A program made the translations under genes and the position numbers. 64,000 nucleotides of DNA from Tabrizicola sp. GTDB taxonomy: Bacteria; Pseudomonadota; Alphaproteobacteria; Rhodobacterales; Rhodobacteraceae. A model generated the notes under the pieces. That model did no database searches. It had not been told where the DNA came from and saw only the letters and a list, made by a program, of their open reading frames with translations. The first letter of the stretch is position 1. Every line of letters starts with the position of its first letter. The stretch spans positions 1 through 64,000 of the forward strand of contig NZ_JAEULO010000041.1 in assembly GCF_016793705.1 (NCBI RefSeq), written 5' to 3'. Shown here piece after piece: positions 1-64,000 of the stretch.

Positions 1-2
1 TC

Positions 3-101
3 AACACCCGCCGCCTGCTCGAGCCCATCGGGAACATCCCGCCGACAGAAGCCGAGGCCAACTTCTACGCAGCTCTGGAAGACTCAGCCATGGCCGCGTA
101 A
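3..101 (+). pseudogene. IS3-family transposase, C-terminal tail (cut by window edge)
   Basis: An open frame entering from the left edge encodes 32 residues beginning NTRRLLEPIGNIPPTEAEAN and ending in a TAA stop. The N-x-R-x-L-x-P-I-G-x-I-P-P-x-E-A-E pattern is the usual C-terminus of IS3-family OrfB (rve integrase core) transposases. Only this tail is inside the window, so whether the element is intact further left cannot be judged. It is followed by what looks like the element's terminal inverted repeat and then abruptly by an IS6 transposase reading frame, so the IS3 copy seems to have landed inside the IS6 copy. Confidence 0.75.
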
Positions 102-108
102 CTAACCG

Positions 109-140
109 AAATCAGCCTCCGGTAAACCCGGCGCGGTTCA
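109..140. repeat. Probable IS3-element terminal inverted repeat
   Basis: Directly after the transposase stop, the minus strand reads TGAACCGCGCCGGGTTTACC followed by GGAGGCTG. This resembles the TGAACCG-C-CCGGGTTT-type ends of a large group of IS3-family elements. The base after it (141) is the first base of an in-frame IS6 transposase codon, so 140/141 is probably the insertion boundary. The partner left end lies outside the window. Confidence 0.6.
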
Positions 141-566
141 CACTACCTTTGGCGGGCTGTCGATCATGAGGGTGAAGTGCTGGAAAGCATCGTCACCAGG
201 ACGCGGGATCGCAAGGCAGCTCTCAAATTCCTGAAGAAATCGATGAAGCGGCACGGTCGGCCAGAAACGATCGTGACTGACGAGCTTCGGTCCTACGGCG
301 CTGCGCTAAAAGAGCTCGGCCGCGGGGATGACCGCGAGATGGGACGCTGGCTCAACAACAGGGCGAAAAACTCTCACCTGCCGTTCCGACGACGAGAGCG
401 GGCAATGTTGCGGTTCCGGCGCATGCACACGTTGCAGAAGTTCGCTTCAGTCCATGCCTCGGTCCACAACCACTTCCCAACGGAGCGCCATCTCCAAGAT
501 CGCGACGCCTACAAGATGACCCGCGCCGCCGCTCTCGCTGAGTGGCGCGGCCTTCTCGATGCCTGA
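141..566 (+). pseudogene. IS6-family DDE transposase, 5'-truncated
   Basis: The frame starts in mid-gene (His-Tyr-Leu-Trp-Arg-Ala-Val-Asp-His-Glu-Gly at 141-173) and runs to a TGA at 564-566. It contains the IS6 core region VLESIVTRTRDRKAALKFLK, KRHGRPETIVTD and the usual C-terminal half with the catalytic Glu region (NNRAKNSHLPFRRRERAM), ending TRAAALAEWRGLLDA. The N-terminal domain (FRYFKTSPEII-type start) is absent because the IS3 end abuts at 140. A GTG at 177 could start a shorter frame but is internal to the family alignment. A second, more damaged relative lies at 15545-15960, and a third scrap of its 3' end at 17770-17871. Confidence 0.85.
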
Positions 567-578
567 TACCAGGACGGG

Positions 579-620
579 GTAGGGGTAACGGAGACGAGTT
601 CGCATTCGTCTGACAGCACC
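579..620. mobile_element. IS6 element right end
   Basis: The 42 bases after the IS6 stop recur almost unchanged at 17830-17871: both contain the 20-base core TTCGCATTCGTCTGACAGCA and end in CACC. Read inward on the minus strand the tip is GGTGCTGTCAGACGAATGCG, a plausible terminal inverted repeat. The dimethylformamidase reading frame opens immediately after it, so this end marks the truncation point of that gene. Confidence 0.65.
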
Positions 621-1306
621 GCGGGAACGGCTATTACTGGGTCGTCAGCTTCTCGCGCGACAATCCCGCCTGCATGGAGGTCCGCAAGCTTGACTCTGGC
701 ATGCGCGCCTGGGCGGCGAAACCTGGCGAGCATTACCTTCAGACTACCGGCGAAAAGAGCGGGTTGTGGCGGAACCGCGGGCGCGCGCCCCAGAAGCTGA
801 CGGGCGTCGGGTTCATCGGCGAGGGGTTCGAAACCGCCTCGCCCTACCGCAAGATGCCCGATGCCTGGCACCGGACCGTGTCCTGGATCACCGACGGGGT
901 GGAAGGGGAAATCATCGGCAACCAGGGCCTTGCCTATGGGGCCGCGGGTGGAATTGAACTGGACCGATACGACCTGTCGCTCGGCACGCCGCCGCACACC
1001 AAGATCATCGCGGCGACGGGTGGACATTCGGACAACTATGTCCTGGTCACTGAGGAACTGCTCTACGCCTATGCCGGGCTTGTCGGCTCGCTCGACTACC
1101 GCATCCGGGGGGACATGACCTACTTCACCGCCCCGAACAACGGGGCCGTGTTCTGCACCGGGTCCATCGGCTACGGCCAGGCTCTCCCGGCTAACGGTTT
1201 CAACAACAGCGCGGCGAAGGTCCTGGCCAATGTGGTCGAGGCCTTTATCAAGGACGGACCGCTTCCGGGCTCCAACTGGACCTTGGAACAGAAGCAGTGG
1301 CGCTAG
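621..1306 (+). pseudogene. N,N-dimethylformamidase large subunit, C-terminal remnant
   Basis: From the IS6 end the frame reads GNGYYWVVSFSRDNPACMEV and continues through SGLWRNRGRAPQKLTGVGF, FETASPYRKMPDAWHRTVSW and ATGGHSDNYVLVTEELLYAY to a TAG at 1304-1306. This is the C-terminal third of the large (beta) subunit of N,N-dimethylformamidase, the iron enzyme that hydrolyses DMF to dimethylamine and formate; the intact family protein is about 760 residues. The frame is uninterrupted here, but everything upstream was replaced by the IS6 element, so it cannot be functional as it stands. The first ATG (674) is internal. No small-subunit gene is visible. The decay looks recent because no frameshift has accumulated, and a rho-independent terminator still follows the gene. 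Confidence 0.75.
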
Positions 1307-1332
1307 CTTACCTCCGGCTAGTTCCCTCTCCT

Positions 1333-1359
1333 GGGGCGGCAGCACTGTCGCCCCCTTTT
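1333..1359 (+). terminator. Rho-independent terminator after the dmf remnant
   Basis: GGGGCG at 1333-1338 pairs with CGCCCC at 1349-1354, with further pairing inside (GCAG/CTGT, one G-T wobble), and is followed by C then TTTT (1356-1359). It sits 27 bases after the stop of the dimethylformamidase remnant and was presumably its native terminator. Confidence 0.6.
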
Positions 1360-1719
1360 CTCAGTTTCGGTGCGACATTTCCAATTCGATGGTGATCACC
1401 AAGGAGGCTCGACGTGCGCCATCTAGCCGCCTCACGGTTGGAGAAGGTTGGATTTCAGGCCCATCCCCTCCGCCAGTTGCCCTCGCGAAAGCGTTCTCCC
1501 GATCCGGCTGCGGCAGGACTTTCCCGTTGTTTTCGGGGGTTATGCGGATGGGGCTGAGCACTGGCACTACCGTCAGGAGGCCCGGATGCCTTCTCTCTGG
1601 CCCTTTATTCTCTGGACCTTTTGCCTGTGCCGTTACGGTGAACAGCTTGTAAGCATCTGTCCATAAATGATTTTATCTCGCACCAGTGCGAACTCCGATC
1701 CCGGTTCCCTTCGCCTCCC
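1360..1719. other. Gene-free stretch
   Basis: No reading frame here shows recognisable similarity or a convincing start with a ribosome binding site. Short open frames on both strands look like chance products of GC-rich sequence. The minus-strand frame that carries the HsdR fragment continues into 1633-1719, but after Gly-Ser-Gly its sequence no longer fits that family, so a deletion or rearrangement breakpoint lies near 1720. Confidence 0.5.
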
Positions 1720-1905
1720 GTTGCCAGAGCCTGCTGAGTGCTGGATCAGGTACCGCCGCCCGGCGCCAAAGGCCTCTGCGTCGGCCAGCAGCTTGCGCAC
1801 CACGTCGAGTTGGTGAAAGCGAGGGAAAATCTGCTTCGGAGGCTTCTTCTTTCCGCGCTCGTCCGTTTCCTCGACCAGCTGCGGGAAAGCGCTGGCCGGA
1901 CGGAA
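1720..1905 (-). pseudogene. Type I restriction endonuclease HsdR, internal fragment
   Basis: On the minus strand about 62 codons read FRPASAFPQLVEETDERGKK, then KQIFPRFHQLDVVRKLLADA and GRRYLIQHSAGSG. The F-P-R-(F/Y)-H-Q-x-x-x-V...YLIQHSAGSG string is the signature immediately before and including the P-loop (helicase motif I) of one HsdR subfamily, where GKSNSIAWLAH should follow. Here the P-loop lysine is missing (GSGNGRR) and homology stops, so the motor domain is cut in mid-motif. The surrounding open frame (1633-2013) is longer than the homology and overlaps the aminotransferase 3' end only by chance. This is a relic of a restriction-modification locus. Confidence 0.75.
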
Positions 1906-1978
1906 CTGTCGCGTTACTGCGCGACGCCTGCCGGCCCGTCCGGCGCGGTCATATTGTGGAAATGGCGCATTGCCGAGG

Positions 1979-3304
1979 TCACGCTGCGGCGACACTCCTG
2001 ATGGCGCGGTCAATCCCTTCGGCGACCACCTCGACGTCGGTCATGGAAAGGCACATCGGTGGCACCATCCGCAGGCAAGACCGATGCGGCCCCGATTTCG
2101 ACAGGATCAGTCCGGCTTCGCGGCATGCCTCGAAGACGGCGCTGGTCGTCGCCTCGTCGGGTTCTTTGGTCTTGCGGTCCTTGACCATCTCGATCGCCAG
2201 CATCAGCCCACGCCCGCGCACATCGCCGATGGCGGCGTGGCGAGACTGCAGGTCTTGCAGGCGCGCCAACAGCGCCCCGCCCACCTTTCGCGCATTCTCT
2301 TGCATCCGGTCCTCGGCCAGCACTTGCAGAACGGCACGTCCGGCCGCGCAGGAGGTGGGATTGGCGCCATAGGTATGGAACATGAACTTCTCGGCCATTG
2401 GTGCAGCAACCTCGCGCCTTGCCACCACGGCACCCAGTGGGAAGCCGTTTGATATGCCTTTGGCCATAACGACGATATCGGGCATTACCCCATCGGCCTC
2501 GAAGCCCCACATATGCGCGCCCGTGCGGCCGAAACCTGACTGCACCTCGTCGGCGATGTAAAGCCCGCCCGCCGCGCGGATGCGTTCTGCCGCGCCGGAC
2601 ATATAGCCCCTGGGCATCTCGATGATGCCGCCATAACCCTGTATGCTTTCGACGATGATCCCGGCCACGCGCTCGGTGGTGGCGGTGGCGATTGTGCGCT
2701 CGATCTCGTCCAGATAGGGCGCGGCACCGACGTTCTCGCCGAAAATGCCGCGATACTGGTTCGGCTCGGGCACGAAGGCTACGTTGCCGGGCATTCCAGG
2801 ATGGCGCCAGCCCGAGATGCCGGTCACCGATTGCGCGGCCGAGGTCGGCCCGTGATATGCCGTGCGCAACGCCAGAACGTCAAGATTGCCAGTATAGCCC
2901 CGCGCCATGGCCAAGGCCAGATCGACGGCTTCCGAGCCGGAATTGGTGAAGTGCACCACCCACTCCACATCGCCCTCCGGCCCCTTTGGCATGGTCGCCG
3001 CCAACTCCTCGGCCAGATGCGCCGGAACGGGATGGTAGAACATCGTCGTGCAATGGGTCAGTTCCTGCGCCTGCGCCACGGCGGCACCCACGACCTTGGG
3101 ATGCGAATGGCCGACCGAGATGCAGACATTCATCCCTAGAAGGTCGGTATACTTGCGCCCCTCAACATCCCAGAGATACTGCATCTCGCCGCGGCGGAAG
3201 ACCATCGGCTCCTTGAATGGAACGAATTTCTTTTGGCTGGCGGCGTAATAGCGGTCGCGCCGCGCGGCGGTGGCCTGCAAGTCCCAAACGGTTTTCATCG
3301 TCAT
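1979..3304 (-). CDS. Class III PLP-dependent aminotransferase
   Basis: This 441-aa fold-type I aminotransferase has the full class III set: NSGSEA at 121-126 (phosphate binding), IADEVQ with the pyridine-N Asp at 252, and the Schiff-base lysine in MAKGISNG (Lys282). The closest match by eye is the alanine-glyoxylate aminotransferase 2 / beta-alanine-pyruvate / 4-aminobutyrate group; the exact donor cannot be read from sequence. Its ATG overlaps the stop of the upstream MttB-like gene (ATGA at 3301-3304), so the two are translationally coupled. In a cluster of methylated-amine demethylases its likely job is to remove the primary amine left after demethylation, handing it to pyruvate or glyoxylate. 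The cytosolic protein is full length with no oddities. Confidence 0.88.
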   Translation of the reverse strand: MTMKTVWDLQATAARRDRYYAASQKKFVPFKEPMVFRRGEMQYLWDVEGRKYTDLLGMNVCISVGHSHPKVVGAAVAQAQELTHCTTMFYHPVPAHLAEELAATMPKGPEGDVEWVVHFTNSGSEAVDLALAMARGYTGNLDVLALRTAYHGPTSAAQSVTGISGWRHPGMPGNVAFVPEPNQYRGIFGENVGAAPYLDEIERTIATATTERVAGIIVESIQGYGGIIEMPRGYMSGAAERIRAAGGLYIADEVQSGFGRTGAHMWGFEADGVMPDIVVMAKGISNGFPLGAVVARREVAAPMAEKFMFHTYGANPTSCAAGRAVLQVLAEDRMQENARKVGGALLARLQDLQSRHAAIGDVRGRGLMLAIEMVKDRKTKEPDEATTSAVFEACREAGLILSKSGPHRSCLRMVPPMCLSMTDVEVVAEGIDRAIRSVAAA

Positions 3305-4821
3305 GCCTTGTCTCCGGTAATCTCTTTTGTCCTGCGCGCGACGAAATCGTTCAGCGCCTCGCGCACCGCGATATCCATCTGCGGAGCCTCGTATTCGTTC
3401 AGCAGCCTGCGCACTTTCTGGCTGGCCCGCTCATGCTCCCACATCCCACCTTCGGCGACCCATTGCTCGTAGGTGCCGTTGTCTGACATGTCGCCCAGCC
3501 AGAACGCGGTTTCGAAATGTTCTTGCGTGTGGCGCGCGCCCAGGAAATGACCGCCGGGACCGATCTCGGCGAAGGCGTCCATCGCCTGCGCGGCCTCTGA
3601 AAAGTCGATACCCTGCACAAAGCGCTGCAAAGCCGCACAGCGGTCGGCATCCATCACGATCTTCTCGTAGCCGGTGGTCAGCAGTCCTTCCAGACAGCCC
3701 GTCGCATGGATGACGAAATTCACGCCCGCCAAGACCGCCCCCATTAACTGCGACTGGCTTTCATAGCCCGCCTGCGCATCGGGTACTTTCGAGGCGGTCA
3801 GCGCTCCCACAGAATGGAAGGGCAGGCCCAGCCGGTCGGCCAGCGTCTTGGCGCACATCTGGAATTGGGTGCCCTCGGGCGTTCCGAAAGTGGGCGCGCC
3901 CGTGCGCAGGCTGAGTGGCGAGAAGAACGTACCGAAGACCGCCGGGGCGCCGGGGCGGATCAGCTGGATCAGCGAGACGCAGGCCATCACCTCGGCCAGA
4001 ACCTGCGCCAACGTCGCCGCGACCGAGACCGGGCTCATCGCGCCGCCCAGGACGAAAGGCGAAACGACGGTGCATTGCCCTGACTTGGCGTATTCCTTCA
4101 GCGCCCAGAGCATGGTCTCGTCCATCACCAGCGGCGCATTGGTATTGACGACCGAATAAAGCACGCAATTCTCTTCGACGAAGCCCGTGCCCATGGCCAG
4201 TTTGCACATTTCGATCGTGTCCCGGGCACGTTCCGGCGCGGTGACGGCGCCCATGAAGGGCTTGTCGGAATGGGTCAGATGGGCGTGCGCCATATGGAGG
4301 TGGCGCACCGGCACTGGCAGGTCCACCGGCTCGACTACCACCCCGCCGGAATGGTTCACGGCGGCAAGCGAATAATGCAGCTTGGTGATCGCCTTGAAAT
4401 CCTCAAACGTGGCGTAGCGGCGGCCTTTCTCGATGTCATGCACGAAGGGCGGGCCGAAGCTGGGGCAGAAGACCTGCGCATCGCCGCCGATCTGGACCGA
4501 GCGGGCGGCATTGCGCGCATGCTGCGTGAAGATGCGCGGGGCATTGCGGATCTTGTCGCGGCACCAGCCGGGATCAAAGCGCACCCGCTCGCCGTCGACG
4601 CGAGCGCCGTGCTTACGGAAAATCTCCAGCGTCTCGGGATCGCCGCGAAACTCCATCCCGATCTCGTCCAAGATGCGGTCGGCATTGCGCTCGATGATCC
4701 ACAGCGCCTCTTCGTCGATCAGGCTGACGATGCCGATGCGCCGCGTCACGAAGGGGCTGGCCAAGGCCGACCTCTCGGCCCGCGCCATCATCCGCGCTGA
4801 TCGTCCCCGTCTTTCGTTCAT
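3301..4821 (-). CDS. MttB-family (trimethylamine methyltransferase-like) protein, non-pyrrolysine
   Basis: This 506-aa TIM-barrel methyltransferase belongs to the trimethylamine:corrinoid methyltransferase family (COG5598/PF06253). Family landmarks include FTQHARNAARSVQIGG near residue 100, HSGGVVVEPVDLPV, the LGGAMSPVSVAATLAQVLAE helix and TGAPTFGTPEGTQF. True MttB carries an amber-encoded pyrrolysine; this frame has no internal TAG, so it falls with non-Pyl members such as the glycine betaine methyltransferase MtgB. Those transfer a methyl from a quaternary amine to a corrinoid protein, but no corrinoid protein or RamA activator gene is visible here. It is first in a two-gene operon with the aminotransferase. 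A LysR-type dyad lies 78 bases upstream of its ATG. The substrate is inferred to be a betaine. Confidence 0.85.
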   Translation of the reverse strand: MNERRGRSARMMARAERSALASPFVTRRIGIVSLIDEEALWIIERNADRILDEIGMEFRGDPETLEIFRKHGARVDGERVRFDPGWCRDKIRNAPRIFTQHARNAARSVQIGGDAQVFCPSFGPPFVHDIEKGRRYATFEDFKAITKLHYSLAAVNHSGGVVVEPVDLPVPVRHLHMAHAHLTHSDKPFMGAVTAPERARDTIEMCKLAMGTGFVEENCVLYSVVNTNAPLVMDETMLWALKEYAKSGQCTVVSPFVLGGAMSPVSVAATLAQVLAEVMACVSLIQLIRPGAPAVFGTFFSPLSLRTGAPTFGTPEGTQFQMCAKTLADRLGLPFHSVGALTASKVPDAQAGYESQSQLMGAVLAGVNFVIHATGCLEGLLTTGYEKIVMDADRCAALQRFVQGIDFSEAAQAMDAFAEIGPGGHFLGARHTQEHFETAFWLGDMSDNGTYEQWVAEGGMWEHERASQKVRRLLNEYEAPQMDIAVREALNDFVARRTKEITGDKA

Positions 4822-4898
4822 GGCTCTCGATCACCCAACTTGCCTCCCGGGGAAGGTTAGGAGGATCACGCCGCCGCTGGACAGGGGAATTTACTACT

Positions 4899-4913
4899 AT
4901 CGGAAATCCTAAT
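4899..4913. promoter_or_regulatory. Candidate LysR box upstream of the mttB-like operon
   Basis: On the minus strand this reads ATTAG-GATTT-CCGAT, an imperfect copy (right arm CCGAT instead of CTAAT) of the perfect ATTAG-N5-CTAAT dyads at 5944-5958 and 11699-11713. It lies 78 bases upstream of the MttB-like ATG, nearly the same distance as at the betaine-transporter operon (79). The T-N11-A spacing fits a LysR-type recognition box. Confidence 0.5.
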
Positions 4914-4921
4914 GAAGCGGA

Positions 4922-5893
4922 TTAGCCAATTTCGTGAAAGAGCACCTGATCGACCTGATCTGGAAAGCGATGGCGGAAGGCGCGCTGCAGGATGTCGCGG
5001 CATTCGCGCGCGATCTGCATCGGCATCTCGCCCAGATCGTCGCGCCGGCAGACCAGCTTGATCGTGCGCCTGAATTCGGCGAAGGGCAGCGGGGCCAGCC
5101 GCAGCGCCATGCCTTCCGCCACCCCGTCGATTAGCAGCGACGGGGTCAGGATGGCAAAGCATTTTCCGGTGATCACGCCCGCCATGACCATCGACGAGCG
5201 ATCTGCCTCGATCGCGCGCGGAAGGTTCAGCCGACAGCGCTGCAATTGCTGGTCCGTGCGCCGGCCAACCGGCGTCGAGGCGCCGAACCGCACCAGCGAA
5301 AGCCGTTCGGACAGCGCATGCACGTCATCGACCGGGCCATCGTAATCCACGGGAAGAACAAGGAAAAACGGCTCGTCCAGGATCGGGATCACCTCATAGT
5401 CCGTGGTCAGCTGGATCAGTTCGGACGTCACCGCAATGTCAATCCGCCGGTCGTTCAGCGCCACCTGATGGTCGCTGGCCAGCCCCGCGCTCAGGATCAG
5501 TTCGGGCACGCGGAACCGGTGCTCGACCAGATCGTACAGGCCCGGAGTCAGCGTCGTCGCGATCGAGGCCAGCATCGCCACCCGCAGCACTGGCAGGGAT
5601 GACGCGGCCAGATGGTGAATATCGCGGCGCAGATCCTCGACCAGATTCAGCATGCGGAAGCCGTGGCGCTGGAAGGTCTCACCCGCGAAGGTCAACGAGA
5701 TAGGACGCGTGCTGCGGTCGAAAAGCGAGACGTTGAAGGCGGTTTCCAGGTTCTTCAGATGCTGCGAGGCCGCCGATTGCGTGATGCCAAGCGCCGTTGC
5801 CGCCGCCGTGACCTGCCGCATCTCAGCCACGGCCATGAACACTTCCACGGCGCGATATAGGTTCAGATCAAGGTCGGACTTGGGGTTTGACAT
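4922..5893 (-). CDS. LysR-family transcriptional regulator
   Basis: This 323-aa protein has an N-terminal winged helix-turn-helix (about residues 28-50, QVTAAATALGITQSAASQHL) and a LysR substrate-binding domain from about residue 95. It is transcribed away from the FAD/GcvT genes and lies between them and the mttB-like operon. A perfect LysR dyad sits 51 bases upstream of its ATG in the shared divergent intergenic region. Matching dyads precede the mttB-like operon and the proX-like operon, so it is the best candidate for local regulator of the whole island. The co-inducer is unknown but probably the betaine or a demethylated intermediate. Confidence 0.9.
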   Translation of the reverse strand: MSNPKSDLDLNLYRAVEVFMAVAEMRQVTAAATALGITQSAASQHLKNLETAFNVSLFDRSTRPISLTFAGETFQRHGFRMLNLVEDLRRDIHHLAASSLPVLRVAMLASIATTLTPGLYDLVEHRFRVPELILSAGLASDHQVALNDRRIDIAVTSELIQLTTDYEVIPILDEPFFLVLPVDYDGPVDDVHALSERLSLVRFGASTPVGRRTDQQLQRCRLNLPRAIEADRSSMVMAGVITGKCFAILTPSLLIDGVAEGMALRLAPLPFAEFRRTIKLVCRRDDLGEMPMQIARECRDILQRAFRHRFPDQVDQVLFHEIG

Positions 5894-5943
5894 CAGTTTT
5901 CAGTGGGGTTTCGGCGAAGCCTGGCGTTCTTTCGATAGTTATC

Positions 5944-5958
5944 ATTAGTATTTCTAAT
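5944..5958. promoter_or_regulatory. LysR box in the divergent regulator/demethylase promoter
   Basis: ATTAG-TATTT-CTAAT is a perfect 5-bp-arm dyad with T-N11-A geometry, 51 bases before the LysR gene ATG and 69 bases before the ATG of the first demethylase. The immediate surroundings are much more AT-rich than the rest of the window. The arrangement is classical for a LysR autoregulatory/activator site. Confidence 0.65.
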
Positions 5959-6027
5959 GTTCCCTGTCAAACATTGCCCCCGTCCGCCCGCCCGCGCTTC
6001 ACTGCCTGCAAGCGATCGGAAGGGCGC

Positions 6028-8421
6028 ATGCACAAGACACTCATCATCGGCGGCGGGGCAATCGGCCTTGGGCTTGCCTATCACCTGACCCGCAAACCCG
6101 GGCAAACGGTCGAGCTTTTGGAGCGTAACCAGCTGACCTCGGGCACCAGCTGGCACGCCGCCGGCATCGTCGGGCCACTGCGCGCGACGCCCAACATGAC
6201 CAAGATCGCGATGTATGCCGGCACGCTGTTTCCGCAACTTGAGGCCGAGACCGGCATGTCCACCGGCTATCGCCGTACGGGCGGCTACTGGCTGGCGCGC
6301 GATCCGGCGCGGATGGACGAATTGCAGCGGATTGCAAGCCTGGGCCGGCATTTCGGCCTGACGCCCAACATCACCGGGCCCGAAGGGGTCTCGGTGGCGG
6401 GGCTGAACCTCGACGGCATCGTCGGCGCCATGGCGGTCGCCGAGGATGCGAATGTGAACCCGGTCGATCTGTGCATGGCCTATGCGCGCGCCGCCAGCCA
6501 GGCCGGCGCCGTGATCCGCGAGGGCGTCTCGGTCACCCGGATCCTGATTAGGGCCGGTCGTGCCGTCGGCGTGGCGCTGGCCGATGGCACCGAGATCTGC
6601 GCCGATGCCGTGGCGCTCTGTGCCGGAGCCTGGTCCAAGCGGCTGGCCGATGCGGCGGGGGTGGCCCTGCCGCTGCAGGCGGTCAACCACATGTATATCG
6701 TGACCGAACCCTTGCACGGCCTGCCGAACCCTTTCCCGGTGATCCGCGACCTGGACCGCGGCATCTACATCAAGGGCGATGCCGGCAAGCTGGTTCTGGG
6801 CGGGTTCGAGCCACATGCCAAGGTCTGGAACCCGTTCGGCCCTGAGGGTGACCGCCCCTTCCTGGAAATGCCCGAGGACTGGGACCAGTTCGCGCCCTTC
6901 ATGGAAGCGGGTCTGGCGCTGATCCCGGCATTGGAACGCGCGGGCATCGCGCATTTCATGAACGGGCCGGAAAGCTTCACCGTCGACAGCCGCCCTCTGA
7001 TCGGTGAAACGCCCGAGGTGGACGGGCTTTACGTTGCTGCGGGGATGAATTCTGTCGGCGTCATGTCCTCGGCCGGGGTCGGGCGTGTGTTGGCCGACTG
7101 GATCGCCGAAGGTCATGCGCCGTTGGACCTGTGGGAAGTCGACATCGCCCGCGTCGATCCGCTGGCCGCCGCCGCCGCCCATGTCGAGGCGCGGATGGAC
7201 GAGGCGGTGGCCGATGTCTTCGCGCTGCACTGGCCGTTCAAGCAATCGAAATCGGGCCGTGGCTTGCGGAAGTCGGCCTTGCATGACCGCTGGGCGCGGG
7301 CCGGCGCGCATTTCGGCCTGACGGCGGGGTGGGAGCGCGGGCTTTGGTATGCGCGCGATGCGGGCGAACGGGACCTGCCCTATGCAGTGGGCGCGCAGCC
7401 CTGGTATCCGATCGCCGCGCGCGAAGCGGCCGAAATGCAGGCGGGCACGGTGCTTCTGGACTTGTCGCCCTTCACCAAGATTGACATTTCCGGCCCCGAA
7501 GCGCTGGCGCTCTTGCAGCATCTCGCCTGTGCCGATCTCGACGTGGTGCCCGGCCGCGCCGTCTACACGCCGCTTCTGAATGCCCGCGGCGGGATCGAGG
7601 CCGACGTGACGATCCTGCGTCGGGCCGTGGACCGTTTCCGCCTGACCTCGGGCGCCGCGACGCGGTCGCGCGATGTGGCCTGGCTGCGCCGGCATGCGCG
7701 CGGGATGCAGGTGGCCATTCAGGACATGACCGAGGCCGAATGCGTGATCGGCGTGATGGGCGCGGGGTCGCGCGCCCTGCTTGCCGGGCTCTCGCCCGAT
7801 GACTGGCGGGCCTTCCCCTTCTCGACCGGGCGCGAGGTTGCGGTGGCCGGTGTCGCCTGCACCGCAACGCGAGTAAGCTTCGTGGGCGAACTGGGGTGGG
7901 AATTGTCGGTGTCCACCGCAGGGGCGGGCACCCTGTTCGACGCGCTGGAAGCGGCGGGCGCGCGGCCGATGGGGCATTACGCTCTGGACGGCTGCCGTAT
8001 TGAAAAGGGTTTTCGCCATATGGGCCACGACCTTGGCCCCGAGATCACGCCGCTTGAGGCCGGGCTGGGCTTTACGGTGGACTGGGGCAAGGATTTCCTT
8101 GGCAAGCCCGCGCTTGCCGCACAGCGTGCCGTGGGGCTGCTCCGCCGGCTGATCACGTTGCAGATCGAGGGCGATCCCCTGATCCTGCATGACGAACTGG
8201 TGCGCGAAGGCGGCAAGGTTGTCGGCCTGACCACCTCGGGCGCGCGCGGGGTGCGGACAGGGCTTACACTCGCGTTGGCGATGATCGACATCGCGCCGGG
8301 CGAGACGCTGGCCCAGAGTGGCGCGCGGCAATTTCAGGTCGAGGTGGCGGGGCGGCTGTGCCCCGCACAGGTGCTGGCGCGGCCGGCCTTCGATCCCACT
8401 GGCGAACGGATGAAAGCATGA
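6028..8421 (+). CDS. FAD-dependent demethylating dehydrogenase with GcvT domain (DMGDH-like), copy 1
   Basis: This 797-aa protein has an N-terminal DAO-type FAD domain (dinucleotide motif GGGAIG at residues 8-13) and C-terminal GcvT/aminomethyltransferase domains (from about 430), the layout of dimethylglycine dehydrogenase and related N-demethylases that oxidise an N-methyl group and pass the C1 unit to tetrahydrofolate. Residues TSWHAAG place His43 where DMGDH is covalently flavinylated. The start was set at ATG 6028, preceded by GGAAGGG at 6018-6024, rather than the longer frame from 5887, because family homology begins with MHKTLIIGGG. The stop overlaps the next gene's ATG (ATGA), so the two paralogues are co-translated. 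The substrate is probably a dimethyl- or monomethyl-amino acid derived from the betaine handled by the neighbouring genes. Confidence 0.85.
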   Translation: MHKTLIIGGGAIGLGLAYHLTRKPGQTVELLERNQLTSGTSWHAAGIVGPLRATPNMTKIAMYAGTLFPQLEAETGMSTGYRRTGGYWLARDPARMDELQRIASLGRHFGLTPNITGPEGVSVAGLNLDGIVGAMAVAEDANVNPVDLCMAYARAASQAGAVIREGVSVTRILIRAGRAVGVALADGTEICADAVALCAGAWSKRLADAAGVALPLQAVNHMYIVTEPLHGLPNPFPVIRDLDRGIYIKGDAGKLVLGGFEPHAKVWNPFGPEGDRPFLEMPEDWDQFAPFMEAGLALIPALERAGIAHFMNGPESFTVDSRPLIGETPEVDGLYVAAGMNSVGVMSSAGVGRVLADWIAEGHAPLDLWEVDIARVDPLAAAAAHVEARMDEAVADVFALHWPFKQSKSGRGLRKSALHDRWARAGAHFGLTAGWERGLWYARDAGERDLPYAVGAQPWYPIAAREAAEMQAGTVLLDLSPFTKIDISGPEALALLQHLACADLDVVPGRAVYTPLLNARGGIEADVTILRRAVDRFRLTSGAATRSRDVAWLRRHARGMQVAIQDMTEAECVIGVMGAGSRALLAGLSPDDWRAFPFSTGREVAVAGVACTATRVSFVGELGWELSVSTAGAGTLFDALEAAGARPMGHYALDGCRIEKGFRHMGHDLGPEITPLEAGLGFTVDWGKDFLGKPALAAQRAVGLLRRLITLQIEGDPLILHDELVREGGKVVGLTTSGARGVRTGLTLALAMIDIAPGETLAQSGARQFQVEVAGRLCPAQVLARPAFDPTGERMKA

Positions 8422-10838
8422 AGACCGAGGCGCGGGTTCTGATCATCGGCGGCGGCGCCATGGGTGTGTCGCTGTTGTACCATCTGGCCAAGACCGGCTG
8501 GACCGATCTGGTGCTGACCGAGAAGAACGACCTGACCCATGGCTCTACCTGGCATGCCGCAGGCCTGTGCACCCATTTCGCCCATAACCCGACCATCCAG
8601 GAACTGCGCGCCACCTCGGTGCGACTCTACCGCGACATCCTGCCGGCCGAAACGGGCGATACCTGCGGCTTTCACCGCTCAGGCGCGATGCGGATCACCT
8701 CGAACCCCGACCGGATGGACGAGTTCGCCCATGTCGCGGGCCTCAGCCGCTTCACCGGCTATGACCTGCAACTGCTGAAAAGCCCCGAAGAGGTCGCGGC
8801 GTTGCATCCGCTGGCGCGGACCGAGGGCATCTTGGGCGGCATCTACGAACCCGATGACGGCCATGTCGACCCGACGCTCGCGACCAATGCGATGGCCAGG
8901 GTGGCGCGGCAGAACGGCGCGACGATCCTGCGGCACAACCCGGTCCTGTCGATCTTGCGCGAGGCCGGCCATTGGCGGGTGGAAACGGCACAGGGCACGA
9001 TCCGCGCGCAGCATATTGTCAATGCCGCCGGCACCTGGGGCTGGGAGATTGGCCACATGATGGGGCTGAACATCCCCTCGGTGCCGGTCCTCCACCAGTA
9101 TCTGGTCACCGACACCGTCCCGGTCGTGGCCGCACGCATCGCCGCCGGCCTGCCGGAACTGCCGATGATCCGCGACCCCGAGGAAAGCTGGTATGTCCGG
9201 CAGGAACGCGATGCGCTGATCCTGGGGCCGTATGAGAAAGAGGCGCAGGTCTGGTCGGTCGATGGCGTGCCGCCCGACTTCGGCGCCGAACTGATGCCGC
9301 CCGATCTTGATCGAGTCGAGCATATCCTGATGGCCGCCATGGCGCGTATCCCGGCCCTGGAAACCGGCGGCGTCAAATCGGTGGTCAACGGGCCGATCAC
9401 CTTCACCCCCGACGCCAATCCGCTGATCGGCCCGGCGCATGGCCTGCCCGATGCCTGGCTCTTGACCGGATCTTCCATGGGCGTGATGGAGGGCGGCGGC
9501 TCGGGTTGGTTCCTGGCGCATTGGATGACGCATGGCGCGCCGCCGATGGATGCGCTTGCCGTCGACAGCCGCCGCTTCGGCAGCTGGGCCGACCGAGACT
9601 ACCGCGTTGCCAAGGCGATCGAGTGTTTCGGCCTGCAATTCGGCGTGCATTACCCTTACGAAGAACGTCCCGCGGCCCGCGGCAAACGCCTGACGCCGCT
9701 GCACCGGCTGATGCTCGACCGCGGCGCGGTCATGGGCACGGTGAACGGCTGGGAGAGGCCTAACTGGTTCTCGGACCATCCGGGCGACGTGGCGATCCCC
9801 AGCTTTCGCCGCGCCAACTGGTTCGATCGGGTCGCCAGCGAATGCCAGACCGTCACGACGGCCGCTGGCCTGGCGGACATGTCGGTCTTATCGAAATTCG
9901 AGGTGACCGGCTCCGGCGCCCGCGCCTTCATTGATGCGCTTGGCGCCAATCTCGCCCCCCGCGCCGGGCGCATCGGCCTGACCCATGCCCTGTCGCCCGC
10001 CGGCGGCACGGAATCGGAATTTACCGTCGCCTGCCTGTCGGACAGCCATTTCTACCTGACCTCGGCCGCCGGCGCCGAACAGCGTGACGACGATCTCTTG
10101 CGGGCAAGGTCCGCGGGCTTCGAGGTGACCATCACCCGGGTTTCCGACGCCATCAGCATCCTCGGGCTCATGGGCCCCGCCGCGCGGCAGATCCTGCAAT
10201 CCCTGACCCCTGACGACCTTGGTTCTTGGATGTCGGTCCGCCTGACCACGGTCGCCGGCATTCCCGTCCGGGCTCTGCGGCTCTCCTATGTCGGAGAGCT
10301 GGGCTGGGAACTTCACGCGCCTGCAGACCGCACCGCCGATCTGTTTCTGGCGCTCGAATTGGCGGGCAAGCCGCACGGGCTAGGCCTCTTTGGCGCCTAT
10401 GCGATGAATGCGATGCGCATCGAAAAGGGCTACCCCGCCTGGGGCAGCGATTTCACCACCGAACGCAGTCCGGCCGAAACCGGCATGGGCTTTCTGATCA
10501 AGCCCGATCACGATTTCATTGGGCGAGAGGCCTTGTTGCGCCGCATGGACGATCCCAGGCGTTGGGACCTGGTGCAGATCGAAATCGCGACGGCCGATGT
10601 CGATCCCTATTTCTCGCACAGCATCTGGCAGGGCGACCGCTGCGTCGGCGTGGTTACCTCGGCCGCCTACGGCCACCGCACCGGCAAGACCCTGGCCCTG
10701 GCCTATCTGCGCGACCGCGAAGCCCGCGACGGGCTGACGGTAGAGGTGCTTGGCCAGCGCCGTGCCGCAACCGTGCTGGACCGGCCACCCTTTGATCCCG
10801 ACAATACCCGGCTGAAAGACCGGCCCAGCGGAGGTTGA
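8418..10838 (+). CDS. FAD-dependent demethylating dehydrogenase with GcvT domain (DMGDH-like), copy 2
   Basis: This 806-aa paralogue of the preceding gene has the same architecture: GGGAMG at residues 11-16, STWHAAG with His46 at the covalent-flavin position of DMGDH, and C-terminal GcvT modules including the LSYVGELGWELH and MRIEKGYPAWGSDFTTE signatures. The ATG at 8418 was chosen because it overlaps the upstream stop and homology begins there. Two different demethylases in tandem suggest successive removal of two methyl groups (dimethyl to monomethyl to primary amine). Electrons would go to the quinone pool via ETF, and the one-carbon unit to methylene-THF. Identity between the copies looks moderate, so this is an old duplication or two separate recruitments. 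Confidence 0.85.
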   Translation: MKTEARVLIIGGGAMGVSLLYHLAKTGWTDLVLTEKNDLTHGSTWHAAGLCTHFAHNPTIQELRATSVRLYRDILPAETGDTCGFHRSGAMRITSNPDRMDEFAHVAGLSRFTGYDLQLLKSPEEVAALHPLARTEGILGGIYEPDDGHVDPTLATNAMARVARQNGATILRHNPVLSILREAGHWRVETAQGTIRAQHIVNAAGTWGWEIGHMMGLNIPSVPVLHQYLVTDTVPVVAARIAAGLPELPMIRDPEESWYVRQERDALILGPYEKEAQVWSVDGVPPDFGAELMPPDLDRVEHILMAAMARIPALETGGVKSVVNGPITFTPDANPLIGPAHGLPDAWLLTGSSMGVMEGGGSGWFLAHWMTHGAPPMDALAVDSRRFGSWADRDYRVAKAIECFGLQFGVHYPYEERPAARGKRLTPLHRLMLDRGAVMGTVNGWERPNWFSDHPGDVAIPSFRRANWFDRVASECQTVTTAAGLADMSVLSKFEVTGSGARAFIDALGANLAPRAGRIGLTHALSPAGGTESEFTVACLSDSHFYLTSAAGAEQRDDDLLRARSAGFEVTITRVSDAISILGLMGPAARQILQSLTPDDLGSWMSVRLTTVAGIPVRALRLSYVGELGWELHAPADRTADLFLALELAGKPHGLGLFGAYAMNAMRIEKGYPAWGSDFTTERSPAETGMGFLIKPDHDFIGREALLRRMDDPRRWDLVQIEIATADVDPYFSHSIWQGDRCVGVVTSAAYGHRTGKTLALAYLRDREARDGLTVEVLGQRRAATVLDRPPFDPDNTRLKDRPSGG

Positions 10839-10842
10839 CAGC

Positions 10843-11598
10843 ATGAACCCGATCTACGCGCTCTGGTCGCATCCGCGGTCCATGTCGACCGCGATGGAGC
10901 GGGTGATGCGCGAGCGCGGCGACTTGGACTGTGCGCATGAGCCGTTCATGTATGACTACTATGTCGCGCGGCAGATCCGCGTCATGCCGCATTTCAAGGT
11001 GCAGCCGGGCCACCCGGTCAGCTACAGCGCGATCCGCGACCAGCTGCTGGTTCGCGCCAAGGCGCGCCCGGTCTTCATTAAGGATATGAGCTATTACGTC
11101 ATGCCGCATATCCTGTCGGATGCGGGTTTCGCGGCGCGGCTGGTTAACTGCTTCCTGATCCGCGATCCGCTGGCGGCGATCCTGTCCTATTTCAAGCTCG
11201 ACCCCGACGTGACGCTGGACGAGATCGGGCTTGAAGCGCAATGGTTGCAGTATCAGGCGCTGGCCGAACGCGGCCCGGCACCGTCGGTGATCACGGCCGA
11301 GGATATCCGCCGCAACCCAAGGGTCGCAATGGCGGCGCTGTGGGCCAGGTTGGGACTGCCATATTCCGAAGTGGCCTTCGACTGGCAGAAGCAGAAGCCC
11401 AAGGACTGGGAACAGGTCAGTGGCTGGCATGCCGATGTTATGGCCTCGACCTCGATCCGCCCGATCGACGCGGATGAGACCGTTGCCCTACAGGCGCAAT
11501 TCGATGAAATGGCCGCGGCTCAGCCGCGGATGAAAGATTATCTGGCCCATCATCGGCCGTTCTACGAAAGGTTGCGCTCGGTTGCCCTGACGGTCTGA
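10843..11598 (+). CDS. Sulfotransferase-fold (P-loop) family protein
   Basis: This 251-aa protein starts MNPIYALWSHPRSMSTAMER. SHPRSMSTAM (residues 9-18) is a 5'-PAPS-loop-like P-loop, and FLIRDPLAAILSYFK resembles the 3'-phosphate-binding segment of sulfotransferases (R-x-P-x-x-x-x-x-S-Y). The gene begins 5 bases after the second demethylase stop, so it is the last member of that operon. Sulfotransferase-family proteins of about 250 aa with this motif are common in alphaproteobacteria but poorly characterised, and a role in betaine metabolism is not established. It may sulfonate a hydroxylated intermediate, or act as a P-loop protein without PAPS chemistry. The family call is firm; the activity is open. 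Confidence 0.75.
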   Translation: MNPIYALWSHPRSMSTAMERVMRERGDLDCAHEPFMYDYYVARQIRVMPHFKVQPGHPVSYSAIRDQLLVRAKARPVFIKDMSYYVMPHILSDAGFAARLVNCFLIRDPLAAILSYFKLDPDVTLDEIGLEAQWLQYQALAERGPAPSVITAEDIRRNPRVAMAALWARLGLPYSEVAFDWQKQKPKDWEQVSGWHADVMASTSIRPIDADETVALQAQFDEMAAAQPRMKDYLAHHRPFYERLRSVALTV

Positions 11599-11698
11599 CC
11601 TTCCCCCGACCGCAACGCTCTCCCGGTCTGCGCGGGGCCTGGCAGCCCGCGCCGAAAGCTGCGGCATGCCCGACGCATGAAGCCGAGATATGCTATTC

Positions 11699-11713
11699 AT
11701 TAGTTTCACTAAT
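11699..11713. promoter_or_regulatory. LysR box upstream of the betaine transporter operon
   Basis: ATTAG-TTTCA-CTAAT has the same perfect arms and 5-base spacer as the site at 5944-5958. It lies 79 bases upstream of the proX-like ATG in a 193-base intergenic region with no other feature. The identical arm sequence implies that the transporter belongs to the regulon of the LysR protein encoded at 4922-5893. Confidence 0.65.
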
Positions 11714-11791
11714 TTTGCGGATTCCCCGATACGCCCTGCGCGCTGGCGTGCCAGCATTTCGCTGTCATCAATCTCAGCCCGGAGACACAGC

Positions 11792-12763
11792 ATGCAATTC
11801 CCCGTCAAATCGACCGCGCTTCTTGCCGCCGCCTTCTCTCCCCTATTTGCTCCCGCGAGCGCCTTGGCCGCCGATATCGTCATTCCCGATCCGAACTATG
11901 CCTCGGGCCGCGCCACCGCCTATGCGGTCAAGGCGATTCTGGAAGAGGGTCTGGGCCTTGATGTCGAGATGGCCACCACGACCGCCGTCCCGGTGATCTG
12001 GGAAGCGATGGGCCGCGGCACGGGCGAGATCGACGTCTGGACCGAGACCTGGCTGCCCAACCAGTCGGGTCTGGCGCAAAAATATGCCGATGAGGAAAAG
12101 AGCGTCACCATCGGCGACAAGTTCTTCCCCGCCGTGCAGGGCTATTGCGTGACCAAGGTCACCATGGACCAGTATGGCATCAAGTCGGTGTTCGATCTGG
12201 CCAATCCCGAGAATGCCAAGCTGTTCGACACCAATGGCGACGGCAAGGGCGAAATCTGGATCGGCCCGCAAGGCTGGCAGTCGACCAATATCGAGACGAT
12301 CCGCGCCCGCGACTACGGTTTTGCCGATTTCTTCGAACTGCAATCCACCGACGAGGCTGTGGCGACCGCAAGCCTCGATGCGGCGGCCAAGGCGGGCAAG
12401 CCTTGGGTCGGATACTGCTACGGCCCGCACCAGAACTTCGCGACCTATGACATCGCGCTTCTGCAGGAACCCGCGCACGACGATGGCGATTTCGTCATGG
12501 TGCAGCCTGCCGACGATCCGGACTGGATGGCCAAGTCGCATGTCGCTTCGGCCTATGCCGACACGACCGTGCATATCAGCTGGTCCAGCACCCTCGCCGA
12601 CCGCCAGCCGCAGGCCGTGGCGCTGCTGAAGAACATCCAGCTTTCGGCCGAGGACGTGAACGCCTGGTCGCTGGCGATCGTGAACGGCAAGGAGCCTGCC
12701 GAGGTCGCCGATGAATGGGTCAAGGCCCATCCCGACCTGATCGCGCAATGGATGGCCCAGTGA
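11792..12763 (+). CDS. ProX/OpuAC-type periplasmic substrate-binding protein (betaine/choline class)
   Basis: This 323-aa preprotein has a Sec signal peptide (positive MQFPVK, hydrophobic core, cleavage after ASALAA near residue 28) and an OpuAC-type domain (PF04069). Aromatic residues (WETWLPNQS, GYCYGPHQN, HISWSST) are compatible with a cation-pi cage for a quaternary ammonium group. The start at ATG 11792 has GGAG at 11781-11784. It is followed by a stem-loop and then ATPase and permease genes, the proXVW order. Given its neighbours, the ligand is probably the compound demethylated by the MttB-like and DMGDH-like enzymes; choline, glycine betaine, carnitine or another betaine cannot be told apart by eye. 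Confidence 0.85.
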   Translation: MQFPVKSTALLAAAFSPLFAPASALAADIVIPDPNYASGRATAYAVKAILEEGLGLDVEMATTTAVPVIWEAMGRGTGEIDVWTETWLPNQSGLAQKYADEEKSVTIGDKFFPAVQGYCVTKVTMDQYGIKSVFDLANPENAKLFDTNGDGKGEIWIGPQGWQSTNIETIRARDYGFADFFELQSTDEAVATASLDAAAKAGKPWVGYCYGPHQNFATYDIALLQEPAHDDGDFVMVQPADDPDWMAKSHVASAYADTTVHISWSSTLADRQPQAVALLKNIQLSAEDVNAWSLAIVNGKEPAEVADEWVKAHPDLIAQWMAQ

Positions 12764-12772
12764 CGTTCGAAT

Positions 12773-12795
12773 GCGGCGGTCCCAGCGGCCGCCGC
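12773..12795 (+). terminator. Intercistronic stem-loop between binding protein and ATPase genes
   Basis: GCGGCGG at 12773-12779 pairs with CCGCCGC at 12789-12795 around a 9-base loop, 10 bases after the proX-like stop and 36 before the ATPase start. There is no long U-run (GCCCCTTTCCCC follows), so it probably acts as an attenuator or 3' mRNA stabiliser that keeps the binding protein in excess. Confidence 0.5.
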
Positions 12796-12830
12796 GCCCC
12801 TTTCCCCTACAAGGCTAGGATGAAGTCTGA

Positions 12831-13877
12831 ATGACAGAAGCGGCGGTGATCACGCTTGAACGCGTCTGGAAGGTCTTCGGCCCCCATGCCGACCAGGCAC
12901 TTGCCGCCGCCCGCGCCGGTATGCCCAAGGCCCAGATATTCGAGCGGTTCAACTGCATCCTTGGCGTCTCGAATGCCTCGCTGTCGGTCGGCCGGGGCGA
13001 GATCTTCTGCGTCATGGGCCTGTCGGGATCGGGCAAGTCCACGCTGGTGCGCCATATCAACCGGCTGCTGGAACCCTCGGCCGGCCGGGTGCTGATCGAG
13101 GGCGAGGACATCCTTGCCAAATCCCCTGCCGAGCTGCGCGACCTGCGGGCGCGGCGCATCGGCATGGTCTTCCAGAATTTTGGCCTCTTGCCGCACCGGA
13201 CCGTACGCGAGAATGTCTCGCTGCCGCTTGAGATTCAAGGCGCCCCCCTCCGCGAAAGACATGCCCTGGCCGAGGCGGCGCTGGCGCGGGTCGATCTCTC
13301 GGGCTGGGGCGACCGGCTGCCCGCCAGCCTCTCGGGCGGCATGCAGCAGCGTGTCGGGTTGGCCCGGGCGCTTGCCGCCGACCCGCCTATCCTTCTGATG
13401 GACGAACCCTTCTCGGCGCTCGACCCATTGATCCGGCGGCAGTTGCAGGACCAGTTCCTGTCCCTCTCGCGCGAGATCGGCAAGACTACCGTCTTCATCA
13501 CCCATGACCTGGACGAGGCGATCCGCATCGGCACGCGCATCGCGATCATGAAGGACGGGGTGATCGTCCAGACCGGCACGCCCGAACAGATCGTGGCCGA
13601 ACCCGCGGACAGCTATGTCGCCGATTTCGTGGCACATATCTCGCGCCTGCATGTCGTTCACGCGCACCGGATCATGGAACCCCTGGCAGAATACCTTTCC
13701 CGCAATCCCGGCGCCGATCTGAATGGCGCGCCAGCGGCAAGGCCGGGCATGACGCTTGCCCAGCTGATCACGCTTGCCCAGGCCAGCGAGGCGCCGCTGG
13801 TCGTGCAGGACGACGGCCGGCCGGCCGGCGTGATCGACCGGACCCGCCTTCTGCGCAGCATCCAGAAAGAGCCCTAG
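12831..13877 (+). CDS. ProV-type ABC transporter ATPase (betaine/choline class)
   Basis: This 348-aa ATPase has the N-terminal VWKVFGPHA segment characteristic of ProV-like subunits, Walker A GLSGSGKST at residues 63-71, Q-loop VFQNFGLLPHRT, signature LSGGMQQR from residue 167, Walker B ILLMDEP at 187-193 and H-loop ITHDLDEA. About 110 residues after the nucleotide-binding domain correspond to a CBS-like regulatory tail, shorter than in E. coli ProV, so osmotic gating may be reduced. It is followed after 2 bases by the permease gene. Cytoplasmic face of the inner membrane; works with the ProX- and ProW-like products on either side. Confidence 0.88.
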   Translation: MTEAAVITLERVWKVFGPHADQALAAARAGMPKAQIFERFNCILGVSNASLSVGRGEIFCVMGLSGSGKSTLVRHINRLLEPSAGRVLIEGEDILAKSPAELRDLRARRIGMVFQNFGLLPHRTVRENVSLPLEIQGAPLRERHALAEAALARVDLSGWGDRLPASLSGGMQQRVGLARALAADPPILLMDEPFSALDPLIRRQLQDQFLSLSREIGKTTVFITHDLDEAIRIGTRIAIMKDGVIVQTGTPEQIVAEPADSYVADFVAHISRLHVVHAHRIMEPLAEYLSRNPGADLNGAPAARPGMTLAQLITLAQASEAPLVVQDDGRPAGVIDRTRLLRSIQKEP

Positions 13878-13879
13878 CC

Positions 13880-15382
13880 ATGACTGAAACGCCGACCCCC
13901 AATCCGTTCGGCCCGGGCCTCGCGCAATTCCTTGGCCGCGGCGCCGCCTATTACGGCGCCGCCTTCGCGCGGATCGACCAAAGCGGCGGGCGCGCCGTGG
14001 TGCCCAACCTCTGGGCGGGGATCCTGGGGCCGGTCTGGCTGGCGGCGCGCGCACTTTGGGGCGTGTTCTGGTTCGCCTTCTTGGCCGACATGCTGGCCGT
14101 CGTCCTGATCGGCATCGGCCTTCTGGGCGATCTGGGCAGCGACGCGATCGCGCGGGCCGACCGGCTGGCCCAGCAGGCGGCCGAGCGGATGGTCGCCGCC
14201 GAGGCCGCGATTGCCAGCGGCGACAGCCTGGGCGAAAGCATGAAGACCTCGGCCCAGGCCATCGCGCAGGCCGCCGACCAGGCGCGCGCCACCGCCGATG
14301 CCGCAAGGCTGCGGGCGCCCGCCTTCATCGCGGGTGGTGCGGCGCTGGGCCTGGCCGTGCACGGGCTGTGCGCGCTGTTCGGCACCGCCCTGCTTGCCGC
14401 CCGCTACCGCCGCTGGCGCGCCCTGCCGGCGCTGCCGCATGGCCTGCCGCCGCTGCGGCTGGCCTTCGCGGCCCTGTTGCCGGCGGTCTGCCTGCCGCTG
14501 GCCGTCTACCGCTTCGCCGCGCCCGCGCCGCCCGACTGGCTGGTGTCCTTCCCGGCCGCGACCGACCTGCGCAGCGACCTGTCGCGCGCGATCGACGCCG
14601 GAGTCTCGTCGCTGGCCGACAACCTCGCCTGGCTGTTCACCGGCATCACCGGCGCGATCAACGCCGTCCTGAACCTGATGGAGATCGCGCTGGTCGCCAC
14701 GCCCTGGCCCATCGTGATGATCGCGGTCCTGGCGATTTCCTGGCAGGTCGCCGGTCCGCGCGTGGCAAACTTCGCCGCTGCGGCGCTGGCCTATCTGGCC
14801 GTGCTGGGCTTTTGGGAGAAAAGCATGGCCACCGTGGCGCTTCTTGGCACTGCCGCGGCGCTTTGCGTGGCGATCGGCATTCCGCTTGGGGTCTGGTGCG
14901 GCCGCAAGCCGCGCGTCTACAGCGCGATGCGACCGGTGCTGGATTTCATGCAGACCATGCCGGCCTTCGTCTACCTGATCCCTGTCATCGCCTTTTTCGG
15001 CATCGGCAAGCCGCCTGGCATCATCGCGACGCTGATCTTCGGCATGCCGCCGGTGATCCGCCTGACCGCGCTTGGCATCGCGAACGTGCCGGAGACCGTG
15101 CGCGAGGCCGCCACAGCCTTCGGTGCCTCACGTCGGTTCCTGCTGTTCAAGGTCGATCTGCCGCTGGCCATGCCCTCGATCATGACCGGGGTGAACCAGA
15201 CACTGTTGATGTGCCTCTCCATGGTCGTCATCGCCTCGTTGATCGGCGCCAAGGGCTTGGGCGAGGATGTGCTATCGGCCCTGCAATATGCGGCGGTGGG
15301 GCAGGGGATTCTGGCCGGGATGGCGATCCTATTGTGCGCCATCGTGCTTGACCGCATCGTCCAAGGACGCAGTTGGACATAA
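13880..15382 (+). CDS. ProW-type ABC permease with an Ala-rich helical insertion
   Basis: This 500-aa permease has a typical binding-protein-dependent module in its C-terminal half (LPLAMPSIMTGVNQTLLMCLS carries the EAA-loop region) and several hydrophobic segments. It is longer than common ProW proteins (about 280-390 aa). After the first membrane segment (about residues 50-85) comes a strongly Ala/Gln/Asp-rich, helix-prone stretch (about 88-145, including AQQAAERMVAAEAA and AQAIAQAADQARATADAA) before the next membrane helix. This looks like a soluble helical hairpin or coiled coil and is not a usual ProW element. The gene starts 2 bases after the ATPase stop. Confidence 0.85.
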   Translation: MTETPTPNPFGPGLAQFLGRGAAYYGAAFARIDQSGGRAVVPNLWAGILGPVWLAARALWGVFWFAFLADMLAVVLIGIGLLGDLGSDAIARADRLAQQAAERMVAAEAAIASGDSLGESMKTSAQAIAQAADQARATADAARLRAPAFIAGGAALGLAVHGLCALFGTALLAARYRRWRALPALPHGLPPLRLAFAALLPAVCLPLAVYRFAAPAPPDWLVSFPAATDLRSDLSRAIDAGVSSLADNLAWLFTGITGAINAVLNLMEIALVATPWPIVMIAVLAISWQVAGPRVANFAAAALAYLAVLGFWEKSMATVALLGTAAALCVAIGIPLGVWCGRKPRVYSAMRPVLDFMQTMPAFVYLIPVIAFFGIGKPPGIIATLIFGMPPVIRLTALGIANVPETVREAATAFGASRRFLLFKVDLPLAMPSIMTGVNQTLLMCLSMVVIASLIGAKGLGEDVLSALQYAAVGQGILAGMAILLCAIVLDRIVQGRSWT

Positions 15383-15544
15383 TCTACCGCATTGGCAAGA
15401 CCGGCGACCGGCTGAAAGATATGTGCTTCTCGGCCGGCTCACTGCCGAGAAACTTCGGGCGGAAACCAACGCGCGGACCTGTCACGGCAAACCGGCTTTC
15501 GGTGGGGCAGGGCGCCCCGCCAGCCTGCCGAGATAACCAAACCC

Positions 15545-15960
15545 TCCCCTTTCCGTTACTTTAAGACGAGCCCTGAGATCATCCACTTGGACGTGATGCT
15601 CTACGTCCGATTCCCGCTGTCGCTTCGCAACGTCGAGGACCTTCTGCACGAGCGCGGCATCGAGGTCAGCCACGAGACCCTGCAGTACGGGTGGAACAGG
15701 TTCGGGCCGATGTTTGCCGCGAGATCAGGGGCAACTGGGTCGAGGCCATACGCGAGCATCGCCTCTGGCACCTGGACGAGCTCACGTGAAGCTCAACAGG
15801 GTGACGCACTACCTCTGGCGGGCTGTGGATCATGAGGGCGAGGTGCTGGAAAGCATCGTCACCAAGACCCGTGATCGCAAGGCGGCCCTTAAGTTTCTGA
15901 AGAAATCGATGAAGCGCCACGGTGAGCCCGAAACGATCATGACGGATCGGCTCCGGTCAG
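15545..15960 (+). pseudogene. IS6-family transposase, 5' half, frameshifted
   Basis: Translation gives the IS6 N-terminus PFRYFKTSPEIIHLDVMLYV, RFPLSLRNVEDLLHERGIEV and WNRFGPMFA in one frame. A shift near 15720 moves the homology to EIRGNWVEAIREHRLWHLDE, and a third segment reads VTHYLWRAVDHEGEVLESIV up to ETIMTDRLRS. At least two frameshifts therefore interrupt it. The catalytic domain then stops where an IS5 fragment begins on the other strand (about 15950). It is related to the truncated copy at 141-566 but more decayed. Confidence 0.85.
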
Positions 15961-16375
15961 CGGACGCCCCTTGACGTCGGTGACGTGCAGCTTGGTGTTC
16001 AACCCGCCCTGCGCCCGATCGGACGCCCGCGCTGATCGTCCGGCCCCTCTTTTTCGCCCGAAGGCTCGAAGCTGTGCGGTGCGCCTTCAGATAGGTCGCG
16101 GCAATCATGATGGTTTTCTGCTCGCCGCCTTTGGTGGCCAGGCCTTCCATCATCCGGGTGAAGACATCCATGTCGCCCCACCGTTTCCAACGATTGTTGA
16201 GCGTCTTCGGAGGGCCACGCTTCCCCGATGCATCGCACCACCGCAACCCATTGCGGTCTATGACTCCGCACAGGACGCGCCGGTCATCCACCTGCGGCCT
16301 GCCATGGGTCTTGGGGAAGAGCGGCTTCGGCCGCTCTGTCTGATCACGCGCGGCTAGTATCAAACCGACTGAGTC
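15950..16375 (-). pseudogene. IS5-family (IS427-like) transposase fragment
   Basis: On the minus strand the sequence reads LFPKTHGRPQVDDRRVLCGV, NGLRWCDASGKRGPPKTLNN, RWKRWGDMDVFTRMMEGLA and TIMIAATYLKAHRTASSLRA. It then needs a frame change to continue as GPDDQRGRPIGRRAG and LNTKLHVTDVKGRPLT. This is the N-terminal and central part of an IS5-family, IS427-group DDE transposase with frameshifts, cut before the second catalytic region. It abuts the IS6 fragment at about 15950-15960, so one element interrupted or recombined with the other. Confidence 0.8.
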
Positions 16376-16529
16376 CATCCGAAGGGTCGGCGCTTCCCGG
16401 ACTGGGAGAACTGAAAAGCGGCATCAGCATTCAGGCAATCTGAGATTGTGGCAGCAAAGGCCCCCCCTTAACGTCGCTGCATTCCCGTGATTCCGGGTGG
16501 ATGCAGAGACCACAGGGCTGGATTCGAGA

Positions 16530-16826
16530 ATGCAGAATGCACGGCAAGACACCTTTTTCGCCCATTCTGGAAGGTCCGAGGATGGCAGCGACTGGCAAAC
16601 GCTTCTTGAACATCTGGAGGGAACCGCCGCGCGAGCGGCGACGGCGGGCGAGAGGCTGGGTCTGCCGCTGTGCGCGAGCATCGCAGCGCGGTTTCATGAC
16701 TTCGGCAAGTACGATCCCGCCTTCCAGTGGCGGTTGAGCGGCGACAAGACCGCGGTCGACCATTCCACCGCCGGGGCGCACCTGCTGCTCGGTCGTGCCG
16801 GACCGATGCCCCATGCCGCACAGTTG
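16530..16826 (+). pseudogene. cas3: cas3 N-terminal (HD nuclease) remnant fused to the CRISPR array
   Basis: From ATG 16530 (in frame with an upstream GTG at 16497) about 99 codons read DTFFAHSGRSEDGSDWQTLL, RFHDFGKYDPAFQWRLSG and AVDHSTAGAHLLL. This is the start of a Cas3 HD-nuclease domain: AHS, the His-Asp pair of FHDFGKY, and DHSTAGA are the metal-binding motifs. Homology stops at about 16826, exactly where the first, damaged CRISPR repeat begins, and the frame then runs into repeat sequence. In type I-C loci the order is cas3-cas5-cas8c-cas7-cas4-cas1-cas2-leader-array, all on one strand, so a single deletion from inside cas3 to the first repeat explains what is seen. The helicase domain and all other cas genes are absent from the window. 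Confidence 0.82.
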
Positions 16827-17249
16827 CTGGCCTCCGGGAGCGTGGATCGAAACTTTTCGGGCGCAGAGGCTGCGGACAAGCAGACCGGTCGCTCCCCATC
16901 CGGGAGCGTGGATCGAAACGTCACACGACGCGCCACGAGCGCGTCCTGTTCCGGTCGCTCCCCATCCGGGAGCGTGGATCGAAACGTTCGCCTGGTTGCC
17001 GACCAGCGAAGGGTGGTTCGTCGCTCCCCATCCGGGAGCGTGGATCGAAACATCGCGTCTGCGCAGGAGGCGTCAGCGCCACTGGTCGCTCCCCATCCGG
17101 GAGCGTGGATCGAAACACTCTGATGGGTGCCAACGTCAAGGTCGTGGACAAGTCGCTCCCCATCCGGGAGCGTGGATCGAAACGCTCGAAGCCCCTCGGT
17201 CAGTGACCCATAGACTTGTCGCTCCCCATCCGGGAGCGTGGATCGAAAC
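16823..17249 (+). CRISPR. Orphan type I-C-like CRISPR array, 7 repeats and 6 spacers
   Basis: Six identical 32-base repeats start at 16888, 16954, 17020, 17085, 17152 and 17218. Each begins GTCGCTCCCCATCCGGGAGC and ends GTGGATCGAAAC; GCTCCC/GGGAGC forms the hairpin stem, and the ATCGAAAC-type 3' end is typical of type I-C. A seventh, leading copy (16823-16853) keeps only the last 21 bases exactly and is scrambled before that. The six spacers are 34, 34, 34, 33, 35 and 34 bases and all unique. The crRNA strand is the plus strand by repeat orientation, so the leader should lie to the left, but a cas3 fragment is there instead. The last repeat is undegraded. Targets cannot be identified from the sequence alone. 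Confidence 0.97.
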
Positions 17250-17769
17250 CGGATGTAACGGCGCGCCCGGGTATCGTTCTGAACAGCACGGTCGGGCTGC
17301 CAGCATTGCAGGCAGGTTGCCCGGTGAAATGCCTTGGAATAGCGACTTAGAACATTGCGGGCATCACGCACAAAAGGCCGCTTGCAGGTTTCCGGCCCAC
17401 GCCAAAGCGACCAGAGATAGCCGATGTCGCATGCCTAATCTCCGCGCTTGCGGCAACCATTCAGGTGCACGGCGACTTCTATGCAACAGACGGTCGCGCT
17501 TCGGATGTCGCGGGTAACGTCGCTCTCATCGAAAACGGTGGCGTCACCGCCTACCCGGGTCAGGCACGATTTCCCCAACGCGTGACCGAAGCCCGGCAGC
17601 AGGGTGTCTCGGTCGACCCCCGGTGAAAATCGAGACTATAGCGCCACATAAAACCAAAGGGTGCCGTCAGAGGAGACCGCCTGCGGTGGGCAGGGTACCC
17701 GATCGGCCTTCTGGCATGATCAAACGCTCTCTGCAAAATCCGGGCAGACCCATGCAAGGCCCACAAAGA
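17250..17769. other. Unassigned stretch after the CRISPR array
   Basis: No recognisable gene. A plus-strand frame without a good start runs to a TGA at 17624-17626 and encodes residues such as ACLISALAATIQVHGDFYAT and NVALIENGGVTAYPGQARF; I could not match it to a family, and it may be the tail of a decayed gene. A minus-strand frame at 17260-17420 (including FVRDARNVLSRYSKAFHRAT) is equally unassigned. The region lies between the array and an IS6 end, so it is probably residual flank of the former CRISPR-cas locus or transposon debris. Confidence 0.4.
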
Positions 17770-17871
17770 AATCCGCATCGCCGCTCTCGCCGGGTGGCGC
17801 GGCCTTTTCGCTGCCTGACCGAACGACGGGGCAGGGGTAACGCAAACTGGTTCGCATTCGTCTGACAGCAC
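17770..17871 (+). mobile_element. IS6 element 3' scrap with terminal end
   Basis: The sequence ATCGCCGCTCTCGCCGGGTG and following translate to IAALAGWRGLFAA-stop, matching the transposase C-terminus AAALAEWRGLLDA-stop at 525-566. The trailing non-coding end (17830-17871) matches 579-620, including TTCGCATTCGTCTGACAGCA. Only the last ~35 codons and the terminus remain. The tip lies 11 bases from the stop of the adjacent dppF-like gene, so the element end abuts that operon's 3' boundary. Confidence 0.7.
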
Positions 17872-17882
17872 CTGGTCGGGAG

Positions 17883-18725
17883 CTATTGTACCCCGGCCCG
17901 CGCAAGGCGTCGGCGCTCTACCCTTGTGCGGATGGCAGCCACATCCGTCACCGGGGTCGCAGCGAAAAGCTGGCGGGTATAGGGATGGGTCGGGTTGGCA
18001 AAAACCTCTTCCCGCGTACCCTGTTCCACCGCCTCGCCCTTCGAGATCACCATCACCTCGTCCGCAATGTAGCGCACGACGGACAGGTCATGGCTGACAA
18101 AGACATAGGTCAGGCCGAACTCGTCCTGAAGATCGGCCAAGAGGTTCAGAACCTGCGCCTGCACCGACAGGTCCAGCGCCGAGACGGGTTCGTCAAGCAC
18201 CAGAAGCGAGGGGTTCAGCATCAGCGCCCGTGCGATGGCGATGCGCTGGCGCTGCCCGCCCGAGAACATATGCGGATAGCGGTTGAAGTGTTCGGGTTGC
18301 AACCCGACCTTGGCCAGCATCGCCTCGGCCCGCTCACGCTGCTCGGCGGCGGGGACATTGGTGTTGATCGCCAAGGGCTCCATCAGCACATTGCCGATCT
18401 TCTGGCGCGGGTTCAGGCTGCCATAGGGGTTCTGGAACACCATCTGCACCTTCGACCGCATGTCCGGCCCCGGGCGGTGCGCGCGGATATCGACGGGCTT
18501 GCCCTCGATCCGCAACTCGCCGCCGGTGGGGGCGTCGATCAGGGCGATCACCCGGGCCAGAGTGGACTTGCCCGAGCCGGATTCGCCGACGATGGCCAGT
18601 GTCTTGCCCTTCTCGACCCTGAAATCCACGCCCTTCAGGGCGCGGACGCTCCTGGCGCGGGCGAACATGCCGCCGGGGACGTGATAGTCCTGCACGATGG
18701 CCTTCCCTTCGACAACGGCAGTCAT
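17883..18725 (-). CDS. dppF: Dipeptide/oligopeptide ABC importer ATPase (DppF-type)
   Basis: This 280-aa ATPase has Walker [10 protein letters not shown] near residue 50, signature SGGQRQR, Walker B LLVLDEP and H-loop SHDL. Its N-terminus (YHVPGGMFARARSVRALKGV) is the DppF/OppF type. It is the last gene of a minus-strand dppABCDF operon, with its ATG in the upstream dppD stop (ATGA). It is slightly shorter than typical DppF (about 320 aa), and its TAG lies only 11 bases from an IS6 end; the final residues (RVERRRLARAGVQ) may therefore differ from the ancestral C-terminus, but the catalytic core is complete. Confidence 0.88.
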   Translation of the reverse strand: MTAVVEGKAIVQDYHVPGGMFARARSVRALKGVDFRVEKGKTLAIVGESGSGKSTLARVIALIDAPTGGELRIEGKPVDIRAHRPGPDMRSKVQMVFQNPYGSLNPRQKIGNVLMEPLAINTNVPAAEQRERAEAMLAKVGLQPEHFNRYPHMFSGGQRQRIAIARALMLNPSLLVLDEPVSALDLSVQAQVLNLLADLQDEFGLTYVFVSHDLSVVRYIADEVMVISKGEAVEQGTREEVFANPTHPYTRQLFAATPVTDVAAIRTRVERRRLARAGVQ

Positions 18726-19561
18726 CGCGCGGCCTCCTGCGTGAAGAAGTCGGATACGGTGGGCAGCCGGTCGCCGGTGGCATTCTCGGGCAGGGCCGAA
18801 AGAAGTGCGCGGGTATAGGGATGCTGCGGGTTTTCGAACAGCGACAGCACGTCGGCCTCTTCCATCTTCTTGCCCTTGTACTGCACCACCACGCGGTCGG
18901 CGGTCTCGGCCACCACGCCCATGTCATGCGTGATCAGGATCAGGGCCATGCCGTAATCTTCCTGAAGTTTCATCAACAGGTCGAGGATCTGCTTCTGGAT
19001 CGTCACATCGAGCGCCGTGGTCGGCTCGTCCGCGATCAAGAGGCGCGGGTTCGAGGCGATGGCCATGGCGATCATCACCCGCTGGCACTGCCCGCCCGAC
19101 ATCTGGTGCGGATAGGCCTTCAGCTTTTCCTCCGGCTCGGGGATGCCGACGGCGCGATAAAGTTCCAGCGCTCGGGCATGGGCCTCGCGCCGGGACATGC
19201 CCAGGTTCAGCCGCAGCACCTCCTCGATCTGGAAGCCGGTGGTGAAGCTGGGGTTCAACGAGGCGACGGGTTCCTGGAAGATCATCGTGATCTCGCGCCC
19301 GATCAGCTTGCGCCGCTGCACCGCCGTCATGTTCGAGATATCCTGACCGTCATAGGTCATCTCGTCGGCGGTGATGGTGGCGGTGTCGGGCAGGAGGCCC
19401 ATCACCGCCAGCATCGAGACCGACTTGCCCGAGCCGCTTTCGCCGACGATGGCCAGCACCTCGCCCTTGTCGACCGAGACGTCGATCCCGTCCACGGCGG
19501 TGAAGCTGCCGGTGGCGGTGGCGAATTTGACCGTAAGGTTGCGGATGTTCAGAAGCGCCAT
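18722..19561 (-). CDS. dppD: Dipeptide ABC importer ATPase (DppD-type)
   Basis: This 279-aa ATPase has Walker [12 protein letters not shown], the Q-loop segment [15 protein letters not shown], signature [14 protein letters not shown], Walker [15 protein letters not shown] and H-loop THDMGVV. Together with DppF it forms the heterodimeric ATPase of a peptide importer. It starts 3 bases after the permease stop and overlaps dppF by 4 bases. The iron-sulfur-type C-terminal extension seen in some DppD proteins is absent or very short here. Confidence 0.9.
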
Positions 19562-19564
19562 CTG

Positions 19565-20467
19565 TCAGCTCCGCTTCAGTTTCGGGTCAAGGGCGTCGCG
19601 CAGCCCGTCGCCCATCAGGTTGATCGCCAGCACCGAGACCAGAATGGCGAGGCCGGGGAAGGTCACGACCCACCACGCGGACAGGATGAACTCGCGTGCC
19701 TCGGCCAACATGGTGCCCCATTCCGGCGCGGGCGGTTGCGCGCCCATGCCAAGAAAGCCAAGCGCGGCGGAGTCGAGCACGGCGGAGGAGAACGACAGCG
19801 TCGCCTGCACGATCAGGGGCGCCAGGCAGTTGGGCAGGATGGTCCTGAACATCAGCCGCAGGTTGCCCGCCCCGGCAACACGGGCGGCGGTGACATATTC
19901 ACGCTTCATCTCGCTCATCACGGCGGCGCGGGTCAGCCGGGCGAAATGCGGCTGGTAGACGATGGCGATGGCGATCATCGCATTGGTCAGCCCCGGCCCA
20001 AGCACCGCAACCAGCACCAGTGCTAGAAGAAGGGATGGGAAGGCGAGGATCACGTCCATCACCCGCATGATGACGGTATCCACCCAGCCGCCGAAGAAAC
20101 CGGCGAGAAGGCCGATGACGATGCCGCCGACCAGCGCGATGGACACGACGACGATGCCGATGAACAGCGAATACTGCGCGCCGTAGATCAGCCGCGACAG
20201 CATGTCCCGCCCGACGGCATCGGTGCCGAGGATATAGGCCGCGCGCCCCTTTTCCTCCCACATCGGGGGGACCAGCAGGGCATCGCGGTATTGCACCGTC
20301 GGGTCATGCGGGGACAATAGCCCGGCAAAGACCGCGACCAGCACCAGAAGGATGAAGACGATCAGCCCAAGCACCGCGCCCCGGTTCTGGCTGAAGTAGA
20401 ACCAGAACTCGGCCAGCATCCGGCGGCGGATGGCGGCATCCGAAAGTTTGACGGTTGCGTCGGTCAT
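19565..20467 (-). CDS. dppC: Dipeptide ABC importer permease (DppC-type)
   Basis: This 300-aa permease has an N-terminal OppC-type segment (EFWFYFSQNRGAVLGLIVFI), about six membrane helices and the EAA-like loop of type 1 importers (AARVAGAGNLRLMFRTILPN). The start was placed at ATG 20467 because it overlaps the dppB stop (ATGA) and homology begins there; the frame stays open upstream only as an antisense artefact within dppB. Inner-membrane partner of DppB. Confidence 0.9.
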   Translation of the reverse strand: MTDATVKLSDAAIRRRMLAEFWFYFSQNRGAVLGLIVFILLVLVAVFAGLLSPHDPTVQYRDALLVPPMWEEKGRAAYILGTDAVGRDMLSRLIYGAQYSLFIGIVVVSIALVGGIVIGLLAGFFGGWVDTVIMRVMDVILAFPSLLLALVLVAVLGPGLTNAMIAIAIVYQPHFARLTRAAVMSEMKREYVTAARVAGAGNLRLMFRTILPNCLAPLIVQATLSFSSAVLDSAALGFLGMGAQPPAPEWGTMLAEAREFILSAWWVVTFPGLAILVSVLAINLMGDGLRDALDPKLKRS

Positions 20468-21471
20468 GTGTTGCGGATCCTCGGGTTGATCAGGCCATAG
20501 GTCAGGTCGACCAGCAGGTTCACCAGCATCACCAGACCGGCGATGAGCAACAGGCCGGACTGCACCACCGGATAGTCGCGGCGCGAAATCGAATCGATCA
20601 TCCATTTGCCGATGCCGGGCCAGGAGAAGATCGTCTCGGTCAGGATCGCCCCGGCCATGAGAACACCGATCTGCAAGCCGATGGTGGTGATGACCGGGAT
20701 CATGGCGTTCCTCAGCGCATGGATGCCGATCACGCGTGACGGGGGCATCCCCTTGGCGCGGGCGGTGCGGACATAGTCCTCGCCCATCACCTCCAGCATC
20801 GCGGACCGGGTCTGCCGGGCGATCACCGCCAGCGGGATCGTCGCCAGCACGACCGAGGGCAGGATCAGGTGCGAAAGCGCCGAAGTGAACGCCCCCTTCT
20901 GCCCCGACAGAAGGCTGTCGATCAGCATGAAGCCGGTGACATCGGGAAAGTAATACAACAGGTCGATCCGCCCCGATACCGGCGTCCAGCCCAGGATGCC
21001 GGAGAAGAGGATGATCAAGAGCAGCCCCCACCAGAAGATCGGCATCGAAAACCCGATCAGCGCGGTGGTCATGGAAATCTGGTCGAACCAGCTGCCGCGC
21101 TTGATGGCGGCCAGAACCCCGACCGGCACGCCGATCAGCGTGGCAATGATGATGGCGCAAAGACCCAGCTCGACCGTTGCCGGGAACAGGGTCAGGAATT
21201 CGGTCAGGACGGGCTTCTTCGTCACCAGCGAGTTGCCGAAATCGCCGTGGAACAACCGCCCCAGAAAGTCGAAATACTGCAGCACCACCGGCTTGTCATA
21301 GCCGAGTTGCGCGGTCAGCTCCGCGTGCCGCTCGGGGGTGACGCCCCGCTCACCCGCCATCAGCAGCACAGGATCGCCGGGCAGGATGCGCACGAAACTG
21401 AAGGCGATGATGGTGATGCCGAGGAAGGTCGGCACCAGATACAAGAGCTTGGAGAGGATGAACCTGATCAT
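20464..21471 (-). CDS. dppB: Dipeptide ABC importer permease (DppB-type)
   Basis: This 335-aa permease begins MIRFILSKLLYLVPTFLGIT, the characteristic OppB/DppB N-terminal helix, followed by a periplasmic loop with the GDPVLLMAGERG pattern, and then the six-helix module with RTARAKGMPPSRVIGIHALR as the coupling EAA loop. It lies 74 bases downstream of dppA on the minus strand, separated by a strong stem-loop, and overlaps dppC by 4 bases. Confidence 0.92.
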   Translation of the reverse strand: MIRFILSKLLYLVPTFLGITIIAFSFVRILPGDPVLLMAGERGVTPERHAELTAQLGYDKPVVLQYFDFLGRLFHGDFGNSLVTKKPVLTEFLTLFPATVELGLCAIIIATLIGVPVGVLAAIKRGSWFDQISMTTALIGFSMPIFWWGLLLIILFSGILGWTPVSGRIDLLYYFPDVTGFMLIDSLLSGQKGAFTSALSHLILPSVVLATIPLAVIARQTRSAMLEVMGEDYVRTARAKGMPPSRVIGIHALRNAMIPVITTIGLQIGVLMAGAILTETIFSWPGIGKWMIDSISRRDYPVVQSGLLLIAGLVMLVNLLVDLTYGLINPRIRNT

Positions 21472-21491
21472 GCGCCTCGTTCCTATAGAGA

Positions 21492-21522
21492 GCGCGCGGG
21501 GAACCCATCGCCCCCCGCGCGC
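21492..21522 (-). terminator. Intercistronic stem-loop between dppA and dppB
   Basis: GCGCGCGGGG at 21492-21501 pairs perfectly with CCCCGCGCGC at 21513-21522 around an 11-base loop. On the transcribed (minus) strand it follows the dppA stop by 23 bases and is followed by TCTCTATAGG rather than a U-run. It is probably a partial terminator or mRNA stabiliser that raises dppA mRNA over the downstream genes. Confidence 0.6.
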
Positions 21523-21545
21523 CCGGTTTTGTCAGAGAAAGCCGA

Positions 21546-23150
21546 TTACTCGGCGATATCCACGGTTTCGAAGGTGAAGTCACCCAGCGGGCTCATCACG
21601 AAGCCCGAGACCTTGGCTGACATCGGCACATACTGGGTCGAGTGGGCGATGGTAAACCAGGGCGCCTGATCCTTGAAGATCACCTGTGCCTGCTCGTAAA
21701 GCGCGGTGCGCTCGGCCGGGTCGGCAGTGATCTTGGCGTCCTTCAAGAGCTTGGAGAAATCCTCGTTGCACCAGAAGGCACGGTTCGCCCCACCGTCACC
21801 GGCGGAATCGCAGGACAGCAGCACGGACAGGAAGTTGTCCGGGTCGCCGTTGTCGCCGGTCCAGCCCAGGATCACCGCGCCGTCACGGCCCGGTTCCATG
21901 GATTTGGCCAGGTATTCGCCCCATTCGTAGCTGACGATCTCGACCTTGACGCCGACCTTCGACAGGTCTTCCTGCATCAGTTCTGCCGTGCGCTTGGCGT
22001 TCGGCATGTAGGGGCGCTGCACCGGCATCGCCCAGATCTTCATCGACAGGTCAGTCACCCCGGCTTCGGCCAGCATGGCCTTGGCGGCTTCGGGGTCATA
22101 GGCGTCATCGACGATGGCGTCGTTGTAGGACCACATGGTCGGCGGGATCGGGTTCTTCGCCGGTTCGGCCGCGCCCTGGAACACCGCATCCACGATGGCC
22201 TGCTTGTTTATCGCCATGTTCAGCGCCTTGCGGACCTTCGGATTGTCGAAGGGCGGCATGGTGGTGTTGTAGGCCAGATAACCCACGTTCAGGCCGGCCT
22301 GCTCGTCCAGCTTCAGGCTGGCGTCAGCCTTGATGCCTTCGATGTCGGCGGGGGCCGGATAGGGCATCAGATGGCATTCGCCGGCCTTCAGTTTCTGCAG
22401 GCGGACGGCAGCGTCCGGGGTGATCGCGAAGACCAGGTCGTCGATGATCGGCGCCGTGCCCCAGTAGTCCGGGTTCTTGGTGTAGCGGATCACGGCGTCC
22501 TTCTGATAGGCCACGAACTTGAACGGGCCGGTGCCGATCGGCATGTTGTTCAGATCCTCGCGCGTACCGGCGGCGTCCAGCGCATCGGCATATTCCTTCG
22601 ACACGATCGAGGCGAAGGGCATGGCGATGTTCGCCAGGAACGGCGCCTCTGGCGTGTTCAGGGTGAACTTCACCGTGTAGTCGTCGATCTTCTCGATCGA
22701 CTTGATCAGGTCCGGCATCGCCATCGAGGTGTAGTATTCGTAGGTGATGCCCGGGATGTACTGGTGCCAGGGGTTCTCGGCATTGCCCTGACGGTCATAC
22801 GAAAAGATCACGTCGTCGGCGTTGAAGTCACGCGTGGGGGTGAACTTCTCGTTCGACTGCCACTTCACGCCCTTGCGCAGGTGGAAGGTGTATTCGGTGC
22901 CGTCTTCCGAAACTTCCCAGCTTTCGGCCAGACCCGGCTCGACCTCGGTCGTGCCTTTCTTGAATTCGGTCAGGCGGTTGTAGATCGGGTGGGCCGAGGC
23001 GTCGAAGGTGCCGCCTGCGGTATAGGGCGCAGGGTCAAAGCCTTCGGGCGACGCTTCCGAGCAATAGACGAAGGTCTTGGCAAGGGCGGGCATGGCGGAG
23101 GTCATCGCCAGCGCCGATGCCGCAACGAGCATACGGGTAATCATCTTCAT
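21546..23150 (-). CDS. dppA: Dipeptide-binding periplasmic protein (DppA-type, SBP family 5)
   Basis: This 534-aa preprotein has a signal peptide ([20 protein letters not shown]...ALA). The mature start [20 protein letters not shown] closely follows E. coli DppA, as do [20 protein letters not shown] and [12 protein letters not shown]. The ATG at 23150 was chosen because an AAAGGA ribosome binding site sits just upstream; the longer GTG start (23165) would lie within that site. First gene of dppABCDF. The binding pocket accepts di-/tripeptides or, in some homologues, haem or aminolevulinate; the M24 peptidase gene next door favours proline-containing dipeptides. Confidence 0.92.
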
Positions 23151-23230
23151 GTCTTGTCCTTTCACTCTCTGTTGTAGCCTGCGCCGACCCGGTTGAGATG
23201 GGCCGGACTTTTCAAGACCTTGCGTCGCGG

Positions 23231-24424
23231 CTAGGTCCCGATCTCTGTCACACCGAATGGATCATCCAGCCGCTCGGCAGGGGGCACAAACCAGCGCGGG
23301 CCGGAGTGTGTCATGTAGACGATGTCTTCCAGCCGGACACCGCATTCGCCATAGACGCACAGCATCGGCTCGATGGAAAAGCACATGCCCGCCTCAAGCG
23401 GGGTGTCGTTGCCACCCACGATATAGGGCGCCTCGTGGATATCCAGACCCAGGCCATGCCCGGTGCGGTGTGGCAGGCCGGGCACCTGGTAGCCGGGGCC
23501 GAAACCTGTATCGGTAAACACCTTGCGCGCGGCCGCATCGACCGAGGCGCAGGTCGCGCCGATCCGGGCCGCCGCAAAACCCGCGGCCTGCGCCTGCCGC
23601 TCCAGCTCCCACAACTCGCGCTGCCGGGGGGTCGGGGTGCCGAACACATAGGTCCGGGTGATGTCGGAGGAGTAGCCCTGCAAGGTGCCGCCCATGTCGA
23701 CAAGCACCATATCGCCGTCCACCAGCACCTGCGGATGCGGCACGCCATGCGGATAGGCGGTCGCCTCGCCGAACTGCACGGCGGCAAACAGCGGCTTCAG
23801 CCCAAGGGCGCTATGCGCGGCCAAGATGAACTGGGCAACCTCGGTCGTCGAGATACCTTCGCGCAACCCGGCATGAACCGCCTTCTGCACCCGAAAGCTC
23901 GCGTCCATCGCGGCCTGCATCAGCGCCAGCTCGGCAGGCGATTTCACCTGCCGCTGCGCCGAGATCATCGCTTGGGCCAAGGTTACGGGGCCTTGGATGG
24001 CCTGCATCAGGGCCGAGGCGAAGACAAAGGGCGTCGCCGGGTCCAGCGCAAAGCCCGCGCCCGGCGCGTCGAAACCCGCCAGACGGGCCGCGATCAGCGC
24101 ATAGGGGTTTTCATGTTCTTCCCAGACCGCGATGTCGCCGGGAAGGCGCAGGAGAGTCCGCAGCTTCGGCGCCTCGAACTGGGGCGAGACATAGATCATC
24201 GAGCCATCCGCCGGAACCAGCGCGCCATGAATCCGTTCCGACAGCCCCAACGACAGTCCGGTGTAATAGGTCAGCGAGGACGAGGCATCCAGCCAGACCG
24301 CCTTGATGCCCGCCCCGACCATCCGCGCCTGAAGCCCCGATACCCGCGCCCGCAGCTCTGCCGGTTGGATGGGCTGCGCCTGGACATGGCCGAAGGCGTC
24401 AAGCGCGGTGGCAAAATCGGTCAT
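23231..24424 (-). CDS. M24-family metallopeptidase (Xaa-Pro dipeptidase/aminopeptidase type)
   Basis: This 397-aa protein has an N-terminal creatinase-like domain and a C-terminal pita-bread domain. All five metal ligands are in place: Asp243 (VLVDMGG), Asp254 (SSDITR), His323 ([10 protein letters not shown]), Glu352 (FSIEP) and Glu366 (VRLEDI). This argues for a dinuclear-metal aminopeptidase P/prolidase and against creatinase, which lacks the metal site. The start was set at ATG 24424 with GGAAG upstream; a TTG three bases earlier is in frame. It lies 80 bases upstream of dppA on the same strand, so imported Xaa-Pro-type peptides could be cleaved in the cytosol. No signal peptide. Confidence 0.85.
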
Positions 24425-24563
24425 CAAGCTTCCATTGTCCGTTCACGGGCGACGTGCAGGGTGGCAGTTTGGCGTGACTGTCAGCGCCTTGAACGAGACG
24501 TGTCACCGCTGAGCGCGCGACCTGCCCCCACAGGAACGCCGTGCCACCTAAACCAGATTGGAT

Positions 24564-24575
24564 CCTATATACAAT
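24564..24575. promoter_or_regulatory. Possible GntR-type operator in a divergent promoter
   Basis: CCTATATACAAT matches the right-hand part of the TTGTATACAA-like palindromes bound by many FadR-type GntR regulators, but its left half is poor. It lies in an AT-rich patch of the 214-base divergent region between the M24 peptidase and GntR genes, about 64 bases before the latter. Weak evidence on its own. Confidence 0.25.
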
Positions 24576-24638
24576 ATCAAACTTCTTTCCGATCCGGGCA
24601 ATATTGGGTAGAGCGATGGGGTGCGGCTGGGGGCAGGC

Positions 24639-25322
24639 ATGGCGTTGAAAGGTGTCGACATTTCAAGGACCGTCTCGGCCGGCGGGCTTGTGTTCGAGGC
24701 CCTGCGCCGGGCCATCATCGAGGGCGAACTGAAGGATGGCGACTCGCTCCGCCAGGATGAAATCGCGCGCCTGTTCAACACCAGCCGGATTCCGGTGCGC
24801 GAAGCGATCACCATGCTGGAGCAGCAGGGGCTGGTGAAGAACCACCGTTTTAGGGGGGCGGTCGTGGTCGGCCTGTCCATCGCCGAGGCCAGCGAGATCT
24901 TCGATTTCCGCTGCATCATGGATGCCCATGTGATCCGCGCCGCCGTGCCGCATATGACGCCCGCCGTGATCGCCGAGGCCCGCGCCATCTGTGACGCCTT
25001 TTCCGCGACCGACGATCCGGCGCGCTGGGGCGATCTGAACCGCGACTTTCACATGACGCTTTATCGGGCCAGCAACCTGCCCTTTCATCTGGGCACGTTG
25101 ACCAATGCGATGGATCGGCTTGACCGCTATGTTCGCGCGCAGCTTCTGCTGACCGAAGGCCATGCCCGCGCCAATGCCGAACATCTGGAGATTCTGGAGG
25201 CCTGTGCGCGCGGCGACGCCGATGCGGCGGCAGAACTGACCACCGCGCATATCCGTCGCGCCCATGCGATGCTGCGCGAGCATCTGGCGAAGATCCAGGC
25301 GGCATTCGGCGGGACCCTTTAG
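24639..25322 (+). CDS. GntR-family (FCD/FadR-type) transcriptional regulator
   Basis: This 227-aa protein has an N-terminal winged helix (LVFEALRRAIIEGELKDGDS, IARLFNTSRIPVREAITMLE) and a C-terminal all-helical FCD ligand domain with the expected metal ligands: Asp in LNRDFHMTLYRAS with its His, and HLEILEACARGD plus TAHIRRAH. The start was set at ATG 24639 (MALKGVDISRT) after a G-rich stretch; a GTG at 24621 is possible. It is divergent from the M24 peptidase-dppABCDF genes and is probably their regulator. Confidence 0.88.
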   Translation: MALKGVDISRTVSAGGLVFEALRRAIIEGELKDGDSLRQDEIARLFNTSRIPVREAITMLEQQGLVKNHRFRGAVVVGLSIAEASEIFDFRCIMDAHVIRAAVPHMTPAVIAEARAICDAFSATDDPARWGDLNRDFHMTLYRASNLPFHLGTLTNAMDRLDRYVRAQLLLTEGHARANAEHLEILEACARGDADAAAELTTAHIRRAHAMLREHLAKIQAAFGGTL

Positions 25323-25716
25323 CGGGCTGCCGAGGTATTGTCAGAGGAACTTGGGGTGCTGCGGACCACTGCCCCCGCTTCGCTGTCTTTGCCACCGAAA
25401 CCCGGCGCTTCCCTGATTCGCCGAACGGGCAGCAGGTCCTCTCGGCATGGCTTGATTCCGGCTGGACCTGCTGCCCCGTCAGGTGCCTTGACGTCATGTC
25501 GACTTTAGGCTGAGCGCTTCTGCCGCGATGCGGCAGGGCTCGGCTCATCCGAAGGTATTGAGAGAGAACAGCTTCTTGCAAACGCCGCGCAATTGCAGCA
25601 TGGCCCGCAGGATATACACGCCTCCGTGAACGGAAATCTTGCATATAGTAATACTTTTGATAACCTCATCTCAGCCACGCGAGGAAAGTGGCCCAAGTTT
25701 TCACCGGGAGGAAATC
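25323..25716. other. Intergenic region upstream of the sugar importer
   Basis: This 394-base stretch contains no recognisable gene. Its first ~280 bases show only short chance frames. The last ~90 bases are AT-rich for this genome, with a TATAGT hexamer at 25644-25649 and TTTTGATAACC downstream, a likely promoter/operator zone for the operon starting at 25717. GGGAGGA just before that ATG is its ribosome binding site. Confidence 0.4.
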
Positions 25717-26688
25717 ATGAACGTTTACAAGACTCTCGCGCTTGGCGCGGGACTGGCTGGCTTGTTGCTTTCTGCAGCTTATGCCGAAGGTCTTCAGGGC
25801 AAGGTCATCGGCTTTTCGCAGATCGGATCGGAATCCGGCTGGCGTGCGGCCGAAACCTCCGTGACCAAGGCCGAGGCCGAGGCACGCGGCATCGACCTGA
25901 AATTTGCCGACGCCCAGCAGAAGCAGGAAAACCAGATCAAGGCAATCCGCGGCTTCATCGCGCAAGGCGTGGATGCGATCCTGGTTGCCCCTGTCGTCGC
26001 CACCGGCTGGGAAGAAGTGCTGACCGAAGCCAAGGAGGCCAACATCCCCGTCGTCCTCCTGGACCGCGGCATCGAGGGGCCGGAGGACCTGTATCTCACT
26101 TCGGTCGCTTCCGACCAGGTGAAAGAAGGCCGCGTCGCCGGGGAATGGCTGGTCGGGACCGTCGGCGACAAGACCTGCAACATCGTCGAGCTGCAGGGCA
26201 CCGTCGGCTCCTCGCCTGCGATCAACCGCAAGCAGGGCTTCGAAGAAGGCATCGCGGGCCATGCGAACCTGTCGATCATCCGCAGCCAGACCGGCGACTT
26301 CACCCGGTCCAAGGGCAAGGAGGTCATGGAAGGCTTCATCAAGGCCGAAGACGGCGGCAAGAACATCTGCGCGGTCTATGCCCACAATGACGACATGGCC
26401 GTGGGCGCGATCCAGGCGATCAAGGACGCGGGCCTGAAACCGGGCAGCGACATCCTGGTGGTGTCGATCGACGCGGTGCCGGACATCTTCTCGGCCATGG
26501 TCGCCGGCGAGGCCAACGCCACGGTGGAGCTGACCCCCAACATGGCCGGCCCCGCCTTCGACGCGCTGCAAGCCTATTGGGACGCGGGCACAGCACCCGA
26601 GAAGTTCATCATCACGGAATCGAAGCTCTTCACCTCCGCCGACGATCCGCAGGGTGAATACGACCGCCGCAAAGGCCTTGGCTACTAG
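25717..26688 (+). CDS. ytfQ: Sugar ABC importer periplasmic binding protein (YtfQ-type)
   Basis: This 323-aa preprotein has a signal peptide (MNVYKTLALGAGLAGLLLSA-AYA) and a periplasmic-binding-protein type 1 domain: KVIGFSQIGSESGWRAAETS, DAILVAPVVATGWEEVLTEA and CAVYAHNDDMAVGAIQAIKD follow the galactofuranose-binding YtfQ group. The ATG at 25717 has a strong GGGAGGA site. Gene order binding protein, double ATPase, two permeases matches ytfQ-ytfR-ytfT-yjfF. Ligand in E. coli: galactofuranose/galactose; here a furanose or related sugar is plausible but unproven. Leucine codon use differs from the ATPase/permease genes that follow (see findings). Confidence 0.88.
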   Translation: MNVYKTLALGAGLAGLLLSAAYAEGLQGKVIGFSQIGSESGWRAAETSVTKAEAEARGIDLKFADAQQKQENQIKAIRGFIAQGVDAILVAPVVATGWEEVLTEAKEANIPVVLLDRGIEGPEDLYLTSVASDQVKEGRVAGEWLVGTVGDKTCNIVELQGTVGSSPAINRKQGFEEGIAGHANLSIIRSQTGDFTRSKGKEVMEGFIKAEDGGKNICAVYAHNDDMAVGAIQAIKDAGLKPGSDILVVSIDAVPDIFSAMVAGEANATVELTPNMAGPAFDALQAYWDAGTAPEKFIITESKLFTSADDPQGEYDRRKGLGY

Positions 26689-26709
26689 GTTTCCTCGCCA
26701 GGGCGCCGT

Positions 26710-26735
26710 CGGACGGGGGCACATACCCCCGTCCG
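26710..26735 (+). terminator. Intercistronic stem-loop after ytfQ
   Basis: CGGACGGGGG at 26710-26719 pairs perfectly with CCCCCGTCCG at 26726-26735 around the loop CACATA, beginning 21 bases after the ytfQ stop. A second small hairpin (TCCGCCG/CGGCGGA, 26750-26766) follows. There is no U-run, so an attenuator or RNA-stability element separating the binding-protein message from the rest is likely. Confidence 0.6.
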
Positions 26736-26792
26736 GCGGAATTGCTTTATCCGCCGGTTCGGCGGACAGTTGCGGGGCAGGGGGAAGCCGAC

Positions 26793-28319
26793 ATGACAGT
26801 TGAACAGCCAGTTCTTGAGGCGCGCGGGATCGTCAAGGTCTTCGGCCAGCACCGAGCCCTGGACAAGGTCGACTTTGCCGCCAATGCTGGCGAGGTTCAC
26901 GCTCTTCTCGGCGAAAACGGCGCAGGCAAGTCCACCCTGATCAAGATCCTGACCGGCGCCTACCAGCCCGACGGCGGCGACCTCCTCCTCGACGGCCAGC
27001 CCATCCACCTGCGCGATCCGCTCCACGGCCAGACCTACGGGATCGGTACCGTGTATCAGGAGGTCAACCTCCTCCCCAACCGTTCTGTTTCGGAGAACCT
27101 CTTCCTCGGCCGACAGCCCAGCCGCTTCGGCCTCGTTGACCGCAAGCGGATCGACGCCCAGGCGCGCGACCTGCTCACGCGCTACGGCCTCGACATCGAC
27201 GTCCGCGCCGACCTCTCCGAATATTCCGTTGCCGTCCAGCAAATCGTCGCCATCGCCCGCGCCGTCGAACTCTCCGGCAAGGTCCTCGTCCTCGACGAAC
27301 CCACCGCCAGCCTCGACCGCAACGAGGTTCAGCGCCTGTTCGACGTGGTCCGCGGGCTGAAGGCCAAGGGACTGGCGATCATCTTCATCACCCATTTCCT
27401 CGACCAGGTGTTCGAGTTGGCCGACCGCGTCACCATCCTGCGCAACGGCAAGAAAGTTGCGACCCAGGCGCTCGACACGCTCAACACCACCGATGTCGTT
27501 CGCATGATGCTCGGCAAGGATGTCGCCTTCGAACACCACCCCTCCGCCCTGTCCGGCGCCACCAAGGGCGCGGTCCGCGTCGAATTCCAGCAGATCGGCC
27601 GCAAGGGCATGGCCCCCTTCGACCTTGCCGTCCACGAAGGCGAGGTCGTCGGCGTCGCGGGTCTCCTCGGCTCCGGCCGGACCGAGGTTGCCCGCCTGAT
27701 GTTCGGCGTCGACACCAGCGACGGTGGGCAGGTCCGCGTCGACGGCCAGCCCGTCACCATCCGCAACCCCGCCCAGGCCGTCGCCGCCGGTTTCGGCTTC
27801 TGCCCCGAGGACCGCAAGATCGACGGCATCTTCGGCGACCTTTCCGTCCGCGAGAACATCATCATCGCCCTGCAAGCCAAGCTCGGCTGGTTCCGCGCCC
27901 TGAACCGCGACGACCAGATCGAACTCGCTGGCCGCTATGCCGAGGCGCTGGACATCCGCGCCGCCGACCATGACATGCCGGTCAAGCTTCTCTCCGGCGG
28001 CAACCAGCAGAAGGTCATCCTCGCCCGCTGGCTGGCCATCGACCCGACCTTCCTGATCCTGGACGAACCCACCCGCGGCATCGACGTCGGCGCCCATGCC
28101 GAGATCGTCCGCACCATCAACCGCCTGCGCGAGGAGGGCCTAGCCCTCTTCGTCATCTCCTCCGAACTCGACGAGGTGGTGGCCTATTCCAACCGCATCG
28201 TTGTCATGCGCGACCGCGAGATGGTGGCCGAGCTTGACGGCGACACCATCGCCCCCGACGCCATCGTCCGAGCCATCGCCGGAACCGCGCCCGGAAAGCC
28301 CCAGGAGGCCCGCCCGTGA
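26793..28319 (+). CDS. ytfR: Sugar ABC importer double ATPase (YtfR/RbsA-type)
   Basis: This 508-aa fused ATPase has two nucleotide-binding domains. The first has an intact Walker A (GENGAGKST, about residue 39) and Walker B VLDEPTASLD. The second has the usual degenerate Walker A of this family (GLLGSGRTE) with LSGGNQQKV and LILDEPTRGIDVG intact. The ATG at 26793 is preceded by GGGGGAAG; the longer frame from 26742 has no site. The stop overlaps the next GTG start (GTGA). The gene uses many CTC leucine codons, unlike most genes in the window. Confidence 0.92.
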   Translation: MTVEQPVLEARGIVKVFGQHRALDKVDFAANAGEVHALLGENGAGKSTLIKILTGAYQPDGGDLLLDGQPIHLRDPLHGQTYGIGTVYQEVNLLPNRSVSENLFLGRQPSRFGLVDRKRIDAQARDLLTRYGLDIDVRADLSEYSVAVQQIVAIARAVELSGKVLVLDEPTASLDRNEVQRLFDVVRGLKAKGLAIIFITHFLDQVFELADRVTILRNGKKVATQALDTLNTTDVVRMMLGKDVAFEHHPSALSGATKGAVRVEFQQIGRKGMAPFDLAVHEGEVVGVAGLLGSGRTEVARLMFGVDTSDGGQVRVDGQPVTIRNPAQAVAAGFGFCPEDRKIDGIFGDLSVRENIIIALQAKLGWFRALNRDDQIELAGRYAEALDIRAADHDMPVKLLSGGNQQKVILARWLAIDPTFLILDEPTRGIDVGAHAEIVRTINRLREEGLALFVISSELDEVVAYSNRIVVMRDREMVAELDGDTIAPDAIVRAIAGTAPGKPQEARP

Positions 28320-29356
28320 CCCGCCCGACCGTGGACCTTCGCCCGACCACCCAGCCCCCCATGCCCCGCGCGCGGCCCATCGCCAGCTTCTTCACCCGAC
28401 CGCAGGTCATCGCCCTTGCCGCCGTGCTGCTCGTCAACTGGCTCCTCTTCCCCGGCTTCTTCACTATCACCTGGCAGGACGGCCGCTTCTTCGGCAGCCT
28501 GATCGACGTGCTGAACCGCGGCGCGCCGGTCGCCATCCTTGCGATCGGCATGACCATGGTCATCGCCACCAAGGGCGTCGATCTTTCCGTCGGCGCCGTC
28601 ATGGCGATCAGCGGCGCCACCGCCGCAACTCTCGTCACATCCGGTGTCCCGGCCCCCGTCGCTGTTTTCGCCGCGCTGGGAACGGGCCTCCTCTGCGGCC
28701 TCTGGAACGGCATCCTCGTCACCGTGCTGGAAATCCAGCCGATCATCGCCACCCTCGTCCTGATGGTCGCCGGGCGCGGTCTCGCCCAGCTGATCACCGA
28801 GGGCTACATCGTCACCTTCTCCGATCCCCTGCTGATCTTCATCGGCACCGGCTCCTTCCTCGGCTTCCCCATGCCCGTGGTCATCGCCGCCCTCCTGATG
28901 ATCCTCGCCACCCTGATCGTCCGCCGCACCGCGCTTGGCCTTCTGATCGAGGCGGTCGGCGTCAACCGCTCTGCCGCCCGCTTTGCCGGACTCTCCGCCG
29001 GGGCGCTGCTCCTGATCGTCTACACCTTCGCGGGCTTCTGCGCCGCGATCTCCGGCCTGATCGTGGCGGGTGACATCCGTGGTGCCGACGCCAACAACGC
29101 GGGCCTCTGGCTGGAGCTTGACGCGATCCTCGCCGTCGTCATCGGCGGCACTTCCCTGATGGGCGGGCGTTTCTCCATCCCCATGGCCGTCCTCGGCGCG
29201 ATGATCATCCAGGCGATGAATACCGGCATCCTGATCTCGGGCTTCTCCCCCGAGTTCAATCTGGTCGTCAAATCCGCCGTGATCATCGTCATCCTCGTCC
29301 TGCAATCCCCCATCTCCGCCCGCCTCTTCCGCCGCCTGCCCGGAGCGCAAAAATGA
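28316..29356 (+). CDS. ytfT: Sugar ABC importer permease (YtfT-type)
   Basis: This 346-aa permease of the BPD_transp_2 (RbsC-like) family has about nine hydrophobic segments. The motif GMTMVIATKGVDLSVGAVMA and the C-terminal AVVIGGTSLMGGRFSIPMAV are hallmarks. It starts with GTG overlapping the ytfR stop and ends in an ATGA overlap with the second permease gene. It forms the membrane channel as a heterodimer with the next product. Confidence 0.9.
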   Translation: MTRPTVDLRPTTQPPMPRARPIASFFTRPQVIALAAVLLVNWLLFPGFFTITWQDGRFFGSLIDVLNRGAPVAILAIGMTMVIATKGVDLSVGAVMAISGATAATLVTSGVPAPVAVFAALGTGLLCGLWNGILVTVLEIQPIIATLVLMVAGRGLAQLITEGYIVTFSDPLLIFIGTGSFLGFPMPVVIAALLMILATLIVRRTALGLLIEAVGVNRSAARFAGLSAGALLLIVYTFAGFCAAISGLIVAGDIRGADANNAGLWLELDAILAVVIGGTSLMGGRFSIPMAVLGAMIIQAMNTGILISGFSPEFNLVVKSAVIIVILVLQSPISARLFRRLPGAQK

Positions 29357-30312
29357 CCCGCAGCCTGCGCCCGCTTCTGGCGACGACCCTGATCTTCCTC
29401 TTCGCCTACATGCTTGCGGTGTCGCAGCAGCCCGCGATGCTCTCGACCCGCGTCCTCGGCAATTTCCTGACCGACAACGCCTTCCTCGGCATCGCCGCCG
29501 TGGGCATGACCTTCGTCATCCTCTCCGGCGGGATCGACCTGTCGGTCGGAGCCGTCATCGGCTTCACCACCGTCCTGATCGCCGTGCTGATCATGTGGCT
29601 GAACCTGCACCCGCTCATCGCCTTCGCCGTCGCTCTGATCGTCGCCACCGCCTTCGGGGCGGTCATGGGGGCCGCGATCCACTACCTTCGCGTTCCCAGT
29701 TTCATCGTTACCCTCGCTGGCATGTTCCTTGCCCGGGGCGGCGCTTCCGTCCTCTCGCCCGACTCTATCGGCATCGAGCATCCGTTCTTCACCGCCGTCC
29801 AGAAAAGCTACATCCTCCTTCCCGGTGGCGGTCGCCTGACCGTTGTCGGAATGATCATGCTCGCCGTCTTCGCCGTGGCGATCCTCCTTGCCCACCGCAC
29901 CCGCTTCGGCTCCAACGTCTACGCGCTGGGCGGATCCGAAACCTCCGCTGCCCTGATGGGTGTCCCCGTCGCCCGCACCACGATCACGATCTACGCGCTC
30001 TCCAGCTTCCTCGCGGGTCTCGCCGGGGTGGTCTTCTCGCTCTACACCTCCGCCGGATATTCGCTGAACGCCCTCGGCGTGGAGCTTGACGCCATCGCCG
30101 CCGTCGTCATCGGCGGCACGCTCCTGACCGGCGGCTACGGCTTCGTCGCGGGCACTTTCATCGGCGTGATGCTGCAGGGATTGGTGCAAACCTACATCGT
30201 CTTCGACGGCACGCTCTCAAGCTGGTGGACCAAGATTGTCGTCGGCGTGCTTTTGTTTATGTTCATCGTGCTGCAACGGCTGGTCTTCCGGGCCGGACCA
30301 CGACGAACCTAA
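29353..30312 (+). CDS. yjfF: Sugar ABC importer permease (YjfF-type)
   Basis: This 319-aa RbsC-family permease has GMTFVILSGGIDLSVGAVIG, LRVPSFIVTLAGMFLARGGA and AVVIGGTLLTGGYGFVAGTF as landmarks. It overlaps ytfT by 4 bases. The length and the paired-permease arrangement match YjfF, the partner of YtfT. The TAA is followed after 18 bases by a GntR regulator gene on the same strand, probably in the same transcript. Confidence 0.9.
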   Translation: MTRSLRPLLATTLIFLFAYMLAVSQQPAMLSTRVLGNFLTDNAFLGIAAVGMTFVILSGGIDLSVGAVIGFTTVLIAVLIMWLNLHPLIAFAVALIVATAFGAVMGAAIHYLRVPSFIVTLAGMFLARGGASVLSPDSIGIEHPFFTAVQKSYILLPGGGRLTVVGMIMLAVFAVAILLAHRTRFGSNVYALGGSETSAALMGVPVARTTITIYALSSFLAGLAGVVFSLYTSAGYSLNALGVELDAIAAVVIGGTLLTGGYGFVAGTFIGVMLQGLVQTYIVFDGTLSSWWTKIVVGVLLFMFIVLQRLVFRAGPRRT

Positions 30313-30330
30313 GGGACCTGGACCGATAAG

Positions 30331-31050
30331 ATGAGCGAACCCGGGAGCCTGATCCGAACGCTCTCCGGGCGGCCAGCGGCGCGGAACTACCATTCCTACG
30401 TCATCAACGAGGTCGGCCGCGCCATCGTCTCCGGTGACATGCCCGTCGGCTCCAGCCTGCCCGGCGATGCCGAGATGATGGACCGCTTCGGCGTCTCCCG
30501 CACCGTCTTGCGCGAGGCGCTGAAGACGCTGGAAGCGAAGGGCCTCGTCGAGGCTCGCGCCAAGGTCGGCACCCGCGTCCTGCCGCAATCGCGCTGGAAC
30601 CTCTTCGACCGGCAGATCCTCGCCTGGAAACTGGAAAGCGGCCCCTCGCCCGCCTTCCTCGCCTCGTTCCAGATCATCCGCGAAAGCCTGGAGGTTCAGG
30701 CCGCGCGGTTGGCCGCCCGGCACCGCGAGGCCGAGCATGTCCGCTTGCTGAACTACTGGCTGAACCAGCGCGCCGTGATGTCCCTCCAGCCCGAGCCCTT
30801 TGCTATGGCCGAATTCGAAATCCACCGCGTCGTGGCCGAGGCCTCCGGCAACCCGTTCCTGCGCGCTGCCTCGGCCATCCTTGAATTCGGCGTTGCCGTC
30901 AGTGTCCTTGCGCAACTCGGCGACGACCGTTCCGCTCCGCCCGAGGGCCTCGCCGAACCCCGCGCCGCGGCCTATGAGGCCCTGATCCGGGCAATCGAGC
31001 GAGGGGACGAAGATACCGCCGCCACCTGTATGGCCGCCCTCACGCGTTAG
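30331..31050 (+). CDS. GntR-family (FadR/FCD-type) regulator
   Basis: This 239-aa protein has an N-terminal winged helix (VINEVGRAIVSGDMPVGSSL, RFGVSRTVLREALKTLEAKG) and an FCD domain in which the Asp/His metal-site pattern is partly altered (MAEFEIHRVVAEASGNPFLR keeps the Glu/His). It is the last gene of the sugar importer operon and its likely local repressor, relieved by a sugar acid or sugar phosphate. The ribosome binding site is weak (GGACC). Confidence 0.87.
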   Translation: MSEPGSLIRTLSGRPAARNYHSYVINEVGRAIVSGDMPVGSSLPGDAEMMDRFGVSRTVLREALKTLEAKGLVEARAKVGTRVLPQSRWNLFDRQILAWKLESGPSPAFLASFQIIRESLEVQAARLAARHREAEHVRLLNYWLNQRAVMSLQPEPFAMAEFEIHRVVAEASGNPFLRAASAILEFGVAVSVLAQLGDDRSAPPEGLAEPRAAAYEALIRAIERGDEDTAATCMAALTR

Positions 31051-31216
31051 GCAGGCAGCCCTAACAAATTCCTACTAAAAGCGCGTAACTCATTGACTTC
31101 ATGTAATTCTGAAACCTGTCCACACGCGGGCACTCGCTTGGGCATCCGGTGGCGTCAAGCCAAGCGGCGGCCGCCGCTCGGGCAAATCGGCACCCCGAAC
31201 GATCTGCGGGGTCCTT

Positions 31217-32293
31217 CTAAGGGCTTCTCAGGGGCACAGGACCCGCTTCCAGGGAAAAGACGGGCACAAAGCTCGCCGGGGCGAGCGATCCTTCGATCAC
31301 GTCGTTTCCGGCAGTGACGGGCGTCACAGTCCAGATGCGCGGTCCAGCGTGGCGGGTGCTCAAGCGGTCTTCCAGTGCGCGGACGGCCATCTCGATGGAG
31401 AGCCGCCCCTGAAGCACTGGCGAATCGGTCGGTGCGGCGAGAATCCGGCCGCGGACCACGCCACGGTACACGGCGTGGCTGAGATAGGTCGAGACCACCT
31501 CGACCTCGCTTTCAAGACCCCTGGCCCGCAGGATCGGAACGGCCGCCTCGGCCATCGGGCCGCTGCCGACCAGATAGTCGATATCGGGCATCGCATCGAG
31601 AACTTCTTCGACCAGAAGGACCTGTTCCTCGGTCCCGGTGTCGCCGAAGCGGGTCATCACGATCTGGGCGGAACTGTCAGCCAAGGCGGCACGGAAACCT
31701 GCCTCGACGAAGCTGACCCAGCCCGCGCCCTGCGGGCCGGGGAACCAGGCGACGGTCACGGGCGGGCTGCCCCTGGGATGGCGCTGCGCCAGGAAGCGCC
31801 CGGCGGCGGCGCCCATCTCGGTCCAGGGGACGCTGGCTTTGGCGGTGATGCCACTGTCATCGATATCGTTCACCGCGGCGATCACTGGCTTCAGTCGCGC
31901 AATCCGCTCCACCTCTGCCGTCAGCCCCGCGTAAGAGACCGTGCCCACGATCACTGCGTCGAATTCTTCGCTGGCACAGCCCTTCAGTTGCTCGATCTGC
32001 CGCGCAAGGTTGGGGTAGCCCCCGGCCTCGAACACGTCGAATGCGACACCCAGACGGCGGGCCTCCTCGACCATGCCGTAGTTGACCGACAGCCAGTAGG
32101 CGTCCTTCAAGTGAGGGTAAAGCACGCAGAACCGCCAGGGCTTTGCCGCGTGATCCAGCGGCGTGTAGTCGATCGGCACCGCTGGACTCGCATCGTCGAA
32201 CGGAACAGAGCGCGCTTCGAGCTTCCAGATTTCGGCCGCGGCGCCGCCGGCGAGCCCCAGGGCCAGGATCGCCGACATGAAGGCGATGCGCAT
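31217..32293 (-). CDS. torT: TorT-type periplasmic TMAO-binding sensor protein
   Basis: This 358-aa preprotein has a signal peptide (MRIAFMSAILALGLAGGAAA). Its periplasmic-binding fold matches TorT: WRFCVLYPHLKDAYWLSVNY, EEARRLGVAFDVFEAGGYPN and QIEQLKGCASEEFDAVIVGT. TorT binds trimethylamine N-oxide and signals to the sensor TorS. The start was set at ATG 32293 with GGGGGAG upstream; the much longer open frame reaching 33394 is antisense to torS. It is divergent from torS with a 66-base gap, so the two share a promoter region. No TMAO reductase genes (torCAD) occur nearby. Confidence 0.85.
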   Translation of the reverse strand: MRIAFMSAILALGLAGGAAAEIWKLEARSVPFDDASPAVPIDYTPLDHAAKPWRFCVLYPHLKDAYWLSVNYGMVEEARRLGVAFDVFEAGGYPNLARQIEQLKGCASEEFDAVIVGTVSYAGLTAEVERIARLKPVIAAVNDIDDSGITAKASVPWTEMGAAAGRFLAQRHPRGSPPVTVAWFPGPQGAGWVSFVEAGFRAALADSSAQIVMTRFGDTGTEEQVLLVEEVLDAMPDIDYLVGSGPMAEAAVPILRARGLESEVEVVSTYLSHAVYRGVVRGRILAAPTDSPVLQGRLSIEMAVRALEDRLSTRHAGPRIWTVTPVTAGNDVIEGSLAPASFVPVFSLEAGPVPLRSP

Positions 32294-32359
32294 CCACTCT
32301 CCCCCTTTGCGGATTCGGTGATAGCCTGACCGGCATCCTGTGGCATCCGGGGGAGAGCC

Positions 32360-35224
32360 TTGCGGAACTTCGGCTACAAGTCGAGTCTCGGCGGACGCCT
32401 GCTGATGGCCATCGTGCTGATCGCGGGCTTTCCGGCAGCGACCGGGATTCTGGGCTGGTTCGAGCTGAAGGATGTGGCCGCCAACCAGTCCCGCGTTGTG
32501 ACCGAGGCGATCCCGGCGATTTCCGAAGTGCGGGGCGTGGCCGAGGAGACGAGCCGCGTGGTCGCGGTCGCGCCCGAACTGGCGGCGGTGACGGAAGAAG
32601 CGCAGCGGGCCGAGCGGGCGGCCTTCCTGTTTGACCAGGCGAACGCGCTCAGGGCCCGGCTTCTGCGGCAGGAAGGCCTGCCCGACGATGCGCTGGCCAA
32701 TGCGCTGGCGGCCGAGGCCGGACTGCGGCAGGCGCTGACCGCCATCGACCGGCTGGTCCGGCAGCGGATCAGCCTGATCGCCCGGCGCGATGTGCAGCTC
32801 CAGGATGGCCTTGCCGCCGCCGTCGAGCTGACCGAGATCGCCGACACGCTGGTCGCCAATGCCGAGATGGGGGCCTCGGCCGTGATCTCCAGCCTTTACG
32901 GCATGGACGGGACGGATGCGACGGACCCCGAAACGCGGCTGGACACGCTGGACAAGCTGATCGAGGTCGACCTCTTCCAGATGGGGCTGATGTTCGAGCT
33001 GCGGTCGCATGCCTCCGAAGTCGGGCTTCTGCTGAACCGGGTGGCAGGAGTGCAGTCGCAGCCCGAGTTGCAATCGCTGCGCGACGAGTTGGAGGCGCGG
33101 GTCAAGGTGATCGCCCGGCGGCTCGCATCTGTGCAGGACCCGCGGCGGGCAGAGCGTGTGCGCGTCCTTTTGCGGGTGATCGGAGCAGCACCCGCTTCTC
33201 CCCCGGAGACGGCGGCCCTGTTCGAGAACGCGGCCCAGGTGCTGGCCGTGACCGGCCGGATCGCCGAGGCCGAGACCGAATTGCGCGAGGCGGCGCTGGA
33301 GCTGGAGTCGGCAGCGGCGGTTCTGGCGGACCGGATCGAGGACAATGCGGTCACGGCGGGCCAGTCGGCGCAGGCTGCCATCCTCGCGACGCAAAGCCTT
33401 TACGCCTTTTCGACCATGTTGGCGCTGGTGCTGTCATCGGCGGTGCTGTGGTTCTATGTCCGGGGCAACCTGATCCGGCGGCTGGATGCGCTGTCGGGGC
33501 GGATGACCGGTCTGGCCGAGGGCGAACCGGGCGAGGAAATCCGGCGCTCGGGCACCGACGAGATCGCCGGGATGGAGGGAGCGGTCGAAGTCTTCCGCCA
33601 GCAGGCCATCGCCAACCGCGAACTGGCGGCCGAGCGCGAGCGGCACCTGGAAGAGCTGCGCCGCCACCGTAGCGAGTTGCAGCAACTGGTGGACGAACAG
33701 ACCGAGGCCCTGCGGGGCGAGGTGGCGGCGCACGACGCGGCCCGCGACCGGGCCGAGGCGGCCGACCAGGCGAAGTCGGAATTCCTGGCGATGATGAGCC
33801 ATGAAATCCGCACCCCGATGAACGGTGTCCTGGGCATGTTGCGGAACCTGCCGAAGGACGGCCTGACGCGGGAGCAGGTGGCGCGGCTGGATGCGGCGCT
33901 GGCCTCGGGCAAGGGACTGATGGGCCTGCTGAACGGCATCCTCGACTACTCCAAGCTGGAACAGGGCCAGACAGCCGAAGAGATCGTGGATTTCGATCTG
34001 GCCGAGGCGCTGGCCGATATCGTGCGGCTGATGGAGCCGATGGCCGAGGAAAAGGGGTTGCGGCTGGTGACGCGCCTGCCCGAAGCGCCGCTGCCGCCCT
34101 TGAAAGGCGATATGGGCAAGCTGCGGCAGATCCTGTTCAACCTTGTCTCGAATGCGGTGAAGTTTACCGATCAGGGTGAAGTGCGGATCGCGGTCGCCCT
34201 GCTTGGCCCGCCGGATGCCGACCCGCTGCCCCTGCACTTTTCGGTCAGCGACACCGGCCCGGGGATCGCGTCGGCCGCGCTGGAGCGGATCTTCGATGCT
34301 TTCCAGCAAGAGGACCCGCAGACCGCGCGGACGCATGGCGGGACGGGCCTGGGCCTGACGATCAGCCGCCGTCTGGCCGAGCTGATGGGGGGCACGCTGA
34401 GCGTAGCCAGCCAGCGCGGGCAGGGGGCGACCTTCACGCTGCGGCTGCCTTTTGCCCGTGGCGCGGCTTTGCCTGTGGACGGGTCGCAACCGGTGCCGGA
34501 CCTGCCACCCCTGTCCGTCCTGGTGGTTGAGGATCACCCGGTCAATCAGGAGGTCGCGTCGGGGTTTCTGGCCGGCCTCGGCCACCGGGCCACGATCGCC
34601 GCGACGGGCGAGGCCGCGCTGGACCTGCTGGGCAGCCAGACCTTCGACGCTGTGCTGATGGACGTAAGCCTGCCCGGCATTTCGGGGATCGAGACGACGC
34701 GGCGGTTGCGCGGTCTGCCAGGGCTCGCGCATCTGCCGGTGATCGGCGTTTCGGCCCATGCCCAGCCCAGGGATCGCGACGCCTGCCTTGCCGCCGGAAT
34801 GGATGCCGTCGTCGCCAAGCCCCTGACCCCTGAGGCGCTGGCCGAGACACTGGCGCGGCTTTCCGGCGCCGGGATCGCCCCGGCGGTGCGTGAGACGCTG
34901 GCCGATCTTGGTGCTGCGCGGACGCGCGATCTCTTGCGCCTGATGCTCGACCGGCTGAAGCCCGAGGTGCGGGCGCTGGCCGGGGCCTTGCAGGCGGGCA
35001 AAACCGCGGAAGTCGACCGCCGCGCGCACCAGTTGAAGGGCGCGGTCGGCAACTTTGCGCTCCCGGACCTGGTGGCGATCCTTGCGGCGCTGACCCGCCG
35101 TGACGCCGCGCCGGGACCCGAGGCCGTGGCGCCGCTTCTGGCGGCCGCAGTCTTGGCCGAGCGTGACCTGACCCGCTCGCTTCGGGCGCTGGACGAGGCC
35201 GCCATCAGGACAGCGGCGCAGTGA
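32360..35224 (+). CDS. torS: TorS-type hybrid sensor histidine kinase
   Basis: This 954-aa hybrid kinase has an N-terminal membrane helix (about 12-32), a long helical periplasmic sensor, a second helix (about 350-372, FSTMLALVLSSAVLWFYVRG), HAMP, a coiled coil, HisKA with His481 (MMSHEIRTPMNG), an HATPase domain (DTGPGI, GTGLGL), a receiver with Asp768 (VLMDVSLPG) and an HPt domain with His890 (RRAHQLKGAVGNF). This is the TorS phosphorelay layout. The start is TTG 32360, eight bases or fewer after GGGGGAGA; no in-frame ATG fits better. It is convergent with torR, and their coding regions overlap by 20 bases (35205-35224). Confidence 0.88.
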   Translation: MRNFGYKSSLGGRLLMAIVLIAGFPAATGILGWFELKDVAANQSRVVTEAIPAISEVRGVAEETSRVVAVAPELAAVTEEAQRAERAAFLFDQANALRARLLRQEGLPDDALANALAAEAGLRQALTAIDRLVRQRISLIARRDVQLQDGLAAAVELTEIADTLVANAEMGASAVISSLYGMDGTDATDPETRLDTLDKLIEVDLFQMGLMFELRSHASEVGLLLNRVAGVQSQPELQSLRDELEARVKVIARRLASVQDPRRAERVRVLLRVIGAAPASPPETAALFENAAQVLAVTGRIAEAETELREAALELESAAAVLADRIEDNAVTAGQSAQAAILATQSLYAFSTMLALVLSSAVLWFYVRGNLIRRLDALSGRMTGLAEGEPGEEIRRSGTDEIAGMEGAVEVFRQQAIANRELAAERERHLEELRRHRSELQQLVDEQTEALRGEVAAHDAARDRAEAADQAKSEFLAMMSHEIRTPMNGVLGMLRNLPKDGLTREQVARLDAALASGKGLMGLLNGILDYSKLEQGQTAEEIVDFDLAEALADIVRLMEPMAEEKGLRLVTRLPEAPLPPLKGDMGKLRQILFNLVSNAVKFTDQGEVRIAVALLGPPDADPLPLHFSVSDTGPGIASAALERIFDAFQQEDPQTARTHGGTGLGLTISRRLAELMGGTLSVASQRGQGATFTLRLPFARGAALPVDGSQPVPDLPPLSVLVVEDHPVNQEVASGFLAGLGHRATIAATGEAALDLLGSQTFDAVLMDVSLPGISGIETTRRLRGLPGLAHLPVIGVSAHAQPRDRDACLAAGMDAVVAKPLTPEALAETLARLSGAGIAPAVRETLADLGAARTRDLLRLMLDRLKPEVRALAGALQAGKTAEVDRRAHQLKGAVGNFALPDLVAILAALTRRDAAPGPEAVAPLLAAAVLAERDLTRSLRALDEAAIRTAAQ

Positions 35225-35906
35225 ACACGTAGCCCTCTCCGTGCGAGGTGCCGAAGATGCGCGAGACCTTCGGGTCGTCGCCGAACTTCGCCCGCAGCCG
35301 TTTCACCATCACATCCACCGTCCGCGTCCCCGTCAGGCTTTGCCGGTGGGTGATGCTGGCCAGCAGCCGGTCGCGCGACAGCACGATCCCGGGGTTCAGC
35401 ACGAAAGTGCGCAGAAGCTCGTACTCCGCCCGCGTCAGCTGTATCGTCGCCCCGTCCGGCCCGGTCACATGCCTTGCGGCTGTGTCGAAAGTGAAGCCCG
35501 CGAAATTCACCATCCGTCGCGACAGCTGCCGCATCGCCGCCGTGCGCCGCAAAAGGTTCTTGACCCGCGCCAGAAGCTCGCGCCGGTTGAAGGGTTTGCA
35601 GACGTAATCGTCGGCCCCCAGCTCCAGCCCGACGATCCGGTCCACGTCATCGGTACGACCCGACAGAAGGATGATCCCCACCTCGGAGCGGGCGCGCTGT
35701 TCGCGGGTGATCTCCAGCCCGTCCTTGCCGGAGAGGTTGATGTCGACGATCAGAAGATCCGGCGTTTCCTGTCCCAGCACCTTCTCCGCCGCCTCGGCCC
35801 CGGCGCAGGCCGTGACGCGATAGCCGAAACCTTCCAGATACCCCCCCAATGCGGTGCGGGTCACCGGGTCATCCTCGATCACGACGATATGGGGGGCAGG
35901 GGTCAT
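35205..35906 (-). CDS. torR: TorR-type OmpR-family response regulator
   Basis: This 233-aa protein has a receiver domain with the acidic pair in IEDDPV, phospho-acceptor Asp55 (LLIVDINLSG) and conserved Lys in CKPFNRREL, followed by an OmpR-type winged helix (LTRAEYELLRTFVLNPGIVL, RTVDVMVKRLRAKFGDD). The start at ATG 35906 (MTPAPHIVV) gives the standard N-terminus; upstream codons are in frame but unlikely. It faces the tmoX-like operon across a 179-base intergenic region carrying an inverted repeat and a pair of direct repeats. Confidence 0.87.
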   Translation of the reverse strand: MTPAPHIVVIEDDPVTRTALGGYLEGFGYRVTACAGAEAAEKVLGQETPDLLIVDINLSGKDGLEITREQRARSEVGIILLSGRTDDVDRIVGLELGADDYVCKPFNRRELLARVKNLLRRTAAMRQLSRRMVNFAGFTFDTAARHVTGPDGATIQLTRAEYELLRTFVLNPGIVLSRDRLLASITHRQSLTGTRTVDVMVKRLRAKFGDDPKVSRIFGTSHGEGYVFTAPLS

Positions 35907-35930
35907 GCAGCTTCCGAAGAGGGGCGAGGC

Positions 35931-35952
35931 CTTGTTAACATTTTGTAACAAG
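35931..35952. promoter_or_regulatory. Inverted repeat in the torR/tmoX-like promoter region
   Basis: CTTGTTA (35931-35937) and TAACAAG (35946-35952) form a perfect 7-bp dyad with an 8-base spacer, 25 bases upstream of the torR ATG. It could be an operator, or the two half-sites could be read as tandem T(T)GT-AACA boxes for an OmpR-family protein such as TorR. Confidence 0.45.
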
Positions 35953-35964
35953 ATTCTCCAGACC

Positions 35965-37027
<1,063 letters not shown>

Positions 37028-37062
37028 TCTCCGACCTCGCCTTCGGGTGACGGCTGCACCTT

Positions 37063-37085
37063 GCCACCCGGACCCACCGGGTGGC
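37063..37085 (+). terminator. Intercistronic stem-loop after tmoX-like gene
   Basis: GCCACCCGG (37063-37071) and CCGGGTGGC (37077-37085) form a perfect 9-bp stem with loop ACCCA, 35 bases after the binding-protein stop and 22 before the ATPase start. It is followed by CCTTTCC, not a U-run. Likely a partial terminator or stabilising 3' structure. Confidence 0.65.
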
Positions 37086-37107
37086 CCTTTCCATCGGAGT
37101 CTGCCCC

Positions 37108-38130
37108 ATGACTGCAAGTGAAGTGGTGATTTCCTGCCGCAACGTCTGGAAGGTGTTCGGGGATTATCCCGACCGGCTGCGCCTGACGCCTGACACGACG
37201 ATGGACGAGTTGCGCGCCACCAGCCACATCGCCGCCGTCCGCAACGTGTCACTGGACATCCGGCGGGGCGAGATGCTTGTCGTCATGGGGCTCTCCGGGT
37301 CCGGCAAGTCGACGCTGGTCCGCTGCCTCGCCCGGCTGCTGGACATCACTTCCGGCACGGTCGAGGTCGAGGGGCGGGACATCGGCAAGCTGACCGAACC
37401 CCAGCTGATCGAGCTGCGCCGCAAGAAGATGGGCATGGTGTTCCAAAGCTTCGGCCTTCTGCCCCACCGCACCGCGCTGGAGAACGTGGCCTTCCCGCTG
37501 GAAATGCGCGGGCAGGATCGTGCCTCGCGGATCGCACGGGCGCGGGAGGTTCTGGAGCTGGTAGGCCTGAAGGGCCGCGAGGGCTATTTCCCGCGCGAGC
37601 TGTCGGGTGGCCAGCAGCAGCGGGTCGGCATCGCCCGCAGCCTGGCGGTGGAACCCGACATCTGGTTCCTGGACGAACCGTTCAGCGCACTCGACCCGCT
37701 GATCCGGCGCGAGATGCAGGATGAATTCCTGCGGCTGAAGGGGATGCTCGCCAAGACCATCGTCTTCATCACCCATGACTTCGACGAGGCGCTGCGGCTA
37801 GCCGACCGCATCGCGATCATGAAGGACGGCGCGGTCGAGCAGATCGACACACCGGACCGCATCGTCATGGCCCCCGCGACACCCTATGTCGCCAAGTTCA
37901 CCGAAAGCATCGACCGGGCGCGGGTGATCCACGCGGGCGCCCTGGCCCTGCCGGTGGACGGGCGCCCCGTCGAGGGCGATCCGCTTCCGGCTGGCGAGAC
38001 ACTGCACGCCCTGGCCCGCCGGATCGTCGGCGACAGCCGCGTCCTGATCCCGCTCAGCACCCAGGGCCGGATCTCTGGACTGCTCGACCGCAAGGCCGCG
38101 CTCGACCTTCTCCTGGGCCCGGCGACATGA
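37108..38130 (+). CDS. ProV-type ABC ATPase of the TMAO/betaine importer
   Basis: This 340-aa ATPase has Walker A GLSGSGKST, VFQSFGLLPHRT, signature LSGGQQQRVGIARSL, Walker B WFLDEPFSALDPL and ITHDFDEA, with a short C-terminal CBS-like region (LDRKAALDLL). ATG 37108 was chosen over the frame's earlier GTG (37081) because GGAG lies at 37096-37099 and homology begins with EVVISCRNVWKVFG. It overlaps the permease gene by 4 bases. Probable counterpart of the ATPase of the TmoXWV system. Confidence 0.87.
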   Translation: MTASEVVISCRNVWKVFGDYPDRLRLTPDTTMDELRATSHIAAVRNVSLDIRRGEMLVVMGLSGSGKSTLVRCLARLLDITSGTVEVEGRDIGKLTEPQLIELRRKKMGMVFQSFGLLPHRTALENVAFPLEMRGQDRASRIARAREVLELVGLKGREGYFPRELSGGQQQRVGIARSLAVEPDIWFLDEPFSALDPLIRREMQDEFLRLKGMLAKTIVFITHDFDEALRLADRIAIMKDGAVEQIDTPDRIVMAPATPYVAKFTESIDRARVIHAGALALPVDGRPVEGDPLPAGETLHALARRIVGDSRVLIPLSTQGRISGLLDRKAALDLLLGPAT

Positions 38131-40079
38131 TGACGGCGACGCTTCCCCCGCCCCCGCTGCGCCTGGACCAGAAGCGGATCGCGCTGGCCTTCCTGCTTGC
38201 CGCTCTTGTGCTGGTGATCTTCCGCCCCGCGCTGCCCGCAGGCCTGATCCGCCTGCCCGAAGGCCTGATCCTGCCCTTCGCCGACTGGATCAACGCCACC
38301 TTCGCCTTTGCCCGTGACGAGCTTGGCCTCATGACAGTCACCCGTGCCTTCTCCGACATGGTGGAAGCCTGCCTGGATGTGACCGCGAACCTCCTCTACG
38401 GCAAGTCGCGCTGGCCGTATGTCGGCCCGATCCCCTGGGCGGTGATCGCCGCCACCGCCGGGATGGCGGGCTACGCGCTCGGCGGGGCCCGGCTGGCTCT
38501 GCTGGCGGGCGGCACCTTCGTCTGGATCGCCGTGATGGGCCAGTGGAAATGGGCGATGGAGACCCTGTCGGTCATCGTCGTCGCCGTGCCCTTCTCGGTC
38601 GTCTTCGGGCTGCTGATGGGCACCCTCGCCTGGCGCTCGCGCCTGGCCGAGCGCATCCTGAACCCCATCCTCAACATCGCCCAGTCTCTGCCGCATTTCG
38701 CCTACATGATCCCCGTCGTCGTCTTCATCGGTGTGGGTCCGAAAGCGGGGGCGATCGTCACGATCATCTTCTCGGTCCCGCCGATGATCCGGATGACCCT
38801 CCTCGGCCTGCGTGGCGTGTCGCCCGAGATCATCGAAAGCGGCAAGATGAGTGGGACGACCCGCCTGCAACTCATGACGCGCGTGCGCCTGCCCGCCGCC
38901 CGGACCGAAATCCTGATCGGCGTGAACCAGGTGATCATGCAGAGCCTGGCGATGGTGGTGCTGGCCAGTTTCATCGGGATGCCGGGGCTGGGGCAGAAGC
39001 TGCTGCAACTGCTCCAGGCCCTCAAGATCGGCCTTTCGGTGGAAATCGGCATCACCATCGTCCTTCTCGCCATCGTGCTGGACCGGATGTCGAAGGCCTG
39101 GGCGGTGAAACAGCCCGAACACGCGACCGGGCCGTGGCTTTACCGTCACCGACTGCTGCTGATTTGGCTTGGCCTTGTCGCCCTTGGCTTCGTGCTGGCC
39201 TGGGTCCACCCCTATTTCAGCGAGGTCGGGCGCAAGCAGGCGCTCAGCATGGCCGAGCCGGTCGACGCGGCCGTCGGGGTTCTGATCGAGATGATTTCAC
39301 CCGTCACCGACTGGCTGCGCTGGTTCCTGATCACCTGGGTCCTGATCCCCTTGCGCGATGCCTTCCTGTGGCTTCCCACGACCGCCGTGCTGCTGGCGCT
39401 GGCCGGGATCGGCTGGCGGGTTGGCGGCCTGCGCTCCGCTCTGGTCTGCCTGGCCTTCGCGCTGCCCATCGCACTCTCGGGTTGGTGGGACCGGGCGATG
39501 ATCACCGTCTACACCGTCTTCGTCAGCGTCGCGCTGGCCCTGATCCTGGGGGTTCCGCTGGGCCTTCTGGGCGCCGTGAACGAAGCCCGCTCCCGCCGCT
39601 TCCTCCTGGTGTGCGACACCTTCCAGACTTTCCCCAGCTTCATCTACCTGATCCCGGTGATCATGCTCTTCGGGGTGAACGATGTCGCCGTGATCGCCGC
39701 CGTGGTGGTCTTCGCCACCGTCCCGATCGTGCGATACACCATCGAGGGCCTGCGCGGCATTCCACCCGAGATCGTGGAATCGGCGCAGATGTCCGGCGCC
39801 AGCCCCATGCAGCTTTTGCGTCATGTGAAACTGCCGCTCGCCGTGCCGACCCTGGTCGTCGGCGCGAACCAGTCGATCATGTTCTCGCTGTTCATGGTGA
39901 TCATCGCCGCCTTCATCGGCACGCAGGACCTTGGCCAGGAAATGCAGCGCGCGCTCTCCTCGACCGATGTCGGCAAGGGACTCGTCCTTGGCTTCGCGGT
40001 GGCGTTCATGGGATTGCTGGCGGACCACCTGCTCCTCAAATGGGCGCATGGCAGAGGAGTGGCACTCCGCTCGAGCTAA
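38127..40079 (+). CDS. Double-domain ProW-type permease of the TMAO/betaine importer
   Basis: This 650-aa protein contains two complete ProW-like permease modules in tandem: one around residues 130-330 (coupling loop ESGKMSGTTRLQLMTRVRLP) and a second around 440-640 (ESAQMSGASPMQLLRHVKLP). Each has its own EAA loop and is followed by a VNQVIMQSLAMVVLASF / ANQSIMFSLFMVIIAAF helix. The dimeric channel is therefore a single polypeptide. The gene overlaps the ATPase gene (ATGA) and ends the operon. Internal similarity marks it as an ancient tandem duplication and fusion rather than a sequencing artefact. Confidence 0.87.
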   Translation: MMTATLPPPPLRLDQKRIALAFLLAALVLVIFRPALPAGLIRLPEGLILPFADWINATFAFARDELGLMTVTRAFSDMVEACLDVTANLLYGKSRWPYVGPIPWAVIAATAGMAGYALGGARLALLAGGTFVWIAVMGQWKWAMETLSVIVVAVPFSVVFGLLMGTLAWRSRLAERILNPILNIAQSLPHFAYMIPVVVFIGVGPKAGAIVTIIFSVPPMIRMTLLGLRGVSPEIIESGKMSGTTRLQLMTRVRLPAARTEILIGVNQVIMQSLAMVVLASFIGMPGLGQKLLQLLQALKIGLSVEIGITIVLLAIVLDRMSKAWAVKQPEHATGPWLYRHRLLLIWLGLVALGFVLAWVHPYFSEVGRKQALSMAEPVDAAVGVLIEMISPVTDWLRWFLITWVLIPLRDAFLWLPTTAVLLALAGIGWRVGGLRSALVCLAFALPIALSGWWDRAMITVYTVFVSVALALILGVPLGLLGAVNEARSRRFLLVCDTFQTFPSFIYLIPVIMLFGVNDVAVIAAVVVFATVPIVRYTIEGLRGIPPEIVESAQMSGASPMQLLRHVKLPLAVPTLVVGANQSIMFSLFMVIIAAFIGTQDLGQEMQRALSSTDVGKGLVLGFAVAFMGLLADHLLLKWAHGRGVALRSS

Positions 40080-40411
40080 CCTTGCAGGACTTCTGGCGTC
40101 GAGTGTGCGTGTTCCTGGGAAAGCGGCTCCTTCGCTGCCGTCGCAGGGTCGACCAGCACGACTCCGCCGTCAGTGTCGTAAAGCGGATCGGCGGGTTCAA
40201 TGCCGGGATGATCGTCAGGCCAAAATCCAGCGCATCTGGGAACTTCGTGACGGAATATGCCCGCCTTCTGAACGAACGGATCAAGGCATTCAGTGGGTTC
40301 GCAACAGACGCGATGTCCGGTTACCATCTGCGACGACAGCATCACGTTGCCGTCGCCGATGGCGAGCTTGCGGAGGGCGCGCCCGGTCTCTGATCCAGCT
40401 CACGCAGGCCC
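40080..40411. other. Gene-free stretch between convergent operons
   Basis: In these 332 bases no reading frame shows a recognisable family. A plus-strand frame includes VKRIGGFNAGMIVRPKSS, and a minus-strand frame includes PADPLYDTDGGVVLVDPATA; neither has a convincing start or site. No U-rich terminator hairpin was seen. Possibly decayed coding sequence. Confidence 0.4.
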
Positions 40412-42223
40412 TCAGGACCGACGCATCCCTTCGCGGAATGCGCGATCAAGGAATGCAGCGCTTTTCCGGAGGTAAGCCTCGACGTTCCGCCGCCGGAACA
40501 CGCCGTGGCCCTCATCGGCAAACAGCATCATTTCATGCGGGATGGCCGCCGCCGTCAACTCACGCACTGCCGTGTGGGTGTTCTCCGGTCCAACGTTGGA
40601 ATCTGCGAGGCCATGCACGATCATCACATGCCCCCGGATGCGGTCGATGAAGCGCCCCGGCGAGGCATTGGCATATTTCTCGGGAAACTCCTCCGGCGTG
40701 CCCCCCATCATCTCCTCGCTGTAGGCGCGACCATGGGGCATTTCGGTCGCATGGTAGTCGATGTCCAGCCGATACATGCCGCACATCGGAATGGCAGCGG
40801 TCACGAGGTCGGCGTGGCGGGTGATCGCGAACCAGCTGGAGAAGCCGCCGTAGGAATTGCCCGCCACCGCCACAGGGCCGGGGATGCCGGCGGCAAGCGC
40901 TGCCTCCAGCCCGGCGCGGATGTCGGCCTGTTCGCGCCCGCCCCAGCCGTCCTCCTTTACCGCCTCGCGGTGGGCGTAGCCGAAACCCGTCGAACCTCGA
41001 TAGTTGGGGTCGAGGACGGCATAGCCCTGCGCGACCCAGAACTGGATCTTGGGGTTCACCCAATCCTCGGAATGCCAGGTCGGCCCGCCGTGGACGTAGC
41101 CGATCAAGCCATTTGCCTGGCCCTCGGGCCGGTAGAGCCAGCCCTGCATCGGGCGCCCATCCGGGGCGGTCCAGCGGAAATCCTGCGGGGCGACGTGGCG
41201 GCGCGCGGGTTCCGGAGCAGCGCGGAAGATCACGCGGCAGGTGCCGTCTGCCGCTACGGCTACAAGGTCATGCGGGGCGTCGGCGTCATAGGCCTCGGCC
41301 AGCCAGCCGCCATCGGGGAGCGCGGCATGGGGCAGAAGGCTGCGGCGGCCTGACTGGTTGGGGAGCGGGCGGATGCCGGTCGGGCCAACCAGCGCGGCGC
41401 GGGTTTGGCTTTGCTGGTGATGGATGCAGACGAAGTCGCCTGCGGTTCCGGCAAGGACGGAATGTGGGTAAAGTTCCGGTTCGCCAGCCAGCCATTGCAC
41501 CACGCCGGTAGACAGGGTCAGCACGCCCAGCCGATCGCTCCCCTCGTGGTCACAGGCAAAGCCGATACGGTCGTCGTCCAGCCAGCTGGCGAGGACGTTG
41601 TTCTTCTCACCCAGGTCCAGCACCTTCCGGGCCGTGCCCCCCTCTACCGGCACGACCCAGAGCTGATACCCGCCCGGCGTCCGGTCGCTGCGGTGCCAGA
41701 GAAGGCGGGTTCCATCAGGAGAGAGCAGCGGCCCCACATAGAAATGCGGCGGGCTGTCCGCCTGCGCCAGGCAGGTGCGCGCGCCGGTGGCGAGGTCCTG
41801 CCTCCAGAGCCAGGCGCCCGCCGTCACCTGACCGGCGGCGTAGTTGTAGTCCGCCAGGAAGAAGACCGCCGTCTGGTCTGCCGAGAAGACCCCGCCATAG
41901 ACGTAATGCGTGTCCTGCGTGGGGGTGAACTGCGTCAGCGTGCCGGTTTCCCGGTCGAGCAGCAGAAGGTGGTCATGCTCGTTCGCGTTCAACGATTGCG
42001 CCAGAAGCAGGCGCCTGCCATCGGGGGTGACGTCGCGGATGAGGTAGTGATCTTGCCCGTCGGTCAGCATCCGGGCCGGCGCCGATCCGTCCAGTGGGGC
42101 ACACCAGACGTTTTCGGTCTCGGTCAGGCCCGCCATGCACCAGAAGACCCAGGCCCCGTCGGCGCTGGCGTGGATGTTCGAAAGCTGGGGCAGGGCAGCC
42201 CAGAGCGCGGCAAGGTCGGTCAT
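40412..42223 (-). CDS. S9-family prolyl oligopeptidase-type serine peptidase
   Basis: This 603-aa cytosolic peptidase has an N-terminal beta-propeller (repeats such as DRETGTLTQF, LLWHRSDRTPGGYQLWVVPV) and a C-terminal alpha/beta hydrolase domain with Ser457 (GNSYGGFS), Asp541 (ADSNVGP) and His573 (DEGHGVF), as in acylaminoacyl-peptidases/DPP-like enzymes. The start at ATG 42223 overlaps the stop of the upstream ATPase gene (ATGA), so it is translationally coupled to the peptide importer; the longer frame is an antisense artefact. Likely cleaves small imported or N-blocked peptides. No signal peptide. Confidence 0.88.
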   Translation of the reverse strand: MTDLAALWAALPQLSNIHASADGAWVFWCMAGLTETENVWCAPLDGSAPARMLTDGQDHYLIRDVTPDGRRLLLAQSLNANEHDHLLLLDRETGTLTQFTPTQDTHYVYGGVFSADQTAVFFLADYNYAAGQVTAGAWLWRQDLATGARTCLAQADSPPHFYVGPLLSPDGTRLLWHRSDRTPGGYQLWVVPVEGGTARKVLDLGEKNNVLASWLDDDRIGFACDHEGSDRLGVLTLSTGVVQWLAGEPELYPHSVLAGTAGDFVCIHHQQSQTRAALVGPTGIRPLPNQSGRRSLLPHAALPDGGWLAEAYDADAPHDLVAVAADGTCRVIFRAAPEPARRHVAPQDFRWTAPDGRPMQGWLYRPEGQANGLIGYVHGGPTWHSEDWVNPKIQFWVAQGYAVLDPNYRGSTGFGYAHREAVKEDGWGGREQADIRAGLEAALAAGIPGPVAVAGNSYGGFSSWFAITRHADLVTAAIPMCGMYRLDIDYHATEMPHGRAYSEEMMGGTPEEFPEKYANASPGRFIDRIRGHVMIVHGLADSNVGPENTHTAVRELTAAAIPHEMMLFADEGHGVFRRRNVEAYLRKSAAFLDRAFREGMRRS

Positions 42224-43191
42224 GGCGTCTCGATGAAGTGGCAGGCCGCAAGGCGCCCGGGGCCGACCTCGCGCAGGTCGGGGCGGGTGGTGCGGCAGAG
42301 ATCGGTGGCCCTGGGGCACCGGCTGACGAAGACGCAACCGGGCGGGGGCGAGAGGACAGACGGCAGTTCGCCAACAAGCGCCGTGCCGACGCGGCCCTTC
42401 TCGCGCCGCGGGTCGGGTTCGGGGACAGCCTGCATCAGGGCCTGGCTGTAGGGGTGCAGTGGCCGGGCGTAGAAGGCGGAGCGGGGCGCATGTTCGACGA
42501 CGCGGCCCAGGCACATCACCATCACGTCATGGCTGATGTGGCGCACCACGGCGAGATTGTGCGAGATGAACACCAGCGCGAGGCCCATCTTCTGTTGCAA
42601 ATCCATCAGCAGGTTGATCACCTGCGCCTGGATCGAGACATCCAGCGCCGAGACGGGTTCGTCGCAGATGATCAGCTTCGGCCGCCCGACCAGCGCGCGC
42701 GCAATGCCCACCCGCTGCGCCTGCCCGCCCGACAGTTCGTGCGGATAGCGGTCGGCGAAATCGGCGGAGAGGCCGACTTGTTGCAGCGCCTCGACCGCGC
42801 GGGCCCGGGCTTCGGCGCGGGTGAGGCCCGGCTCGAAGGTCGCCAGCGGCCGACTGACGATCTTCGCCAGCGTCATCCGGGGGTCGAGCGCGGCAACCGG
42901 ATCCTGGAAGATGATCTGCATTTCGGACCGGCGGCGGCGCAGGTCGGGGATCGTGGCCATGTCCTGGCCTTGCCAGAAGACCGTCCCCCCGGTTGGTGCG
43001 ATCAGCCGCAGGAGGGCGCGGCCCAGGGTGGACTTGCCGCAGCCGGATTCGCCTACGATGCCGAGGGTGCGGCCCGACTCCAGCGTGAAGGAGACGTCAT
43101 GGACGATAGGCAAGAGGCGCGGGCCGGAGAAGAGACCGGACCCCGGCACCCTGTAGCCCACGCCGACATTGCGTGCCTCCAGCAGCGTCAT
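42220..43191 (-). CDS. Peptide ABC importer ATPase, DppF/OppF-type (second system)
   Basis: This 323-aa ATPase has Walker A GESGCGKST, IIFQDPVAALDPRMTLAKIV, signature LSGGQAQRVGIARAL, Walker B LIICDEPVSALDVSIQ, H-loop SHNLAVV and a C-terminal oligo_HPY region with the Cys pattern GCVFVSRCPRATDLCR. Its ATG overlaps the DppD-like stop and its stop overlaps the S9 peptidase start. It belongs to a second, independent peptide importer, distinct from the one at 17883-23150. Confidence 0.9.
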   Translation of the reverse strand: MTLLEARNVGVGYRVPGSGLFSGPRLLPIVHDVSFTLESGRTLGIVGESGCGKSTLGRALLRLIAPTGGTVFWQGQDMATIPDLRRRRSEMQIIFQDPVAALDPRMTLAKIVSRPLATFEPGLTRAEARARAVEALQQVGLSADFADRYPHELSGGQAQRVGIARALVGRPKLIICDEPVSALDVSIQAQVINLLMDLQQKMGLALVFISHNLAVVRHISHDVMVMCLGRVVEHAPRSAFYARPLHPYSQALMQAVPEPDPRREKGRVGTALVGELPSVLSPPPGCVFVSRCPRATDLCRTTRPDLREVGPGRLAACHFIETP

Positions 43192-44165
43192 GACACCCCC
43201 GTCAGGTGGCAGGCCGCGCGGCGTCCGGGGCCGAAGGCTGTCAGATCACGCAGGGGCGGCCGGTCGGTCGCGCAGCGCGGCAGCCGCACCTCGCAGCGGT
43301 CGACGAAAGGGCAGCCGGTCACCGCCCCGCCCGAGCGCGGCGTGCCGGGGATGGTGCCCAGCCTTGGGGTGAGGGCGGTTTCCAGGCGGGGCATCGCGGC
43401 CAGAAGGCCCCGCGTATAGGGATGAGCGGGGGCGTCGAACAGCACCTCTGCCGGGGCTTCCTCCATCACCCGCCCGCCGTAGAGGACGACAACCCGGTCG
43501 CAAAGCCGCGCCACCACGCCAAGGTCGTGGGTCACAAGGATGATCGCCGTCCCCGTCTCGCGTCCCAGTTCCGCCATCAGGTCCAGCACCTGCGCCTGGA
43601 TCGTCACGTCCAGCGCAGTCGTTGGTTCGTCGGCCAGCAGAAGGCGCGGCTTGGCCAGCAAGGCCATGGCGATCATGACCCGCTGGCGCATGCCGCCGGA
43701 AAACTCGTGCGGAAAGCGCCGGGCGCGGGCCGCGGCGTCCGGGATGCGGACGCGATCGAGCATCCGCACCGCCTCGGCCCGCGCCTGCGTCCCGGCCATG
43801 CCCTTGTGGACGATCAGCCCCTCGGCCAGCTGATCGCCCACGCGCATGTAGGGGTTGAGGCTGGTCATCGGATCCTGGAAGATCATCGACAACGCATCGC
43901 CCCGCACCCGGTCGAGGTCGCCGGGGGGGAGCGCCAGCAGGTTCTGGCCCTGGAACGAAACCTGCCCCGAGGCCCGCCCGTTCGCGGCCAGAAGCCCCAT
44001 CATCGCGTAGAGTATCTGGCTTTTTCCCGACCCGCTTTCACCGACGATGCCCAGCACCTCCCCCGGCGAGAGGTCCAGGCTGACGCCATCGACTGCTACC
44101 GTTTCCCCCTGCGGCAAGCGGAAGCGGACGGTGAGGTCCCTTATGGAAAGGAGGCTATCTGTCAT
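43188..44165 (-). CDS. Peptide ABC importer ATPase, DppD/OppD-type (second system)
   Basis: This 325-aa ATPase has Walker [25 protein letters not shown], signature [16 protein letters not shown], Walker [26 protein letters not shown] and a C-terminal Cys-containing oligo_HPY tail (GCPFVDRCEVRLPRC). The start at ATG 44165 (MTDSLLSIRDL) overlaps the end of the upstream permease gene by 11 bases; the longer frame is rejected because family homology begins there. Confidence 0.9.
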   Translation of the reverse strand: MTDSLLSIRDLTVRFRLPQGETVAVDGVSLDLSPGEVLGIVGESGSGKSQILYAMMGLLAANGRASGQVSFQGQNLLALPPGDLDRVRGDALSMIFQDPMTSLNPYMRVGDQLAEGLIVHKGMAGTQARAEAVRMLDRVRIPDAAARARRFPHEFSGGMRQRVMIAMALLAKPRLLLADEPTTALDVTIQAQVLDLMAELGRETGTAIILVTHDLGVVARLCDRVVVLYGGRVMEEAPAEVLFDAPAHPYTRGLLAAMPRLETALTPRLGTIPGTPRSGGAVTGCPFVDRCEVRLPRCATDRPPLRDLTAFGPGRRAACHLTGVS

Positions 44166-45027
44166 TGGGATTGAAGGCGTCGCGAAGCCCGTCGGCGATG
44201 AAGTTGAGGCAGAGGAGCACCGTGGCGAGCAGGCCACCGGGCAAGAGGAGAAGGCGGAGGTCGGTGTCCATGGCCGCCGTGCCGGTCTGGATCAGGTTGC
44301 CCCAGCTCGCCTGCGGTTCCTTGATGCCGATGCCGAGGAAGGACAGGAACGACTCCGACAGGATCACCTCGGGCACCAGCAGCGAGCCGTAGACAATGAC
44401 GATGGACATGCAGTTCGGCACGATGTGCTGCAAGACGATGGCCGGTCCGGTCATTCCCCCGGCCCGCGCTGCCTGGACGAATTCCCTCTGCGCGAGCGAC
44501 TGCGCCTGCGCCCGCACGATCACGGCGGGGGTGAGCCAGAGCGTGAAGACGATGGCCGCGAAGAGGGCGATGTTGCCGCCGCCGAAAAGGAGGCTGAGCA
44601 GGATCACCAGGATCACGTAGGGAAAGCCGTAGAGGATTTCCACAACACGCATCATGAGGCCGTCGGCGCGACCCCCGACATATCCCGCGGCCGCCCCGTA
44701 GAGAACCCCGATCACCCCGGCCACCAGCGCTCCGAGGAAGCCGATGGTCAGCGACACCTGCCCGCCTTCCAGCACCCGCACCAGCAGGTCGCGGCCGAAA
44801 TCGTCGGTGCCGAAGAGGTGCGGCCAGCTGAAGGTGGCCGGGGCGGAGATGAAGTCGAAATCCGCGTCCTCGCCGGTGAAGGGAAAGGCCAGTGGCCCGA
44901 GGAAGCACAGCGCCACAATCGCGGCCAGCACCACCACCGAGGCCATGGAAAGACCGTTCTGCCGGAAGCGTCGAAGCTGCAACGCGAAGGTCGAGATGCC
45001 GCGCGGCGGGGCGAGGTCAACGCTCAT
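44155..45027 (-). CDS. Peptide ABC importer permease, DppC/OppC-type (second system)
   Basis: This 290-aa permease has an N-terminal OppC segment (LRRFRQNGLSMASVVVLAAI), the HLFGTDDFGRDLLVRVLEGG pattern of DppC proteins and the coupling loop AARAGGMTGPAIVLQHIVPN. The gene overlaps the neighbouring genes by 11 bases on each side, indicating tight translational coupling within the operon. Confidence 0.9.
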   Translation of the reverse strand: MSVDLAPPRGISTFALQLRRFRQNGLSMASVVVLAAIVALCFLGPLAFPFTGEDADFDFISAPATFSWPHLFGTDDFGRDLLVRVLEGGQVSLTIGFLGALVAGVIGVLYGAAAGYVGGRADGLMMRVVEILYGFPYVILVILLSLLFGGGNIALFAAIVFTLWLTPAVIVRAQAQSLAQREFVQAARAGGMTGPAIVLQHIVPNCMSIVIVYGSLLVPEVILSESFLSFLGIGIKEPQASWGNLIQTGTAAMDTDLRLLLLPGGLLATVLLCLNFIADGLRDAFNPNDR

Positions 45028-45940
45028 TGCGGATTCTCGGGTCGAGGACCGCCCGGATCACATCCGTCGCGATGTTGAACAGGATGAGGATGCCGCCGTA
45101 AAGCAGCGTGATCCCCATGACCAGCGGGTAGTCGCGGTTCAGCGCCGCATCGACGAAATGCCGTCCGATACCCGGCACTGCGAAGATCGTCTCGATCAGG
45201 ATCGACCCGGTGATGATCGCCGCCGTTGCCGGGCCAAGATAGGCGATCACCGGCAGAAGCGCTCCGGTCAGGGTGTGGCGCCACAGCACGCGCCGCCAGC
45301 CGATGCCCTTCGCCCTGGCGGTGCGGATGTAGTTTTCTCGCTGCGTCTCGATCATCGAGGTGCGGGTCAGCCGACTGATGTAAGCGATGTTGGGCAGGGC
45401 CAGCACGACCACCGGCAGGATCAGCGAGTGCCAGCCGTTGTTGATGCCGCCCACCGGCAGCCAGTCCAGCCGCAGCGCGAAGGTCGCCTGAAGAAGGGGA
45501 CCGATCACGAAGATCGGGATCGCGATACCGACCACCCCCACGATCCCGGCCAGGTAGTCGGTGGCCGAGTTGCGCCGGAGCGCCCCGGCCAGGCCCAGGG
45601 CCACGCCCACCATCGCCGCGACGACCACCGCCCAGAAGCCGATGGTCAGCGAATAGGGCAAGCCGCTCGCGATCAGGTCGTTCACCGAATAGTCGCGGTG
45701 CCGGGTGGAGGGGCCGAGATCAAGGCGCAGCACGCCCCAGACGAAGCGACCGAACTGCTGCCAGATCGGCTCGTCCAGATGGAATGCGGCTTCGATATTG
45801 GCCTGGACCTCGGGGCTGATCTTGCGGTTGCGCGAGAAGGGGCCGCCGGGGGCCAGACGCATGACGAAGAAGGTCAGCGTGACCAGCGCCGCCAGCGTCA
45901 GACCCCCGTGCCACAGACGTTTCCCGATGAAGCGCAGCAT
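45017..45940 (-). CDS. Peptide ABC importer permease, DppB/OppB-type (second system)
   Basis: This 307-aa permease begins MLRFIGKRLWHGGLTLAALV, with the OppB signature APGGPFSRNRKISPEVQANI, and has the EAA loop RTARAKGIGWRRVLWRHTLT. It lies 19 bases downstream of the binding-protein gene. Unlike four other importers in this window, no stem-loop separates it from its binding-protein gene. Confidence 0.9.
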   Translation of the reverse strand: MLRFIGKRLWHGGLTLAALVTLTFFVMRLAPGGPFSRNRKISPEVQANIEAAFHLDEPIWQQFGRFVWGVLRLDLGPSTRHRDYSVNDLIASGLPYSLTIGFWAVVVAAMVGVALGLAGALRRNSATDYLAGIVGVVGIAIPIFVIGPLLQATFALRLDWLPVGGINNGWHSLILPVVVLALPNIAYISRLTRTSMIETQRENYIRTARAKGIGWRRVLWRHTLTGALLPVIAYLGPATAAIITGSILIETIFAVPGIGRHFVDAALNRDYPLVMGITLLYGGILILFNIATDVIRAVLDPRIRNER

Positions 45941-45959
45941 CCCCGGCTGGTTCCCGCCT

Positions 45960-47561
45960 CTACTCCAGGGTCATCCACTGGCTGTTGTTGTAGCCGGCTG
46001 CCGAGGTTCCGAAGCCCTTGACGTTCGGCTTGACGAGGTGCCGGTAGGGCTCGATCGAGATCGGCGCGAAGATCGTGTCGTCAAGCAGGATCTTCTCTGC
46101 CTTGGCCAGTTCGATGTAGCGGCTGGCCTTGTCGGGCTTCTCGGCCGCCACGTCCATCGCCGCATCGTATTCGGGTTTCTCCCAGCCATAGCCGGGCTCG
46201 GCCGAGGGACGCATGTAGGACAGGAAGGTCTCCGGCCCGGCGAAATCACCCACCAGGTTGTCGGCAAAGATCGACCAGTCGTCAGTGTAGAAGAGGTCGA
46301 GCCAGGCTTTGCGTTCCATCGAATTCACCTCGACCTCGGCCCCCAGCACCTTCTTCCACATCAACGCTGCACCTTGCGCGCGACGCATGTTGACTTCGGC
46401 CACCGTGGTTGCGATCGACAGCTTCAGTGGGTTGTCAGGCCCGTACCCCGCCTTGGCATAAAGCTCTTTCGCCAGCGCCTCACGATCGGCCTGGCTCATC
46501 GCGGCCTCGGCGATGTCGGGGCCATGGTATTCGGGGTCGAACCCGCCGGCGTAGTTCAGTTTCGGCGTCGCCCCGCCCTTGACGATCTTGTTTTCCAGGA
46601 CATCGCGATCCAGCGCGAGCGAAAGGGCACGGCGCAGGTCGATATTCTGAAGGTCGGGGTTCGACAGGTTGAAGCTGTAGTAGATCAGGTAGGTCGAAGG
46701 GAAGACGCGCACCTCGTCCGGCGTTTCGGCTTTCAGGCGTTCCATGTCGGCCAGCGGAATGTCGTAGGTGATGTCCAGCTCACCCGCCTGATAGCGCTTG
46801 AGTTCGGTGCCCACGTCCTCGGTCACGTGATACTTCACGAAGGGGATATTCACATTGGCCGCGTCCCAGTAGTTCGGATTCCTCTCCAGAAGCACGTGGC
46901 TTTGCGGCACGACTTCCTTGATGATGTAGGCCCCGTTCGACACCACCTTCGCGGGGTCGATGAAAACACCCGCGCCGTTGGCTTCGAAGCTGGGCGTGTG
47001 CAGGGGTGCCATCTGGAACGATCCCATCAGGTCCAGGATATGCGGGGCGGGGGTTTCCATCTCGACCACCACGGTCCGTTCATCCGGTGCGGTCACGCCC
47101 AGGACGGACGGGTCCTTGGTTTCGCCATTCGCCAGCGCCGCGGCGCCCTTTACCTTGATGGTGGAGTAGAAGTAGTAACCCTTCTCCGAAACCGTATCGG
47201 GGTTCAGGGTCCGCAGCACGTTGTTGACGAAGTCCTGTGCCACCAGCGGGTCGCCGTTCGACCATTTCAGCCCGTCGCGCAGGTGGAACGTATAGGTCTT
47301 GCCGTCCGCGCTTGCCTCCCAGCTTTCGGCGGCGCCGGGAATGATCTTGCCGTCGGGGTCGAAGGTGATCAGCCCCTCGTAGGCGTCGGCGAGAATCCAG
47401 CCCGCCGCCGAGTCGAAATTCACCTGCGGGTCGAGCGAGGACCATTCCGACCCAACACCCCGATCCAGCGTGTCATCGGCCAGTGCCGGGCCCGTCGCCA
47501 GTGAAAGCGCCACAGCCGCGCCAGCCAGCCACCGCGCCACCTTGCCTGCCTTTCCGATCAT
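45960..47561 (-). CDS. Peptide ABC importer periplasmic binding protein, OppA/DppA-type (second system)
   Basis: This 533-aa preprotein has a signal peptide (MIGKAGKVARWLAGAAVALS...ALA) and an SBP family 5 domain: DRGVGSEWSSLDPQVNFDSA, YTFHLRDGLKWSNGDPLVAQ and IKEVVPQSHVLLERNPNYWD are OppA/MppA-like. ATG 47561 follows GGGAG at a good distance; the GTG at 47570 would overlap that site. First importer gene downstream of the AstE-like gene. The ligand is probably a small peptide, possibly acylated or methylated given the neighbouring hydrolases and MttB homologue. Confidence 0.88.
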   Translation of the reverse strand: MIGKAGKVARWLAGAAVALSLATGPALADDTLDRGVGSEWSSLDPQVNFDSAAGWILADAYEGLITFDPDGKIIPGAAESWEASADGKTYTFHLRDGLKWSNGDPLVAQDFVNNVLRTLNPDTVSEKGYYFYSTIKVKGAAALANGETKDPSVLGVTAPDERTVVVEMETPAPHILDLMGSFQMAPLHTPSFEANGAGVFIDPAKVVSNGAYIIKEVVPQSHVLLERNPNYWDAANVNIPFVKYHVTEDVGTELKRYQAGELDITYDIPLADMERLKAETPDEVRVFPSTYLIYYSFNLSNPDLQNIDLRRALSLALDRDVLENKIVKGGATPKLNYAGGFDPEYHGPDIAEAAMSQADREALAKELYAKAGYGPDNPLKLSIATTVAEVNMRRAQGAALMWKKVLGAEVEVNSMERKAWLDLFYTDDWSIFADNLVGDFAGPETFLSYMRPSAEPGYGWEKPEYDAAMDVAAEKPDKASRYIELAKAEKILLDDTIFAPISIEPYRHLVKPNVKGFGTSAAGYNNSQWMTLE

Positions 47562-47588
47562 CTGCGTCACTCCCTGCTTCGTTATGGT

Positions 47589-48698
47589 TCAGTTGGACAA
47601 AAGGTCGCCCTGTCGCCGGATTTCGAGGCCCGCCACGTGGCAGAGACCTTGCCCCTTCAGGCAACTGGTCCACAGCTCTTGCCGGAAGAGGAGGCCCGTG
47701 GTCGGGGCCGGGATATCCACCCGCCGCCGGGCGGCCGCATCGGTTACATGGCCCAGAACCTGGCCTTCGATGACGCGGTCGCCGGGCTGGGTCACCCAGC
47801 TGACGATGCCACCCATGGGCGCCATGAACTCCACGGCACCTGCCAGCGGCATCTCTTCCGCCGGCCCGTAGCCGGGTGCCGGGCCGTGGGTCAACGCGCC
47901 GACCCCGGCGAGGAAGGCCATCAGCCCCTCGGCATCGCCGGATGCGGTCGCGTCCGACACGTCGTTCTGGCCGCGATATTCCAGCGTGGTCGAGAAGCAT
48001 GGCGACGGGACCCTGTCGCCGAACCGTGCCTGCAGCGCCCTCCAGGGGGCAGTATGCGCTTCGTCGAAGGCGTTCCCGCCCGAATTGTCCTCGATCAGCG
48101 CCAGCACCGATCCGGTGCAGCGGCCCAGAAGATCGGTGATCTCGGGCCGCGCGGTCGAGGCGTAGAGATGCATCACCGCCCGGTGATCGCAGTGCAGGTC
48201 AAGCACGATGTCGGCGTCGTGGGTGGCCTCCATCAGCCTGATGCGCAACTCGTCGACCTCGGTTTCGATTTTCATCCCCGCCAGAGCCTTGCCGAACGCC
48301 GCGCGGACGGTGGCGACATTCGCCGCCGGATCCGGCCCCAGCTGCCCTTCCAGGCCGTCGCCGGCCAATGCAGCGAGGTCGGGATAGCCGCGGTTGAAGT
48401 TGTGCGCCCCCTCCAGGTCACGCCGCCCGACCGGCTTGTGCAGCAGCCATTCCGACAACCCGATGGGGTTCGCCAGCGGGACCACCACTACATGCCCGGC
48501 GATGCGGCCCTCGGCCTCGGCTTCGTCCAGCAGCTGCATCAGGTGATAAAGCGCCAGCGGACCCGGCATCTCGTCAGCGTGCAGCCCGCCTTGCAGATAG
48601 ACCTTCGGCCTGTCGCCGTCCTGCCCCCAGTGATGCCGGGTCAGGGTCCGTGTGGTGCCTGGACTTGGCCCGCTCAGGGGCACGGTCTCGGTTCTCAT
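47589..48698 (-). CDS. AstE/AspA-family zinc deacylase (M14-like)
   Basis: This 369-aa protein of the succinylglutamate desuccinylase/aspartoacylase family has zinc ligands His40 and Glu43 (GGLHADEMPG) and His169 (LDLHCD), the substrate-carboxylate motif NFNRGYPD, and general base Glu240 (TTLEYRGQ). A C-terminal barrel-sandwich-like domain (FMAPMGGIVSWVTQPGDRVI) is usual for the family. Such enzymes remove N-acyl groups from amino acids (N-acetyl-aspartate, N-succinyl-glutamate, N-acetyl-diaminobutyrate). ATG 48698 was preferred to the in-frame GTG 48704 because AGAGG precedes it at proper distance. The importer genes lie downstream on the same strand, suggesting that N-acylated compounds are processed here. 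Confidence 0.82.
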   Translation of the reverse strand: MRTETVPLSGPSPGTTRTLTRHHWGQDGDRPKVYLQGGLHADEMPGPLALYHLMQLLDEAEAEGRIAGHVVVVPLANPIGLSEWLLHKPVGRRDLEGAHNFNRGYPDLAALAGDGLEGQLGPDPAANVATVRAAFGKALAGMKIETEVDELRIRLMEATHDADIVLDLHCDHRAVMHLYASTARPEITDLLGRCTGSVLALIEDNSGGNAFDEAHTAPWRALQARFGDRVPSPCFSTTLEYRGQNDVSDATASGDAEGLMAFLAGVGALTHGPAPGYGPAEEMPLAGAVEFMAPMGGIVSWVTQPGDRVIEGQVLGHVTDAAARRRVDIPAPTTGLLFRQELWTSCLKGQGLCHVAGLEIRRQGDLLSN

Positions 48699-48789
48699 GC
48701 ACACCTCTGGCCGGGCGGGGCCATTTGATCAAACCTTGCTCTTCGTGCCGGCCCGGAGTCAACCCTTCCATGGCCCCAGATGATCGACA

Positions 48790-50802
48790 TCAGAGGTGGT
48801 CCCTCGGGATTTCCTCACGCCATTCCTGGCGGGCGATCTCGACCCCGTTCTCGTGAATCACCGTTTCCGCCCAAATGCGAAAGGCCTTTTCATCGCAGGT
48901 CATCTGACTGCGGCTGTCATGGGTGAAAACCCCGTCCGCGCGGCTCTGAATCACGCGATAGCTGGTTTCCATCGCCGCGCTCAGCGGATCGCCCTCGGTG
49001 ATCTCATAGCGCACATGGCCGTCGCTCGCCTGCCGGATACCGATGTCGGGGAATTCGTGATCATAGCACCAGCGCGGGAAATCCACGATGACGCGACCCG
49101 ACAGAAGGTCCCGCGTCACCCGGCGCGGACGGGCCGGCGCGACCGGATGCGCCACCACCGGGCTTTGCGGCGCCAGTTCAGGAGGATCGAAGGCGCGCAT
49201 CCCGGCATCCTCGAGGCGCAGGGGCCGTCGGGGCAACACAAGCTCGGTCGCACCAAGATCGACGGTCAGCGTCGCCAGTTCGGGCGAGGGCCAGGCAACC
49301 GGCCAATAGACCGAAGACAGCGACAGCCCAATCCGGTGTCCTGCCGGGAAAGCATGGGCGATGTCGTCAAGTTCCACGACCACGTCCACCGATGCACCCG
49401 GGATCAGTGCCTGCGGCCGGTCGTGCCCCGCGTGATGCGTCAGGTTCAGCATCCCCAACGTCACCCGGGTCGAGGACCCGTCCGGCGCCAGGTCGTTCAG
49501 CCGCACCGCCACCAGTGCCAGGGGCTTGTTCGACGCCACCCGCAGCTGCAGCCGGGGCGCTCCCAGGATTTCCACCCGCTCGTCCAGCGGCGCAGTCGTC
49601 CAGGTCAGCGAACCGCCATCATCCTCGCGCTGGTCGGTCGGCCAGTCGGCGTCGGCGCCATAGCGGCCGATCTCTCCGGCGGCTGCTCCCACCCAGAGAG
49701 GCGAGCATATCCGCGCCTCACCCGGTTGGGGCCTGTCGCGCAAGCCGCGATCCGCCGGGTAAAGCCGCCAGTCACGGATGCGCGCGCTCGGCCAACTGTC
49801 TTCGCCTACCCAGCGCCCGGCGCGTTCCGAATAGCAGGTTCGTGGTGGCACGCTTTCCTGCATCCAGACCCGCAGCGCCGGTTCCTGCATGATCCCGGTC
49901 TCGCGCCCCTTCATCCAGTGGTCGCACCAGCGCAGGACCTCTTGCAGCCAGCCGATCGCCGGGCCGACCGTGACATCCATCGGGAAGGAGTGCGCCCAAG
50001 GGCCGATCAGGCCGCGGCAGCGCTCAGGTCCAAGGCCTGCCAGCAGCCGGGGCACAGCTTCCGAATAATTGTCCGCCCAGCCCGAAACCGCATAGACCGG
50101 CACCTTGATCGCGCTTAAGTCCTCGCAGACCGAGCCCTGTCGCCAATAGTCGTCGCGCCGCTGGTGTTGCATCCAGATCAGCCCCCAGGGCCGGTTCGCC
50201 TCGATCCGCCGCAACCAGAGGTCACGCCACGCCGCCCCGTGCAGCGCCGGGTCGGGTGGCAGGTCCATGCCTGCTACCATGGTGCCCGACCAGTCCAGGT
50301 TGTCCTTCGACAGGCAACCGCCGATGTAGTGCACATCCGTCGCATAGCGGTCGTCGGTGAAGCCCACCGCGATGATCGTCTTCAGCGCCGGAGGCTGCCG
50401 CGCCGCGATCTGCAAGCCGTTGAAGCCGCCCCAGCTGATGCCGATCATCGCGACCTGCCCGTCGCACCAGTCCTGCGACGCGATCCAGGCAATCAGGTCG
50501 CAGCCGTCCTGTTGCTCGATCTCCGAATATTCGTCATGCAGCAAGCCTTCACTTTCGCCGCAGCCCCTGATGTCGACACGCAGGCAGGCATAGCCATGCC
50601 CCGCCAGATACAGATGCATTCCCTGGTCGCGCCCGCGCGTGCCGTCGTGCTTGCGGTAGGGCAGGTATTCCAGGATCGCCGGATGCCGCCCCTCGGCCGG
50701 GCGCCACAGCTTTGCCGCCAGCCGGGTGCCGTCCGGCAGCGGAATCCAGAGGTTCTCGACCACCTCGACCCGGTTTGGGAACTGGCTGCGGACAAGCACC
50801 AT
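48790..50802 (-). CDS. CocE/NonD-type (X-Pro dipeptidyl-peptidase S15) hydrolase
   Basis: This 670-aa alpha/beta hydrolase has the nucleophile Ser123 in GISWGGFNG and the RVDIRGCGESEG oxyanion-region motif. A C-terminal jelly-roll domain (PGASVDVVVELDDIAHAFPA, HRIGLSLSSVYWPVAWPSPE) is characteristic of X-Pro dipeptidyl peptidases, cocaine esterase and glutaryl-7-ACA acylase. The start at ATG 50802 has GGGGG upstream. It is the first gene of the run that continues with the AstE-like deacylase and the second peptide importer (91-base gap to the former). It could cleave acyl-amide or ester bonds of the imported compound; substrate unknown. No signal peptide. Confidence 0.85.
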   Translation of the reverse strand: MVLVRSQFPNRVEVVENLWIPLPDGTRLAAKLWRPAEGRHPAILEYLPYRKHDGTRGRDQGMHLYLAGHGYACLRVDIRGCGESEGLLHDEYSEIEQQDGCDLIAWIASQDWCDGQVAMIGISWGGFNGLQIAARQPPALKTIIAVGFTDDRYATDVHYIGGCLSKDNLDWSGTMVAGMDLPPDPALHGAAWRDLWLRRIEANRPWGLIWMQHQRRDDYWRQGSVCEDLSAIKVPVYAVSGWADNYSEAVPRLLAGLGPERCRGLIGPWAHSFPMDVTVGPAIGWLQEVLRWCDHWMKGRETGIMQEPALRVWMQESVPPRTCYSERAGRWVGEDSWPSARIRDWRLYPADRGLRDRPQPGEARICSPLWVGAAAGEIGRYGADADWPTDQREDDGGSLTWTTAPLDERVEILGAPRLQLRVASNKPLALVAVRLNDLAPDGSSTRVTLGMLNLTHHAGHDRPQALIPGASVDVVVELDDIAHAFPAGHRIGLSLSSVYWPVAWPSPELATLTVDLGATELVLPRRPLRLEDAGMRAFDPPELAPQSPVVAHPVAPARPRRVTRDLLSGRVIVDFPRWCYDHEFPDIGIRQASDGHVRYEITEGDPLSAAMETSYRVIQSRADGVFTHDSRSQMTCDEKAFRIWAETVIHENGVEIARQEWREEIPRDHL

Positions 50803-51223
50803 CAAACCCCCTTCGATCTGATTCCCGCCACCTTACTATACTATCGTTCAATAAAGCGAAGGAAAATCTTGAACCTGACCAAACCGATCCGAGTCGATCT
50901 CCGTGCCCAGTCATGTCGGGAAGGTCGCGGGTCAGATGAGACGCTCGGCGAGGTCGGCTGCGCGCAGGCAAGCCCGGGACGCTTCAAGGTCAGCGCGCTG
51001 ATGCGACACTTGATCATGTCGAACGGGAGGTAGGTCAGCGACCGTCGGCGAGAGTGCCAGAATCGGTGCAGGCGCGCATCGCTGCCGGGCCTTTCAACGC
51101 GCATCAAAGGCGGCGGTTGCCTACACCGGACCGGGGCCGCACGGGTCCTTCCCTCCGACGCCTGGCCACATCCCGGGGTCGCCAGGGGCCTTGCTCAAGT
51201 TGCGCCGGGGGCGGGAGCGGGAT
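50803..51223. other. Gene-free stretch between CocE-like and MttB-like genes
   Basis: In this 421-base region a minus-strand frame includes RRSLTYLPFDMIKCRISALT but matches no family I know, and no start with a site is evident. The first ~50 bases (CCTTACTATACTATCGTTCA) are AT-rich and probably hold the promoter of the CocE-like operon; TATACTAT contains a good -10-like hexamer on either strand. The remainder may be decayed coding sequence. Confidence 0.4.
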
Positions 51224-52789
51224 TCAGTACCACATATCGGCCATCGACTCCTTGCGACGGGCCATGAAGGCAAGCAGCGCTTCGTCAGTGCCCTGGTCCA
51301 GCGCTGGGGCCTCGTAGTCGCGCAGGATCTTCTTCCAGCGGGCGTTGGCGCGCTGGGCATAGTCGATGCCGCCCTGTTCGTCCCAGGTTTCCCAGGGCTG
51401 GTTGTCGTCGAGCGCGGAATCCCAGTAGGCGGTCTCGTAATGCCGCAGCGTGTGCTGAGTGGAAAAGAGGTGCTGACCCGGCCCAAGCTCGTTCAGCGCC
51501 TCGAAGGCGAGCGTGTCCTCGTTCACCGCCATGCCGTCCAGATAAGAGTGGAGCGCACCGCAGATGTCAGTGTCCATCACCACCTTCTCGTAGGACATGG
51601 ACAGAAGGCCGTCCAGGAACCCGGCAGAATGCAGGACGTAGTTCGCCCCGCCCTGCACGGCGGACATCATCGACATCATGCTTTGCCACATCGCCTGCCC
51701 GTCCGGCAGTTTCGACGTGCTGAAGTTCCCGGCACAGCGCAGGGGCATGTTCAACCGGCGGGCAAGCTGGCCCATCGCAAGCGAGCCGATGGCCGGTTCC
51801 GGCATGCCGAAGGTGGGTGAGCCGGTCTTGAGCGACATCGACGAGAAGAACGAGGCCAGGATCGTCGGCGCGCCGGGCCGGGTCAGCTGCGCGATGGCAC
51901 AGGAAGCCATGCTCTCTGCCAGGCCCTGCGCCACCATCCCGGCGGTGGTCAGCGGGGCCACAGCGCCGCCCAGCAGGAAGGGCAGGTGGATCGAGCCCTG
52001 GTTCGCTGCAGCATAGGTGCGGATACCCGCAGCCGTCACCCCGTCGATCACCATGGGAGAGGTGGTGTTGAAGTTGCCCATCACCACGCAGTTCTGGTCG
52101 GTGAACGCTTCGCCGAACAGGATGCGCGCCATTTCCACGCTGTCGGCGGCCCTTTCGGCAGCGGTGATCGAGCCCAGGAAGGCGCGGTCGGAATAGCGGA
52201 TGTGGGAATAGACCATGTCGAGGTGGCGCTTGTTCACCGGGACGTCCGTCGGCTCGCAGACCGTGCCGCCGGAATGGTGCAGCCAGGGCGAGGATTGCGC
52301 AAGCTTCACGAAGTTGCGGAAGTCCTCGATCGTGCCGTAGCGGCGGCCGCGGTCGAGGTCCATGACGAAAGGGCTACCGTAGGATGGCGCAAAGACGACG
52401 TTGTTGCCGCCGATCTGCACATTGTTGGCTGCGTTGCGGGCGTGCTGGGTGAAGACGGGCGGAGCGGTCTTCAGGATTTCGCGCAGCATTCCGGGCGGGA
52501 ATTTCACCCGCCAGATGCCGTCGGTCTGCGGCGTCACCTCGGCCCCGGCGGTCTTGTAGAGCAGCATCGTCGGATGATCGTCGCGCAACTCGATGCCGAT
52601 CTCGGCAAGAAGGCGGTCGGCAGTGGCTTCGATGGCGACCAGGCTTTCCTCGGACAGGATGTCATAGGTCGGGATGCCGCGCACGATATAGGGCCGATGG
52701 GTGCCCGCCTCCACGCCGACGCGGGCATCACGCAGCTTCTGCCGCCCGCCGCGCTGCCGTTTCGGTTCGGGAAGATCGCCGTCCGCCAT
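51224..52789 (-). CDS. MttB-family methyltransferase-like protein, non-pyrrolysine (second copy)
   Basis: This 521-aa homologue of the protein at 3301-4821 shares FTQHARNAANNVQIGG, SYGSPFVMDLDRGRRYGTIE, WLHHSGGTVCEPTDVPVNKR and KTGSPTFGMPEPAIGSLAMG. It has no internal amber codon, so it is also a non-Pyl member (PF06253). A Lys/Arg-rich N-terminal extension of about 25 residues (PEPKRQRGGRQKLRD) distinguishes it from the first copy. It stands alone, divergent from a LysR regulator across 92 bases that probably controls it. Predicted to demethylate a quaternary amine with a corrinoid protein encoded elsewhere; substrate unknown. Confidence 0.85.
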   Translation of the reverse strand: MADGDLPEPKRQRGGRQKLRDARVGVEAGTHRPYIVRGIPTYDILSEESLVAIEATADRLLAEIGIELRDDHPTMLLYKTAGAEVTPQTDGIWRVKFPPGMLREILKTAPPVFTQHARNAANNVQIGGNNVVFAPSYGSPFVMDLDRGRRYGTIEDFRNFVKLAQSSPWLHHSGGTVCEPTDVPVNKRHLDMVYSHIRYSDRAFLGSITAAERAADSVEMARILFGEAFTDQNCVVMGNFNTTSPMVIDGVTAAGIRTYAAANQGSIHLPFLLGGAVAPLTTAGMVAQGLAESMASCAIAQLTRPGAPTILASFFSSMSLKTGSPTFGMPEPAIGSLAMGQLARRLNMPLRCAGNFSTSKLPDGQAMWQSMMSMMSAVQGGANYVLHSAGFLDGLLSMSYEKVVMDTDICGALHSYLDGMAVNEDTLAFEALNELGPGQHLFSTQHTLRHYETAYWDSALDDNQPWETWDEQGGIDYAQRANARWKKILRDYEAPALDQGTDEALLAFMARRKESMADMWY

Positions 52790-52881
52790 GATTCCGCCTT
52801 TCGATAAGTCATCGGCAGGGTAAACCTGTCACCGGGCGGTGTGACGCTGGAAAAGTTTCATGGACTTGATAAGCTGCCTTT

Positions 52882-53790
52882 ATGGAAACCCTGCGCAGCC
52901 TGCTTCCCTCGATCAACAGCCTTGTCGTGTTCGAGGCCGCGGGGCGGCTTGGCAGTTTCACGAGTGCTGCGCGCGAGTTGCGGATGACTCAGGCGGCGGT
53001 GTCCTATGCGGTGCATCGGCTGGAAGAGCATCTGGGCACGGCGCTGTTCCTGCGCGAGCATCGCCGGGTGCGGCTCAGCGAGGCGGGCGCGCGGTTCCAC
53101 GCCGATGTCTCCATCGGGTTGCAGCATATCCAGCGATCGGCGCAGGACTTGCGGGCGGTGGCGGCGGGGGGGCATGTGACGCTGTCCTGCTCCACCGCCT
53201 TCGCCGCCTTCTGGATGGTGCCGCGCATGGCGCAGCTGCGGGCGGACCTGCCCGAGATCGACCTGCGCATTCAGACCGCGGACCGCGACCTGGACCTGGT
53301 GGGCGAGGGCATTCCGCTGGCGATCCGGGGGGGCGACCCCGGCGACTGGCCGCAGTATCAGGCGGCACCGCTTGCGGCCGAGGAAATCTATCCTGTCTGC
53401 GGGGCGGGCTATCTTGCGGGCCGCGACCTGCCCCGGATGGCGGCAGAACTGCTGGAGCACCAGCTGATCCATCTGGAGGAGCCCCACCGCTCGGCCGCGA
53501 CCTGGCGCGACTGGTTCGCTTCGGCCGGAATCGAAGGGCGGCGGGTGCCGAAGGGCTTGCAGATCAACGATTATGTGCTCGTGGTGCAGTCGGTGATCGC
53601 GGGGCAGGGGATTGCGCTTGGCTGGCGGCATCTGGTCGAGGGGCTGGTGGATCAGGGCGTGCTGGTACGGCTTTCCGACCATGCGCTGACCACCGGCTTG
53701 CAGTTCCATGTGATCTGGCCGCGCGCGGCCACCCTGTCGCGCGCGGCGCTGGAAGTGCGAGACTGGCTTCTGGCCCAGCCCCGCGACTGA
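52882..53790 (+). CDS. LysR-family regulator (GcvA-like)
   Basis: This 302-aa regulator has an N-terminal helix-turn-helix (LRSLLPSINSLVVFEAAGRL, AARELRMTQAAVSYAVHRLE) and a LysR ligand domain (HVTLSCSTAFAAFWMVPRMA) of the GcvA type. It is divergent from the second mttB-like gene, the usual position for a LysR controlling its neighbour. The start at ATG 52882 directly precedes the family N-terminus. Confidence 0.9.
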   Translation: METLRSLLPSINSLVVFEAAGRLGSFTSAARELRMTQAAVSYAVHRLEEHLGTALFLREHRRVRLSEAGARFHADVSIGLQHIQRSAQDLRAVAAGGHVTLSCSTAFAAFWMVPRMAQLRADLPEIDLRIQTADRDLDLVGEGIPLAIRGGDPGDWPQYQAAPLAAEEIYPVCGAGYLAGRDLPRMAAELLEHQLIHLEEPHRSAATWRDWFASAGIEGRRVPKGLQINDYVLVVQSVIAGQGIALGWRHLVEGLVDQGVLVRLSDHALTTGLQFHVIWPRAATLSRAALEVRDWLLAQPRD

Positions 53791-53847
53791 GTCTGGCGGG
53801 AAGGAGAACGGCCCGGTGACCAGGCCGTTCCGTCAGGTGTCGCGAGA

Positions 53848-56127
<2,280 letters not shown>

Positions 56128-56138
56128 TCAAAGCGATA

Positions 56139-56160
56139 ATAGGAATTTTCATTTTCCTAT
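56139..56160. promoter_or_regulatory. Probable OxyR operator between katG and oxyR
   Basis: ATAGGAA (56139-56145) and TTCCTAT (56154-56160) form a perfect 7-bp dyad with an 8-base spacer, and the flanks extend the symmetry (GCGAT on the left, ATCGC on the right). ATAG/CTAT half-sites are the core of OxyR motifs. The dyad is 21 bases from the oxyR ATG and 123 from that of katG, in the only gap between the two genes. Confidence 0.65.
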
Positions 56161-56180
56161 CGCCGCGATATGCAGAGCCT

Positions 56181-57065
56181 ATGATACCAATCACCCTGAA
56201 GCACCTGCGCTATTTCGACGCGCTTGCCCGGCACCGGCATTTCGGGCGGGCGGCAGAGGCCTCGTCGATCTCGCAGCCCGCGCTTTCCTTGCAGGTCAAG
56301 GAGCTGGAGGACATCCTGGGTGCACCGCTGGTCGAGCGGGGGGCGCGTCAGATCAGCTTGACGGCGCTGGGCGAGGAGTTTGCGCTGCGTGCCCGCGACG
56401 TCCTGCGCGCGGTGGATGAGTTGGGCGCGCTGGCCAGAGCCTCGACGGCGCTGTCGGGGCGCTTGCGGCTGGGGGTGATCCCGACGGTCGCGCCCTATCT
56501 CCTGCCGCGCGTGATGCGGCACCTGGCCGCGGCCTATCCCGACCTCGACCTGCGCCCGCGCGAGGCGGTGACGCCCAAGCTGGTGCGCGACCTGGCCGAG
56601 CGGCGGCTCGACCTGGCTCTGCTGGCTCTGCCGGTGTCGGAGCCTTCTTTGGCCGAGACCCCCTTGTTCGACGAGGAATTCCTGCTGGTCCGCAACCTGG
56701 ACGCGGCGCATCTGCCGGTGCCGCCCTTGGCCGACCTGCCCGCCGAGCCCTTGCTGCTGCTGGAGGAGGGCCACTGTTTCCGCGATCAGGCGATTGCCGT
56801 CTGCAAGCTGCCGCCGCGCCCGACCGGCGAGATCATGGAAGGTTCGTCCCTGTCAACGCTGGTGCAGATGGTGGGTGCGGGGATCGGGGTGACGCTGATC
56901 CCCGAGATGGCGGCGGAGGTGGAGTTGCGTTCGGCCCCGGTGGTCCTGCACAAGCTGCCGGAGCCGCGACCGAAGCGGACCATCGGCCTGGTCTGGCGGC
57001 GGTCAAACCCGCTGTCGGAGCGGTTCTCCGACCTGGCCGAAGGATTGCGGGCCGCCTTCGCCTGA
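56181..57065 (+). CDS. oxyR: Hydrogen-peroxide sensor OxyR (LysR family)
   Basis: This 294-aa LysR protein has an N-terminal HTH (KHLRYFDALARHRHFGRAAE, SSISQPALSLQVKELEDILG). The decisive feature is EEGHCFRDQAIAVC, with Cys199 and Cys208 at the same numbers and spacing as the redox pair of E. coli OxyR (C-x8-C in HCLRDQ). It is divergent from katG, its classical target, and an ATAG/CTAT-type dyad lies between them. It should sense H2O2 by disulfide formation and activate katG. Confidence 0.93.
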   Translation: MIPITLKHLRYFDALARHRHFGRAAEASSISQPALSLQVKELEDILGAPLVERGARQISLTALGEEFALRARDVLRAVDELGALARASTALSGRLRLGVIPTVAPYLLPRVMRHLAAAYPDLDLRPREAVTPKLVRDLAERRLDLALLALPVSEPSLAETPLFDEEFLLVRNLDAAHLPVPPLADLPAEPLLLLEEGHCFRDQAIAVCKLPPRPTGEIMEGSSLSTLVQMVGAGIGVTLIPEMAAEVELRSAPVVLHKLPEPRPKRTIGLVWRRSNPLSERFSDLAEGLRAAFA

Positions 57066-57087
57066 GCCTCCTCGTTCGACTTCGTTT

Positions 57088-57112
57088 CCTCCTCTCGGAT
57101 ACCGCGAGGAGG
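57088..57112. terminator. Stem-loop between convergent oxyR and dipeptidase genes
   Basis: CCTCCTC (57088-57094) and GAGGAGG (57106-57112) pair around an 11-base loop whose bases can partly pair (CGG/CCG). It lies 22 bases after the oxyR stop and 19 bases after the dipeptidase stop on the opposite strand. No U-run is present on either side, so bidirectional termination is only possible. Confidence 0.4.
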
Positions 57113-57131
57113 GAACCGACGAACACGCCGC

Positions 57132-58199
57132 TCACCCGCCCCAGGTGCGCTCCAGAAGCCGCAGCCAGTTGCCATGGGCGATCTTGGTGATCAGCGCCTC
57201 GCCCAGACCCATCTCGCGCATCGCCCCGATCAGCACCGGCAGGCCCTCGACCCCGCCGATGTCCTTGGGCGTGGTCGCGCCGTCGTAGTCCGAGCCGACG
57301 CCGACATGATCCTCGCCCGCCAGTTTCAGCATGTGCTCGATATGGCGCTTGACAGGGTCGAGGGTCATCTCGGGGCTGCGGCGGCCGTCCTCGCGCAGGA
57401 AGCAGGTGGCGAAGTTGAGGCCCGCCATGCCGCCGGTCTCACCGATGGCTTGCAGCTGCCGGTCCGACAGGTTGCGACTGGAAGGCGTGACGGCATGGGC
57501 GTTGGAATGGGTGGCGACGAGCGGGGCGTTGGAGAGCTCTGCCACGTCCCAGAACCCGGCCTCGTTCAGGTGGGAAAGGTCAAGCATGATGCGAAGCCCG
57601 TTGCATTCGCGGACGAGGGCCTTGCCGAGGTCGGTCAGCCCCGGCCCGGTGTCGCCGGTCGAGGGGAAGCGGAAGGGGACGCCGTGGCCGAAGATGGTCG
57701 GGCGGCTCCAGACCGGACCCAGCGAGCGCAGGCCCATCGCGTGGAAGAGGTGCAGCGCGTCGAGGTTGGGGCCGGTGGGTTCGGCGCCCTCGAAGTGCAG
57801 GATTCCGGCGACGGCGCCCGCGGCCATCGCGGCGCGGATCTCCGCGGCGCTGCGGCACCAGCGGAAGCGGCCCTCGGACACGCGCTCCATCCAGAGAAGG
57901 TGGCCCAGCATCTCGACCGCGACGGGCTGGGCGGCGGTGTGGGTGATCAGGCCGGGCAGCGGCAGGTCATAGGGCGGCTTGTCCATCAGGGCGTCGTGGT
58001 CGACCGGCTCGCCCTCCTCGGGCGAGGGGATGTAGACCGCGAAGAAGCCGCCCGCGAAGCCATGGGCCAGCATCCGCGGCAGGTCGAGATGCCCCGCTCC
58101 CTCGCCCTGAAGCCAGAGCTTCGCGCGGTTCTCTCCGGCGGCGGCGATCTGAAGGACTATGTCGTTGTGGCCATCGAAGACGGGGATCTGGGCGGGCAT
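57132..58199 (-). CDS. Membrane dipeptidase (renal dipeptidase, M19 family)
   Basis: This 355-aa zinc peptidase has the M19 motifs FDGHNDIVLQ (His11, Asp13), HFEGAEPTG (bridging Glu), LDLSHLNEAGFWDV, ATHSNAHAV and VGVGSDYDGATTP. Start at ATG 58199, since homology begins with the HxD motif; the longer frame is antisense artefact. Family members hydrolyse dipeptides, including those with D- or dehydro-residues at the C-terminus. No signal peptide, so probably cytosolic. It stands alone, convergent with oxyR. Confidence 0.9.
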   Translation of the reverse strand: MPAQIPVFDGHNDIVLQIAAAGENRAKLWLQGEGAGHLDLPRMLAHGFAGGFFAVYIPSPEEGEPVDHDALMDKPPYDLPLPGLITHTAAQPVAVEMLGHLLWMERVSEGRFRWCRSAAEIRAAMAAGAVAGILHFEGAEPTGPNLDALHLFHAMGLRSLGPVWSRPTIFGHGVPFRFPSTGDTGPGLTDLGKALVRECNGLRIMLDLSHLNEAGFWDVAELSNAPLVATHSNAHAVTPSSRNLSDRQLQAIGETGGMAGLNFATCFLREDGRRSPEMTLDPVKRHIEHMLKLAGEDHVGVGSDYDGATTPKDIGGVEGLPVLIGAMREMGLGEALITKIAHGNWLRLLERTWGG

Positions 58200-58337
58200 T
58201 GCTTGGGTCCGGTTGCAGGGGTTCGCGGCCACTCTTGAGGCTTTTGACCCGATGCGCAAGCCGGGCCGTTTCGCCGCAGATGGCGCGGAACGGTTGACGG
58301 GCGGGGCGTCTTCGGCCATGCCAAGGGGATGGTCCGT

Positions 58338-58691
58338 ATGCTCCATGCCCTGCATCGGGTGGCGTTGCTTGTCGCCCTGACCGTTGCCCTGGTGGCGACG
58401 GGCTTTGCGCATCGGATGCCCTCGGCCGAGGACGAGGCGCTGGCCTTCGCCCTTCAGAACGGGGCCAGCCTCGGCGACTTCTGCGGTGTTGACCCCGCCA
58501 AGGCCCTGCATGGCGGGGCAGAGTGCCAGGCCTGTCAGATCACCGGCACGGCCGACCTGCCCCCGCTGACCGGTCCGCGGATCGACCTGGAATTCGCGTT
58601 CCATGCCGAGATCATCGCCCCGCGCGAGATTCGGGCACTGCTGCACCCGACCGACCCGGCCCATCCGCCGCAAGGCCCGCCCACCGCCTGA
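58338..58691 (+). CDS. Small exported Cys-pair protein of a copper-handling cluster (DUF2946-like)
   Basis: This 117-aa protein begins with a hydrophobic signal/anchor (MLHALHRVALLVALTVALVA) and contains DFCGVDP and the pair CQAC about 20 residues on, a pattern like the short copper-associated DUF2946 proteins. The start was set at ATG 58338, with AAGGGG nine bases upstream; an in-frame ATG at 58329 would be one base from that site. It is followed by a PepSY membrane protein and a PCuAC chaperone, a common copper-handling combination. The family assignment is by pattern and context only. Confidence 0.6.
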   Translation: MLHALHRVALLVALTVALVATGFAHRMPSAEDEALAFALQNGASLGDFCGVDPAKALHGGAECQACQITGTADLPPLTGPRIDLEFAFHAEIIAPREIRALLHPTDPAHPPQGPPTA

Positions 58692-58782
58692 CGGCGGCGC
58701 CATTTTTCATATCGACGCCGCCTTCCCGTGCCGCTTGCAGGCCCCGCGCCTGCACATTCCCACGAGAACCGAAGGCATCCTC

Positions 58783-60150
58783 ATGTCCACCGAGACACAA
58801 ACCCCGAACCGTCTGTATTTCGCCGTCTGGCGCTGGCATTTCTATGCCGGGCTCTATGTCATCCCCTTCCTGCTGATGCTCGCCACCACCGGGCTGATCA
58901 TGCTGTGGATCGCCGTCCTGACCGGGATCGGTGACGAGAAGCTGACCATCCCCAGCGGCGATCATCTGCTTGCGGTCAGCGCCTTGACCGCCGCTGCCGA
59001 GGCCGCCATCCCCGGCAGCATCGCGACCCAGTATGTCGCGCCGCTCTCGCCCGACCATATCGCCACCGTCGCGGTCGCTGCGGGCGACGTGACGACCGGC
59101 ATCACGCTCAACCCCTACACCGGCGAGGTCTTGAACCAGTTTCCCTGGCGGGCCGGATGGTATGACTACCTGACCGACATCCACGGCTCTCTCCTGATTG
59201 GCGATGCCGGCGACTGGATGATCGAGGCGGCGGCTAGCCTGGGGCTGCTGCTGGTGATCAGCGGCCTCTACTTGCACTGGCCGCGTGAGGGCTGGGGCAA
59301 GGCGTTGACGGTGCATACGGCGGCGCGGGGCCGGGCGTTCTGGAAATCTCTGCACGGGGCGCTGGGGCTCTGGGTCAGCCTGATGCTGGTGCTGTTCCTG
59401 ATCTCGGGCCTTTCCTGGACTGGCCTTTGGGGAACCAAGTTCGTGCAGGCCTGGTCGACTTTTCCGGCGGAGAAATGGGACGCGGTGCCGCTGTCGGACG
59501 CGACCCATGCCGCGATGAACCATGGCGCGGCCAAGGAGGTGCCCTGGGCACTGGAACAGACGCCGATACCGGAATCGGGCTCGCTGGCCGGAATGCAGGC
59601 GATCACCGGGCCGGTGACGGTGGACAGCGTTGCAGCCTTCGCCGACAGCCTGGGCTTTGCCAACCGCTATCAGCTGAACCTGCCCGCCGATGAAAAGGGC
59701 GTCTACACCATCAGCCACGACAGCATGTCGAACGATGGGCCGGACCCCGGGGCGGATCGGACGATCCATATCGACCGCTATACCGGCAATGTCCTGGCCG
59801 ACGTGCGCTATGCCGACTATTCCGCCTATGCCCGGCTGATGGCCTGGGGCGTCGCCTTCCACGAGGGCGACCTGGGTCTGTGGAACATCGCACTGAACAC
59901 CGGCTTCTGCCTGTCCGTGATCCTGATGGCGGTCTCGGGCCTGGTGCTCTGGTGGAAGCGCCGACCCGCCGGGGCGCGGCTGGGCGCTCCGCCCCGGCCC
60001 GTCGACATTCCCTACGCCAGGGGCGCGCTTCTGGTCACGCTCGGCCTGTCGCTGGCCTTCCCGATGCTGGGCCTGACCGTGCTGGCGATGATGGTGCTGG
60101 ACCTCGTCGTCCTGACTGCTCTGCCGCCCTTGAAGCGGCTGGTGAACTGA
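58783..60150 (+). CDS. PepSY-TM family membrane protein
   Basis: This 455-aa protein of the PepSY-associated TM family (PF03929) has four principal membrane helices: near the N-terminus (FYAGLYVIPFLLMLATTGLI), mid-protein (ASLGLLLVISGLYLHW and HGALGLWVSLMLVLFLISGL) and C-terminal (NTGFCLSVILMAVSGLVLWW). A large periplasmic part contains the PepSY repeats (HIDRYTGNVLADVRYADY). WRWHFYAGLYVIPF is the usual start, so ATG 58783 was chosen. Homologues occur beside iron or copper uptake genes and may act as reductases; here the PCuAC neighbour favours copper. Confidence 0.85.
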   Translation: MSTETQTPNRLYFAVWRWHFYAGLYVIPFLLMLATTGLIMLWIAVLTGIGDEKLTIPSGDHLLAVSALTAAAEAAIPGSIATQYVAPLSPDHIATVAVAAGDVTTGITLNPYTGEVLNQFPWRAGWYDYLTDIHGSLLIGDAGDWMIEAAASLGLLLVISGLYLHWPREGWGKALTVHTAARGRAFWKSLHGALGLWVSLMLVLFLISGLSWTGLWGTKFVQAWSTFPAEKWDAVPLSDATHAAMNHGAAKEVPWALEQTPIPESGSLAGMQAITGPVTVDSVAAFADSLGFANRYQLNLPADEKGVYTISHDSMSNDGPDPGADRTIHIDRYTGNVLADVRYADYSAYARLMAWGVAFHEGDLGLWNIALNTGFCLSVILMAVSGLVLWWKRRPAGARLGAPPRPVDIPYARGALLVTLGLSLAFPMLGLTVLAMMVLDLVVLTALPPLKRLVN

Positions 60151-60178
60151 TTTTCCCTTCCTCAAACGGAGTAGACCG

Positions 60179-60688
60179 ATGAAATATATCCTGACCTTCG
60201 CAGCCGCTCTATTGCTCGCGGGACCCGCCCTTGCCCATGAGGTGATGGTGGGCGATCTGGAGATCATTCACGCGAACATCCCGCAACCCGCCGCATCGGC
60301 CAAGGCTGCCGGGGGGTTCCTGGCGATCAGCAACAACGGAGCCGAGGCCGACCGGCTGATCGGTGTCGAGGCAGATTTCGCCGCCAAGTCGGAAACCCAT
60401 GAGAGCAAGGTCGATGAAAATGGCGTCGGCACGATGGAGCACGTCGACTTCATCGAGATCCCGCCCGGCCAGACTGTGAACCTGGAGCATGGCGGCTACC
60501 ACATCATGTTCATGGGCCTGAAGGACACGCTGAAGGAAGGCGAGATGCGCAAGGTGACGCTGATCTTCGAACATGCGGGCCGGGCGGAGGTGGAATTCAT
60601 GATCGACCCGCCAATGGGCGCCGGGACGGAGGATATGGATCATTCCAAGATGGATGGGATGGAGATGGGCGAAGGTTCGGGCGGCTGA
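60179..60688 (+). CDS. Periplasmic copper chaperone PCu(A)C
   Basis: This 169-aa preprotein has a signal peptide (MKYILTFAAALLLAGPALA) and a PCuAC (DUF461) domain. The copper motif H-M-x10-M-x21-H-x-M appears as His74, Met86, His108 and Met110 (THESK...GTMEHV...GYHIMF), with Glu instead of the second-position Met. The C-terminus is Met/His-rich (DHSKMDGMEMGEG), probably an extra weak Cu site. These proteins deliver Cu(I) to the CuA or CuB centres of cytochrome oxidase. It follows the PepSY gene by 28 bases. Confidence 0.88.
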   Translation: MKYILTFAAALLLAGPALAHEVMVGDLEIIHANIPQPAASAKAAGGFLAISNNGAEADRLIGVEADFAAKSETHESKVDENGVGTMEHVDFIEIPPGQTVNLEHGGYHIMFMGLKDTLKEGEMRKVTLIFEHAGRAEVEFMIDPPMGAGTEDMDHSKMDGMEMGEGSGG

Positions 60689-60704
60689 GGCCCACTTGCA
60701 GGAT

Positions 60705-60732
60705 TCCGGCGCTGGGGCTGACCCGCGCCGGA
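60705..60732 (+). terminator. Probable terminator after the copper-handling genes
   Basis: TCCGGCGC (60705-60712) and GCGCCGGA (60725-60732) form a perfect 8-bp stem with a 12-base loop, followed by TTTACCC. It begins 16 bases after the PCuAC stop and separates that gene from the oxidoreductase gene. Confidence 0.5.
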
Positions 60733-60784
60733 TTTACCCTGCGGACAAGCTGCGCTACACCCGTGCCCGAGAGCTTCAGGCGGG

Positions 60785-61999
60785 ATGGAAATGCAGGGAT
60801 TTCAGACGGAACCGAAGCACGGCGCCTATGACGTGGTCATCATCGGCGGGGCGATCATGGGATCGTCGACCGCGTGGTGGCTGACGCAGTTGGGCTTTGC
60901 GGGCCGTGTGCTGGTGGTGGAGCGCGACCCGACCTATGAACAGGCGGCGACGACGCTGAGCTTTTCCTGCATCCGGCAGCAGTTCTCGACCGAATTGAAC
61001 ATCCGCATCTCGCAGTTCGGGGCCGATTTCGTGCAGTCCCTGCGGGCGCGGATGGGCGGTGACGAAAGGGTGCCGGAATTGAAGATCCAGAATTTCGGCT
61101 ATCTCTATCTTGCCGACGGTGAGGATTTCGCCCGTGTGCTGCGCGCCAACCAGGTGGTGCAGGCGGCGGCGGGTGCCGGCACGCGGTTGCTTTCGCCAGA
61201 CCAGATCAAGGCCGAATTTCCCTTCATGATGGTCGATGACCTGGTGCTCGGCAGCCTGAACACCAGGGACGAGGGCTATTTCGACGGCTCGACGGTCTTT
61301 GACTGGTTCCACCGCAAGGCTCGCGAGGCCGGGGTGGAATATGTCTCTGACGAGGTGGTGGGGCTTGATGTCGCTGCTGGCCGGGTGGCTGGCGTGCGGA
61401 TGAAATCCGGCCGGACCGTCGCCTGCGGGATGGTGGTGAATGCCTCTGGCACGCGCGGGGCCAAGGTCGCCGCGATGGCGGGGATCAGGGTCCCGATCGA
61501 GCCCCGGAAACGCTTCAACTGGGTGATCCAGGCCGAGACTCCGCTGGACCGCCCGCTGCCCTTGACCATTGATCCGTCAGGGGTTTTCGTCCGCGAGATG
61601 GGGGGCGGGACCTATATGGCCGGCGGCCACGCCGATGTTGACCCGGCGGTGGCCTTCGACGATTTCGCGATGGATCACGGGCTCTGGATGGACAAGATCT
61701 GGCCCTATATCGCCACGCGCATCCCGGCTTTCGAGGCGGTGAAGGTTATCAGCGAATGGGCGGGACAGTACGATTACAACCTGCTGGACCAGAATGCGAT
61801 CACCGGGCCGCACCCGGAGGTGGGCAACTTCCTGTTCCTGAACGGGTTTTCAGGCCACGGGCTGCAGCAGTCCCCAGCGATGGGACGGGCGACGGCGGAG
61901 TTGATCGTGCACGGCGGCTATCGGACGCTGGACATGGCCGAGTTCCACTACGGGCGCATCGCCGAGGGGCGCGCGCTGGTGGAAGGGGCGATCATCTGA
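60785..61999 (+). CDS. FAD-dependent oxidoreductase (DAO family, FOXRED1/sarcosine oxidase-like)
   Basis: This 404-aa flavoprotein has an N-terminal Rossmann motif (YDVVIIGGAIMGSSTAWWLT) and DAO-family features: STELNIRISQFGADFVQSLR, GYLYLADGEDFARVLRANQV, and near the C-terminus GFSGHGLQQSPAMGRATAEL, which contacts the flavin. Length and pattern fit monomeric glycine/sarcosine oxidases or FOXRED1-like dehydrogenases; N-methyl-amino acids or D-amino acids are plausible substrates. Start is ATG 60785 (MEMQ; 60791 also possible). It stands alone on the plus strand. A role in the same methylated-amine metabolism is suggestive only. Confidence 0.82.
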   Translation: MEMQGFQTEPKHGAYDVVIIGGAIMGSSTAWWLTQLGFAGRVLVVERDPTYEQAATTLSFSCIRQQFSTELNIRISQFGADFVQSLRARMGGDERVPELKIQNFGYLYLADGEDFARVLRANQVVQAAAGAGTRLLSPDQIKAEFPFMMVDDLVLGSLNTRDEGYFDGSTVFDWFHRKAREAGVEYVSDEVVGLDVAAGRVAGVRMKSGRTVACGMVVNASGTRGAKVAAMAGIRVPIEPRKRFNWVIQAETPLDRPLPLTIDPSGVFVREMGGGTYMAGGHADVDPAVAFDDFAMDHGLWMDKIWPYIATRIPAFEAVKVISEWAGQYDYNLLDQNAITGPHPEVGNFLFLNGFSGHGLQQSPAMGRATAELIVHGGYRTLDMAEFHYGRIAEGRALVEGAII

Positions 62000-62006
62000 A
62001 CGGCGG

Positions 62007-62162
62007 TCAGTCGGTTTGCAGCAGCGCCGTCGGTGACTGGACGGAGATCAGGTCCTTTGGCGCAAACACAAAAACCAGCACTCCCAAATATACGGCAAGG
62101 AACAGGGCGACGGCGGCATAGGTTCTGACGGGGCGGGTACGCGAAGGCAGAATCTGTGTCAT
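62007..62162 (-). CDS. 51-aa single-pass membrane microprotein
   Basis: ATG at 62162 is preceded by AGGAGAA at ideal spacing, the strongest ribosome binding site in this neighbourhood. The 51-residue product has a basic start (MTQILPSRTRPVRTYAAVAL) and one hydrophobic helix (about residues 15-34, ending LGVLVFVFAPKD), followed by a short polar tail ending LLQTD. The positive-inside pattern predicts N-in/C-out topology. I do not recognise a family. It is convergent with the FAD oxidoreductase (stop 7 bases away) and lies downstream of metG across a 390-base gap with a hairpin. The evidence for translation is the site plus composition. Confidence 0.6.
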   Translation of the reverse strand: MTQILPSRTRPVRTYAAVALFLAVYLGVLVFVFAPKDLISVQSPTALLQTD

Positions 62163-62552
62163 CTCGGGTTCTCCTGGACTTGGCAGAAGTCGGGCAGCGA
62201 CTCAGGTCCGATGGCCGAAGATTACCACCATTGCGTGTGGTGTGGCTTCCCCAAGATTTCAGTCTCGGCGGAATTTTGTCCTGTGGCAAAGCGGAGCGGG
62301 CAGAAATTTGCCCGCTCCGGAGGCATTTCTGCGGCTGCAAACGAACCTTTTTCCGCTGCGGATCACGAAGGTGAAAGACGATTCGTTTGATCGCGAATGG
62401 TCTGTGCAAGGTCCTGACAAGGCAGGATTAACTGGAAGACTGGCTGGAGGGCGGCGTCCTCCGCACGTCTTGCTTCCGTCCGTCTTTCATGGAGCCGAAA
62501 CGCGGCTGACCGGCACCTTGGATGCAAGTGCAGCGAAAAGGCGGAAATCTGC
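62163..62552. other. Intergenic region with a strong hairpin downstream of metG
   Basis: In this 390-base gap the clear element is a perfect 11-bp stem at 62292-62319: CGGAGCGGGCA pairs with TGCCCGCTCCG around the loop GAAATT. On the metG strand it lies about 230 bases past the stop and is followed by CTTTGCC, so it may terminate read-through from metG or belong to a small RNA. No convincing open frame was seen. Confidence 0.45.
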
Positions 62553-64000
62553 CTAGCTGCGGACGCCGGAGAACCTTGTCTGCCAGTCGGCGCGCTCTTC
62601 GTCGGTAATCTTGCGGAAGAGGTTTTCCGGAACCGCGAAGCCGTGCCCCGGGGGCAGGGTACGCATCGCGGCGGAGATGTCGGTGGGCCAGGTCCAGTCG
62701 TCCGACCGCACAGCCTGCATCATCGTGGTCGAGGCGTCAGGGATGAACGGGGCCGAGAGGATCGCGTAGACCCGGATCAGGTTCAGGGCGAGGCGGACGA
62801 TGGCCTGGGCCTGCTCCGGGTCGGTCTTGACCACGGACCACGGCGCGGCGGCCTGCAGGTATTCGTTGCCGATCACCCAGATCGCGCGCAGTTCGGCGGC
62901 GGCCTTGCGGACCTCCATCTGCTCCATGAAGCGGGTGTAGTCGGTGATCCGCGCGCCGAGGTCGGCGATGAGCGCGGTCTCCAGCGGGCCGAAGCTGCCG
63001 CCCGCCGGGACTTCATTGCCGAACTTCGACACGGCGAACTTGGTCACGCGGGAGACGAGGTTGCCCAGCACATCGGCAAGGTCCTTGTTCACCGAAGCCT
63101 GGAAATTCTCCCAGGTGAACTCGCTGTCGGCACTTTCCGGCGCGTGCGACAGAAGCCACCAGCGCCAGTAGTCGGCAGGCAGGATCGACAGGGCCTGATC
63201 CATGAAAACGCCCCGACCCAGCGAGGTCGAGAACTGGCCGCCGTCATAGTTGAGGTAGTTGAAGGACTTGAGGTAGTCGACCAGCTTCCACGGCTCGCCG
63301 GAGCCAAGGATGGTGGCGGGGAAACTCAGTGTGTGGAAGGGGACGTTATCCTTGCCCATGAACTGATAGTAGGTCACGTCCGCCGCACCCTTGTCGGTGC
63401 GCCACCAGCGTTCCCAGTCGGCGTCCGCCTTGCCGTTCGCGTCCGCCCATTCGGCGGTGCAGGCGATGTATTCGATGGGGGCGTCGAACCAGACGTAGAA
63501 GACCTTGCCCTCCATCCCCGGCCAGGGCTGGTCGCCCTTCTTCACCGGGATGCCCCAGTACAGGTCGCGGGTGATGCCGCGATCCTGCAAGCCGTCGCCG
63601 TCGTTCAGCCATTTCTTCGCGATCGAGGTGGTCAGGATCGGCCAATCCTTCTTCGAGTCGATCCAGGCCTCCAGCTTGTCCTTCAGGGCGCGCTGCTTGA
63701 GGTAGAGGTGCTTGGTTTCCCGCACCTCAAGGTTGGTGGAGCCGGAAATCGAGGAGCGCGGGTTGATCAGGTCGGTCGGGTCAAGCTGCTTGGTGCAGTT
63801 TTCGCACTGGTCGCCGCGCGCGGCTTCGTACCCGCAATTCGGACAGGTGCCGGTGATATAGCGGTCGGGCAGGAAGCGGTTGTCATCGATGGAGAAGACC
63901 TGCTTCTCCGACACTTCCGCGATAAGCCCGTGTTCGTCCAGTTTCCCGGCGAAGTGCTGGGTCAGCTTGTGGTTCCGCTGGCTGGAGGATCGCCCGAAAT
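62553..64000 (-). CDS. metG: Methionyl-tRNA synthetase, N-terminus outside the window
   Basis: 482 codons of MetRS, continuing past the right edge. Seen in order: the tail of the catalytic N-terminal part ([20 protein letters not shown]), the zinc knuckle [17 protein letters not shown], the second half of the Rossmann fold ([36 protein letters not shown]), and the anticodon-binding helical domain ([20 protein letters not shown]). The KMSKS loop reads [11 protein letters not shown], a degenerate form that I recall as usual in alphaproteobacterial enzymes rather than a defect. There is no C-terminal tRNA-binding extension. The stop is at 62553-62555. The GTG at 63912-63914 is not the true start because homology continues upstream. 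Essential cytosolic enzyme. Confidence 0.96.

Follow-up and report, generated by a model that had tools for sequence, protein, structure and literature searches.

Degraded CRISPR-Cas loci in which a piece of cas3 is what remains of the operon have been described before. In Salmonella SL92 and SPB7 and in Shigella flexneri, the cas genes have been deleted and only a cas3 pseudogene is present, and it has been proposed that arrays can outlive their own cas genes (PMC2886076). These loci share with the one presented here the loss of cas genes with a piece of cas3 left behind, but they belong to the “Ecoli” subtype, and no direct junction between cas3 and a repeat is described in section 7 of that paper (PMC2886076). 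In Staphylococcus epidermidis, CRISPR-Cas loci are likewise lost through large deletions, which extend over ~65.7 to 306.5 kb and arise through the action of IS elements or a transposon, through recombination between homologous regions, or through cassette excision; this system, however, is of the csm-gene type, and the joins in the part of that account considered here are not nearly blunt (PMC3784566). The present locus lies in a stretch of 64,000 nucleotides of Tabrizicola sp. DNA, the whole of which is called the window below, and is another case of the first kind, that of the cas3-pseudogene remnants, in subtype I-C and with a readable scar. The “Ecoli” subtype is presumably I-E in the present naming, and the csm-gene system of S. 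epidermidis we take to be III-A.

The start of cas3 runs without a gap into a CRISPR array, whose first repeat is incomplete and is followed by six perfect repeats and six spacers (Table 1); all of this had been noted in a preliminary description of the window and can be read directly from the letters. The whole array, including the partial repeat, occupies 16833-17249 and directly abuts the cas3 remnant. Its full repeats are identical 32-nt units, GTCGCTCCCCATCCGGGAGCGTGGATCGAAAC, starting at 16888, 16954, 17020, 17085, 17152, and 17218 on the plus strand, and its spacers are 33-35 nt long and all different. Regular identical repeats, unique spacers and the lack of an adjoining cas operon are the traits of an orphan (isolated) array, while the I-C type repeat, the same-strand order and the homologous cas3 start are those of a type I-C remnant. 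Used as a query against its own genome, the array matched itself and nothing else (E 0.001). A paired-repeat pattern that allows either base at the one position where the same-genus genome G004 differs was found in one of 394 genomes of a family sample, the window's own; G004 lay outside this sample. Judged by comparison of sequences, the locus is very probably what is left of a formerly complete type I-C CRISPR-Cas locus after a deletion that fused cas3, at codon 101, to a repeat, at base 12.

Table 1. Features at and around the cas3-array fusion, in window coordinates.
Feature	Position	Strand	Evidence
IS6-family transposase gene fragment, left flank	15505..15959	+	blastn, plasmid records annotated IS6 family transposase, 68-73%
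IS5-family transposase gene remnant, abuts the IS6 fragment	15958..16378	-	PF13340 and blastn
Piece of cas3 upstream region common to L009; holds palindrome CAATCTGAGATTG	16428..16456	+	26/29 nt identical to L009 4929-4957
30-nt hairpin, not in L009 upstream region	16477..16506	+	Alignment; fold -13.4 kcal/mol
cas3 N-terminal remnant, 101 codons, without stop or frameshift	16530..16832	+	TIGR01596; L009 homology
cas3/repeat deletion junction; T at 16833 fits either side	16832..16833	+	L009 comparison
Partial repeat, last 21 of 32 nt (11 lost, left third)	16833..16853	+	Read directly
Spacers 1-6	16854-16887, 16920-16953, 16986-17019, 17052-17084, 17117-17151, 17184-17217	+	
Perfect repeats, n=6, GTCGCTCCCCATCCGGGAGCGTGGATCGAAAC, type I-C like	16888..17249	+	Read directly from window
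Stretch right of array, no family assigned	17250..17876	.	Pfam; comparison with four same-genus genomes

One scan of a collection of species genomes revealed at least eight loci related to the short Cas3 piece. The nearest among the loci listed is L009, from Rhodobacter sp. SGA-6-6 (NZ_JAAKGP010000023.1; 86% protein identity), in which cas3, cas5c, cas8c, cas7, cas4, cas1, cas2, the leader and the array follow one another on one strand. This is the order, with cas3 first and the array last, from which the preliminary description had argued. The L009 frame 11138-12748 matches Cas1c with an E of 5.7e-155; an ORF at 11662-12363 was rejected as cas1, since it matched no family. The two loci have in common the cas3 start, the piece upstream of it, the orientation of the array and a 32-nt repeat with the same ends. 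By contrast, the operon and leader of L009 are complete, and its repeat differs from that of the window, mainly in the loop. DNA identity to the L009 cas3 start is 84% across 16512-16833, and the homology ends at the junction; what cas3 looked like beyond this point in the lineage of the window is deduced from L009, which at 84% identity is not a close strain. On L009 coordinates the loss would run from 5304 to 13237, comprising most of cas3, cas5c, cas8c, cas7, cas4, cas1, cas2, and the leader, and would amount to 7,934 bases with the partial repeat taken as the first of the array. This figure is a minimum because proximal repeats of any number may also be gone, and for the same reason the earlier claim that the partial repeat is the leader-proximal one is not borne out.

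Alignment with L009 maps both endpoints, one in cas3 and one in a repeat, where they had been supposed to lie. At the junction L009 reads GGCCT/ATG, the repeat CCCAT/CCGGG and the window GGCCT/CCGGG (slashes mark the breakpoint), with one base common to cas3 codon 101 and repeat base 12. Illegitimate recombination most likely made the join, because the two sides share only 1 bp. A deletion of ~8 kb or more, whether a single event or several nested ones, would have fused the two endpoints and taken away everything in cas3 after codon 101, together with the Cascade and adaptation genes and the leader. The IS remnants stop ~450 bases from the junction and did not form it directly. With neither a stop nor a frameshift in the stub and no mismatch among the six full repeats, no later decay is visible. 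The dN/dS of the stub against L009 (0.16 over 100 codons) mainly records the period preceding the deletion and permits no dating.

The product of 16530-16826 matches the Cas3'' HD endonuclease model TIGR01596 with an E of 4.2e-15 and 56.3 bits (cut-off 43.45), in agreement with its earlier identification as the beginning of Cas3. With Pfam Cas3_HD the same product scores 20.2 bits, under the cut-off of 23.1, and with the general Pfam HD model 22.1 bits, barely over the cut-off of 22. The cas3 reading frame continues into the array, where a stop ends at 17123. The description of the HD motifs as intact applies to HDFGK and DHSTAG, which are kept, but not to the GHHAG (HH) and CLVDAD (distal D) of L009, which fall past the junction and are lost from the stub along with the entire helicase. 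Motifs of the HDFGK, HSTAG, GHHAG, and CLVDAD type hold the metal ligands of the HD nuclease, and through all four of them the L009 protein was aligned with the two best solved Cas3 chains, 8zns and 8g9u, named Cas3 in the source table and here assumed to be of type I-C. Since part of the metal site and the whole helicase are gone, the stub should be inactive as a nuclease.

A second set of type I-C cas genes, for which the preliminary description advised a search, was not found in the 3.84 Mb genome, a draft of 73 contigs that is 94.5% complete, with 4.48% estimated contamination, and of which ~5% may be missing. There was no cas1 (0/1 genome), no cas7c, and no further piece of cas3 beyond the stub. 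The operon DNA of L009 matched the stub and, on other contigs, two short stretches, one of 41 nt (E 3.5e-4) and one of 37 nt (E 6.4e-4), which are taken as chance (40 of the 416 candidate stretches scored); cas2 and the leader, both inside this query, had no match in the genome (again with 40 of 416 candidate stretches scored). The Cas3 core model gave four helicase matches, all under its cut-off, so that no Cas3 helicase exceeded the curated threshold in this genome; the model also responds in 14 of 14 control genomes. The search of the genome thus yielded none of what marks a working type I-C system, namely complete Cas3 (HD nuclease and helicase), cas8c/csd1 with cas7/csd2, and cas1 with cas2 and a leader. 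As the leader, cas genes, Cascade, and Cas3 were not found, the array could presumably neither gain spacers nor direct interference, and the locus is most likely without function in immunity.

The cas3 start was found in none of 60 other genomes, 31 of them from the same genus, which leaves the window's own genome as the sole holder among 61; no relative was found to carry the same start here beside a normal leader with the full operon located elsewhere. The gene cas7c is present in one of 32 same-genus genomes, G004, and the repeat of the G004 array is one base apart from that of the window. This array comprises 247 repeat units when up to 8 substitutions are allowed, 241 of them identical. 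The type I-C locus of G004 (L054 together with L074) occupies G004:C9:97205-118309. Its interference genes are broken too but, unlike the window, it keeps the opposite half, consisting of a partial cas8c, cas7, a stretch from cas4 through cas1 and cas2 to the leader that matches L009 at 88% and within which the leader is conserved between the two, and the array. The partial cas8c begins near profile position 146, at the contig end, behind sequence resembling an IS5-family transposase; with the break coinciding with the contig end, the front half is either lost or unassembled. A cas3 gene was not found in G004, nor any Cas3 core match over the cut-off. The two type I-C loci found in the genus are without different parts of the interference machinery and have both kept their arrays, which amounts to two cases and no trend. 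An isolated pair of type I-C repeats around a single 34-nt spacer (L085:888-985) lies on a contig of G004 (C3) other than that of the main array, and is possibly a one-spacer mini-array.

Both flanks of the locus bear signs of disturbance. On the left, an ORF at 15830-16378 of the minus strand matches PF13340 (DUF4096, E 2.9e-8), and blastn of 15958-16345 gives 77.9% identity to an annotated IS5 family transposase and 79.6% to an unannotated record. A glycine-betaine-type ABC block at 12862-15369 follows farther left and, among the matches listed, is matched over its full length only by G004 (73%). On the right, none of the 11 stop-to-stop segments (of 14) of 17250-17876 that were compared with Pfam at E 0.01 was assigned to a family, and the stretch has one 99-nt match, to an Octadecabacter plasmid. 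The oligopeptide-type ABC genes beyond it match G004, G010, G016, and G017 only from 17877-17926 rightward. In G010, ~410 bases separate the block 17877-25317 from the counterpart of 40448-50763, which comes next and has a different relative orientation. Because these ABC blocks adjoin in G010, in another orientation, but are apart in the window, the region right of the array appears to have been rearranged. The IS remnants on one side and the synteny break on the other are suggestive of general decay, in an accessory region that is unstable, rather than of a special adaptation.

Selection may have favored the loss, if interference kept useful mobile DNA out, as the preliminary description had suggested, or was directed against the chromosome. 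This alternative concerns the cause of the deletion and is compatible with it, and is considered unlikely. Cells of S. epidermidis with CRISPR-Cas deletions are indeed recovered when a plasmid must be accepted (PMC3784566), and IS remnants adjoin the Tabrizicola locus; however, no spacer target pointing to a beneficial element was found, and neutral decay explains the same anatomy. No protospacer was identified for any of the six spacers. In individual searches of 50,697 phage records, four of them gave no match, and the partial matches of spacer 1 (Gordonia and Mycobacterium phages) and spacer 5 (Pseudomonas phages) had best E values of 0.1 and 0.4 and are taken as chance. Exact 5' parts of the spacers, 21-26 nt long, occurred in viral contigs for none of the six. 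The array as one stretch matched five plasmid records at ~66-69% identity along the repeat-spacer pattern, which are read as other arrays. The search for self-targets compared the whole array with 32 same-genus genomes, its own included. The best match in its own genome outside the array (95% over 21 bases of spacer 2, E 0.2) is not a convincing target, so self-targeting was rejected as the reason for the loss. Apart from those to the array and the repeat pair of G004, matches with E<0.1 were found in G008, G027, G019, G029, G023, and G010; they are 21-49 bases long and span repeat-spacer borders, and were therefore rejected as protospacers.

It is rather improbable that the locus was imported already broken, in one block with the IS remnants and the glycine-betaine-type ABC genes. 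The restriction of the cas3 start to a single genome, the left block matched over its length by G004 alone among the matches listed, and the resumption of synteny with relatives to the right of the array would all agree with such an import. Yet it does not conflict with the deletion, merely shifting the place where it happened, and an almost identical repeat exists within the genus, in G004.

Retention of the stub for a function is very unlikely; the old cas3 promoter region would then drive transcription of the array, which would serve in trans or would block incoming type I-C loci as an anti-cas array. The palindrome-bearing patch common to L009 and the window is possibly an old cas promoter or operator and, because this piece of the upstream region survives, transcription of the array from the old cas promoter is possible, so that the earlier view of an array probably transcribed only from outside or not at all is not borne out. 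A 21-nt pattern derived from the L009 patch is present in front of cas3 in one of eight relatives, L009 itself. Between the patch and the cas3 start sits the 30-nt hairpin; it has one copy in the genome (≤3 mismatches), which rules it out as a dispersed palindrome or repeated element. The surviving patch, the perfection of the six full repeats, and the E. coli residual arrays reported to carry spacers against cas genes (PMC2886076) speak for a retained function. Against it, a simple scan, a weak kind of evidence, detected no sigma-70-like promoter between 16380 and 17861 and gave a single match, right of the array at 17862-17889, and cas1, cas7c, and a Cas3 helicase were not found in the genome. 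With as many as 6 substitutions allowed, the spacers matched neither the L009 cas genes nor the other compared loci from elsewhere, so that a residual anti-cas array is not supported by this comparison. It is equally hard to credit that the array, moved under the former cas promoter, was kept as a leaderless expressed mini-array lending crRNAs to incoming or partner type I-C Cas proteins, in a genus that would repeatedly lose the interference half while its arrays persist. A misjoining of cas3 and array during assembly has very little probability: the draft is fragmented and carries some estimated contamination, and arrays are repetitive, but the one base shared at the join (judged by L009) offers an assembler no overlap, there is no N in the window, and the six spacers all differ.

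The structural account given in the preliminary description is thus largely right, and deletion from a complete type I-C locus appears to represent genome decay of an ordinary kind with an unusually readable scar. Taken alone, the case alters no accepted view. It provides a clean, base-level example of the loss of a CRISPR-Cas locus, with two mappable endpoints and a scar that shows almost no homology. Together with the differently broken locus of G004, it offers a first, small set of cases in which to ask whether the loss of interference genes precedes that of arrays.
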